Source: Clostridia bacterium
GTDB taxonomy: Bacteria; Bacillota; DSM-521; Neomoorellales; SLTJ01
Direction: 5' to 3'
Length of the DNA: 61,110 bases
Assembly (NCBI GenBank): GCA_024653205.1
Contig: JANLFO010000014.1
Coordinates: forward strand, 1 to 61,110
The stretch's first letter is position 1; each line of letters opens with the position of its first letter. The notes below the pieces were generated by a model, which did no database searches, had not been told where the DNA came from, and worked only from the letters and a program-made list of their open reading frames with translations. Position numbers and translations under genes: made by a program. Of this stretch, positions 1 through 61,110 are shown in pieces.

Positions 1-83
1 GAGCACCCGGTACCGCCAGTCAACTCAACTTAACTCGAAAGTGGGGATACGTCAGCTCTGCGTCCTCTGCGTCGGAAGATTAG

Positions 84-110
84 GGGCGGCTCCGGACTAC
101 GGAGCCGCCC
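84..110 (-). terminator. Hairpin downstream of the HdrD-like gene
   Basis: An 11-bp perfect inverted repeat (84-94 with 100-110, five-base loop) lies 18 bases after the stop of the gene at 129-2186. The T-tract after the stem is poor, so this may be a weak rho-independent terminator or an mRNA 3' end stabiliser. Bases 1-83 hold no recognisable gene. Confidence 0.5.
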
Positions 111-128
111 GCACCCGAGGCACTACCG

Positions 129-2186
129 TCAGTGCTGGTCCAGGGTTCTTACCAACACTTCGGCCAGATCCAAAACCTGTACGCCCTCTTCTATCCCCTT
201 ATCCTTCAATCCGTCGGTTAACATGACCAGGCAGAAGGGACACGCGGTGGCAACCAGCTCCACCTTCTTGGCCAGGGCCTGTTCGGTACGCATCACGTTG
301 ATGCGCCGCCCCAGCTTCTCCTCCAGCCACATACGGCCGCCGCCGGCGCCGCAGCAGAAGCTCCGGTCGTGATGCCGCTCCATTTCCGTCAGGCGCAGCC
401 CGCCTACGCTTTCCAGAACCTTGCGGGGTTCGGAGTAAATGTCGTTGTAACGGCCGAGGTAACAGGAGTCGTGGTAGGTAGCCAGCAGGTCGAGTCTGCC
501 CTTGGGAGCCAGCCGCCCCTGCTGAAGCAGGCGCCACAGGTAGGTGCTGTGGTGCACCACTGCGAACTCACCGCCGAACTGCGGATACTCGTGCTTCAGG
601 GTGTTGAAGCAGTGAGGACAGGTAGTGACGATTTCTTTGAACCGGTAGTTCTTGAGGGTTTCCACGTTCTCCTGCACCAACATTTGGAACAGGTACTCGT
701 TACCCAGGCGACGGGCGGAATCTCCGCAGCATTTCTCCTCCGTGCCCAGAATGGCGAACTTGACCCCGGCCTCCTTAAGCAGGCGCACGAAAGCCGAGGC
801 CACCCTGCGGTTTCGGTCGTCGAAGGCACCGGAGCAACCCGGCCAGAACAAGACCTCTACTTCTTCCCCTTCCTCGAGCTCCCCGATGATGGGCACATCC
901 AAATCCCTAGCCCAGTCGGCCCGATTGGCCCAACCGATACCCCACGGGTTCCCGTTGTTCTCCATGTTGCGGAAGGCTACCTGGGCTTCGCCGGGGAAGC
1001 GGCTCTCGGACAGCACCAGGTTGCGCCGCATGCCCACTACCTTGTCTATGTGCTCCACGAACACCGGGCACTGTTCCATGCAGGCACGGCAGGTGGTACA
1101 GGACCAGATCACGTCTTCGGAGATAACCTCGCCGATGAGCGCCTTGTCCAGCACTGCCTGCTCCTGCTCCGTGAGGGTTACTTCCTGGCCTCCGGCCTTG
1201 GCTTCCCGGGCCTTCTTGGCCGCCAGCACCGGGCCGCGCTCCCACAAATGCGTGCGCAGGTCCTGCACCAGGCGCTTGGGGGAGAGCGGCTTCTCACTCA
1301 GATAGGCGGGACAGTTGTCCTGGCAGCGACCGCACCGGGTACAGGCATCGGTATCAAAGAGATGCTTCCAGGAGAAGTCTTCGATCTTCTCTACCCCGAA
1401 AACCTCGATCTCCTCATTCTCCAGGTCCAGGGGCACCAAAGCTCCTTTGGGTCCCAGATTCCGGCAAAACTGATTTACCGCCCCGCACAGGATGTGGAAG
1501 AGCTTGGAATAGGGGAAGTAGGCCACCGCCGCCAGGGCCAGCACGCCGTGTATCCACCACAAGGCCCGGTGTGCGGCCTGCTGGGTGGCCTCCGGCCAGC
1601 CCGCCACCCAGTTAGCTACTGCCGCCCCGCCGGGCTGGGCCGCCGCCCAGAAATCGCCCGTGGCCGCCATGCGGAGCCCTTCCACCAGGTATCCGGTAAC
1701 CAAGATGCCGGCCAAGAGGATCAGGATTATGGCGTCTTCCGGCTTGTTATCCAGCCGGTCGGGGCGAACAATGTAACGGCGCACCAGCGCCATGATCACC
1801 CCTACCAGGGCCAGCAGGCCCAGCACGTCCAGGATGAAGGAGACGCCCAGATAAGGGATTCCGGCCAGAAAATGATATCCGGTTAGAATCTGAATGAAGT
1901 CCAGGAAGGCGCCCAACGCGAACAGGGCTATGATGCCCCAAAACATGAAAAAGTGCATGGCTCCCGGGTAGGGATCCCGCAATTGCCGCCAGTGGCCGAA
2001 GCCCTCCCAGATAACGGTCCAGATCCGTTCGCCGAGCTGATCCCAACGTTTCTCCGGTCCGCCCAGTCTCCAAAGCTGGTAGTGGCGATAGAGACCGTAC
2101 AGTACAACCAGGGCTACTATAGCAAAGACGGCGTAGATCAAAAGGTGCTCCGGAATGTTCCAGTACAGTTCCCTCTGTGCTACCAT
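129..2186 (-). CDS. HdrD/DsrMK-like membrane Fe-S oxidoreductase
   Basis: Predicted inner-membrane electron-transfer protein of about 685 residues. The N-terminal third is a NarI-like membrane domain with five hydrophobic segments (about residues 14-34, 75-98, 108-134, 151-171 and 208-234). Then come two [4Fe-4S] motifs (C282, C285, C288, C292 and a second CTTCRACMEQC set) and two CCG domains (GCSG...KCCGD...CPHC and SCYLG...FCCGAGGG...CPFC). This architecture matches the FeS oxidoreductases that, in syntrophic fatty-acid oxidisers, are thought to pass electrons between ETF or a thiol/disulfide partner and menaquinone. No etfAB is adjacent, so the partner is unknown. The ATG at 2186 was chosen over an upstream in-frame ATG at 2213 because AAGGAGG sits seven bases before it. 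The gene stands alone, with a sigma-54-like promoter upstream. Confidence 0.85.
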   Translation of the reverse strand: MVAQRELYWNIPEHLLIYAVFAIVALVVLYGLYRHYQLWRLGGPEKRWDQLGERIWTVIWEGFGHWRQLRDPYPGAMHFFMFWGIIALFALGAFLDFIQILTGYHFLAGIPYLGVSFILDVLGLLALVGVIMALVRRYIVRPDRLDNKPEDAIILILLAGILVTGYLVEGLRMAATGDFWAAAQPGGAAVANWVAGWPEATQQAAHRALWWIHGVLALAAVAYFPYSKLFHILCGAVNQFCRNLGPKGALVPLDLENEEIEVFGVEKIEDFSWKHLFDTDACTRCGRCQDNCPAYLSEKPLSPKRLVQDLRTHLWERGPVLAAKKAREAKAGGQEVTLTEQEQAVLDKALIGEVISEDVIWSCTTCRACMEQCPVFVEHIDKVVGMRRNLVLSESRFPGEAQVAFRNMENNGNPWGIGWANRADWARDLDVPIIGELEEGEEVEVLFWPGCSGAFDDRNRRVASAFVRLLKEAGVKFAILGTEEKCCGDSARRLGNEYLFQMLVQENVETLKNYRFKEIVTTCPHCFNTLKHEYPQFGGEFAVVHHSTYLWRLLQQGRLAPKGRLDLLATYHDSCYLGRYNDIYSEPRKVLESVGGLRLTEMERHHDRSFCCGAGGGRMWLEEKLGRRINVMRTEQALAKKVELVATACPFCLVMLTDGLKDKGIEEGVQVLDLAEVLVRTLDQH

Positions 2187-2413
2187 TCCCTTCCCTCCTT
2201 GCTCCTCCGGCACCCTCCCAAGGCGTGCCCGGTGACTTCTCAGCCCCGGCCCCGGCCGGGCAACGTTCCCTGAGTATTTCGGCTCGAGCCTTCCTCACGC
2301 CGGTTCGCAGCCCCACCCCCTCTTCCTGCGCCTCCAGACAAGGTGCCTGCTGCTCCTGCTGCCAGGCTGGTCCACTTACCTTTGGTCAATCCAGTCATCC
2401 CCTTACCGGTATA

Positions 2414-2429
2414 AGCAAGCCTTATGCCA
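2414..2429 (-). promoter_or_regulatory. Candidate sigma-54 (-24/-12) promoter
   Basis: On the minus strand the element reads TGGCATAAGGCTTGCT, matching the sigma-54 consensus TGGCAC-N5-TTGCW with the required GG-N10-GC spacing. It is about 230 bases upstream of the HdrD-like start codon. An imperfect dyad GTTAACTTCGTGAAC at 2558-2572 lies about 130 bases further upstream, a usual distance for an activator site. A sigma-54 activator gene exists in this window at 47631-49061; any link is inference. Nothing else was recognised in the 485-base gap 2187-2671. Confidence 0.5.
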
Positions 2430-2671
2430 ATTTGGCCGCATCGCCCTACATCAGCGATCGCCAATACCTGCCTTCAAGACACAACCTATTCTTTGTGACC
2501 TGCATCCGGACGGTCATGAAAGACGTTGCCCTGCCGTCGCAAATCCGGAAACACAGTGTTAACTTCGTGAACGGAGCCTGCTTCCACAGCCTACACCCGG
2601 CGCCGTACCCGGTAAGGCTTTAGGCGCACAATAAACCGGGGCGCCGGGCAAAAACAGGATGACCCGATGCC

Positions 2672-4594
2672 TTAGGCGTCCCCCCTGCCGGATCTGGCCT
2701 CCGCCAGGAAGCGCTCCACGAAGTCCTCCAGCGCTGCCGAACCCCGGTCTCCTCCCTCCCGGTGCCGGACGCTAACCGTTCCGGCGGCCGCCTCCCGGTC
2801 TCCTACCACCAACATGTAGGGCACCTTTTCCAACTGCGCCTCGCGGATCTTATAGCCGATTTTCTCGTTGCGGTCGTCCAGCTCTACCCTGGCTCCGGCT
2901 TCCGCCAGCCTATCGGCCACCTTCTGCGCCCATTCCCGGTGACGGTCGGCAATGGGCAGGACTTTCACCTGCACGGGCGCCAGCCAGAGCGGAAAAGCCC
3001 CACCGTAATGTTCGATAAGAATGCCGATAAACCTCTCCAGACTCCCGAATACCACCCGGTGAATCATGGCCGGCCGGTGCTTCTGGCCGTCTTCGCCGAT
3101 ATAGGTGAGGTCAAATTTCTCGGGCAGTAGGAAGTCGAGCTGTATGGTTCCGCACTGCCAGGTGCGGCCCAGGCAGTCGCGCAGATGAAAGTCGATCTTG
3201 GGACCGTAGAAGGCCCCTTCCCCTTCGTTTACCCGGAAGCCCAGCCCTTTGGCCTCCAGGGCCTCCTTGAGGGCGCGCGTGGCCTCCTCCCATACCTCGG
3301 GCGAGCCCATGGCGTCCGGCGGTCGGGTGGACAGCTCTACGAAGTAGTCGAAACCGAAATGCCGGTAAAAGGCGTCGATCAAATCCAGAAGCCCCAGGAT
3401 TTCTTGCTTGATCTGAGAAGGCAAAAGGAAAATGTGGGCATCATCCTGCGTGAAGCTCCTCACCCGCAACAGGCCGTGCAGCACCCCCGACTTTTCGTGC
3501 CGGTGAACCAGCCCCAGTTCGGCCAGGCGCAGCGGCAGCTCACGGTAACTGTGCTGGCGGGAGCGATACACCAGGATGGCGCCCGGGCAGTTCATGGGCT
3601 TGATACAGAAGTCCCGGTCCTCGATGCGGGTGAAGTACATGTTCTCCCGATAGTGATCCCAATGCCCGGACTGCTCCCAGAGCTCCCGGCTGAGGAGGAT
3701 GGGGGTACGGATTTCCAGGTAACCCCGGCGCCGGTGCTCCCGCCGCCAGTGATCCTCCAGTTCCTGGCGCAGGATCATGCCCTTCCAGTGGAAGAAGGGA
3801 AAGCCCGGACCTTCTTCGTGGAGGCTGAAAATCTCCAGCTGGGGGCCCAGCCGGCGGTGATCGCGGCGTTTGGCCTCCTCCAGGCGCCGGAGGTAGGCTT
3901 CCATCGCCCCGCTTTCCGGGAAGGATATCCCGTAGATGCGCTGCAACATTTCCCTGGTCTCGGATCCCCGCCAGTAGGCGCCGGCCACGCTCAAGAGCCT
4001 TACCGTACCAATCTTCCCGGTGCTGGGGACGTGAGGGCCCCGGCACAGGTCTACGAATTCGCCCTGCCGGTAAAGGGAGACCGGCTCGTCCGCGGGGAGA
4101 TCCGCCAGCAGCTCCAGCTTATACGGCTCTTCCCGTTCGAGGAAGGCCTGCCGTGCCTCTTCCGGACTCACCTCCCGGCGTTCAAAGGGCAGGTCGGAGG
4201 CGATAATGCGCTCCATCTCCGCCTGAACGGCCTCAAGGTCTGCCGGGGTGAAGGCGTGGGGAGAGCCAAAATCATAGTAAAAGCCTTCCTCGATGGCCGG
4301 GCCGATGGCCAGCTTGGTGCCGGGAAAGAGGCGTTGTACTGCCTGGGCCATAATGTGGGCACTGCTGTGCCAGTACACCTGACGGCCCTCCGGGTCTTCA
4401 AAGGTGAGGAAGGCCACTTCCTCTGCCTGGGGAAGGGCTCCCACGGTCCGACCCAGATCGTACAGTTTGCCCGCCACCGAGGCGGCCAATACGCGCCCTG
4501 CTTCCCGGCCTAAGGCCAAGCCGGCCAGTTCGGCCAGGGTTTGCTCGCCGCCCACTCTGTCCGGCACCCAGTCTGCCAGTCTCACCTTGAACAT
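2672..4594 (-). CDS. thrS: Threonine--tRNA ligase
   Basis: Class II aminoacyl-tRNA synthetase that charges tRNA-Thr in the cytoplasm; 640 residues, the usual size for a bacterial ThrRS. The order is a TGS domain (about 1-62), the editing/SAD domain with the zinc-type motif HSSAH near residue 76, the catalytic core with class II motifs and the CPGA segment (NCPGAILVYRSRQHSYRELP region), and a C-terminal anticodon-binding domain. The ATG at 4594 is preceded by AAGGAGG at good spacing. It is transcribed from its own promoter through a T-box leader, so expression should rise when uncharged tRNA-Thr accumulates. It appears monocistronic, ending 485 bases before the HdrD-like gene. Confidence 0.97.
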   Translation of the reverse strand: MFKVRLADWVPDRVGGEQTLAELAGLALGREAGRVLAASVAGKLYDLGRTVGALPQAEEVAFLTFEDPEGRQVYWHSSAHIMAQAVQRLFPGTKLAIGPAIEEGFYYDFGSPHAFTPADLEAVQAEMERIIASDLPFERREVSPEEARQAFLEREEPYKLELLADLPADEPVSLYRQGEFVDLCRGPHVPSTGKIGTVRLLSVAGAYWRGSETREMLQRIYGISFPESGAMEAYLRRLEEAKRRDHRRLGPQLEIFSLHEEGPGFPFFHWKGMILRQELEDHWRREHRRRGYLEIRTPILLSRELWEQSGHWDHYRENMYFTRIEDRDFCIKPMNCPGAILVYRSRQHSYRELPLRLAELGLVHRHEKSGVLHGLLRVRSFTQDDAHIFLLPSQIKQEILGLLDLIDAFYRHFGFDYFVELSTRPPDAMGSPEVWEEATRALKEALEAKGLGFRVNEGEGAFYGPKIDFHLRDCLGRTWQCGTIQLDFLLPEKFDLTYIGEDGQKHRPAMIHRVVFGSLERFIGILIEHYGGAFPLWLAPVQVKVLPIADRHREWAQKVADRLAEAGARVELDDRNEKIGYKIREAQLEKVPYMLVVGDREAAAGTVSVRHREGGDRGSAALEDFVERFLAEARSGRGDA

Positions 4595-4620
4595 CGCTTT
4601 TCCTCCTTACCTACGGCTCT

Positions 4621-4870
4621 AAAAAGGCATCCCGCCCCTAAGGGACGGGATGCCCGCGGTTCCACCCTTGTTGGAAAGGCAAGAGCCTTTCCCCCTCTGG
4701 CCGATAACGGCGGCTGCCCGTCGCCGCTTACTGGGCTAGAAGCCGTTCGCGGCGCAGCTCCCGGGCGGTGTTCCCACCGGCCCGCCGGGCCGGCTCGCAG
4801 CCTCGGCCGCGCCTCTCTTGACGGGCAAGCCGACGGTACTCTCCCGTTCATCGCCTTTGGACGCTGTACC
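4621..4870 (-). promoter_or_regulatory. T-box riboswitch of thrS
   Basis: The leader shows the T-box hallmarks on the minus strand. A stem I start with GATGAACGGGAGAGTA lies at 4837-4852. A candidate threonine specifier ACC lies in an AACACC context at 4767-4769. The conserved antiterminator sequence GGTGGAACCGCGG is at 4654-4666. A terminator follows: a 13-bp stem at 4626-4653 with a run of five T at 4621-4625. Uncharged tRNA-Thr should pair with the specifier and the T-box bulge and allow read-through into thrS. The specifier assignment is by eye. Confidence 0.92.
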
Positions 4871-4877
4871 CAGCTAT

Positions 4878-4906
4878 ACTTTACTTGCCCGCCCCGGGGC
4901 TGTCAA
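4878..4906 (-). promoter_or_regulatory. Sigma-A promoter of the thrS T-box leader
   Basis: A perfect -35 TTGACA (4901-4906) is separated by 17 bases from -10 TAAAGT (4878-4883). Transcription would start near 4871, immediately before the T-box stem I. Confidence 0.8.
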
Positions 4907-4972
4907 CCTCCAACCGCTCCTGGTGTCATAACCCGTTAGGTTAAAAGCTCAGTCCGACCAAGAGTCAGGCCC

Positions 4973-5299
4973 TTAGCCTACCTCCTCCAGGACGGCAACC
5001 GTCGCCCGGGCCTGCAGGTGAAGTATGCGTTTGACGGTCTCCAGGAGCTCATAGATCTCTGGGTAATTGATGCGGTAGAGCATGCGCAAGCCGTCCTTAC
5101 GCGAGCTCACCAGGTCTTGACGCTTAAGTACCGCCAGGTGCTGCGACACGTTGGCCTGCTCCAGCTCAAGCTGCTCGGTAATCTCGCAGACGCAGCGCTC
5201 ACCACTGCGGAGGTACTCCAGGATACGTAGACGCGTCGGATGAGCCAGCGCCTTCAGAAGATCGGCCTGTAGCTGCAAGGTACGCTCATTAATCGGCAT
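4973..5299 (-). CDS. ArsR/SmtB-family metalloregulator
   Basis: Small winged-helix repressor of 108 residues from the chosen start. The helix-turn-helix region is clear (PTRLRILEYL ... ITEQLELEQANVSQHLAVLKRQDLV). An ERCVCEI segment matches the alpha-3 metal site (ELCVC-type) of ArsR/CadC sensors that bind As(III), Sb(III), Cd or Pb through paired cysteines, so a thiophilic metal or metalloid signal is likely. The ATG at 5299 has AGAAGGA upstream; the longer in-frame start at 5323 has none. It sits alone; the likely targets are its own promoter and perhaps the divergent promoters at 8631-8779, which share an ATATACT-type motif with it. The effector is inferred, not shown. Confidence 0.85.
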   Translation of the reverse strand: MPINERTLQLQADLLKALAHPTRLRILEYLRSGERCVCEITEQLELEQANVSQHLAVLKRQDLVSSRKDGLRMLYRINYPEIYELLETVKRILHLQARATVAVLEEVG

Positions 5300-5515
5300 A
5301 GATCCTTCTCTCCTAAAAGACATTAGTATATAAGTTTTCGCCTATCCTTATTACATTGAAACATAGCTTATACTCGAAGTCAATTAGGTCCCCCACGGAG
5401 GCATTTGCGTTGACCCCGCAATTCTGGTTGGGGTATAGCAGCCATCGAAGCCCGTCTGACGGGCTCTTGCTATTTCGGAGGTTTGTCTTATAACCAACTA
5501 TAGGAACATTATCCA

Positions 5516-6782
5516 TCAGGTGTAACCTGGGGGGGCCAAAAGGGATATACCAGCCCCCTTGCCGTACCGAATTCCTTTTTGGGGGGCCGTCTCGGTTAGG
5601 CGGCGCAGGTTTTGTACCTTCTTCTCTCTCACTCTTCCTAAGGCCATGACCGGCATTACCAACAGGGCCAGGGTGCACCCTAGTTTCATCTTCCTTAGCC
5701 CCCGGATGTAGTGCTCTTCAAAGCCAAACACCCGATCCAGTCTGCTGTTGACCCGCTCTACGGCGGTGCGCTTTTTGCAGATGCTCTTCCAGGCGTAGCT
5801 AGACCGGCCTAGGGGAGTGAAGATTCGAGGGTCTTCTTTAAGCGGGATCCTTACCGCGCCTTTCACCCGGCAACGGTCCATGCCCATACAGGTTAGTCCG
5901 TAGTGCCGGGCAGGACACCGGCACTTTAGGCTGCCCCGGTCCTTTTCAAACCCGCCGTAGGCCATGGGCCGGCGCTGTGCGGTCTGAGGACAGTAGCAGT
6001 ACACCTGACCCTTATAGTCGTAAACCACATTGGCCCAGCCGGTTAAGAGTCTGGTCTCTTCTCCGTCGCGCCACATATTGCGGATGTCTATGACCGGCTT
6101 TATGGCGTGTTCGTCCCATAGCTTGGTGTTGAGTTTGCCATCGTCATAGCCCCGATCCCCTAAAAGGTATTCGCATCTTTGGATGATAGCCGGTAGTTGC
6201 TCGGCCATTTGGTCTGAGCCAATGCGCTTGCTTTACTTCGCTGGCTGAGGCTTGGGTGAGACTAAAGGCTACCGGCAGGTCATAGGTGGCATCCACTACT
6301 AGGTGGAGTTTATAGCCGAACCAGCGCACTACTTTCTCCCAGGTGCTGCCGTCTTCTCTTTGCCTCCGCAGGGTCTTTTGCCCCCAGTCGGCGTCCACAT
6401 CGTGCCGGCCATCACGCTTAACCACTTTGCCGGCTTGACGCTTTCTGCCTCGGGCAAAGCTGGCTATGGCTTTTCCGCCTACGGGCAGTACCCGGCCAAA
6501 GTCGGGAAGGTGCTTTGTCAGTTCTTCTACCAGCCGGTTGAACATCGCCCCCAGTAACTGTTGGCGGGCCATCAGTTTCTTTAGGAACCGGCTGTATACC
6601 CAGGCCGGCGGTACCGCTTCTTCTCCCCGGACAGGATCAATACCGCATAAATGGCGCAGCTGCCCGTTACGTTTTAGCTCCCGCCTGAGGCTCTCTATGG
6701 AGGGATGCTGATAAACTATGCCTGCCAATATGGAGTTCCGTACCGCCCGCACCGTGTAGTCGTCCCGGCCGCTGCCGACCAA
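5516..6782 (-). pseudogene. Frameshifted DDE transposase (IS4-type fold)
   Basis: Two overlapping minus-strand frames (6144-6782 and 5516-6208) together encode one DDE_Tnp_1-type transposase. The first has the first catalytic Asp region (KLHLVVDATYDLPVAF). The second has GDRGYDDG and the Glu-containing VERVNSRLD helix. The frames break at a tandem AAGC-AAGC (6226-6233). Removing one 4-base copy gives the continuous reading SEVKRIGSDQMAEQLP, which fits the family. The reading frame is open upstream of 6782 but the usual N-terminus and a clear start are missing, so the 5' end may also be lost. No convincing terminal inverted repeats or target duplication were found. It is probably inactive. Confidence 0.85.
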
Positions 6783-6807
6783 GTTCTTTACAGGTAGGAT
6801 AATCCAG

Positions 6808-7554
6808 CTACACCTCCAGCGCCTGCAAGAGATCGGCCATGGCCTTGCCGATGGGCTGCCGGATAACCACCTCCGCCTCCCCGTCGTAAGGGGTGGGCAT
6901 GAGGTTGATAATCACCAGCTTCCGGGCATACCGAGGCAGGCTTGCCACGGGATACACCTGAAGACTGGTACCCACCACCAGGAGCAGGTCGCAGTTGGCC
7001 AGCTCTCGCTCGGCGGCGTAGTAGTCCTCGCTCATCCGGTCTCCGAAAAGCACCACGTCCGGCCGGATCATGCCCCCACAGCCGCAACGCGGGGGAAGGC
7101 TACCCCGCTCGAACTGGCTCCACATCTCTTCGAAGGGGAAAGAACGACCGCAGCCCAGGCAGTGCCCGGTCCGCAGGTGGCCGTGCACCTCGTATACGCG
7201 GCGGGAGCCGGCCTTAAGGTGCAGGCCGTCCACGTTCTGGGTTACCACCCCCTGGATAAAGCCGGCTCTTTCCAGTTCGGCCAGGGCCAGGTGGCCGGAG
7301 TTGGGCCGGGCCTCCTGAATCCTGGCCCACCGCGGCAGGTTCATGCGGTAGAAGAAAACCGGATCCCGCTCCAGGGCCTCCACGCTGGCCACCCGAGTGG
7401 GCTCCATCTTTTTCCATAAGCCGGTACCCGGACTGCGGTAGTCAGGAATGCCGCTTTCCGTGCTGATCCCTGCCCCCGTAAGCGCCCAATGCCGCCCCGG
7501 CTGCCGCAGTAACTCCGCCACCCGTGCTACTTGCCGCCCGTAACTCTCGGCCAT
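6808..7554 (-). CDS. Sir2-family NAD-dependent protein deacylase
   Basis: Cytoplasmic sirtuin of about 248 residues that removes acyl groups from lysines using NAD+. The signature motifs are present: [15 protein letters not shown] (NAD binding), TQNVDGLH, the catalytic His in YEVHGHL, two zinc cysteine pairs (CLGC and CGC/GG), and the C-terminal [10 protein letters not shown]. The ATG at 7554 is preferred because GGGGGTGA lies five bases upstream; an ATG at 7575 is an alternative. It is next to the transposase remnant but its motifs are intact and its length is normal. In an acyl-CoA-metabolising anaerobe a common target is acetyl-CoA synthetase-type enzymes; here that is inference. Confidence 0.92.
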
Positions 7555-7741
7555 ACGGTTCACCCCCGCCTCCATAGGTTCGCCGTGCTACCGGGTCCTT
7601 CCTCCCCGCGAGGCGCGGCGCCCGCTTCCGCACTCGCTTGCGCCGGGCTCGGTACCCGGTAAAGTCGGGTAGCGGAAGGGCCAGCACCGACTGCCGGCCG
7701 AAGCCAGCATAGGCCGGTGGCGCCGGGGCCGTGAAAGGCTA

Positions 7742-8500
7742 TTACCGCCCGTTAAGCAACGCGGCGTTAAGAAGCTCCGCCGCTTTGGCGGCGGTGTCTC
7801 CCACCAGCTTGCTACAGCGGTCCCTTTGGGGGTCCCCAAAAATCGGTTCCATGGTGGCCATACCCCAATTAAAGAGGGACATACTACATAATGGGGAACC
7901 CGCTACGGTAGCTTTTTGTTTCTTGAAACGGCAATAGGCTTCATGCTTATCGGTGGGTAGGGGAGTGGTGGAATACCAGGTTACCAGCTCCCTTATCGGG
8001 CCAAAACAGGCGGGCGGCAGCGTAGTGGGATCCATTACCAAACTCATGACCAACCCCGAGGCGTTCAGCGCCCCGCAGATCATCCCCAGGCCCGCCACTC
8101 CGCCGGCACCGTAGAGAAATACCTCCAAGGGAAAGACGGTCCAGGGATAGCCCACTGCTTCCCGCAGGGTCAGCACCAGCGCCGCACCCGCGCCATACAT
8201 GCAATTGTTGAGACGCTGACACTCGTTGTAGCCCCGCTCCCGAACCACCTCCGGGTCTAACGCCCGGTACGGCCACGGTCGAGGAGGTAGTGAGCCCGCG
8301 GGGGGGCTCACCACGCTCATGGTCTGGGCGCTTTCGTCCCAGGCCACGGTTGCCCCCAGCGCTTCGGCCACCGGCCTAACCGCAGCTACCACCTCCTTCT
8401 CCCGCCACGCCGGCCGGCCCACATCGGTAACTTCTTTTCCGTTGACTACCAAGTTCACTGACCGCGGGGTACCAGGAGATCCATCCGTCTTGTTTTCCAC
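7742..8500 (-). CDS. Cysteine-rich C_GCAxxG_C_C-like protein, no signal peptide
   Basis: About 252 residues. The N-terminal ~60 residues resemble half of a copper-amine-oxidase-N/stalk domain (VNLVVNGKEV...VRPVAEALGATVAWD). The rest is a C_GCAxxG_C_C-like cysteine-rich domain with conserved cysteines in NNCMYG, CGALN, PPACFGP, EAYC, SPLC and DRC. It is a clear paralogue of 24718-25566, but that copy has a Tat signal and this one does not. The GTG at 8500 is used because GGAGGAGGG precedes it and because the promoter (8631-8659) makes the longer in-frame start at 8680 impossible. Function is unknown; redox-active disulfides or metal binding are suggested by the cysteines. Confidence 0.75.
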   Translation of the reverse strand: MENKTDGSPGTPRSVNLVVNGKEVTDVGRPAWREKEVVAAVRPVAEALGATVAWDESAQTMSVVSPPAGSLPPRPWPYRALDPEVVRERGYNECQRLNNCMYGAGAALVLTLREAVGYPWTVFPLEVFLYGAGGVAGLGMICGALNASGLVMSLVMDPTTLPPACFGPIRELVTWYSTTPLPTDKHEAYCRFKKQKATVAGSPLCSMSLFNWGMATMEPIFGDPQRDRCSKLVGDTAAKAAELLNAALLNGR

Positions 8501-8630
8501 TAGTTTTCCCTCCTCCAGAACGTCATTGGGCTGGCGGATCGTTTGCTCTGCCGGCGGAAACTGGGGATAACTTAGGGTATTGGGGTCTTGACTTAGACAA
8601 TATATACGAATATACTCATAGATCGAACCT

Positions 8631-8659
8631 ATTGTACCCTGGCCAACTCGCCATGTCAA
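8631..8659 (-). promoter_or_regulatory. Sigma-A promoter of the cysteine-rich gene, with AT-rich dyad
   Basis: TTGACA (8654-8659), 17-base spacer, TACAAT (8631-8636) on the minus strand. Just downstream of the predicted start site, at about 8596-8620, is an AT-rich imperfect dyad (minus strand GAGTATATTCGTATATATTG) that could be a repressor site. Confidence 0.75.
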
Positions 8660-8750
8660 TGCCTTGGCGTCCAGTCTCACCCAGGTCGGGTGCCGACGGC
8701 TAATCCGAGGACGTATAACCAGAGAGGGCGAGAAAGAAGTCCGTTAATGG

Positions 8751-8779
8751 TTTACAATATGCATATATTATGATATACT
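8751..8779 (+). promoter_or_regulatory. Sigma-A promoter of the permease gene with palindromic spacer
   Basis: TTTACA (8751-8756), exactly 17 bases, TATACT (8774-8779). The spacer contains the perfect palindrome ATATGCATAT (8757-8766), placed where an ArsR-type repressor would block RNA polymerase. It is divergent from the promoter at 8631-8659. Confidence 0.75.
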
Positions 8780-8818
8780 CTCAACGTAACCCACGTCGCC
8801 CAGAAGGAGGTGTCACTC

Positions 8819-8839
8819 ATGCCGCCACCTAGTCGGTAG
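8819..8839 (+). CDS. Six-codon leader ORF with Pro-Pro-Pro
   Basis: ATG-CCG-CCA-CCT-AGT-CGG-TAG encodes MPPPSR. It is about 35 bases after the predicted transcription start and has AAGGAGGTG eight bases before the ATG, a better ribosome site than most full genes here. Three consecutive prolines are a known ribosome-stalling, EF-P-dependent motif. It could be a regulatory leader peptide for the permease at 8922, 82 bases downstream. No terminator hairpin is evident between them, so the mechanism, if any, is unclear. Confidence 0.4.
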   Translation: MPPPSR

Positions 8840-8921
8840 TAGCTCATCGGGCCCAGCAAACTGACAGCGCCTAAGCAGAGACCTAACACCGAGGGATCCA
8901 GCCCAAAAGGAGGAAGAGTGA

Positions 8922-9971
8922 ATGTCGGAAATATTGATGGCCGGCCTGCTCGCCCTTAAAGACTACGTGGCTACCCACGTTCTAACCTGCCTGGTTCCGG
9001 CCTTCCTTCTCGCCGGCGCCATGGTCACCTTCATCAATCGGCAGACCATACTTACTTACCTCGGAGAGCGGGCCAGCAAGCTAAAATCCTTCTCCCTAGC
9101 CTCGGTATCTAGCTTCTTCCTGGCCGCCTGCTCTTGTACGGTCATTCCGGTCTCCAGCGGCCTATATTACAGTGGTGCCGGCATCGGGGTGGCTTTCATA
9201 ATCCTGTGGTTGGCACCGGCCTGCAACATACTGGCGCTGACCTACACCGGCACCGTACTTGGAGGCGGAATGGCCCTGGCCAGGATTGCCGCCGCCTTGC
9301 CTATGGCCTTCATAGTTGGCTTCATAATGAGCCTCTGCTTTAGGCCCAGGGAAGACGCAGATTCCGGGCCGGTTTCCGGACCGGAGAGGGAGGCGGTTAT
9401 TGAGCCCAAACTGGTTGTCCTGCTGGTTCTTATCCTGCTCTCCCTCCTTATGCCTAACTACTTGGTCCGAGGAGGGCCCTACCTCCACAAGGTACTGGTG
9501 TGGGCGGTTTTCACGATAATAATGGCAGCATATGCCTATAAGGCGGTTCCCGGCGAAAAGATCCGGGACTGGCTGAGCGAAACCTGGTGGTTCGTCCGCA
9601 TCATCTTCCCTCTCTTGTTGGCCGGGGTTTTTGCCGTAGGCGTGATCGGCAAGGTTCTCCCCCAGGAATGGATTAGTCAGTGGCTAGGCGGATCCGGTCT
9701 GCGCGCCTCTTTCCTGGCCACCATGATCGGGGCCATAACCTATTTTGCCACCATGACCGAGGCCCCCTTTGTGCACACCCTGATGAGCCTGGGCATGGGT
9801 AAGGGCCCCGCGCTCGCCCTCCTGCTTACCGGGCCGGGCTTGAGCCTTCCCAACTGGATAGCCACGGCTAGGGTATTCGGGGTTAAGAAGGCACTGGTGT
9901 ACGTGCCGACCATTGTGGTTTTGGGCACCTTTGTAGGGTGGTTCTTCGGAACCTTTATCTTCCACGGCTGA
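8922..9971 (+). CDS. DUF318 / ArsP-like permease
   Basis: Integral membrane protein of 349 residues with about eight hydrophobic segments. The N-terminal half carries the family core ACSCTVIPVSSGLYYSGAGIGVAFIILWLAPACNILAL, related to the S-C-S/P-x-N motif of PF03773 permeases; the second half has TEAPFVHTLMSLGMGKGPALALLLTGPGLSLPNW. Members include ArsP, an organoarsenical exporter, and many uncharacterised permeases found beside ArsR regulators and small thioredoxins. Here an ArsR gene (4973) and a thioredoxin-like cluster (14641-15890) are both near. Cysteines in the core (ACSC, APAC) could bind a thiophilic substrate. The ATG has AAGGAGG upstream. The substrate is not known. Confidence 0.85.
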   Translation: MSEILMAGLLALKDYVATHVLTCLVPAFLLAGAMVTFINRQTILTYLGERASKLKSFSLASVSSFFLAACSCTVIPVSSGLYYSGAGIGVAFIILWLAPACNILALTYTGTVLGGGMALARIAAALPMAFIVGFIMSLCFRPREDADSGPVSGPEREAVIEPKLVVLLVLILLSLLMPNYLVRGGPYLHKVLVWAVFTIIMAAYAYKAVPGEKIRDWLSETWWFVRIIFPLLLAGVFAVGVIGKVLPQEWISQWLGGSGLRASFLATMIGAITYFATMTEAPFVHTLMSLGMGKGPALALLLTGPGLSLPNWIATARVFGVKKALVYVPTIVVLGTFVGWFFGTFIFHG

Positions 9972-10029
9972 GGAGGTACTCGAACTACTCACGACAGACG
10001 CTCTTCTGCTCCCTACAGTCCCCTTAAAC

Positions 10030-10071
10030 CGAGGGCGGGGTCCGGGTCGATCGACCTCTACTCCGCCCTCG
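10030..10071 (+). terminator. Terminator-like hairpin after the permease
   Basis: A 9-bp stem CGAGGGCGG / CCGCCCTCG (10030-10038 and 10063-10071) followed by a T-containing stretch (acgtttgtt), about 60 bases after the permease stop. Nothing else was recognised in 10072-10203. Confidence 0.55.
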
Positions 10072-10203
10072 ACGTTTGTTACCTACCGTGTCTCGGAGGG
10101 TTGAGTCCGACGGCGGCAAGTCCATGCCGGGCACTACCATACGGTTGAGGATGAGGTATACCTCACCTTGAGATGCCTTCACTTTGACGTTAAAAGGACA
10201 GGA

Positions 10204-10237
10204 GGCCCGCTACGACCAAGAGTGTGGTCGCCGGGCC
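10204..10237 (-). terminator. Terminator of the DUF169-thioredoxin-TRAP operon
   Basis: An interrupted hairpin (GGCCCG/CGGGCC outside, CGACCA/TGGTCG inside) is followed on the minus strand by TCCTGTCCTTTT. It lies about 70 bases after the last TRAP gene. Confidence 0.55.
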
Positions 10238-10309
10238 CCTTAGAAGCCACCGGTAAATACTGCTTCCGACCCTAACCGGAGCGACGCAGCCCCTTCGCTG
10301 CCCCCTGCC

Positions 10310-11422
10310 TTACTGGCCCGAAAGACTGTAACCGAAGGCCGGAGGATCCACGCCCTGCTGCTTCAGCAGCGACCACATCTCACCCACCGCCTGCCGGGCC
10401 GGCAGGCCCATCGCCTCCCGCTCCTCTATCCACTTGCTCCACAGGGGCTGGAACCTCTGGCCCAACTCGTTCAGGGCGGCCGGCTCCCACTGGACAATGG
10501 TGCCGCCGTGGTCGAGGAAGCACTGCCTGCCCTTTTCCACCAGACCCCCAAAGGTCTTCGCCGCTATGAGCCCGTACTCGTTATTCCGGGCCATCTCGTC
10601 GATTACCGACCTCACGTCCTCGGGCAACCGGTTATAAGTATCCTTGTTCATGAGGAAGGCCAGGATTACCGTGCCCATGGGAGGCTCGGTGGCGTAGCGG
10701 AGCAGCTCACAGGTCTTCCAGGTCCTTATGGTACCGTAATCCTCGAGCGTGGCCCCCACCGTGCCCCTCTCCAGAGCCAGGTAGGACTCCGAGCCGGGGA
10801 TGAACACCGGCACGCCTCCCATGGCGCTCACGCGGTCGTTATAGGCACCGCCGGAAGTCCTGACCTTCAGGCCCTTCATGTCGGCCAGGGTGGTGACCGG
10901 CTTCTTTACGGTAAACAAGGGGTTGCCCATACCCCCTATCAGGAAAAGGACCTTGACGTTCTCGTCGAACGCCTTGTCCAGCAGCCCCTTTTGGTAAAGC
11001 TCAAATGCGGTCTTGGTGGCTATCTCTGCGCTGGGGAAATGGAAGGGGAGGCTGGCAATTTCCGCCATCGGAAATACGCCCTTGGCCTGGAAGGGGACGC
11101 AGAAACCCGCGTCACAAACTCCCTTCACCGTTAGGTCGTAATACTCCGGGGTCTTGCCCAGCGCCTGCGCCCAGGAAAACTCCACCTTAACCTTCCCATT
11201 GGTTTTCTTCTCCAGGTCCGCGGCAAAGGCCTTAATGCCCTCGACGTAAAATCCGCCCTCAGGAGACTCCCAGGTGGCAAAAAGCAGGGTGATCGGTTCT
11301 TGCTTCTCGGCCGGCGCAGGGGTGGTGGTAGTAGTAGAGGTAGACGGCTGGGAGCACCCCGCTAACACCAATCCGCTTGCAATAACTATTGTCAGCATTA
11401 GCAACAAACCGCGCTTGATCAT
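10310..11422 (-). CDS. dctP: TRAP transporter solute-binding lipoprotein (second copy)
   Basis: Extracytoplasmic DctP-family receptor of 370 residues that captures a solute and delivers it to the DctQM membrane subunits. It has a lipoprotein signal with the lipobox LAGC (near residue 22), so it is probably anchored to the outer face of the membrane. The DctP core is visible (KVEFSWAQALGK, VFPMAEIASLPFHFPSAE, KGLKVRTSGG, ALERGTVGATLEDY). It is closely related to the first operon copy (13500-14603), notably in MGGVPVFI and the NNEYGLI segment, but the ligand region differs (GATLEDYGTIRTWKTCE against GQMAGYAPFPQFKWCE). That points to a second related substrate. It lies 137 bases after dctM. The substrate is unknown. 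Confidence 0.9.
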   Translation of the reverse strand: MIKRGLLLMLTIVIASGLVLAGCSQPSTSTTTTTPAPAEKQEPITLLFATWESPEGGFYVEGIKAFAADLEKKTNGKVKVEFSWAQALGKTPEYYDLTVKGVCDAGFCVPFQAKGVFPMAEIASLPFHFPSAEIATKTAFELYQKGLLDKAFDENVKVLFLIGGMGNPLFTVKKPVTTLADMKGLKVRTSGGAYNDRVSAMGGVPVFIPGSESYLALERGTVGATLEDYGTIRTWKTCELLRYATEPPMGTVILAFLMNKDTYNRLPEDVRSVIDEMARNNEYGLIAAKTFGGLVEKGRQCFLDHGGTIVQWEPAALNELGQRFQPLWSKWIEEREAMGLPARQAVGEMWSLLKQQGVDPPAFGYSLSGQ

Positions 11423-11559
11423 TCTTCACTTCCCCCCTTGTGGATTCCGCCCGAATTACTTTCCGGCTCCGGCCTCGTAACTCCCTCGGCAGCAAAATGT
11501 TAGAGTGGATCTAACTCATGGTCTCCTCCTCCTCACCCCCTCTTGGCCGGAGGGCCTGA

Positions 11560-12879
11560 CTATTTAGCGATGCTCGGAAGTAACAAGACTATCTGCGGTA
11601 AGATAATAAGGAGCACGATGATGGCTATGGTCACCACCACGAAGGGCGTAACCCCTCTGAATATCTCCTCTAAGGGCACCTTGGTTACCCCCTGCACTAC
11701 GAAGGCGTTCATCCCTATAGGCGGCGTCAGAAAACCGGTCATGGCCAGCAGGACTACTATGACCCCGAACCATATAAGGTCAAAGCCCAGGGCAGACATG
11801 ATGGGAGCCAAGGTGGGGATGGTCAGCAGGATTATGGCCATGATATCCAGAAACATTCCCAGGAGAAGGTATATGATCAATACGAAACCTAGGATGACGT
11901 AGGGAGAAACACCGAGCGAGCTTATCCACGTCGAGAGCCCGGAAGTAAAGCGGCAAAGGTCAAGAAAGGTGTTGAATATCTGCGCCCCGATTATCAGGGT
12001 CACCACGAAGCCCGTAACCCGCACCGTTTCCTTGGCTGCAGCCAGCAGATTAGCAAGCGAAAGCCTGCGCCTGGCCAGCCCAATTAGGAAGGCCCCGAAG
12101 GCCCCTATGGCGCCGGCCTCCGTGGGCGTGAAGGCGCCCACAAAAAGGCCGCCGATCACCAGGGCGAAAAGCAGGAGCATCCCCCATACGCCCTTCAGCG
12201 AGGCCAGTCGCTCCCTGAGGGTAAAGGATTCGCTCGGTGGGCCGATGTTGGGATTGCGCCGACACAAAACGTAGATGGTCAGGACGTAGGCCCCGGTCAA
12301 AATAAGGCCCGGCAAAACGCCGGCGATGAACAGGTGACCCACGGAGGTTTGGGAAAGAGAACCGTAGATGATCATGGGCACGCTGGGTGGAATAAGTATG
12401 GATACGCCGGCCCCGGCCGCCAGGCACCCGGTGGCGAGCCTATTGTGGTAACCGCGCTTGGCCATTTCCGGGTAGGCGATGGCCCCCATGGTGGCTGCGG
12501 CCGCCGGCGCCGCCCCGCAGCAGGCGGCGAAACCCGCACAGGCCACCATGGTGCCCATGGCCAGCCCTCCGGCGTACTTCCCCATCCAACGGTGTCCGGT
12601 CACAAAGAGATCGCGGCTAATCCCGGCGTAAAAGGCCAAATAACCCATCAGAACGAACAGCGGTACCGGCAGGATCATTTGCGCCGAAGCCCAGGTGAAG
12701 GGAATGCTCCCCAGACTGTATAATCCCACCTCCGGCCCCCGCATTAACATGATTCCGGCCACACCGACCACGGCAAAGGAGATACCGATGGGCACCCCTT
12801 GGAAGATCAAAGCTAGAAGCACTATTAACGCAACTATGCCGGTTATAAGGTTCTCCAAGGCGCGACAACCCCTTTCCAC
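11560..12879 (-). CDS. dctM: TRAP transporter large permease
   Basis: Large membrane subunit (about 12 hydrophobic helices, 439 residues) that moves the solute across the membrane with Na+ or H+. Family segments are GVPIGISFAVVGVAGIML, the glycine-rich CAGFAACCGAAPAAAATMGAIAYPEM and GVLPGLILTGAYVLTIY, and the FTPTEAGAIGAFGAF motif in the middle. The start is uncertain: the GTG at 12879 has a poor ribosome site, and a TTG at 12858 behind GGAAAGGGG is an alternative. It follows dctQ by about 20 bases and is clearly in the same transcript. Confidence 0.92.
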   Translation of the reverse strand: MERGCRALENLITGIVALIVLLALIFQGVPIGISFAVVGVAGIMLMRGPEVGLYSLGSIPFTWASAQMILPVPLFVLMGYLAFYAGISRDLFVTGHRWMGKYAGGLAMGTMVACAGFAACCGAAPAAAATMGAIAYPEMAKRGYHNRLATGCLAAGAGVSILIPPSVPMIIYGSLSQTSVGHLFIAGVLPGLILTGAYVLTIYVLCRRNPNIGPPSESFTLRERLASLKGVWGMLLLFALVIGGLFVGAFTPTEAGAIGAFGAFLIGLARRRLSLANLLAAAKETVRVTGFVVTLIIGAQIFNTFLDLCRFTSGLSTWISSLGVSPYVILGFVLIIYLLLGMFLDIMAIILLTIPTLAPIMSALGFDLIWFGVIVVLLAMTGFLTPPIGMNAFVVQGVTKVPLEEIFRGVTPFVVVTIAIIVLLIILPQIVLLLPSIAK

Positions 12880-12898
12880 CTGCTTCGGTTACAGTAGG

Positions 12899-13390
12899 TT
12901 AACTGGGTTTTAGCTTAGAGATTATCTGCAACCCACACTCTACGCAAACGAAGAAGGAACCAATGGGCACCAGGAACTTGAAGGGATATATCGGAAGCAA
13001 AACCGTCTCGATTAGCCTTCCTTGCTTCAAATCGGCCACAGCGATAAGCGCGGACTGCCACAACATTAGAGCAAAGACCACGAAGGTGAGAGCCAGACCG
13101 GCAATGATGATCGCCTTCTGCAGGTTCCGGGGATAACGCACCAGAAAGAACTCCATTTTCACGTGGGAGTCGGTAGCCTGAACGTAGCCCAGGGCCAGGA
13201 AGACCAGCCCCACCTGTAACATCTGGCTCCACTCCATCGCTCCGGTTATGGGGCTATTGAAAAGGTACCGGCCGATTACGTCGAAGGCACCCAGAAACAT
13301 CATGATTAGCAATAGAGCCACACTGCCCAGGTTTAGGCCCTCTTCCGCCTTCCTCCAGAGGCCTTGACCGTTCGGGGCCTCTTCTGCCAC
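12899..13390 (-). CDS. dctQ: TRAP transporter small permease
   Basis: Small four-helix membrane subunit (163 residues) that partners DctM and the binding protein. The helices are around GSVALLLIMMFLGAFDVIGRYLF, MLQVGLVFLALGYVQ, AIIIAGLALTFVVFALMLW and PIYPFKFLVPIGSFFVCVECGLQI. The GTG at 13390 is chosen because AAAGGAGG precedes it by seven bases; the upstream ATG at 13411 sits against the intercistronic hairpin and has no ribosome site. Confidence 0.88.
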   Translation of the reverse strand: MAEEAPNGQGLWRKAEEGLNLGSVALLLIMMFLGAFDVIGRYLFNSPITGAMEWSQMLQVGLVFLALGYVQATDSHVKMEFFLVRYPRNLQKAIIIAGLALTFVVFALMLWQSALIAVADLKQGRLIETVLLPIYPFKFLVPIGSFFVCVECGLQIISKLKPS

Positions 13391-13412
13391 CGTTTTTCCT
13401 CCTTTCTTCATG

Positions 13413-13452
13413 CCTGCTGGTCCCGGTCGCTTTGGCTACCGGGACCAGCAGG
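13413..13452 (-). promoter_or_regulatory. Intercistronic hairpin between dctP and dctQ
   Basis: A perfect 15-bp stem (13413-13427 with 13438-13452, ten-base loop) without a T-tract. It sits after the first binding-protein gene. Such stems usually protect or partly terminate the transcript so that the binding protein is made in excess over the membrane subunits. Confidence 0.75.
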
Positions 13453-13499
13453 ATTACTCGTTTCGGTCACCGCGACTCAGCTCTCAGGCTTTCCTCAGC

Positions 13500-14603
13500 T
13501 CAGCCTTGCGGAATGTACCCGTAGGCGGGATCATCCACTCCGAGTTGCTTCAGGGCCCGATACATCTCGTCTAGCGCCTTCTTGGCCGGCAGGCCTTTGG
13601 CCTCGCGCTCGCTGATCCACTTCTCCCATACCGCCTTATTCTTCTCGCTCAGTTCCTGCAGGGCGGCCGGCTCCCATTTGATTATCTGGGCGCCGTGATC
13701 GATTAGGCACTGTTTGCCTGCCGCGGCCATCCGGTCGAGATTCTTGGCCCCGATGAGGCCGTACTCGTTATTGGCCGCCATTTCGTCGATTACCTGGCGG
13801 ACATCCTCAGGCAACTTGTTGTAAGAGGCTTCGTTCATAAAGAAGGCCCAGTTCCCGGCGCCCATTCCGGGCTCGGTGGCGTAGCGGGTAAGCTCGCACC
13901 ACTTGAACTGCGGGAAGGGGGCGTACCCGGCCATCTGCCCGTCCACCGTGCCCCGCTCCAAGGCGAGATAGACCTCGGCACCGGAAATAAAGACCGGCAC
14001 TCCGCCCATGGCCTCCACGCGCGGGTTCTGCTGCCCGCCGGAAACCTTGATCTTCAGGCCTTTGAAATCCTGAAGGGTACGCACGGGCTTCTTGGTGGTA
14101 GTCAGCGGGTCTCCCTGGCCCGCGGCAATAAACAGCAGCTTCACTCCCTTGTTATAGGCCTCGTCTAAGTACCCTTTCTTGTACACCTCATACATGGCCT
14201 GCGTAGCTATTTCCGCGGAGGGAAGCTTAAAGGGAAGAGTGGTCATCTCCGCCAGTGGAAATACCCCGGGCACCATGAAGGGCGCGCAGAAGGCGGCGTC
14301 GCACACACCGCGCGCCACAAGATCATAATACTCCTGGATCTTGCCTAACGCTTGAGCATAGGAGTATTCTACCTTCACCTTTCCGTTAGTCTTCTGCTCC
14401 AGGTCCCGGCCGAAGGCCTTGACCGCTTCCACCATAAAACCCGCGTTCTCCGACTCAAAGGTAGCAAAGAGCAACTTAATCGGCTCCTGGGTTGCCGCCT
14501 GGCCCGAAGGCTGTTGCTGGGCGGGTTGGCTTCCACAGGCGCTCAGAACCGGTACACTGATGACTAACACTGCCACCAGGATCAGCCACGTTTTTCCTCG
14601 CAT
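13500..14603 (-). CDS. dctP: TRAP transporter solute-binding lipoprotein (first copy)
   Basis: DctP-family receptor of 367 residues with a lipoprotein signal (lipobox LSAC near residue 22). Core segments: PIKLLFATFESENAGFMVEAVK, VEYSYAQALGK, VFPLAEMTTLPFKLPSAE, LKIKVSGGQQN, MGGVPVFISGAEVYLALERGTVDGQMAGY. The ATG has an AAGGGGGG ribosome site. It is the first TRAP gene in the transcript, about 37 bases after the CxxC-less thioredoxin-like gene, so this transport system and the thioredoxin cluster are almost certainly co-expressed. Substrate unknown; the link to small redox proteins argues for a sulfur-, selenium- or metalloid-containing or otherwise reducible solute, which is inference. Confidence 0.92.
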   Translation of the reverse strand: MRGKTWLILVAVLVISVPVLSACGSQPAQQQPSGQAATQEPIKLLFATFESENAGFMVEAVKAFGRDLEQKTNGKVKVEYSYAQALGKIQEYYDLVARGVCDAAFCAPFMVPGVFPLAEMTTLPFKLPSAEIATQAMYEVYKKGYLDEAYNKGVKLLFIAAGQGDPLTTTKKPVRTLQDFKGLKIKVSGGQQNPRVEAMGGVPVFISGAEVYLALERGTVDGQMAGYAPFPQFKWCELTRYATEPGMGAGNWAFFMNEASYNKLPEDVRQVIDEMAANNEYGLIGAKNLDRMAAAGKQCLIDHGAQIIKWEPAALQELSEKNKAVWEKWISEREAKGLPAKKALDEMYRALKQLGVDDPAYGYIPQG

Positions 14604-14640
14604 GTTCTACCCCCCTTAGACCATCGCTGATAGTCAAAAG

Positions 14641-14895
14641 CTATACCAACAGGTTGCGAATTGCAGCCGCTACCGTTTCCCTACTAGGGCAAAAGCCCTC
14701 GATCTTAACCATCTCATCTACCACTATGGCCGGCGTTAGGGTGAGGCTGTACTCATCAAACAGTTCATTCGGTTCGCGGTAAACCACTAGCTCAACCTGT
14801 TCACCAAATTCAGCCGTAACTTCTTGTAAAAGCCGCTCCACCTCCGCCGAGGCTTCATTAGCCCCCAGAAAGGCCTCAACCTTGATCGCGGTCAC
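14641..14895 (-). CDS. Thioredoxin-fold protein lacking the CxxC motif
   Basis: Small protein of 84 residues, homologous to the three upstream thioredoxin-like proteins: it keeps the cis-proline segment LTPAIVVDEMVKIEGFCPSRETV, nearly the same as the CTPAIVIEG...IEGICPSRET of the gene just upstream. Where the CxxC should be (GDPPCQDC in its neighbour) it has GANEAS, so it cannot do dithiol chemistry in the usual way; one cysteine (GFCPSRE) remains and is conserved in the neighbour. It starts with GTG overlapping the upstream stop (GTGA), with GGGAGGT before it. It may be a binding or scaffold partner of the active paralogues. Function unknown. Confidence 0.8.
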   Translation of the reverse strand: MTAIKVEAFLGANEASAEVERLLQEVTAEFGEQVELVVYREPNELFDEYSLTLTPAIVVDEMVKIEGFCPSRETVAAAIRNLLV

Positions 14896-15155
14896 CTCTG
14901 TACCTCCCTTACTGCTCGATCTAGGGTCTCTCGACTAGGGCATATCCCCTCAATTTTCAGTCTTCCTTCAATGACGATGGCCGGGGTACAGGACAGGTTG
15001 TAGGCTCGGAACTTCTCCATCGCCTCGGCGCCAAAGAGTTTAATTACTTCTACCCGTCCCTGGCGCTCGGCGGCGTATTCGTCCGCCAGCGTGAAGGCCT
15101 TCAGGCAGTCCTGGCATGGCGGGTCCCCGCTAAAGAATTCCACCTTAGGTATCAC
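14892..15155 (-). CDS. Thioredoxin-like protein (CQDC)
   Basis: Thioredoxin_3-type redox protein of 87 residues. The active-site CQDC is near residue 14, followed by the cis-Pro motif SCTPAIVIEG and a further pair of cysteines (one in NLSCTPA and one in GICPSRET). GTG start; the 3' end overlaps the next gene by four bases, so translation is coupled. It is expected to shuttle electrons or thiol-bound ligands in the cytoplasm; the partner is not known. Confidence 0.85.
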   Translation of the reverse strand: MIPKVEFFSGDPPCQDCLKAFTLADEYAAERQGRVEVIKLFGAEAMEKFRAYNLSCTPAIVIEGRLKIEGICPSRETLDRAVREVQR

Positions 15156-15157
15156 CG

Positions 15158-15421
15158 TTAGCCCCCCAGTTCCTTTTTTACGGCCCGCTCGATGTCCGCC
15201 TCGGACAATACCTTGCCCGAGGACAGCACCTTGTCGTTAATCAGCACCGCCGGAGTTATCAGCGCCCCATACTTCCTGCCCTCGGGCGATACGGCGTCCA
15301 GTTTCAGCACCTCAATCTTTCCCTCGTACTTCTGCGCTACCTTTTTGGCCCGCTTTTCTACTTCTTTACACTTGGAGCATGGAGGTGTGGGTCCGATTAT
15401 CTTTATGGTGACCATTCCCAC
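15158..15421 (-). CDS. Thioredoxin-like redox-active disulfide protein (CSKC)
   Basis: Glutaredoxin/thioredoxin_3-type protein of 87 residues resembling archaeal and bacterial 'redox-active disulfide protein 2'. The active site is PPCSKC near residues 14-18, and the cis-Pro motif is ITPAVLIND. It has a GTG start behind AAGGGGG and is two bases from the downstream gene. This family is often found beside DUF318 permeases and ArsR regulators, both present a few kilobases away. Confidence 0.87.
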   Translation of the reverse strand: MGMVTIKIIGPTPPCSKCKEVEKRAKKVAQKYEGKIEVLKLDAVSPEGRKYGALITPAVLINDKVLSSGKVLSEADIERAVKKELGG

Positions 15422-15431
15422 TGGCGCCCCC

Positions 15432-15890
15432 TTAGTTCTGTCCCTTCGGCTCCAACTCGCTTCTGATCCACTCCTGGAATTCCTCGGCTTTGGGTACGTA
15501 TCCCACCGCCTTGACTTGGCCGTTCACCACTACCACCGGCGTCATCAGGTAGCCGCGTTCCTGAGCTTTTTGCTTGATGGGCGTAAGCTTGTTCTCAATC
15601 TCGTCCATCAAGGGCTTTACCGCCGCCTCGGCATCGGGCTGTTGTTCCAGTACCTGGTCTATCTGCCCCAGCAACTTCTCTATGCCTTCATGGTCGTGCT
15701 CCACGTTCTCCATCTCCGCAATAGTATGGCCGCCTTCCACGTTTCCGTACCGTTTTGCCTCCTCGGACTCAGTAGATATTCTCCTGACCGCTATGCCTTC
15801 GCCAAAGCGGCTTGCTACCTGTTGGGCTACCTTGAAGGTGGTCTTACAGCGGATGCAGGGTGGTTCGGGCCCTATTACGATAATTTCCAT
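15432..15890 (-). CDS. Extended thioredoxin-like protein (CIRC)
   Basis: 152 residues: a thioredoxin_3 fold (GPEPPCIRCKTTFKVAQQVA at the N-terminus, cis-Pro MTPVVVVNGQVKAVGYVP near the C-terminus) with an acidic insert of about 60 residues between them (about 50-110, HTIAEMENVEHDHEGIEKLLG and a helical stretch). The insert contains several His and Glu and may bind a metal or partner. GGGAGGG precedes the ATG. It is second in the operon, 67 bases after the DUF169 gene. Confidence 0.82.
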   Translation of the reverse strand: MEIIVIGPEPPCIRCKTTFKVAQQVASRFGEGIAVRRISTESEEAKRYGNVEGGHTIAEMENVEHDHEGIEKLLGQIDQVLEQQPDAEAAVKPLMDEIENKLTPIKQKAQERGYLMTPVVVVNGQVKAVGYVPKAEEFQEWIRSELEPKGQN

Positions 15891-15957
15891 GAAGGGGTCC
15901 CTCCCTTTGAAAGTTAATAATGAGAATGTTAAAGGGTTACGCCTCGGAGACTGGTGA

Positions 15958-16716
15958 TTAGGCGTTTTGCTCCATCTCGCGTTGCAGATCCTCGTGTAGT
16001 TTTATCGCGGCCTGCATGAACTTTTCCTTGCCTAAATTATAGGCCGGCAGAACCCACTGCATTTGCTGTAGGTTACGGGTAATAATGGGGATCCAGTTAA
16101 AGGGAATGGTGATGAGTACCTGGCCCTCGGGATACACTTGGCGACCTTTCATCCCGAAGCCCAGTCCAGTGGTGATAAAATTGACCTTGCCCGACCGGAA
16201 CGGGTAGGCGAAAAGCCAAGCGCATGCCAGAACATTGGCCGTCTTGCTTTCGTACAGTTCCCCCGTGGAATAGGTCATAGCCCTAAGGACGATTTCCGCC
16301 TGACTGGGGGAAGCCAACACAAACAGCAGGTCGGGATCAAAAGTAAGGTTATCCAGAGTAGCGAAGACTACGTAATTTACTACACCCTTAGAAAACTTGG
16401 GTACATCAATATAGACCCTGGAATTGGCCCGCGGCTCCTCAAAAATGCCCCACCGCTGACCGATCAGACCAGCCTCGGCAAACGGGTGGATGTCCTCCCA
16501 GCCCAGAGGGATGGAACCAACGCAGTTTTCGTTGTCCCGGGTAGCATAAAAGGGTACGCGGCGATCCTGAGCCTCTCTGATCATCTCGCACAGGGCCATG
16601 GCCTTATCCAGCTTCTCAATGCCCTCCGGCTTGCTCAGCGTGAATTTTACGGCTACCGGCGGCAGAGAGAAGTCCAACCCCTGAAATACCTTAAGTTCCT
16701 CTTGAACCCGCGACAC
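15958..16716 (-). CDS. DUF169 protein
   Basis: Uncharacterised protein of 252 residues from the DUF169 family, common in strict anaerobes and methanogens. Visible features: FSLPPVAVKF at the N-terminus, a cysteine at ALCEMI and another in NENCVGSIPLGW, VYIDVPKF and an aromatic-rich C-terminal half; no signal or membrane segment. It begins with GTG after AAAGGAGGT and is the first gene of the operon that continues with four thioredoxin-like proteins and the TRAP transporter. DUF169 has no established reaction. Its position suggests it handles the transported compound. Confidence 0.85.
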   Translation of the reverse strand: MSRVQEELKVFQGLDFSLPPVAVKFTLSKPEGIEKLDKAMALCEMIREAQDRRVPFYATRDNENCVGSIPLGWEDIHPFAEAGLIGQRWGIFEEPRANSRVYIDVPKFSKGVVNYVVFATLDNLTFDPDLLFVLASPSQAEIVLRAMTYSTGELYESKTANVLACAWLFAYPFRSGKVNFITTGLGFGMKGRQVYPEGQVLITIPFNWIPIITRNLQQMQWVLPAYNLGKEKFMQAAIKLHEDLQREMEQNA

Positions 16717-16902
16717 CTTGCGCCAACCTCCTTTGGGAATGATGTGGGTTTACTTATGGGATCCAGCCGTCGATCGCGCAGACCCGAGCCGCAAATCCCC
16801 CCCTTTCCCAAACCCGCCTCCACCTACCGTACCCGTCGAATTGAGAGGCGGCTTATGAAACCGAAGGATAAAGCAATTATTTCATGAGAATTAACTAATG
16901 AT

Positions 16903-16931
16903 ATTATAGAGACGGTCTGACCGGGTGTCAA
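16903..16931 (-). promoter_or_regulatory. Perfect consensus promoter of the DUF169-TRAP operon
   Basis: TTGACA (16926-16931), 17 bases, TATAAT (16903-16908): both hexamers match consensus exactly. Such a strong promoter usually needs a repressor; an AT-rich stretch with short inverted repeats follows at about 16873-16900. The start codon is about 180 bases downstream. Confidence 0.85.
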
Positions 16932-16967
16932 GGACGATCATCTCGGTCCTGTTCCCCCTTCCGGCGG

Positions 16968-16997
16968 TTGCCGGCGCCAAGGGTTTTACGCTATACT
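16968..16997 (+). promoter_or_regulatory. Promoter of the CoA-disulfide reductase gene
   Basis: TTGCCG (16968-16973), 18 bases, TATACT (16992-16997), divergent from the DUF169 promoter. The leader is described separately. Confidence 0.6.
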
Positions 16998-17004
16998 GCA
17001 TTCG

Positions 17005-17059
17005 ACCGAGGACGCCCGGCGTACGGAAAGCGCACGCCGGTGGACCGATGGGTCTCGGT
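17005..17059 (+). promoter_or_regulatory. Structured 5' leader
   Basis: The transcribed leader has a nested pair of stems: outer ACCGAG/CTCGGT (17005-17010 and 17054-17059) and inner CCGGCGT/ACGCCGG (17016-17022 and 17034-17040), ending about 20 bases before the ribosome site. It does not match a riboswitch class I know. Confidence 0.35.
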
Positions 17060-17086
17060 TAAAATCGCCATTCGGGAGGTGCCATA

Positions 17087-18763
17087 GTGGCGCACAAGAT
17101 CGTGATCGTCGGTGGGGTGGCCGCCGGACCGAAAGTGGCCGCCCGGGCCCGCCGCCTGGACCCGGAAGCGGAGATCACCATCGTGGAGCGGGGAGGTGTT
17201 ATCTCTTACGCCTCCTGTGGCCTGCCGTTCTACCTGGCCGGCGAGGTGAAGGACTACGGCCAACTTTTCGCCACCGCCTACGGGGTACGGCGAGACGCGG
17301 ACTACTTCTGGAGCGAACGCCAGGTAAGGGTGCTCACCCATACCGAGGCCATCGCCGTGGATCGCGCCCGCAAGGAGGTCCGGCTGCTGGACCATGCGCA
17401 GGGCAAGGAATTCTCGCTTGCCTACGACCATTTGGTTCTGGCCACCGGGTCGGAGCCGCTTACTCCACCCGTTGAAGGCCTGGATCTCAAGGGCGTACAC
17501 CGCCTCAACCGGCCGGAGGACGCCGAAGCCCTGGCCGCGGGTATGCAGGGGGCGCGGAGCGCCGTTGTCATCGGCGCGGGAATGATCGGCCTTGAAGCAG
17601 CCGACGCCCTCCGGAGGCGGGAAATGACAGTTACCCTGGTAGAGGTCAAAGACCAGATTCTACCCGGCATGCTGGATGCCGACTTGGCCGCTCTATTGGC
17701 CAGGTGGCTGGCCGACCGAGGAACCAACGTACTGCTAAGCGAAAAGGTGCTGCGGGTGGAAGGCGATGGCCGCGTCCGGGCGGTAGTGACCGCCAGCACC
17801 ACCCTGCCTGCCGATCTCGTGGTCTTGGCCACCGGGGTGCGGCCCAACGTCGGCCTGGCCAGGGCGGCAGGGCTCGCCCTGGGAGAAACCGGCGCCGTAG
17901 CCGTAAACGAATACCTCCAGACCAGCGATCCCGACATTTACGCCCTGGGCGACTGCGTGGAGAACGTGCACCGGGTTTCCGGCAGGAAAGTCTATCTGCC
18001 CTTGGCCTCCATTGCCGCCCGGCAGGGACGGGTGGTAGGCGATAACCTCGCCGGTATTAGGACCCGCTTTCCGGGTGTGCTGGGCACGGCAGTACTGCGG
18101 GTCCTGGGTGTAAACGTGGGCCGGACGGGTTTGGGAGAGGCCCAGGCCGCCGAGGCCGGATTGGACGCGACCTCCACCCTTATCGGCGTCAACGACCGGA
18201 CCCACTACCACCCCGACCAGGCAATGGTTATTCTCAAGCTGGTCACCGAGGCCAAGACCGGCCGCCTCTTGGGGGCCCAGGGGATCGGGCCGGGCGAGGT
18301 GGTGAAGCGTATCGACGTGCTGGCAACGGCCATCGCCTACGGTGCCAAGACAGAAGACCTGGCCCTGGTGGACCTGGGGTACGCCCCGCCTTTCAACACG
18401 CCACTGGACCCGATCCACCATGCGGTGAATACGGTCCGGAACAAAGACGCCGGCATTGCGCGAACCGTTTCCGCCCGAGAACTCCGGGAGAAGCTGGCCC
18501 GTCGCGATGACTTCGTGCTCCTGGACGTACGGACTCTACCGCAGCACCGCATGCGGCATATAAGAGCCGACAATACCGTGGTCATACCCCTCGGGGAGCT
18601 TCGTCGCCGGCTGGAAGAACTGCCTCGGGAAAAAGAAATCGTAGTCTACTGCGCCGCAGGCGTGCGCAGCTACGAGGCCCAGCGCATCCTGGAAGGAGCG
18701 GGGTTCCGGAGGGTGAGCTTTTTGGAAGGCGGGATGGCGGCCTGGCCGTACGAGGCCGAATGA
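17087..18763 (+). CDS. CoA-disulfide reductase / NAD(P)H oxidoreductase with rhodanese domain
   Basis: Flavoprotein of 558 residues. The FAD motif IVIVGGVAAG starts at residue 5. The single active-site Cys is C44 in SYASCGLPF, the hallmark of CoA-disulfide reductases and NADH oxidase/polysulfide reductases. An NAD-binding motif (VIGAGMIGLEAADALR) follows. The C-terminus (about 460-558) is a rhodanese domain with active loop CAAGVRS. Such CoADR-RHD fusions reduce CoA disulfides, polysulfide or sulfur-sulfur bonds with NAD(P)H. GTG start behind GGGAGGT. It is divergent from the thioredoxin-TRAP operon, supporting a shared thiol or sulfane-sulfur theme. It appears to be a single-gene transcript. 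Confidence 0.93.
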   Translation: MAHKIVIVGGVAAGPKVAARARRLDPEAEITIVERGGVISYASCGLPFYLAGEVKDYGQLFATAYGVRRDADYFWSERQVRVLTHTEAIAVDRARKEVRLLDHAQGKEFSLAYDHLVLATGSEPLTPPVEGLDLKGVHRLNRPEDAEALAAGMQGARSAVVIGAGMIGLEAADALRRREMTVTLVEVKDQILPGMLDADLAALLARWLADRGTNVLLSEKVLRVEGDGRVRAVVTASTTLPADLVVLATGVRPNVGLARAAGLALGETGAVAVNEYLQTSDPDIYALGDCVENVHRVSGRKVYLPLASIAARQGRVVGDNLAGIRTRFPGVLGTAVLRVLGVNVGRTGLGEAQAAEAGLDATSTLIGVNDRTHYHPDQAMVILKLVTEAKTGRLLGAQGIGPGEVVKRIDVLATAIAYGAKTEDLALVDLGYAPPFNTPLDPIHHAVNTVRNKDAGIARTVSARELREKLARRDDFVLLDVRTLPQHRMRHIRADNTVVIPLGELRRRLEELPREKEIVVYCAAGVRSYEAQRILEGAGFRRVSFLEGGMAAWPYEAE

Positions 18764-18797
18764 GCCCGGACCCAAGACCAAGTAGCGCTCCCACGAA

Positions 18798-18827
18798 GGG
18801 TGCGGCCTTTTCGGCCGCACCCCTTTT
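18798..18827 (+). terminator. Rho-independent terminator
   Basis: A 10-bp perfect stem GGGTGCGGCC/GGCCGCACCC (18798-18807, 18813-18822) followed by CTTTTCCTTT. It ends the CoA-disulfide reductase transcript and lies before the convergent methyltransferase gene. Confidence 0.88.
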
Positions 18828-18870
18828 CCTTTCCGGTTTACCCGCATTATACAATATGCAATAGGCGGCC

Positions 18871-19677
18871 TCAGCTGTACAGGCCGCTGCGGTAGGCACG
18901 CAGGTACCGGCCGCAGAAACGATCCTTCCCCAACAGGGCCGCCGAGGCGTAGAACAGCCGCATCAGGTCTTTATCCGTCGGGTCCAACAGATAGGCGTCC
19001 ATGCCGCAGGTCATGGTCTGAACCAGGAAGGTCCGGTTGAGGAAGCGGCGGCCGGGCAGGCCGAAAGACACGTTGCTGAGCCCGCATATGAGGTGCACCC
19101 GGGGAAAGCTCTCTTTGAAGCGGCGGATGAACTCCAGGACCTCGACTCCGTGCTGGTCGTTGATGGATACCGGTTTCACCAGGGGATCGAGGTAAATGTC
19201 ATCCTCTGCTACCCCCGCGCCACGCAGGCTCTCTACCAGCCACCTGGCGTTGCGCTCGCGCTCCTCCACGCTGTTGGGCATACCCTCATCGCTGATGCAC
19301 AAGCCCACGATTTTGGCCTTATACTTGAGGACCAGGGGAAGCACGTCCTGGTAACGCTTCTGCTCGGCGGTAATAGAATTTATCATGGGGGTGGGCGTAG
19401 AAGCCAGGGCCAGACCGGCCTCCAGAGCCTGGGGGTTGGGGCTGTCGATGCAAAGCGGCAAATCCGTTACCCCCCTGACCACCGTTACCAGCCATTCCAT
19501 AGCCTCTACTTCTTCACGGTCCGTTCCTATGTCTCCGCAGTTGACGTCCAGGTACTGTATCCCGGCCTCGGCCTGCCTGCGGGCCAGATCTTGAATGAAG
19601 GCTTCGTCCCGTGCCAACACCGCTTTCTTCACCGATTCGCGACTGGTATTAATGAGTTCACCGACCAGTAAGTACAT
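18871..19677 (-). CDS. MeTr-like pterin-dependent methyltransferase (AcsE/MtgA type)
   Basis: About 268 residues, the size of AcsE. It has the TIM-barrel pterin-binding pattern: LLVGELINTSRE at the N-terminus, LDVNCGD, the LCIDSPNPQALEAGL and MINSITAE segments, YLDPLVKPV and GLSNVSFGLPGRRFLNRTFL. Such proteins transfer a methyl group between a corrinoid protein and tetrahydrofolate. It lacks adjacent CODH/ACS genes, so a catabolic demethylation role (MT-II) is more likely than the Wood-Ljungdahl step. The ATG at 19677 matches the family N-terminus; a GTG at 19683 is possible. It follows the corrinoid activator gene by 70 bases. Confidence 0.88.
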   Translation of the reverse strand: MYLLVGELINTSRESVKKAVLARDEAFIQDLARRQAEAGIQYLDVNCGDIGTDREEVEAMEWLVTVVRGVTDLPLCIDSPNPQALEAGLALASTPTPMINSITAEQKRYQDVLPLVLKYKAKIVGLCISDEGMPNSVEERERNARWLVESLRGAGVAEDDIYLDPLVKPVSINDQHGVEVLEFIRRFKESFPRVHLICGLSNVSFGLPGRRFLNRTFLVQTMTCGMDAYLLDPTDKDLMRLFYASAALLGKDRFCGRYLRAYRSGLYS

Positions 19678-19747
19678 GACCACACCACCCGCCTATAGTA
19701 TTTTACTGTTCGGAGCTTACCATAGAGCCGATTTTGTCGTCAATTCC

Positions 19748-21724
19748 CTACGAACCCGCCCGTCCGGCCAGGTCCCCGGTCAATACGGGTAACCCCAGCA
19801 TCCGGCGAGCATGGGGAAAAGCGTCGCGGGCATGGGGGAAGGCCATGGCGGCCAGGAAATGCTTCTGGAAATCCGGCTCCGCGGCCGTTTCCACAAATTC
19901 CACCTGTTGGGCCACCTGCACGGCCTCGGTGCGCTTACTGCGGTCAAACAGGGCTATCTGCGCCCCGTCACCGGCGGCGTTACCTACCGCCACTATGCGC
20001 TCCGGTTCACAGTCCGGTATCATGCCTATCATCAGCGCCCTCTCCCGGTCCAGATAGGTTCCAAAGGCGCCGGCAAGTACGATGCGGTCCACCTTGTCTA
20101 CGCCCAGTTTCTGCATCAGAAATCGCGCCCCCACGTAAAGGGCAGCCTTGGCCAGCTGCACGGCCCGTACGTCCTTTTGGGTAACGGTGATGTCCTGCCC
20201 CAGGGCGGTTTCGGGAGCCCAGGCCAGGACGAACTCGGGCTGGCCGTCTTCGCCCTGGCGGATTCGGCTCGTCGCCAGCCGACGGTTAATCCGACCGTCG
20301 GGAAGCAGCACGCCCGCCCTAAACATCTCCGCCACCGCGTCCACTATGCCCGAGCCGCATATTCCCCGGGCTCCGGTATGGCCTATCTCGGGATACCACT
20401 CCTCCCGCCCTATGACCTTGTAGCCGACCTCCAGGGTGTGGCTATCGATCCTTACCTTTTCTATGGCTCCCGGCGCGGCCCGCATCCCGAAACGGATCTG
20501 CGCCCCTTCCAAGGCGGGGCCGGTAGCGCAGGACGTACACAGCAGCCGCCGCCGGTTGCCCAGGACTACCTCGCCGTTGGTTCCGATGTCGATTATCAGC
20601 CAGATCTCGTCTTCTTGGCGGTAGGGTTCCTCGGCCAGCAGAACGGCCACGTTATCCGCTCCTACGAACGCTGCTTCCAGAGGCAACAGGTGAGCTTTGG
20701 CTCCCGGCGCGATTTCGATGCCCAGATCGCGGGCCCTGAGATCCAGCGGGCCCTTTACCACAGGAGCAAAAGGAGCCTGCCCCACAAAACGGGGGTCCAG
20801 CCCACAGAGGATATGGTGCATGACCGTATTCCCTACCAGAACAATATCCAGCACCTCTTCGGAGCTGATACCCGCTTCTGCCACCATTTCGCGGATCAGC
20901 CCGTTTACGGCCTGCACCACCGCGTTCTGCATCTCTTCCAGACCCGAAGGACGGGAGGCGGCATACCCGACGCGCGACAGGATGTCCTCTCCGTAGCGCA
21001 CCTGGGGGTTCATGGCCGACTTGCGGCCGACGGTCACCCCGCGCCCCAAATCGCAGAGGTAGGCGGCTAGGGTGGTGGTACCCACGTCCACGGCCACCCC
21101 GTAGGCCAGTTCTTTCCGACCGGGCTCTACGGCAATGATTTCCCGGTCCATCCATACGGTTACCGTAACCTTCCAGTTTTCCCGCCGCAGCGCCTCCGGC
21201 AGGGAGAGCAGGGCTGCGTAATCGATCTTCAGCTCCCCGCCCAGCCCGTATTGTGCTCGCAGCCCGTCCCGCAGCCGCTCGCAATCATCGCGAGGATCCC
21301 GAAGAGTCGGCGGACTCAGCTCGAGATAGTACTTGCGGACCGCCGGGTCAAGCCTGAAGGCCCTTTCCCGTCCGGTTTCCAGTATGACCTGGGGCGCAAC
21401 GCGGCTCTTTTCGGGCACGTAAACCAGAACGTCGCCCTCGACCCGCGCCCGGCAGGCCAGGCGGTAGTCGTCTTGCAGCTCCCGGGCCTCAAGTTTTTGC
21501 TTCTCTTCTTCGGTAGGGGGCGTAAGGTGTGCGGGAGTGGAGGTAATGCCCAGCTTCGGGAAGAACCCGCTCTCAATCCGGAGCTTGCACTTGCCGCAGG
21601 TACCTGCGCCACCGCAGGCGCTTTCCAGCCCTACCCCAAGCTGCTGCGCCGCCTCCAGGAGGGTGGTGCCGGCCTTCACCTCACCTCGCCGACCGGAAGG
21701 CTGAAAGATTACCGTGTACGCCAT
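19748..21724 (-). CDS. Corrinoid activation protein (RACo/DUF4445)
   Basis: About 658 residues. The N-terminus is a [2Fe-2S] ferredoxin domain (C-x5-C-x2-C in SACGGAGTCGKC, then the fourth Cys in LACRAR). A linker follows, then the ASKHA-fold DUF4445 domain (VDVGTTTLAAYL, IIDIGTNGEVVLGN, and LAGAFGTYLDRERAL near the C-terminus). These proteins reduce inactive Co(II) corrinoid to Co(I) using ATP, keeping methyl-transferring corrinoid proteins active. ATG at 21724 follows AGGAGGT by six bases; an upstream in-frame start at 21763 would overlap the GGDEF gene. It is co-transcribed with the MeTr-like gene. Confidence 0.92.
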   Translation of the reverse strand: MAYTVIFQPSGRRGEVKAGTTLLEAAQQLGVGLESACGGAGTCGKCKLRIESGFFPKLGITSTPAHLTPPTEEEKQKLEARELQDDYRLACRARVEGDVLVYVPEKSRVAPQVILETGRERAFRLDPAVRKYYLELSPPTLRDPRDDCERLRDGLRAQYGLGGELKIDYAALLSLPEALRRENWKVTVTVWMDREIIAVEPGRKELAYGVAVDVGTTTLAAYLCDLGRGVTVGRKSAMNPQVRYGEDILSRVGYAASRPSGLEEMQNAVVQAVNGLIREMVAEAGISSEEVLDIVLVGNTVMHHILCGLDPRFVGQAPFAPVVKGPLDLRARDLGIEIAPGAKAHLLPLEAAFVGADNVAVLLAEEPYRQEDEIWLIIDIGTNGEVVLGNRRRLLCTSCATGPALEGAQIRFGMRAAPGAIEKVRIDSHTLEVGYKVIGREEWYPEIGHTGARGICGSGIVDAVAEMFRAGVLLPDGRINRRLATSRIRQGEDGQPEFVLAWAPETALGQDITVTQKDVRAVQLAKAALYVGARFLMQKLGVDKVDRIVLAGAFGTYLDRERALMIGMIPDCEPERIVAVGNAAGDGAQIALFDRSKRTEAVQVAQQVEFVETAAEPDFQKHFLAAMAFPHARDAFPHARRMLGLPVLTGDLAGRAGS

Positions 21725-21743
21725 CTCGGCACCTCCTGCGGCT

Positions 21744-24038
21744 TCAGTTACCGCGTCGACCACCGGCCGTGCCCGCCTGCTGCTCCAGCCTTTTCTGCGA
21801 GGCCTCGCGGTTGGCGGCCTTTTCCTGGTACATCTTCTCGTCTGCTCTTCGGTAGATCTCCTCCAGGGGTTCCTCGCCCGCCTGACACGTAGCCCAGCCC
21901 ACGGACAAGAGAAGCGGGACTTCCTTCCTCAGGGCGTTGTAGGCCTCGGCCGCGCGCTGGATTCGGTGGACGATTTCCCGCGCAGCTCGCTCGTCCGTCC
22001 GCGGGAGCAAGACGGCAAATTCGTCCCCGCCTACCCGGGCCAGTATGTCCGAACGGCGCAAGGTGCTCTTCAATACTTCGGCGCAGGCCACCAGCATTTC
22101 GTCCCCCTTGGCGTGACCCCAAGTATCGTTAATGATCTTGAGCCCGTCCATATCCGCTACTAGAATTGTCAAGGGAAATTCCCTGCCGGCGCCAAGCCTT
22201 TCCATTTCCTCTCGGAAGAAAGCCCGGTTGTACAGCCCGGTGAGTGAATCGTGGGAGACAAGGTAACGCAGCTCTTCCTCGTAGCGCCGCCTCTCGGTAA
22301 CGTCGAGAATGCTTACTACCGCTCCCCCAACCTTGCCCTTTTCATCCCTGACGGGCGAGGCGCTTACCTGGCAGTACCTGCCTTCCTCGTAACTCAGTTC
22401 GGCGGTACACGGCAGACCGGTATCCATGGCAGAAAGAGCCGGGCAGCCTTCGCAAGGCGCCTCATGCCTTTGCAGAACCTGGTAACACTTGGCACCGATA
22501 AGATAGTAGGGATCGGCACGGGCTGCCTCGGCGGCGGCCCGGTTAGCCCATATGATGTGCAGTTCCCGGTCCACAAAGATTACCCGTTCGGTTAAGGTGT
22601 CGAGGATCAGGGACTTCTCGGCCGTAAGCCTTTCCAACTCCTCTTCCAGAACTCGCCTTGGAGTAATATCGTTCAGGAAATGGAGGACGGCCGGGCGGCC
22701 TTCCCAATCCACTGCCACCGAGTTGGCCTCCGCCCACCTCACCTCTCCGCCCTTGGTCAGAATGCGGAAGCGGAATCCCAGCAGAGCCTCCCCAACAGCC
22801 AAAAGGTGGGCGTACTCCCGGCGGACGGCATCCAGATCCTCCGGGTGAACCAGTTCCCCGAAGTTCCGACCTATCATTTCCCCCTCGGTGTACCCGGTAT
22901 ATCGTAGGGCCGCACGGTTGACCAACCGAATCCGCCCGTCCTGTACCACCACAATGCCTTCGGCGGCGTTTTCCACCACCTCTTGATACCGCTTTTCCCG
23001 TTCGCGCAGAGCTCCCTGGTACTCCTCGATACGCCACAGCATTCGGCCCAGCTCCTTGGACAGCACGGCCAGTTCGTCGTTGCCGCCTACCTCCAGGAAC
23101 TCCCTGGCCAGCCCGGGGTCAGGAGCGGCCTCCGCCACCTTTCGGGTCAGCCGGGTGAGGCGGCTCAATACGCTGCGGTCCAGCCATACCCAGGTGATGG
23201 CAAAAGAAGCCCCCACGGCCAAAAGCAGTAATAACTGCAAGATCCGACGGGTAAGCCTCACGATCCTGAGGGCGGTACGCTCGGAGTTGACCTGTAGGAC
23301 CAGTCGCGGTTGCCCGAATACGTCGCGCATGGCCACCAGACTGGCCGTTTCCTCTTCGGAGACCGGGAGGGTATAGAACACCTGTCCGGTAGCCAGTTGC
23401 CCTCGAGGCGGAAGACCTGCTACCTCCTCGGCGCTAAAGGCGCGTACCGAGAGGGTCAGCCGGGTCAGCGAGGCCAGGCGCTCGACCAATTCGGCTTCGA
23501 ACAGTCTGGCCATAACCACCACTCCCTGAGGAGAGGAACCCGCCGTTGCAGGAATGGGAACCGCGGCCACCAGTACCGGGCCCACCGAAGTTACTGCCAC
23601 TCCTTTTAGCTCGCCGCTTTCTGGTCGCGTCCACAGGATTTGACTAGGGAGGCTCAGTTCTTGCCCGGTACGGGGATCCAGACCGCGCGCGTAGACCACC
23701 CGGCCCCAGGCATCAATCAGAACCAGAAACTCAATGTCCAGACGGGAGAACACGCTCTGGTCAAGGGCAACCTCCAGTTGCCCCGGATTACCACTCTGCA
23801 CGTAAGCGGCCACATCCCCACGCGCGGCCCAATCCTTAGCCACGGTCTCCAGGGCGGAGGTCTCTTTTTCCAAAGCGAGGAACGCGCGCTCCAGGTCTCT
23901 TTTGGCGGTCTCCTGTTCGATGAGCCCGACCATTCGCTCGGCGGCTCGGTCAAAGAGAAAGAAGAAAAGGAAAGAACCTAAGGCGAAGACCCATACTACC
24001 GCCATTACCGCCTTGATTCTAAGCCTCAACCGTCCCAC
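21744..24038 (-). CDS. Membrane CHASE-PAS-PAS-GGDEF diguanylate cyclase
   Basis: 764 residues. TM1 is at about 9-30, a CHASE4-like extracytoplasmic domain runs to about 265, then TM2 (LLLLLAVGASFAITWVW) and a HAMP-like linker. A PAS domain follows (about 345-465), then a second PAS with a CYQVL...CEGCP cysteine cluster, and a C-terminal GGDEF domain. The GGDEF motif is intact (VGGDEFAVL), and RRSD five residues upstream matches the RxxD inhibitory site, so active, feedback-inhibited c-di-GMP synthesis is expected. The cysteines in PAS2 could sense redox or a metal. It ends 20 bases before the RACo start and could be in one transcript with it. Start (GTG 24038 or TTG nearby) is uncertain. Confidence 0.9.
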   Translation of the reverse strand: MGRLRLRIKAVMAVVWVFALGSFLFFFLFDRAAERMVGLIEQETAKRDLERAFLALEKETSALETVAKDWAARGDVAAYVQSGNPGQLEVALDQSVFSRLDIEFLVLIDAWGRVVYARGLDPRTGQELSLPSQILWTRPESGELKGVAVTSVGPVLVAAVPIPATAGSSPQGVVVMARLFEAELVERLASLTRLTLSVRAFSAEEVAGLPPRGQLATGQVFYTLPVSEEETASLVAMRDVFGQPRLVLQVNSERTALRIVRLTRRILQLLLLLAVGASFAITWVWLDRSVLSRLTRLTRKVAEAAPDPGLAREFLEVGGNDELAVLSKELGRMLWRIEEYQGALREREKRYQEVVENAAEGIVVVQDGRIRLVNRAALRYTGYTEGEMIGRNFGELVHPEDLDAVRREYAHLLAVGEALLGFRFRILTKGGEVRWAEANSVAVDWEGRPAVLHFLNDITPRRVLEEELERLTAEKSLILDTLTERVIFVDRELHIIWANRAAAEAARADPYYLIGAKCYQVLQRHEAPCEGCPALSAMDTGLPCTAELSYEEGRYCQVSASPVRDEKGKVGGAVVSILDVTERRRYEEELRYLVSHDSLTGLYNRAFFREEMERLGAGREFPLTILVADMDGLKIINDTWGHAKGDEMLVACAEVLKSTLRRSDILARVGGDEFAVLLPRTDERAAREIVHRIQRAAEAYNALRKEVPLLLSVGWATCQAGEEPLEEIYRRADEKMYQEKAANREASQKRLEQQAGTAGGRRGN

Positions 24039-24265
24039 CCCTCGCCGCAGGCGGAACCGCCGTCGGTGTAACCGTTATATTCTTCAAGTGCCGCTACACT
24101 TCCTTCCTCTGGGTTGCACACCGCGCGTCACCCCTGGTGGTAGTCGAAGGCCGGGTGCCCACCGGTCACACTCCGCCTGCGTTGAGCTTGGCGCCCAGGT
24201 CGCCTGGCTAAAGCAATCGCGACCAGAGGCTAGGAAGACCGGTGCGAGACAAGCCCGTCCAACTA

Positions 24266-24294
24266 TTGACAGCAGAACTAGATAGTGTTATATT
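24266..24294 (+). promoter_or_regulatory. Promoter of the small membrane protein
   Basis: TTGACA (24266-24271), 17 bases, TATATT (24289-24294), about 95 bases before the small ORF. The remaining gap 24039-24265 shows nothing recognisable. Confidence 0.75.
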
Positions 24295-24389
24295 GAGAGT
24301 AGTGAGTAACGTATGTATTTGTATCCATAGCCCCACAACGCAGGATTGCTGCCGGGCGCAGAATAGGCAGGTAAACACGGGTTCCAGGG

Positions 24390-24590
24390 GTGATTGCGTT
24401 GAAGTGGGCTAAGTGGATTCTCCTGATCCTCGGAATTCTGGTAATCATCGTTCCCTTCTGTGTAGGCACCTCGGCCAACCTGGGGGCCTTGCTGGCCAAC
24501 ATCGTTCTAGGCGTCTTGGTGGTCGTGTTCGGTTTCCTTCTGCCAGCCCCGGGTGGGAAAGAAGAGAGCGGCAAAGCCGCCAAAGCCTGA
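24390..24590 (+). CDS. Small two-helix membrane protein
   Basis: 66 residues with two hydrophobic helices (KWILLILGILVIIVPFCVG and LLANIVLGVLVVVFGFLL) and a short basic, polar tail. It resembles SPW-repeat-type or other small membrane proteins of unknown role. The start may be the GTG at 24390 or, more likely from GGGGTGA placed five bases upstream, the TTG at 24399. It has its own promoter and a strong terminator, which supports it being real. Confidence 0.6.
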   Translation: MIALKWAKWILLILGILVIIVPFCVGTSANLGALLANIVLGVLVVVFGFLLPAPGGKEESGKAAKA

Positions 24591-24646
24591 TTAAGAACCT
24601 ATAACTACGGCCTGCATTCTCGCGCCCGGCTTCTTGCCTCGAATTC

Positions 24647-24678
24647 CCAGGGGCGGAGGGTCATACCTCCGCCCCTGG
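24647..24678. terminator. Bidirectional terminator
   Basis: A perfect 13-bp stem CCAGGGGCGGAGG/CCTCCGCCCCTGG (24647-24659, 24666-24678) between the convergent genes ending at 24590 (+) and 24718 (-). Confidence 0.7.
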
Positions 24679-24717
24679 TCATATGCCCCAGCGTTATCCC
24701 GTTGTTCCGCTTCAACC

Positions 24718-25566
24718 CTAACCTAAGCGGGCATTAAGTATCTCTGCCGCCCGCGCGGCGGTATCTCCCACCACCTTGGCGCAACGATCCTTCTGGGCGT
24801 CACTCCACATGGGCTGGCCGGAGGCGACGAACCAGTGCCACAGAGAGAAGCTGCACAACGGAGAATAGGCTTTCGTGGCCGGCTGGTTCTTGACCTTGCA
24901 GTAGGCCTCGTGCTTGTCCGTGGGCAGCTTGGTAGTGCAGTACCACTCGAACAGTTCGGTGATGGGGCCAAAGCAGGCCGGAGGCCCGGTATTGGGATCG
25001 CTCAGCAGGCTGATCACCGCCGCGGCGCCGTTAAGGGCTCCGCAGGTGGTGCCCAGCCCGGCGACGCCGCCCGCCCCGTACACGAACATCAGCTCGGGCA
25101 AGGCTGTCCAGGGATAGCCCACCGCTTCCCTCAGGGCAAGGATAAGGCCGGCAGCTCCCCCGTACATGCAGTTGTTAATGCGGGAACACTCTTCGTATCC
25201 CTTGCGCCGCACCACTTCCGGATCGAGCCTCTTGTACGGCCAGGGCAGGGGCGGCAGGGCTGCCTGTCCGGGCTGCGCGCCGGCCACGGTCAGCGTCCTC
25301 GTGGCGCCGTCCCAGGCCACGGTGGCGCCCAAAGCCTCGGCTACCGGCCGCACCGGAGCCACCACGGTTCCGTTTACCAGGTTGGCAGGAACCGGCCCCG
25401 TGACCTTCTTGCCGTTTACGATCAATTCAACCGTTTCTCCGGCCATCGCCACCCCCGGAATACCCATGCTCAACACACTCCCCCCCGCGATTGCGGCCGT
25501 TGTGGCCAGCATGCCGGCACTGGCGAGAAACTCTCGCCGCGAAAGCCCCTGTTTCTCGTCGCTCAC
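24718..25566 (-). CDS. Tat-exported cysteine-rich C_GCAxxG_C_C-like protein
   Basis: About 282 residues. A twin-arginine signal (SRREFLASAG) and hydrophobic stretch lead into a copper-amine-oxidase-N/stalk-type segment (VELIVNGKKV...APVRPVAEALGATVAWDGATRTL), then a cysteine-rich domain with conserved Cys in NNCMYG, TTCGALN, PPACFGP, EAYC, SPLC and DRC. It should fold in the cytoplasm, possibly with a cofactor, before export. GTG at 25566 is chosen from GAGGAGG seven bases upstream. It follows the MoaD-like and AOR genes in one orientation. It is a paralogue of 7742-8500, which lacks the Tat signal. Reaction unknown. Confidence 0.85.
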   Translation of the reverse strand: MSDEKQGLSRREFLASAGMLATTAAIAGGSVLSMGIPGVAMAGETVELIVNGKKVTGPVPANLVNGTVVAPVRPVAEALGATVAWDGATRTLTVAGAQPGQAALPPLPWPYKRLDPEVVRRKGYEECSRINNCMYGGAAGLILALREAVGYPWTALPELMFVYGAGGVAGLGTTCGALNGAAAVISLLSDPNTGPPACFGPITELFEWYCTTKLPTDKHEAYCKVKNQPATKAYSPLCSFSLWHWFVASGQPMWSDAQKDRCAKVVGDTAARAAEILNARLG

Positions 25567-25641
25567 CTGCACGCCTCCTCTCTAGTTTTATACATTTTAA
25601 ATACTATTTCAACATGGGGATTCCTCCCCATGCCCCCACCC

Positions 25642-25929
25642 TCATCCACCGGAGGCAGGGGGAATAATGAGCAGGGTGTCCCCTTCCTTCAGGGTGGTGT
25701 CAAGACCCTGATAGGGAGCCAGATCCCGACCGTTCAGTACCCACCGGAAATGGCGGTAGGGCTGGCCGCTGGCGGGGTCAATAAGCTTTTTCTCCAGCTC
25801 TTCACCCCGCAGTCTCACCAGCACCTCCACCGCCTCCCTCACGGAGGCTCCGGAAGGCACCTCTACCTCCGTCTGGAAGCCTCCCAGTACGGGCACCAGG
25901 TCGAGTATGGTCTGCACCTTTATTCTCAT
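25642..25929 (-). CDS. MoaD/ThiS-like ubiquitin-fold sulfur carrier
   Basis: 95 residues with a beta-grasp pattern and a C-terminal Gly-Gly (PPASGG), the feature of MoaD/ThiS proteins that are thiocarboxylated at the last glycine. MoaD-like genes next to aldehyde:ferredoxin oxidoreductases are thought to serve synthesis of the tungsto- or molybdopterin. Here it is 33 bases downstream of the AOR. Ribosome site is weak; the ATG at 25929 is the best start. Confidence 0.88.
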   Translation of the reverse strand: MRIKVQTILDLVPVLGGFQTEVEVPSGASVREAVEVLVRLRGEELEKKLIDPASGQPYRHFRWVLNGRDLAPYQGLDTTLKEGDTLLIIPPASGG

Positions 25930-25962
25930 CGTCCCCCTGCCCCCTCTGCGGGCGTACGGTGA

Positions 25963-27849
25963 CTAGGAGAGTTTCTCCAGATCCCTCGCCGCTTCTTCCA
26001 GCCCCAGCTCCAGCAGTTTGGCGCGCGTGGGCCGGCCGGTGCTCTTATCCCATCCCCGGGCCTCGTAGTACTCGTCAAGCATCCGGTCCAGGTCTTCCCG
26101 GGCAATGCGCTGGCCCGCAGACGCTCCTGCCTTGACGGGCTCCTCCATCAGCCGCCGGGGCACGGTGTCGTCCGCCCTGCCGAAGCCCTCGCGCGCGTTA
26201 AACATGCGGGCAAGATTGTTCACCCGCTCGCCCACCCGCATCACCTCTTCGGCGGTGAAGGAGAGACCTGAGGCAGTACTTACCAGGTTCGCGGTGTTCT
26301 CCAGGGCTATGTCCACTACCGCCTGGTCCAGAAGGAAGGCGCACATGGTGGGGCAGTCGCAGGTGGCGGTGCGAACGTCCTGGTTCCACTTGCATAGCCG
26401 GCCCTTGCCCTCGTAGGCAAAGCGGTCTACGGGCTCGGGCACCGGAACTCCAAAGATTTCCTGGAAAGCATACCCCCGATTGTGGTCGGCGCCGGTGTAG
26501 GAGGTGATGTAGTTGAGACCGTGCGCCTTGGCGCCGCGCACGTCGTAGGCCGGAAGCTCAAGGCCCTTGATGTGCAGGGCGTAAGCCTCCGAACCCCTCC
26601 CTATACGCTGGGAGGCCAGCCGGGTTCCGTCGGCCAGGACGTCCCCGAAGCCTTCCCGGAAGGCCATCTTCCGGAGCATTTCCATTACCGCCCGGTGGTT
26701 ACCGAAGTTGAGCTCCAGGCCGTCAGCTTCCTGCCGGCTGATTATGCCCCGCTCGTAGAGCTCCATGGCAAAGGCGATGGTGACTCCGGCGGACATGCTG
26801 TCCAGCCCGTATTCGTCCGCCCAGCGGTCGGCGGCGATTATGGCCGGTATATAGTCTACGCCCACGTTGGTACCCAGAGCGTAGATGGTTTCGAATTCCG
26901 GCCCTTCGGTGAGCAGACCCGCATACTCCCCACTCCTGACCAGGCGCACCTGACTGCACCCAACCGGACAGCCGTAGCAGTGGGCGCGGTCCACCGTGTA
27001 GCGGTCGTGGGCTTGGAAGCCGACCCGCTCCAGGGGGTTGAACACGCCGGTTTCGGCCCAGTTCTTGGCCGCCAGGATGCCCAGCACCGAGGTGGCGTCT
27101 ACGGCGATGGAGGTGCCCCCTTTGGCAAAGGCGGAATACAGAGACGGGCTTTCGCGCATCCGCCGGTTCAGGTTGCGCACCCCGGCCATAAATCCTTCCC
27201 GGTCGTGGATGGGCACTTCCTGCGTGCCCCGGACGGCGATGGCCTTGAGGTTCTTGCTTCCCATCACCGCCCCCACCCCTTTGCGGCCGGCGGCACGGCG
27301 CTCGTTAATGATGGCGGCCATGCGGGAAAGCTTCTCTCCGGCGGGCCCGATGCAGGCTACCCGCGTGTTGAGGTCGCCCACTTCCTCTTTGATGAATAGC
27401 TGGGTATCGGTGGTGAGCAGGCCCCAAAGCCGCTCGGCGCTACGGATGCGCACCTCGCCGTCCTTGATCTGCAGGTAGACGGGTGCTTCCGAAGACCCTT
27501 CTACGATAAGGGCGTCGTACCCGGCAAACTTCAGCTCCGCCGGAAACTGCCCCCCGGTAAGGGCCATGCCTACCGCTCCGGTGAGCGGCGACCTGGTTAC
27601 CACCGCCATCCTGCTCGCGCAGGGAGCGCCGGTTCCGGTGAGCGGACCGGGTACGAAAATGAGCGGGTTTTCCGGAGCGAGAGGATCTACGCCCGGAGCC
27701 AGCAGGTCATAAAGGAGCTTGATGCCCAGTCCGGCTCCCCCGATATAGTTCTTCGCCAACACGGGGTCGAGATCTTCCACCTTCCACTCACGGCGGGAAA
27801 GGTTGACCCGCAGGACCTTGCCGGTATACCCTCCCTTGAGTTCTCCCAT
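25963..27849 (-). CDS. Aldehyde:ferredoxin oxidoreductase (tungsten type)
   Basis: About 628 residues, normal for AOR. It oxidises aldehydes to carboxylic acids with ferredoxin, or the reverse, using tungstopterin and one [4Fe-4S] cluster. The N-terminal AOR domain (GKVLRVNLSRREWKVEDLDP, NPLIFVPGPLTGTGAP) is followed by cluster ligands CYGCPVGC (near residue 290) and a distal Cys in ATCDCPTMC. The ATG at 27849 with AAGGAGGG upstream replaces a much longer in-frame start whose N-terminus is low-complexity and unlike AOR. Operon: Fe-alcohol dehydrogenase, AOR, MoaD-like. Together they could interconvert alcohol, aldehyde and acid. Confidence 0.95.
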   Translation of the reverse strand: MGELKGGYTGKVLRVNLSRREWKVEDLDPVLAKNYIGGAGLGIKLLYDLLAPGVDPLAPENPLIFVPGPLTGTGAPCASRMAVVTRSPLTGAVGMALTGGQFPAELKFAGYDALIVEGSSEAPVYLQIKDGEVRIRSAERLWGLLTTDTQLFIKEEVGDLNTRVACIGPAGEKLSRMAAIINERRAAGRKGVGAVMGSKNLKAIAVRGTQEVPIHDREGFMAGVRNLNRRMRESPSLYSAFAKGGTSIAVDATSVLGILAAKNWAETGVFNPLERVGFQAHDRYTVDRAHCYGCPVGCSQVRLVRSGEYAGLLTEGPEFETIYALGTNVGVDYIPAIIAADRWADEYGLDSMSAGVTIAFAMELYERGIISRQEADGLELNFGNHRAVMEMLRKMAFREGFGDVLADGTRLASQRIGRGSEAYALHIKGLELPAYDVRGAKAHGLNYITSYTGADHNRGYAFQEIFGVPVPEPVDRFAYEGKGRLCKWNQDVRTATCDCPTMCAFLLDQAVVDIALENTANLVSTASGLSFTAEEVMRVGERVNNLARMFNAREGFGRADDTVPRRLMEEPVKAGASAGQRIAREDLDRMLDEYYEARGWDKSTGRPTRAKLLELGLEEAARDLEKLS

Positions 27850-27881
27850 CCTCTGTTCGCCCTCCTTCCCGAGTAGAGGGG

Positions 27882-29042
27882 TTAGGAGTAGTTCCGGTAG
27901 GCTTTCCGAAGCACCTCGCCTGCTATCTCCGGCGTAAGCGGCCGGGGCACAAAATTGGCAGTATCGTCCTTCATGATGCCCGGCACGATTTCCAGCAGTG
28001 CGGCCTCGCTGATCTGAAGCTGCCCAAAGGTGGGAATCCCGACCTGCCGCCGTAAGGAGGCAATGGCCGCAGCCACCTTCTCTCCTACCGCCTTGGCGGG
28101 AAGATCTGCCGGCATGTCTACCCCCATCGCCCGTCCTACTACCCTGACCTTGTCCGGAACCGCTTCGGCGGCAAACTCCACCACCTCCGGCAAGGCTATG
28201 GCGCAACCCACCCCGTGGGGCACGTGGAAGCGCGCCCCCACCACGTGGGCAATGGCGTGGCCCAGGTGGGGCAGGGCGTCGTTGAAGGCAATGCCGGCCA
28301 GGGTGGCCGCCAGGCTCATGTTGGTCCTGGCCTCCATATCCGCTCCGTTGCTGACCGCGGCCGGCAGGTAGCGGCAGATCAAGGATATAGCTCGCTCGGC
28401 CAACACGTCGGAGAAGGGATTGGCCAGAGCCGAGGTGAGAGCCTCCACGGCGTGGGCGAGGGCATCCATTCCCGTAGCCGCAGTGAGCGAGGGCGGCATG
28501 CCGGCGGTTAACTCGGGGTCCACTATGGCCAGACTGGCCTGACAGTACGGGCCGATAACTCCTATCTTGCGGTTGTTCTGGGTATCGGTAACCACGGAGA
28601 TGGCGGTAACTTCGCTGCCGGTTCCGGAGGTGGTGGGAATGAGAACCAGTATCTTGCCCGGATTGGGAGCCACGTTGACGCCGAAGTACCGCGAAATCGG
28701 CGGGGGATTGGTAAGCAAGACGTTTACCCCTTTGGCGGTGTCCATGACGCTGCCGCCGCCCACCGCTACCAGGCCGTCCACCCCTATCCGCCGGGCGAGC
28801 TCTGCGGCCTCTTCGATGAGGTGATCGGGCGGATCCGGCGGCACCCGGTCAAACAGCGTGACCTCCAGGCCGGCGGCCTCGAGATCCTGCACCATCCGTT
28901 CGGCTATGCCGGCCTTGCGTATTCCCTGATCGGTCAGGAACAGTACCTTCTGACACCCCAACCCCTTGACCCTGGCACCCGTTTCTTGACTGGCACCCAC
29001 CCCAAATAGAATCGGTGAGGTTCTGGAAATGAGCTGCGCCAT
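27882..29042 (-). CDS. Iron-containing alcohol dehydrogenase
   Basis: 386 residues, group III Fe-ADH. NAD(P)-binding GGGSVMDTAKG is near residue 96. PTTSGTGSEVT follows, then metal ligands in IVDPELTAGMP and TGMDALAHAVEAL, and the two histidines of GHAIAHVVGARFHVPHG. It oxidises a primary alcohol or reduces an aldehyde. The ATG follows GGGAGGA. It lies 32 bases before AOR; the product aldehyde would be the AOR substrate. Substrate chain not determinable. Confidence 0.94.
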   Translation of the reverse strand: MAQLISRTSPILFGVGASQETGARVKGLGCQKVLFLTDQGIRKAGIAERMVQDLEAAGLEVTLFDRVPPDPPDHLIEEAAELARRIGVDGLVAVGGGSVMDTAKGVNVLLTNPPPISRYFGVNVAPNPGKILVLIPTTSGTGSEVTAISVVTDTQNNRKIGVIGPYCQASLAIVDPELTAGMPPSLTAATGMDALAHAVEALTSALANPFSDVLAERAISLICRYLPAAVSNGADMEARTNMSLAATLAGIAFNDALPHLGHAIAHVVGARFHVPHGVGCAIALPEVVEFAAEAVPDKVRVVGRAMGVDMPADLPAKAVGEKVAAAIASLRRQVGIPTFGQLQISEAALLEIVPGIMKDDTANFVPRPLTPEIAGEVLRKAYRNYS

Positions 29043-29236
29043 TGGTAGTATCGTCCTCCCTTAGACAGTAATACCAACCTGCTTCCCGCTTCCCTTCTCC
29101 TGCTTGCCCCACCCCTTTCCTCGCCACTCCTGGCACGGAAGACCCGCCCCCGGCTCTTGATTGCGATCACGGTTCTCCCCTCGACCATCCTCCGTGCCGG
29201 AACGCCGTTCGTTTTGTTTGTCCATATGTTGCTATT

Positions 29237-29265
29237 ATTATAACCGGTGGTTAGAAAGCAGTAAA
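29237..29265 (-). promoter_or_regulatory. Promoter of the ADH-AOR-MoaD operon
   Basis: TTTACT (29260-29265), 17 bases, TATAAT (29237-29242) on the minus strand, about 195 bases before the ADH start. No other feature was recognised in 29043-29436. Confidence 0.7.
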
Positions 29266-29436
29266 GAGATTACCGACTCTTTGCTAAGTTCTCCGTTGCC
29301 AACCGGTCTGAAGCCTTACCGCCGCGGCCGTCTTCTCCGGCGTGGCTGCCACGGTGCTACCCGAAGCCAGGCCGGAGGTAGCGATTCGCGGCGTGCAACA
29401 GCCGATCGGCAGCGCCCGGCGGCGTCTGGCTCATAA

Positions 29437-30969
29437 CTAGAACAGGTTTTCTTCCTGCGCCCAAGCGGGAATATAGCGGTAGTACTCAAGGGGATAAGTT
29501 TTCCTTAATCCTTCATAGGTAGCCTTAACCAGTTCAACCCGGTTGCCCTTTCGAAATAGCTTGACCAGCTTCTCCTCCTCCAGCCCGGCGAGCACCGCCT
29601 CCAGTTCCCCGCGCTGCTCCTCTGCCACCCCCAGCCGGGCCCGCAGGTCTTCTACGGGCACATAGAGCCCGGGGTTCACCGCGTAATCCTCTGCCAGGAC
29701 CTGTAGTACCGCCGGCCCGTCAACCCTCCCGGGTCCCGGTGGCATCGCTGCGGCCGGCAGGGGCACGCGCAGCCGTTCGTCGCGGCAACGGTGCTTCATT
29801 ATCAGTTCGTCGGCCATTTCTTTAAGGCCCAGGCGGAAGATGAGCAGCTTCATGGCTTCCGAGGTGCCGCCGGCGATTTCGTGAATCTTCGCTTCCCGCA
29901 GAAGTCTTTCCAGGGGGTAGAACTTGGTAACCCCGTCTCCGCCCATCACCTGCACGGCCTCCAGTGCCACCTGCGTCAACATCTCCGTGGTGGCCAGCTT
30001 GCTTACCGAACACTCTACCGCCGCTTCCCAGCCCAAATCCAGCAGGTAGGCGGCGTAGAAGGCGGAAAGCCGGGCCAGCCTTAGCTTGCCAAGCATTTCG
30101 GCAATCTTCATCTGATTGGCGGGCAGTTCCAAGGTGGGGCGGCCGAACTGTATCCGCCGGCGGGCATAAGGCACCACTGTGCGCAGGCACTCGCGGATGC
30201 AGCAAGCTGCCTGAACCGCACAGAGGGCCCGCTCGTAGTTGAAACCGGTCACCATGAGCTGCCAGCCCTGTCCCTCTTCGCCAATGCGGTTGGCTGCCGG
30301 CACGCGCACTTCCTCCAGGTGCAGGGAGCCGTTATAGGTGTTGTCCAGGCCAATCAGCTCGTTTATCCGTTCCACCCGAAATCCGTCCATGCCTTTCTCT
30401 ACGATGAACCCGGTAAGGTGCCGGTAACCCCGGATGTCGTCCGGGTCGTCGCTGGTCCGTGCGTACAGCATGTAGCGGCTGGCCACTCCGGCTCCGGTTA
30501 CGAATCGTTTCTTACCCGTAATCACATAGTAGTTGCCATCCCGCCGGGCCACGGTCTCCATTCCGGCCACATCGGTGCCGGCGAAAGGCTCCGTGGCCGC
30601 CACCGCTCCCAGTTCTCCGGCGGCCACACGGCGAAGGAACCTCTTCTTCTGCTCCTCGGTGCCGAACTTCTCTATCTGGTGCACTCCGCCCAGCATGCTG
30701 GCGCCAAAGGCCCCCATTCCCGCTCCGGGAAGTCGGAACACTTCTTCGCCCACGATAGCGGTGCCGGTCACGCCCAACCCCATTCCGCCGTACTCCTTGG
30801 CGATGCCGGCACCGAAGTAGCCCCGCTCCGCCAGAACGCGCACGACATCCCAGGGAAACTCCCGCTTCCACCAGGCCTCCTCGGCTCGGGTAACGAGCTC
30901 GTCTACTACGTGCTTTACCTCCTGCTTCAGTCGCCGGTGTTCTTCCGACCACCAGGGAAAGGCCTCCAT
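29437..30969 (-). CDS. Acyl-CoA dehydrogenase with extra C-terminal domain
   Basis: About 510 residues against the usual 380-400. Residues ~1-390 are a normal FAD acyl-CoA dehydrogenase (KEYGGMGLG, ATEPFAGTDVAGMET, the mid-domain and the VQVMGGDGVTKFYPLERLLREAK helix). The usual C-terminal catalytic Glu of YEGT is Gly (AGGTSEAM), as in long-chain or isovaleryl-type ACADs, where the base lies earlier. NYERALCAV fits that site. The last ~115 residues after LKEMADELIMKHRC are a Pro-rich linker and a winged-helix-like segment (VPVEDLRARLGV...EEKLVKLFRKGNRVELV), unusual for an ACAD. The ATG at 30969 is used. Operon partner: MFS, ligase, Liv transporter. Acyl substrate unknown. Confidence 0.9.
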   Translation of the reverse strand: MEAFPWWSEEHRRLKQEVKHVVDELVTRAEEAWWKREFPWDVVRVLAERGYFGAGIAKEYGGMGLGVTGTAIVGEEVFRLPGAGMGAFGASMLGGVHQIEKFGTEEQKKRFLRRVAAGELGAVAATEPFAGTDVAGMETVARRDGNYYVITGKKRFVTGAGVASRYMLYARTSDDPDDIRGYRHLTGFIVEKGMDGFRVERINELIGLDNTYNGSLHLEEVRVPAANRIGEEGQGWQLMVTGFNYERALCAVQAACCIRECLRTVVPYARRRIQFGRPTLELPANQMKIAEMLGKLRLARLSAFYAAYLLDLGWEAAVECSVSKLATTEMLTQVALEAVQVMGGDGVTKFYPLERLLREAKIHEIAGGTSEAMKLLIFRLGLKEMADELIMKHRCRDERLRVPLPAAAMPPGPGRVDGPAVLQVLAEDYAVNPGLYVPVEDLRARLGVAEEQRGELEAVLAGLEEEKLVKLFRKGNRVELVKATYEGLRKTYPLEYYRYIPAWAQEENLF

Positions 30970-31084
30970 GCACAGATCCCCCTCGTGGATTTGCGGTTTG
31001 TCCCATGGTGAGAATTCTCGTCCTGGCCGCGAAAACCTCCCACTCGGGGCGATTACCGGCGGGCCAAGGGGGGGGGTAGGCAGA

Positions 31085-32356
31085 TCAGGAGCGGGAAGGG
31101 GGAGGTCGAAGCAACAGCGACCCCGCCAGTCCCAGAGCCGAAAGCGCCGCCGCCAGGAGGAAAGCCCAGGCAAAGGTCCGGGTGGCATCTGCCAGGGATC
31201 CGGCCACGGCAGGTCCCAAGGCCTGCCCGATTCCGAAGAACACGGTCACAAAACCCAACCCGGCCGGGGCCAGCCGGGGCCCGACGAAGTCGCCGCTGGC
31301 AGCGGCCATTATGGTGGGGATGCCGGCAAAGCTCAGGCCGTAGAGGATGGCGGAGAAGCATAAGACCGACGTAGTGCGGGAAAAGGCAAATGCGAGGTAG
31401 GCTATCATGAGGGCCAGATAAACCAGGGCCAGGCCGTACCGGCGCCCCAGATAATCCGAAACCCTGCCCCATAGGCCGCCGGAAATGATGCTGAGACCTC
31501 CCACCAGCGCCCACAGGGTGCTGACCCGACCTAACGGCCAGCCGATCTCATTGTTCAGGTAGGCGGCGAAAAAGGTCATATATATGACGTAAGAAAACCC
31601 GTACGCCAGGTATACAAGACCCAAGTGCCAGAGTCCCTTCTCACGGTAAGGGAAGCCGTTCACGGTCGTAGCTCCCGGGCCATTGCCCGGGTCAGGGCCT
31701 GCACCGGACCCCACCGGCTCCATTCCCGCTTCTTCCGGGGAACTCTTTAGGAAGCCGTAAGCTATCGCGCTGACGGCCAAAGCCAGGCCGCCCAGGTAGT
31801 ACCACGCAAAACGCCAGCCCGCCGCGTCGTGGACCCGAATAATGAGCGGCACCAAAACTGCGCCCAGCATCGTTCCCAGGCCGACGCCGCCGGCCACGAT
31901 GCCCGTGGCCACACCGCGGTACCGCGCGGTGAACCAGGCCGAGCCCAGGGCCATGGCCGGTACGTACGCCCCGCCGTTGCCCACTCCGGTCAACAGACGC
32001 ATAACGAAGGCCCAGGGGAAACTCCTGGCCAGCCCGGTAAGCGCCATGGTCGTTCCCATGAGCGCCAGGGACAGGGAGATCACTCGCCGGCTGCCGTAAC
32101 GAGTTGCCAGGAAGCCCCCGACCAACGAGAAGAATACGTAGCCGACGAAATTGCCCGTCCCAAGCAACCCCGCCTGCGTATAGGTCAGGCCCAGCCCCGC
32201 CTTCATCGGCGGCAGGATAAGCGTAAAGGACATGCGGCCCAGCCCGTGAGAGGCCATGGTGGCCAGCATGCCCAAGAGCATCATCGTCCAGCCGTAGTGC
32301 AGTTGAATCACCCCCACGGGACCGAAACCATTGGGAAGGGACCCGGCAGCGGCCAA
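31085..32356 (-). CDS. MFS transporter
   Basis: 423 residues, 12 membrane helices in two halves, major facilitator superfamily. Cytoplasmic loop signatures GGFLATRYGSRR (after helix 2) and GRVSDYLGRRYG (after helix 8) are present. It resembles the YbfB/OFA-type families that move small carboxylates; substrate is uncertain. The start is a TTG at 32356 in the given frame, but a ribosome site is not convincing and a GTG a little inside, nearer helix 1, is possible. It lies between the AMP-ligase and the ACAD in one direction. Confidence 0.85.
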   Translation of the reverse strand: MAAAGSLPNGFGPVGVIQLHYGWTMMLLGMLATMASHGLGRMSFTLILPPMKAGLGLTYTQAGLLGTGNFVGYVFFSLVGGFLATRYGSRRVISLSLALMGTTMALTGLARSFPWAFVMRLLTGVGNGGAYVPAMALGSAWFTARYRGVATGIVAGGVGLGTMLGAVLVPLIIRVHDAAGWRFAWYYLGGLALAVSAIAYGFLKSSPEEAGMEPVGSGAGPDPGNGPGATTVNGFPYREKGLWHLGLVYLAYGFSYVIYMTFFAAYLNNEIGWPLGRVSTLWALVGGLSIISGGLWGRVSDYLGRRYGLALVYLALMIAYLAFAFSRTTSVLCFSAILYGLSFAGIPTIMAAASGDFVGPRLAPAGLGFVTVFFGIGQALGPAVAGSLADATRTFAWAFLLAAALSALGLAGSLLLRPPPSRS

Positions 32357-32420
32357 GTCGTCAAGCTCCCACTCCGGATCCCTCCCCCAGGCGGGCTCCG
32401 CTTGGAGAAGCCGGTCAAGG

Positions 32421-34061
32421 CTACGAGGCCCGGAGTTTGCGCCGCTCTTCCGATCTCAACTCCCGGCGCAGGAGCTTACCCGTCTTGGACTTGGGCAGCG
32501 TATCCCGGAATTCAACATGCTGCGGCACCTCAAAGGGAGCCAGCCTTTCCCGGCACCAGCGCACCAGGTCGTAGGCCGTGGTGCCCCGCGCTCCTCCCTT
32601 CAGCACCACAAAAGCCTTGATGGTTTCTCCGGTCTCCGCGCCGGGTATACCTACCACGCAGGCCGTGGCCACCGAGGGGTGTTCCTGGAGCACGCGCTCA
32701 ATCTTTGAGGGCGCAATCCGGTACCCTTTATGTTTGATAACGTCAACCGACCGATCCACAAAGAAGAGTCTCCCCTCGCGGTCCCGGCTGACCAGGTCGC
32801 CCGTACGATACCATACCTTACCGTCAATGGTAACGAACTGCTCGGAGGTTTCCTCCGGCTTGTTCCAATAGGAGGTGACCATGGTTTCCGAGCGCACCAG
32901 AAGTTCACCTACTTCCCCAACCTCAACCGGGGTAAGGGTCTCCGGGTCCGCCACTCTGACCTCCCAGTAGGCTAAGGGCCGTCCGATGCCGGCCTCCGGT
33001 CCCTCCTCGCCGGGCAGGGTGAGCGAAATGGGCCCGCAGGCTTCGGTGGTGCCGTATGCCTGGTACAGCGGTCGGCCCACCTTCTCCACCCATTCTCGCT
33101 GTACCTCGGCCGGCAGCACGTCGCCGCTGGACAGGCAGTATTGCAGGCAGCTGAGGTCGTACTGATCCCGTCTCTCGTGCCGCAGGATCATCTGGAAGAG
33201 CGTGGGAGTCCCGAAAATGGTGGTGGCGCGGTACCGGACGATATGGTCGAAAAGGGCATCCAGGTTCATGCGGGGCAGCAACACCAGTGTCTCTCCGCTC
33301 AACAGGGCCCCGAACCCCACTACCTGGCCGAACACGTGGCATAGCGGCGTTCCTTGAATTACCGTATCCTTTCCCCTGGGTACTATCAACTCGCTCGCCT
33401 TCCTCTGCTCCGACGTACTTCTCAGTAGGAGGGCATGGGTCACCGGCACGCCCTTGGGGTAGCCGGTGGTCCCATCGGTGTAGACTATTTCCGCCAGGTC
33501 CTGGACTCCGGCCGAGTCTTCGGGAACAAAAGGTTTCGCTTCCTGCTTCCAGTGCAGCAGATCCTTCAGCCGCAGGACATTGGTCTGCAAGGCTACCCGC
33601 CCGGACGGCAGTCTGTCCATCAGCCGCCCCAGGCCCCGTTTCCACCAGGGCAGCAAATCGGCCAGATTGCTAACCACCACTTTCACGGATGGGGCCTCGC
33701 CGAGGATCTGGGCCACGTAGCCGTAGTTGGTATCCGCACAGAAAACGAACTTCGCCTCGCTGTCCACCACTATATATTCGAGTTCCCGGTAGCTGTAGTA
33801 ATGGTGAACCGGCACCGCCACGGCTCCTACCTTCTGCAGTGCCAGCCAGACGATTATCCATTGGGGACAGGTAGGGAGGTATATCACCGCCCGATCCCGG
33901 GGCCTCAGGCCCAGGTCGGCCAGGGCCCTGGCCAGGATGGAGCACAAGCCCTCCAGCTCGGCATAGGCAACCGATTCTCCGAGGTATACCAGCGCCGCCT
34001 TACGGGGCGCCTCTCTGGCCACCGCCTCAAAAGCATCGTAGACCGAAGGTGAATGAGCCAT
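32421..34061 (-). CDS. AMP-forming acyl-CoA ligase (paralogue 1)
   Basis: ANL-superfamily enzyme of about 546 residues that makes acyl-CoA from an acid, ATP and CoA. Motifs: P-loop YTDGTTGYPKG (near residue 190), YQAYGTTEACG, the hinge region YRTGDLVSRDREG, and the catalytic Lys in SKTGKLLRRELR. The ATG at 34061 follows GGGAGGG. It is 17 bases after livF of operon 1, so the imported acid is likely the substrate. It is clearly related to 50058-51680 by the KHKGYR, YWNKPEET and EVPxxxEFRDTLP segments. Acid specificity cannot be read from sequence. Confidence 0.94.
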   Translation of the reverse strand: MAHSPSVYDAFEAVAREAPRKAALVYLGESVAYAELEGLCSILARALADLGLRPRDRAVIYLPTCPQWIIVWLALQKVGAVAVPVHHYYSYRELEYIVVDSEAKFVFCADTNYGYVAQILGEAPSVKVVVSNLADLLPWWKRGLGRLMDRLPSGRVALQTNVLRLKDLLHWKQEAKPFVPEDSAGVQDLAEIVYTDGTTGYPKGVPVTHALLLRSTSEQRKASELIVPRGKDTVIQGTPLCHVFGQVVGFGALLSGETLVLLPRMNLDALFDHIVRYRATTIFGTPTLFQMILRHERRDQYDLSCLQYCLSSGDVLPAEVQREWVEKVGRPLYQAYGTTEACGPISLTLPGEEGPEAGIGRPLAYWEVRVADPETLTPVEVGEVGELLVRSETMVTSYWNKPEETSEQFVTIDGKVWYRTGDLVSRDREGRLFFVDRSVDVIKHKGYRIAPSKIERVLQEHPSVATACVVGIPGAETGETIKAFVVLKGGARGTTAYDLVRWCRERLAPFEVPQHVEFRDTLPKSKTGKLLRRELRSEERRKLRAS

Positions 34062-34078
34062 TGCCAAACCCTCCCTTC

Positions 34079-34825
34079 CTACCACCCGAGATAGGCCGCT
34101 TTCACTTCGGGATTGTCCAGCAGTTCCTCGCGCGTTCCGGCCAACACCAGATTCCCGTTCTCGATCACGTACCCGCGGTCAATTACCGGCATCAGGGGGC
34201 GGGCATACTGTTCCGTGACCAGCACCGTAATACCTTGCTCTCTGATATTCCGGATACCCCTTACTACTTCGCTTTGAATGGCCGGACTGAGCCCGAGCAA
34301 AGGTTCGTCCAGCAATAACAGCCTGGGACCGGCCACCAGCGCCATCCCGATGGCCAGCATCTGCTGCTCGCCGCCGCTCAGCATGCCGGCCCGTCTGCCT
34401 TTCAGGTCCTTCAACCTGGGAAACAGCGAGAAGACCAGTTCTATCCGCTCGCGAACGGCAGATCGGCTTTGAAGGTAGCCGCTGATCTTCAGGTTCTCTA
34501 TAACGCTGCTCTCCCGAAAGACGGGGTGTCTTTCCCGGCAGAGAACGATCCCCCGCTTCACCCGGTGCACCGGCGAGGCTTCCAGGATGTCCTCCCCCTC
34601 GAATTGGAGTTCCCCGTATATGGCTATCCTTTCTCCCCCTCTGCGCTGCTCCCGGTACCTTAAGTGCTGGAGTATGCCGGAGATCACGAGCATGAGGGTG
34701 CTCTTCCCCGCGCCGTTGGGTCCGAAAACCCCCACCACTTCGCCGTGGTCCACCCGCAGGCTCAGCCGGTTGAGGGCCAGGGCGTTCTCATAGAACACCG
34801 TCAGGTTCGTTGCCTCAACCACCAA
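34079..34825 (-). CDS. livF: Branched-chain-type ABC importer ATPase (operon 1, LivF-like)
   Basis: 248 residues. Walker A GPNGAGKST, the signature loop MLSGGEQQMLAIGMAL, Walker B LLLLDEPLLGL and the H-loop region are present. It energises import by the operon-1 permeases. The start is TTG 34825 or GTG 34822 behind AGGTGGG; the gene overlaps the end of livG. It is in the order livK-H-M-G-F; despite the family name, the solute need not be an amino acid and the downstream ligase favours a carboxylate. Confidence 0.92.
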   Translation of the reverse strand: MVVEATNLTVFYENALALNRLSLRVDHGEVVGVFGPNGAGKSTLMLVISGILQHLRYREQRRGGERIAIYGELQFEGEDILEASPVHRVKRGIVLCRERHPVFRESSVIENLKISGYLQSRSAVRERIELVFSLFPRLKDLKGRRAGMLSGGEQQMLAIGMALVAGPRLLLLDEPLLGLSPAIQSEVVRGIRNIREQGITVLVTEQYARPLMPVIDRGYVIENGNLVLAGTREELLDNPEVKAAYLGW

Positions 34826-35579
34826 GGCCCACCTCGCTTCCCATGTACGCCTCCCGTACGTGCTCCATCTGCATTACTTCCTCCGGGGTGCCCTCGGCAA
34901 TCTTCCGGCCGAAGTTCAGCACTATTACCCGGTTGACCACCTGGAAGAGTTCCTTCAGCCGGTGCTCTACCATGAGCAGCGTCCTGCCCTCTCTCCGCAG
35001 CCGCTCGATCAGGGGGATCACGCCGGCAACCTCGGAAACGGTCATGCCGGAGAACAGCTCGTCCAGGATGAGCAGGTCGGGCTCAAGGGCCAGGCACCTC
35101 GCCAGTTCGAGCCGCTTCAGGTGCCCGTGGGGAAGACTTCCCGCCGGCTTTTCCGGCACCAGGGAGTCGCGGTCGAACCCCACCTCCTCCAACAGGCGGA
35201 TGGCCGTCTCCCCGCGATGCCCGTATCTTCCGCCTTTCAGCTTGCTTGCCCGGGCAGAGTACAGGGGTACTACCAGGTTCTTGTAAGCCGGCAGGTGATA
35301 GAAAGGTTTGGCCATTTGAAAGGTGCGGGCCATCCCCAGACTGACCCGGCGATAGGGGGGCATTCCGGTAACGTCGGTTCCCTTAAAATACACCCTCCCG
35401 GAAGTGGCCCGGACAAATCCGGTGATGAGGTTGACGAGGGTGGTCTTGCCGGAGCCGTTGGGCCCGATGATGCCCACCGCCTCTCCCGGGCGCAGCTCAA
35501 ACGAGACTCCGTCTACCGCCCTTACCCCTCCGAAGTTCTTACGCAGTTCGACGATCTGCAAGATCGGCACCTGATCCAT
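34815..35579 (-). CDS. livG: Branched-chain-type ABC importer ATPase (operon 1, LivG-like)
   Basis: 254 residues. Walker A GPNGSGKTT and Walker B LLILDELFSG are normal. The signature region is SLPHGHLKRLELARCL, a drift from the more usual PYGQQR/LSGGQ-type loop of LivG. It partners livF of the same operon. Confidence 0.92.
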   Translation of the reverse strand: MDQVPILQIVELRKNFGGVRAVDGVSFELRPGEAVGIIGPNGSGKTTLVNLITGFVRATSGRVYFKGTDVTGMPPYRRVSLGMARTFQMAKPFYHLPAYKNLVVPLYSARASKLKGGRYGHRGETAIRLLEEVGFDRDSLVPEKPAGSLPHGHLKRLELARCLALEPDLLILDELFSGMTVSEVAGVIPLIERLRREGRTLLMVEHRLKELFQVVNRVIVLNFGRKIAEGTPEEVMQMEHVREAYMGSEVGLGG

Positions 35580-36606
35580 CCGACCACGCTACCTCCTCTA
35601 CCGGGACGACCCGCTGGAACTGGTGATACTTGCGCTGCAGGAAACGCAAAAGCCCTTCGGGAACGCCCACCGCGAACACCACCAGAATGATGGCGTATAC
35701 TACCATGCGCAGCGTGCCGAAGCTCCTCAGCACTTCGGACAGGGGGGTAAGAATAAAGGCTCCAAGCACCGGCCCCACCAGCGTACCGGTACCCCCCACT
35801 ACCGCGCTGGCCAGGGGGAGAAGGGAATACTCCATGGCAAAAGCCGGCATCCCTACGAACTGGTAATGATGGGTAAGCAAGGCCCCTCCCAGCGTACCGG
35901 GCAGAGCAGCCAGGAACACCGCCTCAACCTTGAATTTGGTAAGGCTTATGCCCGAGGCCAGTACCACCCGGTCGTTGGCGTTGATCCCCTGCAGTACCAT
36001 GCCGTAGTCGGATTCTATTAGACGCCGGTAGGCAAAGGCAAAGAACAGCACCGCCGCTATACCCAGATAGAGTTCCAGTGTGAAATTGGGTAATGGATCC
36101 AGGCCGCTCAGCCCCTCGGTTCCGCCCAGGATCTTGGTAGCCTCGATCAGCCGGGAGAACACCAGGGGGAGTGCCAGCGTAATCAGGCCGAAGTAAATGC
36201 CCCTCAGACGCAATACCGGCGTAAGCAGTGCCGTGCACAGAGCGGCACCGGCTACGGTGGCTATGGGTATGCAGACCCCGGGAGGCCAGCCGAACTGGTG
36301 ATTGAGATACCCGGTCATGTAGCCGCCAACCCCGAAGAACAGTGCCTGGCCTAACGAGGGCAAACCGGCTACGGCGAGAACGTCCCAGCTCACCGCCAGC
36401 AGAGAAACGACCAGGGTAATGAGCAGGACCTTCATCCAGTAGACGCCTATCAGGGGTTCCAAAAACGGGGCTATCAGCAGAGCGATTACCGCCAGCGCCC
36501 GAGGCCCCAGGGCGTATACCAGGTCCCGTAAGGAGGCCAATGCGTAGATATCTTCGGTCCTGACCTTTGCGCCCCGGTCCAGCCTTTCCTTACGATACGG
36601 CTGCAA
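35539..36606 (-). CDS. livM: Branched-chain-type ABC permease (operon 1, LivM-like)
   Basis: 355 residues, about nine to ten membrane helices. It has the LivM core RGIYFGLITLALPLVFSRLIEATKILGGTEGLSG and GLPSLGQALFFGVGGYMTGYL. The start is a TTG at 36606 behind GGAGGAGAGG, one base after the livH stop; its 3' end overlaps livG. Confidence 0.9.
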   Translation of the reverse strand: MQPYRKERLDRGAKVRTEDIYALASLRDLVYALGPRALAVIALLIAPFLEPLIGVYWMKVLLITLVVSLLAVSWDVLAVAGLPSLGQALFFGVGGYMTGYLNHQFGWPPGVCIPIATVAGAALCTALLTPVLRLRGIYFGLITLALPLVFSRLIEATKILGGTEGLSGLDPLPNFTLELYLGIAAVLFFAFAYRRLIESDYGMVLQGINANDRVVLASGISLTKFKVEAVFLAALPGTLGGALLTHHYQFVGMPAFAMEYSLLPLASAVVGGTGTLVGPVLGAFILTPLSEVLRSFGTLRMVVYAIILVVFAVGVPEGLLRFLQRKYHQFQRVVPVEEVAWSDGSGADLADRRTA

Positions 36607-36607
36607 T

Positions 36608-37480
36608 TTACACCCTCTCCTCCAGTTCCTTGAATTTGCCCAAGATGCCTGAGGGCTTGAAGATCAGTACCCCGATTATGGCTACCAGGTAGACTATTTC
36701 CATCCAGTGGCTGCCCACGAAGGTCGAGACCAGTATCTGGGCGTACCCCAGAAGCAGACTGGCCAGCGCCAGCCCCACCAGGCTTTCCAGCCCCCCCAGG
36801 ACGGAAACCGCCAGGGCTATCACCAGGATGTCGTATCCCAGATTGACGGTGATGAGCCCCATGGGAAGCAGAGTGACGGCCGCAATGGCTGCCAGTGCCC
36901 CTCCCAGAGCCATGCTCACCGTGGCCGTCCAGTTGGGCTCGATACCGACGCTGAGGGCGGTCAGTTCGTCCTGGGCCATGGCCCGGAGCGCCAGCCCCAG
37001 CCGCATGTGGTGCGAGAAAAGGAATAGGGCCAGCAACAGCAACGCCCCAATAATAACCACGCAAAGCCGCTGGTAATCAAGGGAGACGCCGAGGATTTCA
37101 ATTCCTCCCTTAAGGAAGGGCGGCAGACTGAACTCGTAGGTGATGAAGCCCCGCCAGCGGAAAAACTCCACTATGCACACCAGGATACCGTAAGTGGATA
37201 CCACTTCGGACCACGTAGTACCCTTGATCGGCCGGATCACCCCCCGATAAAGGAGGGCGCCGCAGGTTGCCACCACCAGGATGGCCAGCACAATGGATAC
37301 GACCAACGGGAGATCAAGACGTTTCAACAGTATCCAGGTGAGGTAGCCGGCGATTATATAGAGCCCGCCGTGTGCCAAGTTGGCGATGCCGCTAAGGCCG
37401 AATACCAGGCTGAATCCCAGGGCGGTGAGGAGTATTACCAGGCTGTTCACCAAACCGTAGATCAAGGCGCTCTCGATCAT
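36608..37480 (-). CDS. livH: Branched-chain-type ABC permease (operon 1, LivH-like)
   Basis: About 290 residues with eight helices. Family segments: GLSGIANLAHGGLYIIAGYL, LALRAMAQDELTALSVGIE, LVIALAVSVLGGLESLVG. The ATG at 37480 matches the family N-terminus (MIESALIYGLVNS); the longer start at 37540 adds a polar tail and overlaps the hairpin region. Confidence 0.92.
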   Translation of the reverse strand: MIESALIYGLVNSLVILLTALGFSLVFGLSGIANLAHGGLYIIAGYLTWILLKRLDLPLVVSIVLAILVVATCGALLYRGVIRPIKGTTWSEVVSTYGILVCIVEFFRWRGFITYEFSLPPFLKGGIEILGVSLDYQRLCVVIIGALLLLALFLFSHHMRLGLALRAMAQDELTALSVGIEPNWTATVSMALGGALAAIAAVTLLPMGLITVNLGYDILVIALAVSVLGGLESLVGLALASLLLGYAQILVSTFVGSHWMEIVYLVAIIGVLIFKPSGILGKFKELEERV

Positions 37481-37514
37481 GCCGACCCACTTCGCCTCCC
37501 CGGCAGTAATATGC

Positions 37515-37549
37515 GGGGAGCGGGTGCGGGCTTTCCGCACCCGCTCCCC
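37515..37549 (-). promoter_or_regulatory. Intercistronic hairpin between livK and livH (operon 1)
   Basis: A perfect 15-bp G+C-rich stem (37515-37529, 37535-37549) with a five-base loop, beginning eight bases after the livK stop. It lacks a T-tract. Like the stem after dctP, it should let the binding protein outnumber the permease. Confidence 0.8.
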
Positions 37550-37556
37550 CGGACCC

Positions 37557-38873
37557 TTACTTCATGTAACTGGGAAGCTCGATCTGGCCTTCGGCCACGG
37601 ACGGAGGATAGACGGGCACCCGCACGCCGGGAGCTTTCCACTGGAAAGCTCCGCCAATAGCTCCCTCCTTGGGATCCAGTGCGTATATCGCCTGATGGTC
37701 ATTGCCGAACTTGATCTTGCCTATGGTGCCTTCCATGTCGGTCTGCTGCAGAGCGCTGCTGACGGCATCCGGGTCAAGCGATCCGGCGCGCTCTATGGCG
37801 GCCGCTACCATGTAAACCGCATCGTACGAGGCGCCTACGCCGTGATCGATCATCTTGCGGGCGCGCTCTTCCCCGTACTTCTTGGTGAAACTCTCGACAA
37901 AGGCAACGGACTTGGGCGCAGCCTTTACGGGAACGGAACCGTATTCTTCTACCGCGCAGACAACCCCCTCGATCTCGCCCTGGAACACGTCCCACGCCTC
38001 CTGGGGAACCAGCGGCGCCAGACGACCGACGATAAGCGCCGGCACCTTCATGGACCGCGCCTGTTTGACCAGAATGGCGCATTGGGGCATGTCGAACACC
38101 GGAATTATTACCTGGGCCTTGCCCTGCAGGGCCTTGGAGAGCGTAGCGGAGAAGTCAGAAGCACCAACCGGATAGGCGTCGTACCCGACCACCGTCCAGC
38201 CGTGTTCCTTTAGCCAACCCTCCACTGCCTTGCCGGTGCCCTGTGCCCAAAGGGTATCCTGAATTACCAGGTAGGCGCTCTTGAAGCCGAACTGCTGGTT
38301 GATGTTCTCCAGCAGCCCGCCCAAATACTGGGCCATATGGGCGGAATTGCTGCCGAGACGGAAGAAGTACTTGCCCTTCTCCGGCTCCGACAAAACCTTT
38401 TCTTCAAACTTGGTGCTCTTGGCGATGTTAATAATATAAGGAATCTTATACTTGGGTATCAGGTCCATGGAAGCCAGAAGAACCTCGGAACGGAAAGCTC
38501 CCGAAACGATAACGTGTGGCTTCTTCTCGGTGATGATCTTTTCCAGAGCGGCCAAGGCATCACTCACCGGAACCCCGGCCTCGTGCTCGCGGGTATCGAT
38601 AGAGATTATCTCTATCGGCCTCTTGGTTCCACCTACCGAGATCCCGCCCTGAGCGTTGATCTCCTCAGCAGCCAGTTGAGCCGCCCTCAAGCTATCCTGG
38701 CCCTCACTTGAACCCAAGGCGGTAACCACCGCCATAACCACCGGCTCCGCCTGCCCGGAGGGCTGCGCCGCCTCCTTTTCGCCTCCGCCACAACCGGCCA
38801 GACCCAAGAGGAACAATCCTGCAAGGATTAAGCAGAACACTGCCGAGTTTCTTCTACTCGCGAGTCGGATCAT
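37557..38873 (-). CDS. livK: ABC solute-binding lipoprotein (operon 1, LivK-like)
   Basis: 438 residues, periplasmic-binding-protein type 6 fold, anchored by a lipobox (LAGC near residue 28) after a hydrophobic leader. Segments include VVTALGSSEGQDSLRAAQLAAEEINAQGGI and the hinge/ligand region of the mature domain, with the C-terminal GGAFQWKAPGVRVPVYPPSV. It captures the solute for operon 1. A different sequence from the operon-2 binding proteins, so a different ligand is expected. The signal and the ribosome site before the ATG are good. Confidence 0.92.
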   Translation of the reverse strand: MIRLASRRNSAVFCLILAGLFLLGLAGCGGGEKEAAQPSGQAEPVVMAVVTALGSSEGQDSLRAAQLAAEEINAQGGISVGGTKRPIEIISIDTREHEAGVPVSDALAALEKIITEKKPHVIVSGAFRSEVLLASMDLIPKYKIPYIINIAKSTKFEEKVLSEPEKGKYFFRLGSNSAHMAQYLGGLLENINQQFGFKSAYLVIQDTLWAQGTGKAVEGWLKEHGWTVVGYDAYPVGASDFSATLSKALQGKAQVIIPVFDMPQCAILVKQARSMKVPALIVGRLAPLVPQEAWDVFQGEIEGVVCAVEEYGSVPVKAAPKSVAFVESFTKKYGEERARKMIDHGVGASYDAVYMVAAAIERAGSLDPDAVSSALQQTDMEGTIGKIKFGNDHQAIYALDPKEGAIGGAFQWKAPGVRVPVYPPSVAEGQIELPSYMK

Positions 38874-38964
38874 GCAAGGGCCTCCCTTCTCAAGTCTTAT
38901 CGGCCAAACGAATTGCCTCTCGATCTGCTATGACATTCTCACCCCCATTCGCGAATTCCATACG

Positions 38965-38994
38965 ATTAAAGCATTCTAGTATCAATTCTGTCAA
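38965..38994 (-). promoter_or_regulatory. Promoter of Liv operon 1
   Basis: TTGACA (38989-38994), 18 bases, TTTAAT (38965-38970). Downstream, at 38946-38955, is the palindrome ATTCGCGAAT, close to the predicted start of transcription and a possible operator. Confidence 0.65.
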
Positions 38995-39127
38995 CAACCG
39001 CACTGCCTTCAATATTGGCTCAAATCGACCCCAGTATCATTTTCATGCCAATTACTTCGTTTTACAAACCTTAAAAAGTTCCACGGGGACGGGCCGGTTC
39101 AAAGTACACGGCCCAGCTTCCTAACGG

Positions 39128-40273
39128 TCAACGAGCGGCTTTCGCCAGCGCCCGGGCGATTACTACCCGTTGAATCTGATTGGTGCCCTCAAAAATGGCA
39201 AATATCTTCGCGTCTCGCATCATGCGCTCTACCGGGTACTCGCGGGTGTAACCGTAACCCCCAAAGACCTGCACCGCATCCCGGGTTACGTCCATGACTA
39301 TGTCCGTGGCCCAGAGCTTGGCCATGGCGGAGTACTTGCTGACGTCGGGGTCCTTGCAGTCGTATTTCCATGCCGCGTAGTACCCCAGCCACCGTGCCGT
39401 CTGCACCTTGGTCTCCATGTCCGCAATCATAAACTGGATTCCTTGATGCTCAATAATCGGTACGCCGAATTGAACCCGCGTACAGGCATATTCAACCGCG
39501 GCCTCCAGTGCCCCCTGCGCCAGGCCGATGGCCTGGAAAGCGGTACCGATTCGTCCCTTATCCAGGGACTTCATGGCAATCCTAAAACCGTCTCCCACTT
39601 TACCCAAAAGCATTTCCGCCCCTACGCGGACGCCGTCCAGGACCACTTCTCCCGTAGGGGACCCGCGTAGACCCATCTTCTTCTCCACCTTGCCGGTGGA
39701 CAAACCCGGCATGCCCCGCTCGACCAGGAAGGCAGAAATCCTGTCCCCGGTTTCGGTGGGCACCTTGGCGAAGACGGTGAAAAGATCGGCTACCGGAGCG
39801 TTGGTAATAAAAGTCTTGGTACCGGTAATCACGTACCCGTCCCCATCGGGTACGGCCCGCGTCTGCATGGAGCCGATATCCGACCCCGCGTTGGGCTCGG
39901 TCAGAGCAAAGGCAGGCAGAATATCCCCTTCGGCTATCTTCGGCAGGTATTTGCGCTTCTGATCCTCGTTGCCCGCCACGATAATAGGGATCGAACCCAA
40001 CGATTGGTTGCCCAAGATCATGGAACTCGAGCCACAGACCCGAGCCACCTCCTCCATGGCCGCACAGTAGGTAGTCAGACGCCCATCGATCCCACCGTAT
40101 TCCGCAGGAACGGCAAGCGCAAAAATCCCATTTTGTGCAAATAGTTCCTTCACGTCCCAAGGAAATTCTTCCCTTTCATCAATGGCCTGAGCGCGCGGTG
40201 CCACTTTTTCGGTCATTATTCTCCTTACCGTCCGCCGAATACTCTCCTGTTCTTCGTCCAACCGAAATTCCAC
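39128..40273 (-). CDS. Acyl-CoA dehydrogenase (short/medium-chain type)
   Basis: 381 residues, a standard ACAD. FAD and substrate segments ALTEPNAGSDIGSMQT and ITNAPVADLFTVFAK are present, with the catalytic Glu in IFEGTNQIQR near the C-terminus (the SCAD/MCAD position). It oxidises acyl-CoA to enoyl-CoA, passing electrons to ETF. The GTG at 40273 behind GGGAGGT is used; an upstream start at 40357 gives an extra, non-homologous N-terminus. It is a separate transcription unit with a large operator-like region upstream. Confidence 0.95.
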   Translation of the reverse strand: MEFRLDEEQESIRRTVRRIMTEKVAPRAQAIDEREEFPWDVKELFAQNGIFALAVPAEYGGIDGRLTTYCAAMEEVARVCGSSSMILGNQSLGSIPIIVAGNEDQKRKYLPKIAEGDILPAFALTEPNAGSDIGSMQTRAVPDGDGYVITGTKTFITNAPVADLFTVFAKVPTETGDRISAFLVERGMPGLSTGKVEKKMGLRGSPTGEVVLDGVRVGAEMLLGKVGDGFRIAMKSLDKGRIGTAFQAIGLAQGALEAAVEYACTRVQFGVPIIEHQGIQFMIADMETKVQTARWLGYYAAWKYDCKDPDVSKYSAMAKLWATDIVMDVTRDAVQVFGGYGYTREYPVERMMRDAKIFAIFEGTNQIQRVVIARALAKAAR

Positions 40274-40456
40274 CGTTGCGACCTCCCGGTTTAAGTAGCG
40301 CGCCACGGGCTCACCCGGGCCCACTCTGCCTTTGTTGCCGGGCTTTGCTTCAAGCAAGCAAAGTGCCAGCTGCGGACAATCTGTTCAATACGCACAAGGC
40401 CAACACCCACAACCACCGGCGAAAAGCGGGGGCGGCCCCCTGCTATCTCCCCGGGT

Positions 40457-40591
40457 GTATAATAGATATACAGGGGGCCCTGCTACCGAGATCACATCGG
40501 CATGTGAACCGCGCCGGCAAAGGCGAAATCGCTGCTATATATTTTATATACAGCTGTCCGACTCAGATAAACCCTTGTATATAAAGTATAC
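40457..40591 (-). promoter_or_regulatory. Array of three GTATA-N5-TATAC sites before the ACAD gene
   Basis: Three 15-bp inverted repeats: GTATA-N5-TATAC at 40457-40471 and at 40577-40591 (both perfect), and ATATA-N5-TATAC at 40537-40551 (one mismatch). The middle site covers the -10 of a candidate promoter (TTTATC 40566-40571, 17 bases, TATAAA 40543-40548). A further perfect dyad TCACAT-N4-ATGTGA lies at 40492-40507. This looks like a repressor-controlled promoter; the -35 is weak and the regulator is unknown. Confidence 0.55.
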
Positions 40592-40609
40592 GTCAGGCGT
40601 TAGATCCCA

Positions 40610-41314
40610 CTACAAACCCAGGTAGGCCTTTCTCACATAGTCGCTCCCCAACAACTTCTGGCCCGCTCCTTCCAAAGTTACGCGGCCGTTCTCCAATACG
40701 TAGGCCCGGTCGGCAATCTCCAGGGCCTGACGCACATTCTGCTCGATCAGAAGCACGGTAATCCCCTGATTGCGCAGCTTCTTTATCAGGCCGAACGCCT
40801 CCGTGACCACCCGCGGCGCCAAACCATAGGACATCTCGTCGATTATGCAAAGCTTGGGGCAGGCCATCAATCCCCGGGCCACCGCCAGCATCTGACGCTC
40901 GCCTCCGCTCAGCGTCCTGGCCAACTGGTTTTGGCGCTCTTTCAGGCGCGGAAACAGCTCAAAGACCTGTTCCATATATTCATGCCGCCTCTTCCAGGCC
41001 CGGGGCGTATAGGCCCCCATATCCAAGTTCTCGCGGACGGTCATGTCCGGAAAGACCCTGCCACCCTCCGGTACGTAGGAAATGCCCATTTCCACCACCT
41101 GGTGCGGGGGCGACCCGGTGATACGCTCACCCAGGAAGACCACCTCTCCCGAGGCCGGGGGCAGAAAGCCGGAGATAGTCTTGAGGAGAGTAGTCTTGCC
41201 GGCTCCGTTAGCCCCCACGAGGGCCACTATTTCCCCCTCGTCTACCTTGAGGGAAACGTCCCATAGCACCTGGAGCTTCCCGTAAAAAGAGCGAACGTTG
41301 AATACTTCCAGCAT
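40610..41314 (-). CDS. livF: Branched-chain-type ABC importer ATPase (operon 2, LivF-like)
   Basis: 234 residues with Walker A GANGAGKTT, signature LSGGERQMLAVARGL and Walker B LCIIDEMSYGL. It energises the second importer. The gene ends 19 bases before the GTATA site at 40577-40591; no terminator is obvious. Confidence 0.93.
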   Translation of the reverse strand: MLEVFNVRSFYGKLQVLWDVSLKVDEGEIVALVGANGAGKTTLLKTISGFLPPASGEVVFLGERITGSPPHQVVEMGISYVPEGGRVFPDMTVRENLDMGAYTPRAWKRRHEYMEQVFELFPRLKERQNQLARTLSGGERQMLAVARGLMACPKLCIIDEMSYGLAPRVVTEAFGLIKKLRNQGITVLLIEQNVRQALEIADRAYVLENGRVTLEGAGQKLLGSDYVRKAYLGL

Positions 41315-41321
41315 GACCTCC

Positions 41322-42041
41322 TCACTCTCCCAAGTATACTTCTATTACCTGTCGATTCTGGGCGATTTCCTCCGGCCTGCCTTCGGCAATCTTCTCACCG
41401 TGGTGGAGAACTACGATCCGCTGACACACGCTCATTATTGCCTTCATCACGTGCTCGATCATTACCACGGTTACGCCTCGCTCGCGTATGCGATGGACGA
41501 GCCCCATAGCCTCACCCACCTCGGTAGGGTTGAGGCCGGCCATCATTTCGTCCAGCAGCAACAGCTCCGGCTTGCTGGCCAGGGCCCGGGCCACTTCCAG
41601 GCGTTTCTGGTTTACCAGGGTCAGGTCACGAGCCGGTACCGAAGCCATAGGAGCCAGCCCTACGAATTCCAGGATCTCTCCCACCTCTCGAGCGGCGTCT
41701 GAACCGGCCCCACGCCCGGAGGCGCCAAAAAGATACCCGGTGACAACATTCTCGAAAACCGTCAGGTTGGGGAAGATCTTCACCGACTGAAAGGTCCGGG
41801 ACACTCCCAGACGGCAGATCTGGTGCGGTTTGAGGCCGCTGATCCGCCTCTCCTTAAAGGCGATCACCCCGGCATCAGGGACCAGGGCCCCGGATACCAG
41901 GTTAAATACCGTGGTTTTACCTGCCCCATTGGGGCCGATGAGGCCGACGATTTCCCCCTCTTCCACGTGGAAATCCAGATTCGATACCGCTACCAGCCCG
42001 CCGAAGCGCTTGGTCAGCTTCTCAATCTCCAGCATCCTCAT
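41322..42041 (-). CDS. livG: Branched-chain-type ABC importer ATPase (operon 2, LivG-like)
   Basis: 239 residues; Walker A GPNGAGKTT, Walker B LLLLDEMMAGL and the LivG-type insert between them. The signature region is DLTLVNQKRLEVARALA. ATG at 42041 follows GAAGG. It overlaps nothing but is two bases from livM. Confidence 0.93.
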   Translation of the reverse strand: MRMLEIEKLTKRFGGLVAVSNLDFHVEEGEIVGLIGPNGAGKTTVFNLVSGALVPDAGVIAFKERRISGLKPHQICRLGVSRTFQSVKIFPNLTVFENVVTGYLFGASGRGAGSDAAREVGEILEFVGLAPMASVPARDLTLVNQKRLEVARALASKPELLLLDEMMAGLNPTEVGEAMGLVHRIRERGVTVVMIEHVMKAIMSVCQRIVVLHHGEKIAEGRPEEIAQNRQVIEVYLGE

Positions 42042-42042
42042 G

Positions 42043-42993
42043 TTACCTTCCCCGCTCCCGCTTCAGCCATTTTTGGATCAGGCCCACCAAGCCTTCAGGC
42101 AAGTAAAGGATGGTAACCACCATCACGCACCCGAAAATCAGCATGTAGAAATATGGAAATCGGGTAATGAGAAAATCCTCCAGGTAAGTGAATACCGCCG
42201 CGCCTATGACCGGACCGTAGAGCTGACCCATACCGCCGAAAACGGCCATAAGGACGGGCATAAAGCTCAACTGAAGGTTAAAGGCTATGGTGGGATCGAC
42301 ATAGGTCCAACGGCTGGCCATAACCACCCCGGACGCCCCCATGAAGAAGGCGCTGATGGCAAAGGCCAGGACCTTCGCCCACGTGGTATTGATCCCCACG
42401 TGCTCGGCCGCCTCCTCGCATTCGCCGATGCTCCGCAGGGCCAGCCCAAACCGCGACCGATTTATGAGGAAGCTGACAACCAACACCGCCAGAAGAATGG
42501 CGTACATCAGGTAGTAAACGGTGAGATAGTCCATATAGGGGACCAGGCGGCCCACCCGACCGGAAAAGTGTACCTCTGCCCAGCGCAGCAGGGTCCCGAC
42601 GAACTGCACCAGGCCCAAGGTAAACATGGCGAAGTAAATACCTCTCAGCCTCAAGGTAATGCCGCCCACCAACAGGGCAAAGGCAAAACTGATCAGTCCG
42701 CCGACCAACAAGGCTTCATAAATCGGCACCTTCATCCCCAACAGCGCCGCGGTATAGACGCCGATACCGAAAAACGCCGCCGAGGCCAGGGAAACGTAGC
42801 GGGTAGCCCCGGAAAAAACAATCCAGCTCACGGTAAGCACCACATACATGTAGGTATTGCTGAGGAATACGGAAACATACTTGCCGCCGAACAACGGAAC
42901 CACCGTCAGGATAACTGCCGCCGCTACCAGCAAAGTCCACGGCAACCATTTCCGCGCAGGCAGAGTCTCGGGTACCAGTACCGGTTGGTTCAT
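42043..42993 (-). CDS. livM: Branched-chain-type ABC permease (operon 2, LivM-like)
   Basis: 316 residues, about ten helices, with RLRGIYFAMFTLGLVQFVGTLL and YVSLASAAFFGIGVYTAALLGM as LivM segments. ATG follows GGGAGGT. Together with livH it forms the pore of importer 2. Confidence 0.92.
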   Translation of the reverse strand: MNQPVLVPETLPARKWLPWTLLVAAAVILTVVPLFGGKYVSVFLSNTYMYVVLTVSWIVFSGATRYVSLASAAFFGIGVYTAALLGMKVPIYEALLVGGLISFAFALLVGGITLRLRGIYFAMFTLGLVQFVGTLLRWAEVHFSGRVGRLVPYMDYLTVYYLMYAILLAVLVVSFLINRSRFGLALRSIGECEEAAEHVGINTTWAKVLAFAISAFFMGASGVVMASRWTYVDPTIAFNLQLSFMPVLMAVFGGMGQLYGPVIGAAVFTYLEDFLITRFPYFYMLIFGCVMVVTILYLPEGLVGLIQKWLKRERGR

Positions 42994-42997
42994 CCGC

Positions 42998-43867
42998 CTA
43001 CCTCCCCATAATCCCCGTCGGCCTTATCAACAGTAGGGCCATGAACAGCAGGTAATAGGCCACCATGGCCAGACCGGGCTCGAAATAGGTCACGATAGTC
43101 CCGATTATGCCCAGCAAGAAGCCTCCGATGAAGCTGCCCGGAATGCTCCCCAACCCACCCAGGGCCACAATGATGATGGCGATTATGGTGTATTCAAACC
43201 CCATGGTGGCGTAGACGCTATAAGACATGCTCAAGAGAGTGCCGGCCACCCCGGCCAGCAAGGCGCCCAGACCGAAGCACAGCGCCAGAACCTGCTCGAT
43301 GTTCACGCCCATGAGGCCGGCAGCCGCAGCGTCCTGGGAAGCGGCCCGAATGGCCTTGCCGATGCGGGTGCGGGCCAAGAACAGGTAGAAGGCAATCCCG
43401 ATACCCAGGGCAAAGGCCAGCATTACCAGCCGGTTGGCCGCGAACACCGCGCCTCCGATATTCACCGGGTTGGCCAGGTAGGAGTACCCGCGGATGTCGG
43501 CGCCCCAAATCAGGATGGCTACATTCTGGATAACGTACAGAAGACCAAAGGAAGCCAGCATCGAGCTTCCCTCGAAGGCGTCTACCGTAGGTGATGAAGC
43601 GCGCAACCGCTGATAAATGGTTCGGTGGAGGAAGTAGCCCACGACCAGAATCAGAGGACCGCATACGGCCAGGCATACAAGCGGGTTCACCCCGAAACCA
43701 GCGTACAGCGCCCAGGTAATGAACGCGCCCAACATGATGTACTCACCGTGGGCCACGTTGAGCACCCTGGCCACGCCGTACTGCAGGCTCAAACCGACGG
43801 CAATGAGGGCGTAAATTCCTCCCAGGAGTATACCGCCAACGATCACGTCTAGTACGGTAACCAGCAT
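42998..43867 (-). CDS. livH: Branched-chain-type ABC permease (operon 2, LivH-like)
   Basis: About 289 residues. Core segments GVARVLNVAHGEYIMLGAF, RTRIGKAIRAASQDAAAAGLMGV and IIVALGGLGSIPGSFIGGFLLG. The ATG at 43867 follows GGGAGAA and fits the family N-terminus better than 43909. Confidence 0.92.
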   Translation of the reverse strand: MLVTVLDVIVGGILLGGIYALIAVGLSLQYGVARVLNVAHGEYIMLGAFITWALYAGFGVNPLVCLAVCGPLILVVGYFLHRTIYQRLRASSPTVDAFEGSSMLASFGLLYVIQNVAILIWGADIRGYSYLANPVNIGGAVFAANRLVMLAFALGIGIAFYLFLARTRIGKAIRAASQDAAAAGLMGVNIEQVLALCFGLGALLAGVAGTLLSMSYSVYATMGFEYTIIAIIIVALGGLGSIPGSFIGGFLLGIIGTIVTYFEPGLAMVAYYLLFMALLLIRPTGIMGR

Positions 43868-43913
43868 AGTCTTCTCCCATCCTCTGGAATATTTGGAGAA
43901 AACAGTCACCAGG

Positions 43914-43965
43914 AGGCCGCCCGCCTAGGGACAAGGCCTTTTTGCCTTCCCCGTACGGGCGGCCT
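43914..43965 (-). promoter_or_regulatory. Intercistronic hairpin between livK and livH (operon 2)
   Basis: A perfect 10-bp stem AGGCCGCCCG/CGGGCGGCCT (43914-43923, 43956-43965) with a 32-base loop that contains a smaller AAGGC/GCCTT stem. Same position and likely role as the hairpins at 13413 and 37515. Confidence 0.7.
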
Positions 43966-44032
43966 ATCTGGTCATTAGCCGGCCAATACCGACCCGCAGA
44001 ACGGCTTCAGGCGTCCGATTCTCCGCTTCTTC

Positions 44033-45298
44033 CTACTTCTTCTTCGGCCAGTCCGGCTTCAGTATGGGCGGCGCAGTCCGGTTCTTGCCGGGATCGATGA
44101 CCTCCCAGTGGCCCTTCTGCCACTGGCCGATCTGGCCCAGGTGGCCGCGGAAGTAGCGGTCCGGATCGTACTTGAACGGACCCACGAAGGTATCGTACGT
44201 CTTGGTAGCCATAACCTCCCGGATCTTGCTCTGGTCCAGAGTCCCGGCCTCCTCTATAGCCTGCTGGAAGTGCTGCAGCGAGGAGTAATAGTAGAGCTGG
44301 CCCCAGTAGTCGTCCGGCTCCCGGTTAAAGTGTTTCTTGTAGAGTTCTACGAACTGCGCAGCACCCGGGCTGCTCTTCTCGTTCCAGGCCCCGCCGCCCA
44401 TTACTCCCTCTACGGCTTCTGCTCCGAAGGCATCACGATAGGTAGGAGCGTAGGGACCCACAGTGCAGAAGAAAGCCTTGAAATTGATGCCAAGCTCGAT
44501 GGCCTGCTGGGTAAGAAGCATGGTCTCTTCAGGATAGCAGAAGGCTATAAAGGCTTCGGCCCCCATGGACTTGGCCTCCTTCAGCAGCGGGGAAAGGTCC
44601 TTGCTGCCCAAGGGGAAGCTTTTAACCATCTTGATATCAAGGCCGGCCTTCTGCAACTCGGGAATCCCTACTTCCTTGTACTCCACGCCATGCAGGTCCT
44701 CGTGATGCACCACCGCTATGCTCTTTATGCCCAGTTCGTTCAGGATCTGGGCCAGTACGGGCATCTGGGAGCGGGAGAAGTTCAATACCTGGAAGAAGTA
44801 GGGCAGTTGGGGCATGATCTCTTCAAGCTTGACCGCGCCCCCGGGACCGCCGATCAGGATATACTGGTGCTTGTTGGCTATGGGAGCAGCAGCGTAGAGG
44901 AACCCCGTGCTCCACGGAGGCAGTACAAAGTCCACCTTGTCTTCCAGGATTAGCTTCTCCAGCAGCTTGGTCATGGTGCCCAGGTCGGATTTATCATCGT
45001 ATTTGACGTACTCAATGGGTAGCTTCTTGTCGTACTCTTTAACGTAAATGCCGCCCTGAGCATTCACCTCTTTGACCCACATCTCGTATACCGGCCCGCT
45101 GGTGGTGGCGACACCCATGGCCATGGGCCCGGAGAGCGAGATGGCCTGCCCGATGACGATCTTGTCTTTGGCCGGTTTGGCACTCGGTTCCGGAGCCGCC
45201 GCTTGCTGCTGCTTCTGGCCGGCGCACCCGGCTACCAAGGCCAGGACCAACACCACGCTCAACACCACCGACACCCAACGCAAACGCCTCTTGGTCAT
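44033..45298 (-). CDS. livK: ABC solute-binding lipoprotein (operon 2, LivK-like)
   Basis: 421 residues with a lipoprotein signal (LVAGC near residue 25). The mature domain starts KIVIGQAISLSGPMAMG. It contains VDFVLPPWSTGFLYAAAPIANKHQYILIGG and ends PPILKPDWPKKK. It is very similar, by eye over most of its length, to the orphan protein 57350-58609, including HHEDLHGVEY and DPDRYFRGHLGQIGQWQKG. The shared aromatic-rich, polar pocket region suggests a related ligand. It follows the UroD-type methyltransferase gene by about 125 bases. Confidence 0.93.
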   Translation of the reverse strand: MTKRRLRWVSVVLSVVLVLALVAGCAGQKQQQAAAPEPSAKPAKDKIVIGQAISLSGPMAMGVATTSGPVYEMWVKEVNAQGGIYVKEYDKKLPIEYVKYDDKSDLGTMTKLLEKLILEDKVDFVLPPWSTGFLYAAAPIANKHQYILIGGPGGAVKLEEIMPQLPYFFQVLNFSRSQMPVLAQILNELGIKSIAVVHHEDLHGVEYKEVGIPELQKAGLDIKMVKSFPLGSKDLSPLLKEAKSMGAEAFIAFCYPEETMLLTQQAIELGINFKAFFCTVGPYAPTYRDAFGAEAVEGVMGGGAWNEKSSPGAAQFVELYKKHFNREPDDYWGQLYYYSSLQHFQQAIEEAGTLDQSKIREVMATKTYDTFVGPFKYDPDRYFRGHLGQIGQWQKGHWEVIDPGKNRTAPPILKPDWPKKK

Positions 45299-45424
45299 AC
45301 CGGACGTTCCCCCCTCAAAGAATTGCCGAAGGACCGATTACCCTCCAACTTCCACGGAAGTGCGGACAGACCTACCCCCTCCTCCCGGTGCTCACCCCCC
45401 CACCCATCAAAGGTGGCCTACGGG

Positions 45425-46771
45425 TTACTGGTATTTCCCGTACTCAAAGGCCGCGTCTATCATGGCCCGGAGGTTTTCCGGCTTGATATCGTCCAGTACT
45501 CCGCCATTGGAGAGGATAAACCCGCCCTCACCGGCTACCTTTTCAACCAGATCCTTCACGTAGGCCCTTACGTCCTGGGGAGACCCGACCTTCAGCAGGG
45601 CCAGGGGCACGTTCCCGGCGATACAGGCCTTCCCTCCCAAAAGCTGCCTGGCCTTTACCATGTCGGTCTGGTCGAACAGCCAGATGATCCTTCCCTTCGG
45701 GAGGTCCGGATCGGCGAGAAAGTCAAGGCGCTGATTGTAGCTACCTTCCACGAAGACGAGCGGCACCAGGCCCTCATTGATCAGGCCCAGGAGTACCGCT
45801 TTAAAGCTTGGCCAGTAAAACTTAGCGAAGGCCTCGCGGGACAGGAAGCCATCCGCGCCCTTGTGGATGGGAATGAAGATGCAAGGACTTCCGCCGAACT
45901 GGGAGCTGTGGAGCCCCATATCGATGGCCAGCGGTACCAGCCGGTCCAGCGCCGCCAGTACCTTGTCCGGCCGCCGGAATATGTCCAGCATTATGCCGCG
46001 CGTACCCCGGAGGGTATCGCCCAGGGTGTCGAAGGGCGCCTTGGTGTAGCCGCCGAACAGTCCGGGCAGACCAAGCGTAGCCGTATTCTCCGCCTCCACG
46101 GCGCCGGCAGTCTGGATCCACTCCATCGCCGCCCGGCCGGCCTCGAGTAACTTCTCAAATGCCTGCTGAACCTCGGGAAGACCCATCATTACCATGAAGG
46201 GCCCCATGAAAGGTAGCTCCATCAGGTCGGTAAGCGGCATCATCATGCTGCAGGGTTTCAGGGCCCCAAAGATGCGGGGGAGATAGTAGCGAAGCCAGAA
46301 ATCGGAAGGGTCGCGAATAAAAAGATCGTATTCGTCTTCCCGCATGTACTCCTCCTCCACGCACTGGTACGGCGTGTCGGGAGGGGTACCGTGGCCCGGC
46401 CACCGGTAGAGCTGCAGGTCCAGAATCTCAAAGACCTTTCCCGCTCCAATCAGCACGCAGGTGGTCAGAGAGTCGGTGGCAAAGTCCCGGTTGAACTTCT
46501 TGAAGGCTTCGGCCAGTTTGCCGTAGTCGTACATGGCCTCCTGGGCCGTGACGCCGGCGTACTTCGGGGGGAAGAACCCTACCATCAGGGTCACCGGCAC
46601 CCGGTCCGGCTTTTTCAGCTCTATGGCGTCCACCAAGCGCTGCACGCGCTGCCGATAGGCTGCCCGAACCTCCTCGCTGGAGAAGGCTACGTTCTTGGCC
46701 TCCAGCCACGCCTCTACGCGCGCCCGATACTTCTCGTCGGGAGCCATCTGCTTCCAGTTTTCGGGAAACAT
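45425..46771 (-). CDS. Uroporphyrinogen-decarboxylase-type methyltransferase
   Basis: About 448 residues in the UroD/MtaA superfamily (PF01208), longer than the usual ~350. N-terminal RQRVQRLVDAIELKKPDRVP and the C-terminal KACIAGNVPLALLKVGSPQDVRAYVKDLVE ... ENLRAMIDAAFEYGKY match this group. Next to it is a cognate corrinoid protein (overlapping region at 46777), the normal partner of MtaA/CmuA-type methyl transferases. The H-x-C and Cys zinc ligands of MtaA are not apparent: the expected place reads VEGSYN and the last reads SNGGV. It may therefore use another metal set or reaction. ATG at 46771 follows GGGGAGGT. Substrate unknown. Confidence 0.85.
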   Translation of the reverse strand: MFPENWKQMAPDEKYRARVEAWLEAKNVAFSSEEVRAAYRQRVQRLVDAIELKKPDRVPVTLMVGFFPPKYAGVTAQEAMYDYGKLAEAFKKFNRDFATDSLTTCVLIGAGKVFEILDLQLYRWPGHGTPPDTPYQCVEEEYMREDEYDLFIRDPSDFWLRYYLPRIFGALKPCSMMMPLTDLMELPFMGPFMVMMGLPEVQQAFEKLLEAGRAAMEWIQTAGAVEAENTATLGLPGLFGGYTKAPFDTLGDTLRGTRGIMLDIFRRPDKVLAALDRLVPLAIDMGLHSSQFGGSPCIFIPIHKGADGFLSREAFAKFYWPSFKAVLLGLINEGLVPLVFVEGSYNQRLDFLADPDLPKGRIIWLFDQTDMVKARQLLGGKACIAGNVPLALLKVGSPQDVRAYVKDLVEKVAGEGGFILSNGGVLDDIKPENLRAMIDAAFEYGKYQ

Positions 46772-46776
46772 CGGCC

Positions 46777-47424
46777 TTACCTCCCCACCCACTTGCGGGC
46801 CAGATTAACCGCCTCTACTGCATCCTTGCCCCAGGCATCCGCACCCGTATAGGCCCGAACTTGATCGTTGGTGGCGGCTCCGCCGATCATGATCCTGACC
46901 TTATCCCGTAGTCCTGCCGCGGCCAGGGCCTCGACGGTTTCCTTCATGGGCTCGTAGGCCAGGGTTAAGAGACAACTCATCCCTACCACCTGGGCCTGGT
47001 GCTGACGTACCGCCTCCACGAACTTTTCCGCCGGCGCGTCCACCCCGATGTCGATAACCTCGAAGCCGTTCACGTCCAGCAGAAAAGAAACTATGTTCTT
47101 ACCGATGTCGTGGATGTCGCCCTTGACCGTGCCCAGGACCACTTTGCCCAGCCGGCTGACGCCACCCTCTTCCGGCGCCTGGCTCATCTTTTCTTTTACC
47201 ATGCCCGAAATCTGGGTCAATACTTCGCCGGCCAGCATGAGCTCGGGCAGGAAATACTCGCCCTTTTCAAACCGCTGCCCTACCACCTCCACCCCCTGGC
47301 GGCAAGCATCCAGTAGATCTATAGGCTTGGTGCCGAAGTCCAGCAACGTCCGAGCGATCTTAAGAGCTTCTTCCTCTCGGAGTTCGGCAATCGCCTCGGC
47401 CAGAGACTTGGTGTTGGTTTCCAT
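46777..47424 (-). CDS. Corrinoid protein of a methyltransferase system
   Basis: 215 residues. A helical cap domain (about 1-90, KIARTLLDFG...YFLPELMLAGEVL) is followed by a B12-binding Rossmann domain with the lower ligand motif DIHDIGK (near residue 104) and GMSCLLT and GGAATN loops. It holds the methyl group between the substrate methyltransferase and the MeTr-like protein. It is immediately upstream of the UroD-type gene (translation nearly coupled). A RACo-type reactivator lies at 19748-21724. Confidence 0.95.
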   Translation of the reverse strand: METNTKSLAEAIAELREEEALKIARTLLDFGTKPIDLLDACRQGVEVVGQRFEKGEYFLPELMLAGEVLTQISGMVKEKMSQAPEEGGVSRLGKVVLGTVKGDIHDIGKNIVSFLLDVNGFEVIDIGVDAPAEKFVEAVRQHQAQVVGMSCLLTLAYEPMKETVEALAAAGLRDKVRIMIGGAATNDQVRAYTGADAWGKDAVEAVNLARKWVGR

Positions 47425-47630
47425 TTTCTCTCTTCACCCTCCTCTTGCTTTCTGGTCTACAAGGCCTGTTTATTCTCCACTACATTCTCGAGTTCCTCCT
47501 TCACCTCCCCCCAGAGATAAAGCACTTATTCAAAAGCCCTAATACTATTCTTTAACTAATACTTCGATCTTCTCCCTGCGATTCCTTCCGGAAGTGACGG
47601 CGGAGTATCCACTACCGAGCCCAGTGTGGG

Positions 47631-49061
47631 CTAACCCAGACCATACTTGCGCAGCTTGTAATAAAAGGCACGGCGGCTTATGCCCAGTAGCCGAATGGCC
47701 TCCGACCGGTTGTTTCCCGCCCGGCGCAGGGCCAGCGCAATAGCCTCCCTTTCCACCTTTTCCAGGAGTTCGTCCAGCTTCAGCGCTTCGGAACCTCTGG
47801 TGACCGGTCCGGTTGCCAGAGTGTCGGACCAATAAGCTCGCAGGTACTCGGGCAGGTGCTCGGGCAGAATCACCCCGCCCTGGCACATCACCACCGCGTG
47901 TTCGATCACGTTGATCAGCTCCCTCACGTTTCCCGGCCAGGTATGCCTCTCGAAGACTTCCAGGACCGAAGGAGAAAAGGCCGCCTCCTTGGCGTAGAGA
48001 GAGGCGAAGTGGGCCAGAAAGTGGGCGGCCAGCGGGGGTATATCTGCCGGCCGTTCCCGCAGGGCGGGTACGAAGATGGGCACGACGTTCAGGCGGTAGT
48101 AAAGGTCGGCCCGGAACTGCTTTTCCTGAACCAGCACCTCCAGGTTCTTGTTGGTCGCGGCAATCAACCGGGTATTTATCCTCTTGGGCTTCACTCCTCC
48201 TACCCGCTCGATGGTCTTGGTTTCGATAGCGCGAAGGAGTTTGGCCTGCATATTCAGAGATAGATCGCCTATCTCATCCAGGAAGAGGGTGCCACCGTGG
48301 GCCTCCTCGAACTTACCCGGTTTTCCTTTGGGGCTGGCGCCGGTAAACGCCCCGGCCTCGTAACCGAACAGCTCGGACTCCAGAAGGCTCTCCGGAATGG
48401 CCGCGCAGTTAAGGGAAACGAACGGCCCCTGCGCCCTGGGGCTGGACCGGTGGATGGCTTCGGCGATTATTCCCTTGCCTACGCCGGTTTCCCCGCGCAG
48501 CATCACCGTACAGTCCGTCTTGGCCGCCAGGGCCGCCATATTCAGAGAATGCACAAAGGCCGGATCGTGGCCTACTATCCGGTTAAAGGGCTCGGGAAGG
48601 AGCTCTCGACTCACGGGAAGGCGGGACTGCTTTTTCCCTCGGGTGGTACAGGCCATCGAGGCCAAACGCTGTGACAAATGGTAAACGGGCGAGGAGGTAC
48701 CAATGCCGATAGCCCCTATTATGGTTCCCCGCTCGTCCCTCAGGGGCAGGCAGGTGGCCAGTATGCGATAGCCCAGGCTCTCGTCGTAGAGGTCTTCGTT
48801 ATAAACCGGCTGGCCGGTCTTCAAGGCCCGAACCAGCTTATCGTGGGGATTGCGGGCAACCAGGTTGCGCCCCAAAACTCTTCCCGCCTCGACGCCGACG
48901 ATTCTCTCGTACCCCTTGTTTACATACACTATCCGCCCCTCGGCGTCGATAACCATGATGGCGTCGTCGATATGGTCGAAGAACTCCGCCAGGTGCCGCC
49001 CCACCAGCCGGCTTAACAGCTCCGACTCCGGCCGACGGACAATCTCGATCTCCTTGGCCAC
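47631..49061 (-). CDS. Sigma-54-dependent activator with PAS domain
   Basis: 476 residues. N-terminal PAS domain (about 25-145, IDDAIMVIDAEGRIVYVNKGYERIVG), central AAA+ domain with Walker A GETGVGKG, the sigma-54 contact loop GAFTGA, Walker B GGTLFLDEIGDL, an Arg-finger segment, and a C-terminal Fis-type helix-turn-helix (NNRSEAIRLLGISRRAFYYKLRKYG). It should activate RpoN promoters on a PAS signal. GTG start behind GGAGGAACCA. The corrinoid, UroD and Liv genes follow after a 206-base gap in which no clear -24/-12 element was found. A candidate sigma-54 site elsewhere is at 2414. Confidence 0.94.
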   Translation of the reverse strand: MAKEIEIVRRPESELLSRLVGRHLAEFFDHIDDAIMVIDAEGRIVYVNKGYERIVGVEAGRVLGRNLVARNPHDKLVRALKTGQPVYNEDLYDESLGYRILATCLPLRDERGTIIGAIGIGTSSPVYHLSQRLASMACTTRGKKQSRLPVSRELLPEPFNRIVGHDPAFVHSLNMAALAAKTDCTVMLRGETGVGKGIIAEAIHRSSPRAQGPFVSLNCAAIPESLLESELFGYEAGAFTGASPKGKPGKFEEAHGGTLFLDEIGDLSLNMQAKLLRAIETKTIERVGGVKPKRINTRLIAATNKNLEVLVQEKQFRADLYYRLNVVPIFVPALRERPADIPPLAAHFLAHFASLYAKEAAFSPSVLEVFERHTWPGNVRELINVIEHAVVMCQGGVILPEHLPEYLRAYWSDTLATGPVTRGSEALKLDELLEKVEREAIALALRRAGNNRSEAIRLLGISRRAFYYKLRKYGLG

Positions 49062-49097
49062 TGGTTCCTCCGTCCCGCCTTTCCGAGGCTGTTTCCC

Positions 49098-49922
49098 CTA
49101 TAACTTAATCAGCTTGGCCGCTATCTCCGTCAACTGGGCTGCTTCCTTCTCCATATTGTTCAGTACGGCTGCCATTTGTTGGCTGGAAGAAGCCTGGTGT
49201 TCGGCCACACCGGATATCTGAACCACGCTGTCCAGAAATCCGGCTATGGCGCCCATGACCTGAGAAAGTTTGCCAGAAATTTCCTGAACGTTACGCTGGG
49301 TATTCTCCGCCAGCTTGCGTATTTCTGCCGCCACCACGCCGAAACCCCGCCCCTGGTCGCCGGCCCTGGCCGCCTCTATGGCGGCATTCAGGCCCAAGAG
49401 CCGGGTCATGGAAGCTATGTCCCGGATAAGCTGTAGCACCCCTTCCATACTCTGCATCTCGCTGCGGATATTCTCTGCCTTGCTGGAAAGCTCCGTGGCG
49501 GAAGCGGCCAACTCCTGAGCTTCTGAGGCCAGGGAGTTGGCCTCGTCGTTAATCACCGTCAGATTGTCCCGGATGCGACTGGCTATCCCCTGGACCTCGG
49601 CCTGCAGGTCGGTGCCCACCACGCATACCAGCGCCCCGACGACCTTGCCCTCTTCGTCCCGAATGGGGACCCCCATGCCCATATACGGAATGCCGCGCAC
49701 CTCTTTGGGCACCACGCGCACCTGGCGCTTTCCTGCCTTAAGGGCATGATCCGCTACCGAGCCTGGTAGTATGGGGTCGTTAAGCTGAACCCCGAGCTTA
49801 AAGGTTTCGCTTTCCATGTGCCATATATATTTCTCCAAATCGGTAACCGCCAGCGTGTATTCGGGTCCCAGCAATTCCCTAAAAAGAGGAGCCACCTTGA
49901 TAACCTGCTCCAGAGCATCCAT
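49098..49922 (-). CDS. Soluble methyl-accepting chemotaxis-type protein
   Basis: 274 residues, no membrane segment. An N-terminal sensor-like domain (about 1-115, with [14 protein letters not shown] and [24 protein letters not shown]) is followed by a short helical linker and an MCP signalling domain with the hairpin-tip sequence [33 protein letters not shown]. The signalling domain is shorter than in classical MCPs, so it may be a cytoplasmic receptor or non-chemotactic sensor. It is 36 bases upstream of the sigma-54 activator gene and probably co-transcribed with it. Confidence 0.9.
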
Positions 49923-49937
49923 ACCAGGATCTCTCCT

Positions 49938-49956
49938 CGGTATTATAGTTTTACCG
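49938..49956 (-). promoter_or_regulatory. Dyad over a candidate -10 before the chemoreceptor gene
   Basis: CGGTA-N9-TACCG (49938-49942, 49952-49956) surrounds TATAAT (minus strand) about 20 bases before the start codon. A clear -35 was not found, so the promoter call is weak. Confidence 0.35.
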
Positions 49957-50000
49957 AACAGTCGGAAAGGAAAGGCTATCCACTATTCGGGTGACGCAAT

Positions 50001-50037
50001 GCGGTGGGCCCCCGCGTCGGAAATGGGAGCCCACCGC
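50001..50037 (-). terminator. Hairpin after the second AMP-ligase
   Basis: A 9-bp stem GCGGTGGGC/GCCCACCGC (50001-50009, 50029-50037) right after the ligase stop, without a strong T-tract. Confidence 0.5.
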
Positions 50038-50057
50038 CGTAACCGGCCCGCCCGGGC

Positions 50058-51680
50058 CTACAGCCCCAGCTTCTGGCGCTCCTCGGTTCTCACCTTCCGC
50101 CGCAGAATCTTGCCCGAGGGCGAGGTGGGAAGAGTATCCCTAAACTCGATCCAGTGCGGAACCTCATATGAGGCCAGACGTTCCTTGCACCATGCCAGCA
50201 GCTCCTCAGGCCGCACTCCCGGGCCTTCCCGGTTCAACACCACCAAAGCCTTGATCTTTTCCCCCACATCGGGATCGGGCAGGCCTATGGCGCACGCCGC
50301 AGAAACGGCCGGATGTTCGGTGAGCACCCGCTCCAGTTTTGACGGGACTACCCGGTAGCCCTTGTGCTTGATGATGTCCCCGGACCGGTCCAGGAAGTAC
50401 ACCCAGCCTTCCTCGTCTATGCGCAGGATATCGCCGGTACGATACCAAAGGCGCCCGTCCAGGGTGAGGAAGCGCTCGGCGGTTTCCTCGGGCTTGTTCC
50501 AGTAAGACCGCACCATGCAGTCCGAGGAGATCAGCAGTTCGCCCTGACCGGGAGGACCTACGGTCTCCATGCTATCCGGGTCTATCAACTTCACCTTCCA
50601 CACGGAGAGAGGCTTGCCCACGGTTCCGTCGGGGATCTTGCCCTCCGCCGGTGTCATGGTGATCCCGCCGGAAGCCTCGGTTGCACCCAAGCCCTGATAT
50701 ATATACCTGCCTACCTTCTGCTGCCACCGGTCAATAAGGGCCGGAGGGAGGTAGTCACCACCCGTATAGCACCATATCAGGGAACTCAGGTCATATTGGT
50801 CTACGGTCGGGTGCTCCAGTATCATGCGGAAGAAGGTAGGGGTGCCGAAGAGAGTGGTAATCCGATAGCGGTCGATGGCCTCCAACACCGTGTCAATACT
50901 CATGGAGGGTAGGAGTACCAGGGTATCGCCGGCCAGGAGCGCTCCCAATCCGATGTTCTGGCCCAAAACGTGGTACAGCGGCGAACCCTGCAGAACCACG
51001 TCCCGGCCTATGGGAATCAAGGGTTTGCTGCCTGCCCGCTGCACGTCCGCCGCCTGGAGAAACACATCGTGGGCAAGGGGTACTCCTTTCGGCAGCCCGG
51101 TGGTACCGCTGGTGTAAAGGATTTCCGCCAGATCTCCCGGCGCGATGCCCCCATAGGGTGGCGCCTCGCCGCCGTCCCGCAGGAGGTTCACATAAGCCTT
51201 CACCTTTTCGCCCTGGGGTAGTTGCTTGCCCTGGGCGGCGGCCACCTTGGCGTCGAGTATCCCCCGCCAACCGGGCAGCATCTCCGCCGTGGTGGTAACC
51301 ACTATGTGGCGGAGACTGCGCTCCTCGGCGATCTCCGCCACATTCTCGAAGTTGGCATCGGTGCAGAATACCACCTGTGCCCCGCTGTCGGCGGTGATGT
51401 AGTTGAGGTCGTGCGAACCGTAAAAGTGCGTTACCGGAACCGCCACCGCTCCCAGGCGCTGAACGGCGAACCAGGTAATCACCCACTGGGGGCAGTGCGA
51501 CATGTAGACGATAACGCGGTCCCCTTTACGTATTCCCAACCCGCACATGGCGCCCGCCAGGCGCTCGCAGAGAGACCTCAGCTCCGCGTACGTGAACTCC
51601 GTTCCCTGATAGATCAGTGCGGTACGGGCAGGAAATCTCTCGGCCGCTTCTACAAACGTTTCCCATACAGAGGCCCTCAC
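50058..51680 (-). CDS. AMP-forming acyl-CoA ligase (paralogue 2)
   Basis: 540 residues, ANL superfamily. Motifs: P-loop YTSGTTGLPKG, YQGLGATEASGG, YRTGDILRIDEEG and catalytic Lys in SPSGKILRRKVR. GTG at 51680 behind GAAGGAGG is chosen; a longer in-frame start at 51734 lacks one. It is related to 32421-34061, sharing KHKGYR, the YWNKPEET stretch and EVPHWIEFRDTLP. It sits upstream of the chemoreceptor/sigma-54 pair, after the thiolase operon. It should activate a carboxylate for the beta-oxidation genes upstream. Confidence 0.94.
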   Translation of the reverse strand: MRASVWETFVEAAERFPARTALIYQGTEFTYAELRSLCERLAGAMCGLGIRKGDRVIVYMSHCPQWVITWFAVQRLGAVAVPVTHFYGSHDLNYITADSGAQVVFCTDANFENVAEIAEERSLRHIVVTTTAEMLPGWRGILDAKVAAAQGKQLPQGEKVKAYVNLLRDGGEAPPYGGIAPGDLAEILYTSGTTGLPKGVPLAHDVFLQAADVQRAGSKPLIPIGRDVVLQGSPLYHVLGQNIGLGALLAGDTLVLLPSMSIDTVLEAIDRYRITTLFGTPTFFRMILEHPTVDQYDLSSLIWCYTGGDYLPPALIDRWQQKVGRYIYQGLGATEASGGITMTPAEGKIPDGTVGKPLSVWKVKLIDPDSMETVGPPGQGELLISSDCMVRSYWNKPEETAERFLTLDGRLWYRTGDILRIDEEGWVYFLDRSGDIIKHKGYRVVPSKLERVLTEHPAVSAACAIGLPDPDVGEKIKALVVLNREGPGVRPEELLAWCKERLASYEVPHWIEFRDTLPTSPSGKILRRKVRTEERQKLGL

Positions 51681-51788
51681 GGGTAAACCTCCTTCGCGCT
51701 TTGTACTGAGCCGGCTCGGGGGCAAGTTCCGCACGCGATCCGCATTTGCGATGGTGCCGGCTCCCCGATTTACGGGCCGCCCGGCCCC

Positions 51789-51842
51789 TGCCCTTCCTCG
51801 CTTCTCACTTGACAGCGAGGCCGGCCGCAGGGGCCGGCGCGC
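51789..51842 (-). terminator. Compound hairpin between the DUF35 and ligase genes
   Basis: Outer arms CCGGCCCCTGC and GCAGGGGCCGG enclose an inner CCTCGCT/AGCGAGG stem. It lies just after the DUF35 gene and before the ligase, where it may end the upstream operon. No T-run. Confidence 0.4.
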
Positions 51843-51852
51843 CCTATTTGAG

Positions 51853-52332
51853 CTATCTCACCGGTTCAAAGGCGTAGAACACACGTTCCCTCTCTTCTAT
51901 CCCGTTCCGCGTCTCCACTAACGACGGAGGGAGAGGGAATACCACCATACGCACCTCGTCACCCTCTTTGAGCTCTCCGGCCTTACAGTTGACTATCCGC
52001 GTGGTAAACCTGAGCTCGCCCTGAAGGTCAATAATTGCTAGAATGTGCGGAGCTTCAAATCCCTGGGGTACGCCTTGGTACTGCTCCACAAACACCAGCA
52101 CCTTTCCCCGGGTAGGTAAGTCCACCCACTCCAGGTCGTCGCTGGTGCAGTACGGGCACATCACCCGTGGCGGATACATGCGCTGGCCGCAGGAACGACA
52201 ACGGGTAGTAGTCAAGCGTCCTTCCCGAAGGTGCTCGTAGAACTTGTAGTTGCGGTTGAACTCCTTGCTCTGCTGGGAATAGAGGTCCATGGTAGCCGCG
52301 TACTTGCCTTCCAGATACGGTATGCCGATCAA
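51853..52332 (-). CDS. Zn-ribbon/OB-fold acyl-CoA accessory protein (DUF35)
   Basis: 159 residues. A rubredoxin-like zinc ribbon (CRSCG...CPYC, about 45-62) precedes an OB-fold (GKVLVFVEQYQGVPQGFEAPHILAIIDL...). DUF35/ChsH2-type proteins pair with thiolase-like proteins and help bind acyl-CoA. Here it overlaps the thiolase stop by four bases, so the two are translated together. Confidence 0.9.
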   Translation of the reverse strand: MIGIPYLEGKYAATMDLYSQQSKEFNRNYKFYEHLREGRLTTTRCRSCGQRMYPPRVMCPYCTSDDLEWVDLPTRGKVLVFVEQYQGVPQGFEAPHILAIIDLQGELRFTTRIVNCKAGELKEGDEVRMVVFPLPPSLVETRNGIEERERVFYAFEPVR

Positions 52333-53504
52333 TCCTTATCCCTCCCGTAGATCACCACGGTATGGGTGGCAATGCCGCCACTGAGGTTATGCGTGAGACC
52401 AAACCTGGCCCCCTCCACCTGGCGTGCCGCCCGACCCTGAAGCTGCTTCATGATCTCGATGCCCTGGCGAATACCGGTGGCTCCGAACGGGTGACCGCAG
52501 CTCAGCAGACCCCCGTCGGTGTTGACCGGCACCTGGCCGCCGAAGTCGGACTTGCCCTCCTGGATGAAACGGCCGCCCTCACCCTTTTCACAGAAGCCCA
52601 GGTCTTCGTACTCAATAATCTCGGAGATGGTGAAGCAGTCGTGGGTTTCGGCCACGTCAATGTCCGAAGGCCTTATTCCCGCATCCCGATAGGCCTTCTG
52701 GGCAGCGATCTTGAGGGATTCCCAGGTGGTCCAGTTGGGCATGTTGGCGCTCATGTTGTGAACGGAGGCCTGGGCGGTGCCGCGAATGTACACCAGCGGC
52801 CGATCGGTGAGATCCTTGGCTTTCTCCTCGCAGGCCAGAATGACCGCCGCTCCGCCGTCGGTGAGGGCGCAGCAGTCGTAGAGCTTCAAGGGCGGCACAA
52901 TGGGCCTGGCGCTCATGGCCGTGTCCAAGTCGATGGGCTGACGAAACTGACCCATGGGGTTGTTCATGCCGTTGCGCCGGTTCTTCACCGATACCATAGC
53001 CAGCTGTTCCTCGGTGGTTCCGTACTGTTTCATGTGCTGCTTGGCCACCAGGGCGAAGATCGGCGGCGGCAGACCGATGCCGTGGGGGGCGTCGAACTCG
53101 TGATCCTGAGAGGCCAGTTCGGAATAGAATGTTTCCCACCTCTGCGGCATGTAGGTCTTCTCGGCCCCGATGACCATCACCACATCGGCCGCGCCGCTCT
53201 TGATCAGGCCGTAAGCCAGGATGATTCCTCCGCTGCCGCTGCCGCACAATACCTCGCACCTGATGCATATACTCCTGGGCTTAATACCCACATGCTCGGC
53301 TACCAGGGGAGCCAAATGGGTCTGGAAGGCCCGCCTTTCTGGATAGGCGCTGGCCACGATTATCCCGTCTATGTCCTTGGGCTTTACGGCCGGATTGTCC
53401 TCGTAACAGGCCTTGGCCGCCTCCTGGAAGATTTCCCTCAGCGAAGCCTCCCGCACCCCGAACTGCGACATCCCACCGGCGATTATGCACACGTTCCTGT
53501 CCAT
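52329..53504 (-). CDS. Thiolase-family acyl-CoA acetyltransferase (SCP-x-like)
   Basis: About 391 residues. The nucleophile Cys is in VLCGSGSGG (near residue 86). The His is in SCGHPFGATGIRQ. The usual second Cys motif at the C-terminus is replaced by HNLSGGIATHTVVIYG, typical of the thiolase-like/SCP-x group paired with DUF35 proteins. It could cleave or form a C-C bond in a beta-ketoacyl-CoA. The ATG at 53504 is chosen (AAGGTGG five bases upstream); a GTG at 53519 is also possible. It is followed by the overlapping DUF35 gene. Confidence 0.9.
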   Translation of the reverse strand: MDRNVCIIAGGMSQFGVREASLREIFQEAAKACYEDNPAVKPKDIDGIIVASAYPERRAFQTHLAPLVAEHVGIKPRSICIRCEVLCGSGSGGIILAYGLIKSGAADVVMVIGAEKTYMPQRWETFYSELASQDHEFDAPHGIGLPPPIFALVAKQHMKQYGTTEEQLAMVSVKNRRNGMNNPMGQFRQPIDLDTAMSARPIVPPLKLYDCCALTDGGAAVILACEEKAKDLTDRPLVYIRGTAQASVHNMSANMPNWTTWESLKIAAQKAYRDAGIRPSDIDVAETHDCFTISEIIEYEDLGFCEKGEGGRFIQEGKSDFGGQVPVNTDGGLLSCGHPFGATGIRQGIEIMKQLQGRAARQVEGARFGLTHNLSGGIATHTVVIYGRDKD

Positions 53505-53542
53505 GCTTACCACCTTCACCTCCAGGTTGACCTTTTGGACTT

Positions 53543-54322
53543 CTAGCGCCCGCGGAAAACCGGTTTGCGTTTCTCAAGGAAAGCTTTCAGACCCTCCTGG
53601 GCGTCTTCCGAGGAGAAGTTCACCACAAATCCTTCGTTCTCAAACAGGAGCCCGGTATCCAGATCCACGTTGATCCCCGCGTGCATTACCCGCTTAAGAG
53701 TGGCCAGGGCCACCGGAGGTTTGGCGGCCAGCTTCTCCGCCAGGGCTTTGGCTTCTTCCATGAGCTTATCCGCGGGCACAACCCGGTGCACCAACCCGTA
53801 CTGTAGGGCGGTTGCGGCGTCGATGGTTTCGCCGAGGAAGATGAGTTCCTTGGCCCGGGCCATGCCGATCAGACGCGGGAGCCGCTGGGTAGCCCCGCCG
53901 CCGGGTATGATTGCCAGATTCAACTCCGGTTGAGCGAACTTGGCGTTGTCGGCCGCCACCCGGAAGTCGCAGCACAGGGAAAGCTCACAACCCCCACCCA
54001 GCACCAGCCCTCGCAGGGCGGCCACCGTGGGCTTGGAAAGGTCCTCAAGCTTCTTCATGGCCCGCCAGGAGACGCGATTGAAGGCATGCACTCCCAGGGG
54101 GGTCAACTGGGCCAACTCGGTCACGTCGGCACCGGCGGCAAAGGCGCGTTCACCCGCACCGGTCAGAATGACCGCCCTTACGTTGGGATCGGCCTCCAGC
54201 CGGGTGCAGGCCGCCTCCAACTCCTGAAAAACCTTGGAGTTTAGGGGGTTGAAAGGCGGCCGATTGAGGGTGACGGTAGCTACAGGTCCCTCGATGGCCA
54301 CGAGAATGGTTTCATAATCCAC
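53543..54322 (-). CDS. Enoyl-CoA hydratase/isomerase (crotonase family)
   Basis: 259 residues. Oxyanion-hole segments AFAAGADVTEL and LRGLVLGGGCELSLCCDFRVA are present. Both catalytic Glu positions of hydratases are seen: GGGCELSL and FAQPELNLAIIPGGGATQRL. It hydrates an enoyl-CoA to a 3-hydroxyacyl-CoA. GTG at 54322 follows GGGAGTGA; the longer frame from 54385 overlaps the upstream dehydrogenase gene. Same operon as hbd and thiolase. Confidence 0.94.
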   Translation of the reverse strand: MDYETILVAIEGPVATVTLNRPPFNPLNSKVFQELEAACTRLEADPNVRAVILTGAGERAFAAGADVTELAQLTPLGVHAFNRVSWRAMKKLEDLSKPTVAALRGLVLGGGCELSLCCDFRVAADNAKFAQPELNLAIIPGGGATQRLPRLIGMARAKELIFLGETIDAATALQYGLVHRVVPADKLMEEAKALAEKLAAKPPVALATLKRVMHAGINVDLDTGLLFENEGFVVNFSSEDAQEGLKAFLEKRKPVFRGR

Positions 54323-54365
54323 ACCCGTCACTCCCTTCTCCGTAAGACGAAAAGTACTGTTGCCA

Positions 54366-55226
54366 TTACTTATCCGAGTAATCATACCAGCCGCGGCCCG
54401 TCTTGCGACCGTAGCGGCCGGCCTTGACCACCCGCTTGAGACTGAAAGGCGGATTCCAACGGGTTTCCTTGAACTCGTTGCACAGGTAGTTCAGCGTGTG
54501 AAGGGCGATATCCACTCCGGTGAAGTCCATCAACTCAAAGGGACCCATGGGATAGTTGAGGCCCAGCTTAACGGCGGTATCAATGTCTTCCACCGTAGCC
54601 ACGCCCTCTTCCAGAAGCTTCATGGCCTCGCAGAACTGGGCCAGCATGATCCGGTTCACCAGAAAGCCCGGCGAGTCTTTCTTTACCTCTACCGGGGTTT
54701 TACCCATACGGCGGGCCAGATCCATCACGGTCCGTACGGTGTCGTCGGAGGTGTAATAACCGCGGATGACCTCAACCAGCCGCATTACCGGAGCCGGATT
54801 AAAGAAGTGCATCCCCGCCACTTTGTCCGGCCGCTTGGTGGCAGAAGCGATAGAAGTGATGGAGATGGTGGAAGTGTTGGTAGTAAGGAGTACTTCGGGA
54901 CGGCAAATCTGGTCGAGTTCCTGGAAAATGTCCTTTTTAAGCTGCTCGTCCTCAAACACCGCCTCGATGACAAAATCGGTTTCCGCCAACGGCTTGACCC
55001 CTGCGGCCTTCCTGATGCGGCCCAAGGTATTCTTCCTGTCCTCGTCGGAGAGCTTCCCCTTGTCTACCAGTCTGGCCAACTGCTGCTCGACGCTCGCGAC
55101 CGCTTTTTCTACAATATCCAGGTCGGTGTCACTCAGGACTACCTGAAAACCGCTTTGGGCAGCAAGCTGAGCAATGCCCCGGCCCATGCTTCCTGCGCCC
55201 AGGATGCCGATGGTTCTGATCTCCAT
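54366..55226 (-). CDS. hbd: 3-hydroxyacyl-CoA dehydrogenase (3-hydroxybutyryl-CoA type)
   Basis: About 286 residues, single-domain HBD. NAD motif GILGAGSMGRGIAQ at the N-terminus, the HFFNPAPVMRLVEVIRG catalytic His segment and GFLVNRIMLAQFCEAM. It oxidises 3-hydroxyacyl-CoA to the 3-keto form. ATG at 55226. The operon proceeds hbd, crotonase, thiolase, DUF35. A TTGACA at about 55363-55368 upstream could be its -35 but the -10 is poor. Confidence 0.95.
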   Translation of the reverse strand: MEIRTIGILGAGSMGRGIAQLAAQSGFQVVLSDTDLDIVEKAVASVEQQLARLVDKGKLSDEDRKNTLGRIRKAAGVKPLAETDFVIEAVFEDEQLKKDIFQELDQICRPEVLLTTNTSTISITSIASATKRPDKVAGMHFFNPAPVMRLVEVIRGYYTSDDTVRTVMDLARRMGKTPVEVKKDSPGFLVNRIMLAQFCEAMKLLEEGVATVEDIDTAVKLGLNYPMGPFELMDFTGVDIALHTLNYLCNEFKETRWNPPFSLKRVVKAGRYGRKTGRGWYDYSDK

Positions 55227-55401
55227 GAGGCACACACCTTCCTTTTTGGGGCGGTTTTAGTTAAGATGAACTCCTGGCAGTGTAAAAGGACGGCACCACA
55301 AGCAAGGTGAAAAACTTCACGAGCGGCAGCTCACAATAATAGTTAACTCCATCGAAGTACTGCTTGTCAAGGCCTGGTTAACCTTCCAGGGTCAAAACAT
55401 T

Positions 55402-57174
55402 TCAGAGCATCAAAGGCACCGGCTCGCCTCCCAGTGAGCCCACCCGCACCAGGCCGCAAGCGGTTAGACGCAGGCGGGGGACCCCCACATAGCCCATCAC
55501 CCGGAGGGCCAGAAAGGGATTAGCATAGGGATAACCCAAACGACGTAGGTGAAGATCGATGGCTTTCATGCGGGCGGCTACTTCCTCCACGGACAGGTCG
55601 CTGATAATCCCTCCTATAGGCAGGGGCAGTTCCGCCACAATCTGGTTGCCTTCACAGACTGCCACTCCACCACCCATTTCTCCCACCCGGTTCACGGCCA
55701 GCGCCAGCTCTTCCGCGCTGGCCCCCACGCCGGCGACCTGCGGCGCGTCCCAGACCGCACTGGAAGCACAGGCTCCGGCCCTAAGGTTCCAGCCGGAAAT
55801 GAGTCCCGCACTCCATTTGGCCGGCCGAAGGGTACTCACGGCCAGCCCCAGGTTTATGCCCGGCGGCAAGGTGAGCCGCCCCTTTTGAGAGGGTACGTCC
55901 AGTGTTTGCTCTTCCGTCACCACGTCATTGCGCTGGTGGACAATGCGCACCCGCACCCGACGTGTGCCCGGCGGCGCCGTTATCGTCAATTCGGAGGCCA
56001 GAAAACGCCGGGAGAAGTCCAGCGCACGGTGCGCCTCTTCCGGGAAGCGGTGACGGCGGGGAGGGGCCAGCAGGCGCCCATCCTGTGCCACCAATCTTCC
56101 TTTGGCCACTACGGCCTGAGGTCGGCCCACATGGTGAAGATCTTCAACCAGCAGGAAATCGGCATAACGCCCGGGGCTGATGCTGCCCACGTACCGTTCC
56201 AGCCCGAAATGCGTCGCGTTGTTAATGGTGGCCATCTGAACGGCGCGGACGGGATCAAAACCCAAGTCTATGGCCTTTTGCACCACGTACTCCATTACCC
56301 CGTACCGCAGGAGATCCACCGGGTTCACGCCATCCGTACCCAAACCGAGGTAGCGGAAATCAAAATCTTCCCCCGCAAGGGCAGCCACTCCTTCCAGGTC
56401 GCGCCGAACCGAACCCTCGCGCACAATGGTAAACAGACCCAGCGATAGTCGGTCCTTCACCTCCTCCGGGCTAATGGCCTCATGACAGGAACCTATGCCG
56501 CAGCATGCCAGGGCCGCCAGACACTCCTTTCTCGCTCCCGCGCCGTGTCCTTCCGCGACCTTACCTGTCTCTTCCGCCAGGGAATAGAGGGTCAGCAGGT
56601 CCCCCCCGTCGCGCACCACCCGGGTCCAGTAGCTCTCGCCCAGTCCAACTACTTCTGCCCTTCTCAGGAGTTCGGCCACCTCTTCCGGCTGCATGCGGTG
56701 ACCGGGCAGAAGCTGCGGATCTCCGGGCACCATGGGCGACACCAGGGCAAAAACGTGAGCCGGCTGGTCCATGACCGACTCGAGAAACCAGATTACCCCC
56801 CGGCAGCCGAAGGCATTGCCTACCTCCGCCGTGTCGGTCACGTAGGCGGTGGTACCCCCGAGAAGGGCATGGCGCAGGAACTCCGGTACGGTCACAACGC
56901 CTTCGTCCAGGTGGGCATGAGCGTCGATAAAGCCGGGAATGGCATACCTTCCCCGACCCTCCAGCACCACCGTTTGGGAGCCGGGAGAGAATTCATCCCG
57001 GCTCAGCCCGGCTACCAGGGGGCCGGCGGTGGCAATATGAAAGTGGGGCAGCAAAGTTCCGGTATGGACGTTTAGAACCGTGACGTCCCGAACCAGCAAA
57101 TCCGGGGATTCCTGCCCCAGCGCCACCGCCCGAGCCCTGAGCCGGAGTTCCCGGGGGAATACCTGACCCTTCAT
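55402..57174 (-). CDS. Adenine-deaminase-like amidohydrolase
   Basis: 590 residues, the length and domain layout of AdeC/YerA proteins. Metal-site motif PGFIDAHAHLDEG, GLGES, the EGHGAG and SCHEA histidines and TIVREGSVRRDLEG are visible. Two positions differ from canonical adenine deaminase: the usual DPHEIAN is DTAEVGN, and FCTDDxHP is LGTDGVNPVDLL. It is probably a divergent paralogue with a different amide or purine substrate. ATG at 57174 has only a distant ribosome site. It lies between the orphan binding protein and the hbd operon, all on minus. Confidence 0.75.
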   Translation of the reverse strand: MKGQVFPRELRLRARAVALGQESPDLLVRDVTVLNVHTGTLLPHFHIATAGPLVAGLSRDEFSPGSQTVVLEGRGRYAIPGFIDAHAHLDEGVVTVPEFLRHALLGGTTAYVTDTAEVGNAFGCRGVIWFLESVMDQPAHVFALVSPMVPGDPQLLPGHRMQPEEVAELLRRAEVVGLGESYWTRVVRDGGDLLTLYSLAEETGKVAEGHGAGARKECLAALACCGIGSCHEAISPEEVKDRLSLGLFTIVREGSVRRDLEGVAALAGEDFDFRYLGLGTDGVNPVDLLRYGVMEYVVQKAIDLGFDPVRAVQMATINNATHFGLERYVGSISPGRYADFLLVEDLHHVGRPQAVVAKGRLVAQDGRLLAPPRRHRFPEEAHRALDFSRRFLASELTITAPPGTRRVRVRIVHQRNDVVTEEQTLDVPSQKGRLTLPPGINLGLAVSTLRPAKWSAGLISGWNLRAGACASSAVWDAPQVAGVGASAEELALAVNRVGEMGGGVAVCEGNQIVAELPLPIGGIISDLSVEEVAARMKAIDLHLRRLGYPYANPFLALRVMGYVGVPRLRLTACGLVRVGSLGGEPVPLML

Positions 57175-57280
57175 TATCGGTAGCAGCTTCCTCTCTTCAG
57201 GAGCTTCGTGACCCGGTTTACGTACCTCGGTCCCCCGGCCGCAAGCAGGCCATCACCCCGGACGAACCTCTGCTTCCTAC

Positions 57281-57334
57281 GCCCCGGCCCCGCCCTCGGC
57301 CTCTTTGCCGCGGCCTGGGGGGCGGAGCCGGGGC
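57281..57334 (-). terminator. G+C-rich hairpin after the orphan binding protein
   Basis: Arms 57281-57295 and 57320-57334 pair over about 14 positions. It follows the binding-protein stop (57350) directly. Confidence 0.5.
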
Positions 57335-57349
57335 TCGGCCCGGTTCAGG

Positions 57350-58609
57350 CTACTGCTTCTTGGGCCAGGCGGGCTTCACAATGGGCGCGGCGGTACGGTG
57401 TTCGCCCGGATCGACTACCTCGAATATCCCCTTCTGCCACTGCCCTATCTGGCCCAGGTGACCGCGGAAGAAGCGGTCGGGGTCGTACTTGAACGGCCCG
57501 GTAAAGGTATTGTAGGTCTTGGTGGCCAGAAGTTCCCGGATCTTGCTCTGGTCCAGCGTCCCGGCTTCTTCTATGGCCTGCTGGAAGTGCTGCAACGAAG
57601 AATAGAAGTAGAGTTCGCCCCAGTAGTTGCACTCCTCGCCCGGATAGTACTTGTGGAAGAGATCCGCAAACTGCTTAGCCCCTTCGCTGCTCTTCACGTT
57701 CCAGGCTCCGCCTCCCATAATCCCTTCGCTCACGTCCTTGCCCACGGCCTGAACGAAGAAAGGAAAGGCAGGCCCCACGCTTACGAAGAAGGCCTTAAAG
57801 TCTATGCCCAACTCCACAGCCTGCTGGGTCACCAGGATGCCCTCCTCGGGGTAAACAAAGGCAACAAAGGCGTCTACACCGAGGGACTTGGCCTCCTTCA
57901 GCAGAGGAGAGAGGTCCTTGGTCCCCAGCGGGAAACTCTTCAGCAGTTTTACGTCTATGCCGACCTTCTTAAACTCCGGCACGCCCACCTCGGCGTACTC
58001 CACGCCGTGCAGGTCCTCGTGGTGCACTACCGCCACGGTCTTTACGCCTATCTCGGCCAGAATCTGGGCCAGCGCCGGCATTTGATCCCGGGAATAGTTG
58101 AGTACCTGGAAGAAGTAGGGCAGATCGGGCATGATCTCTTCCAGTCTAACCGCGCCGCCGGCGGCACCGATCATGATATAGTTATGCTTGTTGGCTATGG
58201 GTCCTGCCGCGTAAAGAAACGCCGTTCCCCAGGGAGGGAAGACGAAATCGACCTTGTCCTCCAGGATGAGCTTTTCCAACAACTTGGTCATGGTTCCTAA
58301 GTCGGACTTGTCATCGTACTTGATGTACTCTATGGGCAGCTTTTTCCCGTATTCCTTAACGTAAAGACCCCCTTGGGCATTGACTTCCTTTACCCATATT
58401 TCCCAGGAAGGTCCTCCGGACACCGCCACACTCGAGGCCAGTGGTCCGGAGAGAGAGATCGCCTGTCCGATAACAATCTTTTCCTTAGCGGGTTGAGGCG
58501 CGGGCGCGGGCGCGGCCGCCTCCTGTTTGGCGCACCCCGTCGCCGAGAGCACCACGGCCCCTACCAGTAAAGCCACCACCAACCAAACCACCGATTGCCT
58601 TTTCTTCAC
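57350..58609 (-). CDS. livK: Orphan ABC solute-binding lipoprotein (paralogue of operon 2)
   Basis: 419 residues with a lipoprotein signal (LSATGC). It is a near-full-length paralogue of 44033-45298 (KIVIGQAISLSGP, KYDDKSDLGTMTKLLEKLILEDKVDF, HHEDLHGVEY, SSLQHFQQAIEEAGTLDQSKIRE, RGHLGQIGQWQKG) but has no permease or ATPase next to it. It may feed importer 2 with a second ligand, or serve as a sensor. GTG at 58609 behind GGGAGGAA is used; the longer frame from 58762 encodes a non-signal N-terminus. Just upstream, at about 58630-58650, the 9-base unit GGAGAATAC is repeated in tandem. Confidence 0.93.
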   Translation of the reverse strand: MKKRQSVVWLVVALLVGAVVLSATGCAKQEAAAPAPAPQPAKEKIVIGQAISLSGPLASSVAVSGGPSWEIWVKEVNAQGGLYVKEYGKKLPIEYIKYDDKSDLGTMTKLLEKLILEDKVDFVFPPWGTAFLYAAGPIANKHNYIMIGAAGGAVRLEEIMPDLPYFFQVLNYSRDQMPALAQILAEIGVKTVAVVHHEDLHGVEYAEVGVPEFKKVGIDVKLLKSFPLGTKDLSPLLKEAKSLGVDAFVAFVYPEEGILVTQQAVELGIDFKAFFVSVGPAFPFFVQAVGKDVSEGIMGGGAWNVKSSEGAKQFADLFHKYYPGEECNYWGELYFYSSLQHFQQAIEEAGTLDQSKIRELLATKTYNTFTGPFKYDPDRFFRGHLGQIGQWQKGIFEVVDPGEHRTAAPIVKPAWPKKQ

Positions 58610-58792
58610 CCCAGTTCCTCCCTTTCGGCAATCTGGTATTCTCCGTATTCTCCGCCTGCCGAAGCCATGACCCTCCTCTTCCTCAGATACGTACTGCCTT
58701 CTGGTCACCTCGCTTTTCGACCCGGGCCCCTTCGAGCCGGCCCTTCCAAACCGGCCCGGCACCCGAGCATACTCTCGCTTGCTGCCGTCCTC

Positions 58793-59830
58793 TTAACCTG
58801 GTCTCCGCTCCACCGGCTGCCGAGCGAAGTAGGGACGCACCCGCAGCGCCAGATCCTCGGGGGCTACTACGGTGATGGGCTCGCCGCACATCATCTTGAG
58901 AAAGTTGACGTCCGAAGTGTACAAGGATGGGTGGATATAAAACCGCGGCGCGAAGCGCAGGCGCGCTCCTTCCTCCCCTTCATACAGCAGGGCATTAAAG
59001 GAAACGAGGTTATTCTCCTGCATGAAGAGGAACAGTCGCAAAAGGCCCGCGGCCAGATCGTGCAACACGGCGTCTCCCAAGCTCAGGAGCCGTGCCTCGG
59101 GTCCGAGAAGGGCGATCACCTCGCCCAGGGCTCCCTGGGGCCGAAAGGCAACCAGCCATTCGGTCTCCCCGATCCGGCCGAGATAGCGCTCTCCGCGAGC
59201 TTTTTCCGCCTCCACCAAATCGGTCCAGTAGCTCCGCCCCTGCGCCCTCCGGTAGGCGGCCTCGGCTTCCCGTTCCGTCCGTACCGAGTTAGGGGGCACC
59301 GCCGAGCCAAAAACCTGCAGGTGGGGGTGAAGCTGGCTGGAACCGGCCGGGGGAAGGTAGTTCCAGGATACGAAACCATGGAACTGGGGACGATCCTGCT
59401 GGACGCGGCTCAGGAAATCCAGCGATATCCGGAAGGCATCCAAGAGCTGTTCGGAGGTAAAGTCACCCAAGGCAGGAAAATGAGAGGCCGTCACCACGGT
59501 TACGGCACTGATTTCGTCGTAAGGAGAGAGATTGGGAAAGACCACGGCCTCGCCTCTACGCAGGCGTCCGCCGGGCACAAGATCCTCGGGGAACCGGGGG
59601 GTTACCTTCTCCACGTTCTCCGGACAAAAGGGGCAAAAACCGCCATTTATCAGCGGGCCCCACGCCTCCAGATTGGAAGGAGGAAGCCAGTCCGTCAAGA
59701 AATGCGCCACCCGCCCGGTTTCGCCGGTAAGAGGATCGTAACGTACTTCACTCGGGATCTCCACCGAGGAAAAAGCCCGGCGCGGGTCGAGCAACCGGGT
59801 GGCGTACACTTCCTTCCGAAACCGGATCAT
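58793..59830 (-). CDS. GalT-like HIT-superfamily nucleotidyltransferase
   Basis: About 345 residues. The HIT motif of galactose-1-phosphate uridylyltransferases is present (SSQLHPHLQVFG, the nucleophilic His), as is an N-terminal zinc pair CPFC. Sequence otherwise differs from Leloir GalT, so the substrate may be another sugar phosphate or nucleotide. ATG at 59830 behind AGGGGGAAGG. It appears to be a single gene. Confidence 0.85.
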   Translation of the reverse strand: MIRFRKEVYATRLLDPRRAFSSVEIPSEVRYDPLTGETGRVAHFLTDWLPPSNLEAWGPLINGGFCPFCPENVEKVTPRFPEDLVPGGRLRRGEAVVFPNLSPYDEISAVTVVTASHFPALGDFTSEQLLDAFRISLDFLSRVQQDRPQFHGFVSWNYLPPAGSSQLHPHLQVFGSAVPPNSVRTEREAEAAYRRAQGRSYWTDLVEAEKARGERYLGRIGETEWLVAFRPQGALGEVIALLGPEARLLSLGDAVLHDLAAGLLRLFLFMQENNLVSFNALLYEGEEGARLRFAPRFYIHPSLYTSDVNFLKMMCGEPITVVAPEDLALRVRPYFARQPVERRPG

Positions 59831-60194
59831 GCCCTTCCCCCTTTGCGGCACGCATTACTCTTACTATTATTTAGGATATATTCCACGGTACGAGAGCAAA
59901 TCCTGCCAAGGCGGTATCGGGTGGCCGGGTCAGGAGATGGCCCTGCCGCCTCCTGGTCGCTGGGCTCAAAACGCAAGCCGAGAATCGCGACAGCGGCAGG
60001 CGCAGAGCACCTGCCCACCAACCGGCCATCTCCCTCAGTTCCGGCCATGGATTGAAAAACGGCAATTCTCGGCGGGTTAGTACCGGCTTACACCGCAAAG
60101 GCAAAGGCGCGCCCGGCGCGCAAGACGATCCAGAACCTCATAGCCCGCAAGATACAATCCTACTCCACGAGGTAGAGCTGCCCACGGACCGCGT
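59831..60194. other. Intergenic region, no gene seen
   Basis: 364 bases. AT-rich stretches at 59855-59880 could carry the GalT-like gene promoter, but no good -35/-10 pair was found. Open frames here are short, overlap each other and have no ribosome sites. Confidence 0.5.
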
Positions 60195-60587
60195 TCAGGT
60201 GAGAAACAGATGCTTTCCTATGGCGCACCTCACCGGGCGAGACCTTATCCACCTGCTGGTGGCCTTGCGGGGATTGTAGAAAAAAAACGCGCCGCCGGTA
60301 GGGTCCTCGCCCCGTAGGGCGGTCTCAACCGCCTCTACGGCTTCCGGCTCAGGCGAGGCGATCAGGTCCAGCCGCCCGTTAGCCACGGACTCGAACTGAC
60401 CGGGCTGATAGATGACTTCTCGGATGCTGTTCGGAAAACCTTCGGCCAGAACGCGGTTTACCACCACCGCCGCCACGGCCAGCTTTCCTTCGAACGGCTC
60501 ACCCTGTGCCTCGGCCTCAACCAGCCGGGCCAGGAGCTGTCTCTCCTCACCGGTGCAGACGATTACGTAGGAAACGGCTTCCTCCAC
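60195..60587 (-). CDS. SleB/Hydrolase_2-type cell-wall hydrolase domain
   Basis: 130 residues, essentially only the hydrolase_2 (PF07486) catalytic domain: LLARLVEAEAQGEP with the catalytic Glu, VVNRVLAEGFPNSIREVIYQPGQFESV, and the DPTGGAFFFYNP and IGKHLF segments. It cuts spore cortex or other peptidoglycan as a lytic transglycosylase. Compared with SleB it lacks a signal peptide and a peptidoglycan-binding domain, so it may be intracellular before sporulation or rely on another export route. GTG at 60587 follows GGGAGAG. Confidence 0.88.
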   Translation of the reverse strand: MEEAVSYVIVCTGEERQLLARLVEAEAQGEPFEGKLAVAAVVVNRVLAEGFPNSIREVIYQPGQFESVANGRLDLIASPEPEAVEAVETALRGEDPTGGAFFFYNPRKATSRWIRSRPVRCAIGKHLFLT

Positions 60588-60766
60588 CGACGTCTCTCCC
60601 TTTCGGTGCCCCTGCCATTTGGTGCCGGCCCGGGCGTAGATACGACTGCACCCAGCGCGCCGTGGCGTAATGCGGTTAACCCTGCAGTCCTTCTAAATTC
60701 ATTTATATGGTTATTACCATTAAATGGTACATGACCCCTTTTGGAGTACTCATTCAGACGGTGAGG

Positions 60767-61110
60767 TCATTCCGCCGAGTGGTCGAATATGGTTACCTCT
60801 CCGGTCACGGGGGAAGCATATAAGACCCGGCGGGCTTTGCCATGAAGAGCGTGGGCAACCGCCAAATAGAGCCACACCGGCGCCCGCCCAGTAATTACCA
60901 CCTCATTTCCATCGCCAGCCTCCCTTACCGCCTGTTCTACGTACACGGGTAGCTGATCCAACTTGGCTACCTCGTTATAAAGCGACTCCAGGTCAATAAC
61001 CACGCGCCCGCTCCAAAGAGCATGGTTTGACGTTTGCTGAACTGCCGCACTTAAACGCAAGTTCCCGGCCTGAGGGAGGCTTAGATCTAGGTGTGGCACT
61101 GGTTTTCGCG
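60767..61110 (-). CDS. csx3: Csx3-like protein (C-terminal part, reaches the right edge)
   Basis: At least 110 residues. The C-terminal pattern VVITGRAPVWLYLAVAHALHG...VLYASPVTGEVTIFDH resembles Csx3 (VVISGRGPIWLHCFLAHKYHH...VYDPRLGAVVV.SH), a ring nuclease/CRISPR ancillary protein that degrades cyclic tetra-adenylate. The usual Asp of YDPRLG is replaced here (YASPVTG), so activity is doubtful. The reading frame stays open to the window end, and no ribosome site precedes the first GTG (61099), so the true start is probably outside. No CRISPR array or cas gene lies in this window. Confidence 0.6.
   Translation of the reverse strand, partial: RKPVPHLDLSLPQAGNLRLSAAVQQTSNHALWSGRVVIDLESLYNEVAKLDQLPVYVEQAVREAGDGNEVVITGRAPVWLYLAVAHALHGKARRVLYASPVTGEVTIFDHSAE

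Follow-up and report, generated by a model that had tools for sequence, protein, structure and literature searches.

A DUF169 protein, four thioredoxin-fold proteins and a two-receptor TRAP transporter in a putative mosaic operon of a Clostridia bacterium

Introduction

What would a bacterium import through a TRAP transporter whose genes lie directly downstream of a DUF169 gene and four genes for small thioredoxin-fold proteins, and what chemistry would follow? This combination occurs in the window, a 61,110-nucleotide stretch of a Clostridia bacterium contig (JANLFO010000014.1). A sequence-only reading had taken the nine genes for one operon driven by a perfect-consensus promoter and had suggested import and thiol-based handling of a sulfur, selenium or metalloid compound. 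DUF169 proteins are, to our knowledge, widespread in anaerobes and have no known function. We analyzed the operon, its surroundings and about 0.94 Mb of the host genome, read as stretches, and compared the encoded proteins with their relatives in other genomes.

Results and discussion

Organization of the operon

Nine open reading frames lie on the minus strand in the order DUF169, TrxA, TrxB, TrxC, TrxD, DctPa, DctQ, DctM, DctPb, and each encodes the expected domain above its Pfam cut-off (Table 1). Consecutive genes are separated by 67, 10, 2, -4, 37, 88, 19 and 137 bases, and a search of these gaps gave no terminator-like site. This spacing suggests that the nine genes form a single transcript; positions, strand, domains and gaps all bear out the proposed operon-like array. 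The sigma-70-type promoter upstream of DUF169 matches the consensus at 12 of 12 positions, as the sequence-only reading had noticed, and base counting predicts ~0.003 such perfect sites per 8.7 kb. No RNA family was found in the leader. All nine frames are complete and free of in-frame TGA; selenocysteine codons in the thioredoxin genes were considered and rejected, as none is present and TrxD simply lacks a CxxC motif.

Table 1 Features of the operon and its neighbourhood in the window.
Feature	Position	Strand	Evidence or remark
DUF169 protein (COG2043, PF02596), 252 aa	15958..16716	-	Pfam E 3e-27
TrxA, CIRC motif	15432..15890	-	Pfam Thioredoxin_3 E 2e-11
TrxB, Thioredoxin_3, CSKC motif	15158..15421	-	Pfam; orthologue in corrinoid clusters
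TrxC, Thioredoxin_3, CQDC motif	14892..15155	-	Pfam; counterpart in corrinoid clusters
TrxD, Thioredoxin_3 without CxxC	14641..14895	-	Pfam; orthologue in corrinoid clusters
DctPa, TRAP receptor lipoprotein	13500..14603	-	Pfam; alignments
DctQ, TRAP small membrane subunit	12899..13411	-	Pfam E 2e-22
DctM, TRAP large membrane subunit	11560..12879	-	Pfam E 6e-88
DctPb, second TRAP receptor, 58% identical to DctPa	10310..11422	-	Pfam
Promoter, sigma-70-type, TTGACA-17-TATAAT	16903..16931	-	12/12 consensus match; TTGACA 16931-16926, 17-base spacer, TATAAT 16908-16903
CoA-disulfide-reductase-like flavoprotein, C-terminal rhodanese domain	17087..18763	+	Divergent neighbour
Methyltetrahydrofolate:corrinoid methyltransferase, second copy	18871..19683	-	Neighbour
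RACo/AcsV-type corrinoid activase	19748..21763	-	Neighbour
ArsR gene	4973-5323		~5 kb beyond operon end
DUF318/ArsP permease	8922-9971	+
Split transposase	5516-6782		Between ArsR gene and DUF318/ArsP permease

The TRAP transporter and its receptors

DctP, DctQ and DctM domains are encoded together, which places the transporter in the TRAP family; the DctP domains of the two receptors match with E-values of 9e-45 and 6e-41. The transporter resembles SiaPQM-type systems in having all three subunits, with the conserved ligand-binding arginine (Arg147 of SiaP) retained in DctPb, and differs from them in that two receptors flank one QM pair, a lysine occupies the arginine position of DctPa in the alignments, and cysteines are common to both receptors. 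Four such cysteines lie outside the lipobox, and none of the 15 related receptors in the comparison that have residues in that region contains the pair in the motif GVCDAxFC. Searches of 397 further genomes from the phylum (E 1e-60) and of 47 genomes that carry DUF169 (E 1e-50, without a positive control) gave no close relative of DctPa, and matches on plasmids reach at most 32% identity. The transporter would import one or two related organic anions, and the exchange of arginine for lysine at the anion-clamp position may give the two receptors different selectivity.

The DUF169 protein

The first gene product scores 96 bits against the DUF169 Pfam model (gathering cut-off 27). Three cysteines, Cys43, Cys65 and Cys165, are invariant in an alignment of 79 homologues, and the AF2 model is confident (pLDDT 96.7), with no match in the PDB at E <= 0.001. 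These cysteines, a confident model lacking a PDB match and the repeated placement of the family in transport and catabolic operons make DUF169 a tractable target. Three of the four DUF169 copies in the host genome adjoin TRAP genes (chance ~1e-4 against unselected stretches). TRAP genes also adjoin 10 of 67 distant DUF169 loci, an enrichment that is not significant against a within-locus control (10 vs 8.7, p 0.24).

The company that DUF169 keeps points to a different chemistry. Its host paralogues adjoin TRAP genes together with a fumarate-reductase-type flavoprotein, SnoaL/SDR genes, or a LIV-type receptor. Elsewhere the family is found beside aldehyde:ferredoxin oxidoreductase (11/67 loci), SDR (16/67, p 0.0005 within locus), acyl-CoA dehydrogenases and LIV transporters, neighbourhoods that look like carboxylate or aromatic catabolism and not sulfur or selenium metabolism. 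The rest of the window likewise encodes acyl-CoA dehydrogenases, CoA ligases, thiolase and LIV transporters. Ordinary carboxylate uptake is a serious rival explanation that we regard as quite possible: TRAP and DUF169 genes would belong to one of several operons for aromatic- or organic-acid catabolism in the host, in which DUF169 takes part in the catabolism; the thioredoxin genes would have been inserted by chance and serve general redox purposes. Two features speak against it. Four thioredoxin-fold genes, three of them an intact conserved module, sit with small gaps between DUF169 and the first receptor, and DctPa lacks the arginine that is present in 96.8% of DctP receptors and used for carboxylate (PMC4646407).

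The same survey gives no support to the idea that DUF169, thioredoxin and TRAP genes form a conserved set. No thioredoxin of the TrxA-D types occurs near any of the 67 related DUF169 genes, close relatives of this DUF169 protein are absent from class-mates of the host, and the three kinds of gene were found together nowhere else searched, the outcome that the sequence-only reading had named in advance as refuting its proposal.

TrxA and the likeness to ArsD

In TrxA a helical insert of ~50 residues interrupts the thioredoxin fold before the cis-Pro half. Its best Foldseek match is ArsD (probability 1.0, E 2e-3), and its match to the ArsD Pfam model is sub-threshold (E 7e-4, 20.4 bits versus a cut-off of 27). 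TrxA carries CIRC without the ArsD cysteine motif, which leaves it outside the ArsD family with a likeness in fold alone. All four thioredoxin-fold proteins also fall below the cut-off of the MTH895/ArsE family (TIGR00412), the best being TrxB at 47.6 versus 62 bits. A single full-length TrxA relative (32%) was found; it stands alone beside unrelated genes in a distant genome within the phylum. A search, without a positive control, of 251 genomes from the phylum to which the Dehalococcoidales locus L045 belongs gave none.

These likenesses, together with a broken DUF169-like gene that neighbours an ArsR-ArsP pair on contig C6 of the host, would fit a stress or detoxification role in which DUF169 and the thioredoxin-like proteins scavenge a metalloid in the manner of ArsD or ArsE and the TRAP genes form a separate downstream transcript. 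We consider such a role very unlikely: the operon has no ArsA, ArsB or ArsR, TrxA lacks the defining cysteines, an uptake system would be out of place in a resistance operon, and the terminator-free gaps, all below 140 bases, argue against a separate TRAP transcript.

A TrxB-TrxC-TrxD module in corrinoid clusters

TrxB, TrxC and TrxD recur as a collinear orthologous module, in the same order, inside conserved corrinoid clusters of other genera, which belong to two families within the host's phylum (loci L122, L123, L132-L136). The tree supports orthology for TrxB (95/90) and TrxD (97/95), and a single clade for TrxC is not rejected (p 0.50). TrxC has a third cysteine two residues before the cis-Pro and a further one in a CPSRE motif; a search, without a positive control, of 297 genomes from the phylum to which the Desulfobacula locus belongs gave no TrxC. 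The sequence-only reading was right that TrxD has no CxxC, yet the protein is not cysteine-free, as it keeps one cysteine in the CPSRE motif common to TrxC.

The clusters that house the trio contain corrinoid proteins, an MtaA/CmuA-type methyltransferase, RACo, MtrH, CobW and further thioredoxin-like proteins. In two of the thioredoxin-like genes an in-frame UGA occupies the active-site position and is followed, 27 nt downstream, by a covarying SECIS-like hairpin; both genes probably encode selenoproteins. Unlike the window operon, the clusters have no DUF169 or TRAP genes, none of which was found near the trio in seven other genomes, and the window operon in turn lacks MtaA and Sec. A search of the host genome for the MtaA-type enzyme of these clusters gave no match at E 1e-30, and the role of the trio here must therefore differ in some respect. 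The trio shows small redox proteins moving as a unit: its members, one of them without CxxC, occur together both in an import operon and in a conserved cluster that encodes a corrinoid methyltransferase and likely selenoproteins, and this second home narrows the substrate question to testable classes.

Some described systems resemble parts of this picture. Type 1 mlp clusters combine MtaA-like methyltransferases with a corrinoid protein and Ram/RACE; their MtaA-type relatives are linked to methyl-sulfur/selenide chemistry, and methyl transfer to selenide was reported for one of them (PMC10418091). The trio clusters share with them an MtaA/CmuA-type enzyme, corrinoid proteins and RACo, but next to the trio they have a single MtaA-type gene in place of a demonstrated Mlp2 and Mlp3 pair, and they add MtrH, CobW and many thioredoxin genes; the window operon, without any methyltransferase, falls outside the type (Mlp2, Mlp3, corrinoid protein, Ram/RACE). 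The SAO (Sec-assisted organometallic) and Tso selenoprotein operons, compared through a review (PMC13188914) and NCBIfam models, likewise group small thioredoxin-like proteins in one operon, and SAO operons also include a transporter. That transporter is an ABC system and not a TRAP system; the window operon has no Sec codon, no MerB-like lyase was found, and the similarity of TrxA-D to the SaoT, TsoC, TsoX and HUIPC models is weak, with all NCBIfam matches far below cut-off, which sets the operon apart from both.

Corrinoid genes near the operon

A RACo gene and a second methyltetrahydrofolate:corrinoid methyltransferase gene sit 2-5 kb upstream of the operon. The RACo belongs to the same subfamily as the RACo of the trio clusters, with which it shares 61% identity, and the methyltransferase is separate from the CODH/ACS-linked copy on contig C2. 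A UroD-type methyltransferase and a corrinoid protein are encoded at window positions 45425-47424. Together these genes could make the operon an accessory to methyl transfer: a methylated sulfur, selenium or metalloid compound would be imported, its methyl group would pass through the corrinoid proteins, RACo and the methyltetrahydrofolate methyltransferase into the Wood-Ljungdahl pathway, and the thioredoxin-like proteins would accept the demethylated product. We judge this unlikely, given that the operon itself has no methyltransferase, the host lacks the MtaA-type enzyme, and the UroD-type protein is distantly MtaA-like (31 bits) and lies beside LIV transporters.

Proposed function

We favour, with a probability of roughly 40%, the reading of the operon as a mosaic that brings in an anion and then acts on it through thiol chemistry in the cytosol. 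An organo-sulfur, organo-selenium or metalloid compound would be the likeliest substrate, because elsewhere TrxB-C-D form part of clusters that encode corrinoid methyltransferases and probable selenoproteins; this module is also the outside support for the earlier proposal of import and thiol handling, which remains plausible. After uptake, the three-cysteine DUF169 protein would act on the substrate in the cytosol. The CxxC proteins TrxB and TrxC may act as reductants, TrxD as a partner in binding or transfer that takes no part in redox chemistry, and TrxA as an ArsD-like carrier, so that the set would supply electrons or hold a released heteroatom or thiol group. We infer the substrate class and every catalytic role in the mosaic-operon scheme, and the finding of the full combination once counts against it, as do the missing MtaA-type enzyme, the catabolic look of DUF169 neighbourhoods elsewhere, the lack of TRAP enrichment in the within-locus control and the absence of a Sec codon from the operon. 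A bolder version is rather unlikely: a new thiol-based pathway for import and cleavage of an organo-sulfur, organo-selenium or metalloid anion, with DUF169 and its three-cysteine site as the central enzyme, the redox-dead TrxD as a dedicated carrier and the same thioredoxin relay at work in the corrinoid/selenoprotein clusters.

Other neighbouring genes

The sequence-only reading had also drawn on three neighbours. The ArsR gene and the DUF318/ArsP permease were rejected as members of the system on position, strand and the intervening transposase: neither falls within the nine-gene array, the permease is encoded on the opposite strand, ArsR is located past the insertion element, and a second ArsR-ArsP set is present on another contig of the host genome. 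The divergent flavoprotein proved CoA-disulfide-reductase-like as proposed, but it scores below the TIGR03385 equivalog cut-off (406.5 vs 578.8 bits) and carries a rhodanese tail.

Operon architecture and possible origin

All nine genes described in the sequence-only reading (DUF169, TrxA, TrxB, TrxC, TrxD, DctPa, DctQ, DctM, and DctPb, 5' to 3') were found, on the minus strand, and carry the expected domains. They are separated, in order from DUF169, by 67, 10, 2, -4, 37, 88, 19, and 137 bases. The perfect-consensus promoter noted earlier holds up as the sole 12/12 sigma-70 match in 8.7 kb and lies upstream of DUF169; the intergenic gaps contain no terminator-like sites, and no RNA families were found in the leader. 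The G+C content of the DUF169 and thioredoxin genes is 0.52–0.56, versus 0.655 for the adjacent reductase and 0.60 for the window, and no relatives of the window DUF169 turned up at E 1e-20 in the 21 further genomes of its class, which fits acquisition of these genes from elsewhere. The full gene set turned up a single time in the genomes searched; each of its components has a history of its own.

The thioredoxin trio and its corrinoid clusters

TrxC and TrxD are 44% identical and have IEGxCPSRET in common; TrxD has lost its CxxC, as had been read for the fourth thioredoxin copy. TrxC relatives (45–48% identity) occur in only two other genomes among 396 searched in the phylum; a search of 100 genomes of the order to which these two belong found such relatives in seven, including those two, from four genera and two families. 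In a tree that took in four of these loci beside the window, TrxB and TrxD of the window group with their counterparts (support 95/90 and 97/95, respectively), and a single TrxC clade is not rejected (p 0.50). The order TrxB-TrxC-TrxD (the trio) is kept in the four tree loci and, by reading, in two more; in the seventh, L136, a weaker second match follows TrxC, and TrxB is not seen as a separate gene. TrxA stands apart, with one distant full-length relative and, in a fold search, an ArsD-like shape from a model of only moderate confidence (pLDDT 77).

Elsewhere, the trio resides in a conserved cluster (L122, L123, and L132–L136, ~16 kb per locus) that unites about eight Trx-like proteins with an MtaA/CmuA methyltransferase, three corrinoid proteins, two CobW GTPases, RACo, MtrH, a TSCPD protein, and an SMC-like ATPase. 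Ahead of the trio stand a CobW GTPase, HTH, corrinoid proteins, the MtaA/CmuA-type methyltransferase, more Trx-like proteins, and often an aquaporin-family gene. After the trio come a HUIPC-family Trx, the TSCPD protein, two small Trx-like genes, the SMC-like ATPase, CobW, a corrinoid protein, and RACo, followed by MtrH wherever the stretch extends that far. The nearest published analogue is the type 1 mlp cluster (PMC10418091). The MtaA-type enzyme has no counterpart in the window's genome at E 1e-30. Such a setting for the trio points to thiol chemistry involving methyl-sulfur, methyl-selenium, or metalloid compounds.

The two small Trx-like genes are probably selenoproteins. In every genome examined, both carry an in-frame TGA at the active-site cysteine position (UAAC, UASG). 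A SECIS-like hairpin of 8 pairs lies 27 bases downstream and shows covariation: pairing holds in 97.7% of cells, three pairs differ on both sides, and the covariation score exceeds those of all 500 shuffles. Their similarity to the HUIPC model lies below its cut-off. Ordinary ORF calling hides these genes by placing starts after the TGA.

DUF169 and its neighbors

The window's genome, 2.46 Mb in 51 contigs, would by its gene content belong to the phylum Firmicutes. It encodes four copies of DUF169 as well as a broken DUF169-like remnant; aligned with the window copy, the other three show 41–48% identity. TRAP genes adjoin three of the four (window, contigs C25 and C41), and a LIV-type receptor adjoins the fourth. 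Across ~776 kb of this genome that was unselected for DUF169 or TRAP, three stretches carried a DctM match, so adjacency in three of four cases would arise by chance with a probability of ~1e-4. In 67 related loci outside this genome, mostly of Dehalococcoidia, genes within 3 kb of DUF169 include SDR (16 loci), aldehyde:ferredoxin oxidoreductase (11), TRAP (10), and LIV transport genes (6). A within-locus control supports association for SDR, the oxidoreductase, and the small c1 family; for TRAP and these distant DUF169 genes, it does not. Thioredoxins of the window types neighbor none of the 67, and the trio-cluster stretches examined lack TRAP and DUF169 genes, so the neighborhood survey proposed earlier argues against a conserved DUF169–thioredoxin–TRAP pathway.

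Cys43, Cys65, and Cys165 of DUF169 are invariant across 79 homologues and might form part of a redox or metal site. AlphaFold gives a confident model of the protein (mean pLDDT 96.7), yet neither sequence nor fold search matched a PDB chain.

TRAP receptors and the imported compound

Taken alone, the DUF169–TRAP part would point to organic-acid catabolism, and the operon might serve plain carboxylate uptake, with the thioredoxin module as a bystander. The solved structures nearest to the receptors include 4p56, 4n6d, and 5im2. Of these, 4p56 and 5im2 are aromatic-acid binders, a lead toward carboxylate uptake rather than a test of it.

DctPa and DctPb are 58% identical. The residue that aligns with Arg147 of SiaP is Arg in DctPb but Lys in DctPa. 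Of all DctP receptors, 96.8% have this ligand-binding Arg, and a change from Arg to Lys in SiaP abolished high-affinity binding (PMC4646407). Further receptors of this genome (C29, C41, L169) also lack the Arg, so the DctPa change is not unique. Both window receptors contain a GVCDAxFC cysteine pair, seen in none of 15 other receptors with letters there.

We tentatively favor, at a probability of about 0.4, a system that imports a heteroatom-bearing anion and then processes it in a thiol-dependent way; plain carboxylate uptake seems only slightly less likely. The interpretation in the sequence-only reading is partly supported: import with thiol handling is plausible, but a conserved pathway is not supported. 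Roles of individual operon proteins would be conjectural. The thioredoxin module and DUF169, with its invariant cysteines, merit follow-up.

Genomic surroundings

The divergent upstream gene encodes a CoA-disulfide-reductase-like flavoprotein that has a rhodanese tail. Genes for a methyltetrahydrofolate:corrinoid methyltransferase and a RACo follow farther out; this RACo shares 61% identity with the one in the trio clusters. The CODH/ACS genes, on contig C2, have their own methyltransferase alongside, making the window enzyme an additional copy. Genes suggestive of aromatic or O-demethylating metabolism are found at a greater distance: a UroD-type methyltransferase with a corrinoid protein, an aldehyde:ferredoxin oxidoreductase, acyl-CoA dehydrogenases, CoA ligases, and LIV transporters.

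Coordinates of candidate selenoprotein genes and other features
Feature	Stretch	Position	Remark
Selenoprotein candidates	L122	12075-12134; 12374-12433	Counterparts in L123, L132, L133, L134, L135, L136
Frame-disrupted DUF169-like gene	L042 (contig C6)	8550-9000	Adjoins ArsR-ArsP pair
Cluster c1 (examples)	L116; L109	5190-5669; 9519-9980	No Pfam match; recurs by DUF169, SDR, TRAP genes in Dehalococcoidia
LIV-type receptor	Window	44042-45190	72% identical to receptor beside DUF169 paralogue on contig C10
UroD-type methyltransferase, corrinoid protein	Window	45425-47424	Adjoined by the LIV-type receptor (region 44033-47424)
T-box leader	Window	4638-4860	Upstream of threonyl-tRNA synthetase-like gene (2672-4594)
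Transposase	Window	5516-6782	Split into two reading frames; between ArsR and ArsP permease
Split-Soret cytochrome c-like proteins	Window	7742-8680; 24718-25572	Below equivalog cut-off; first with extra N-terminal domain
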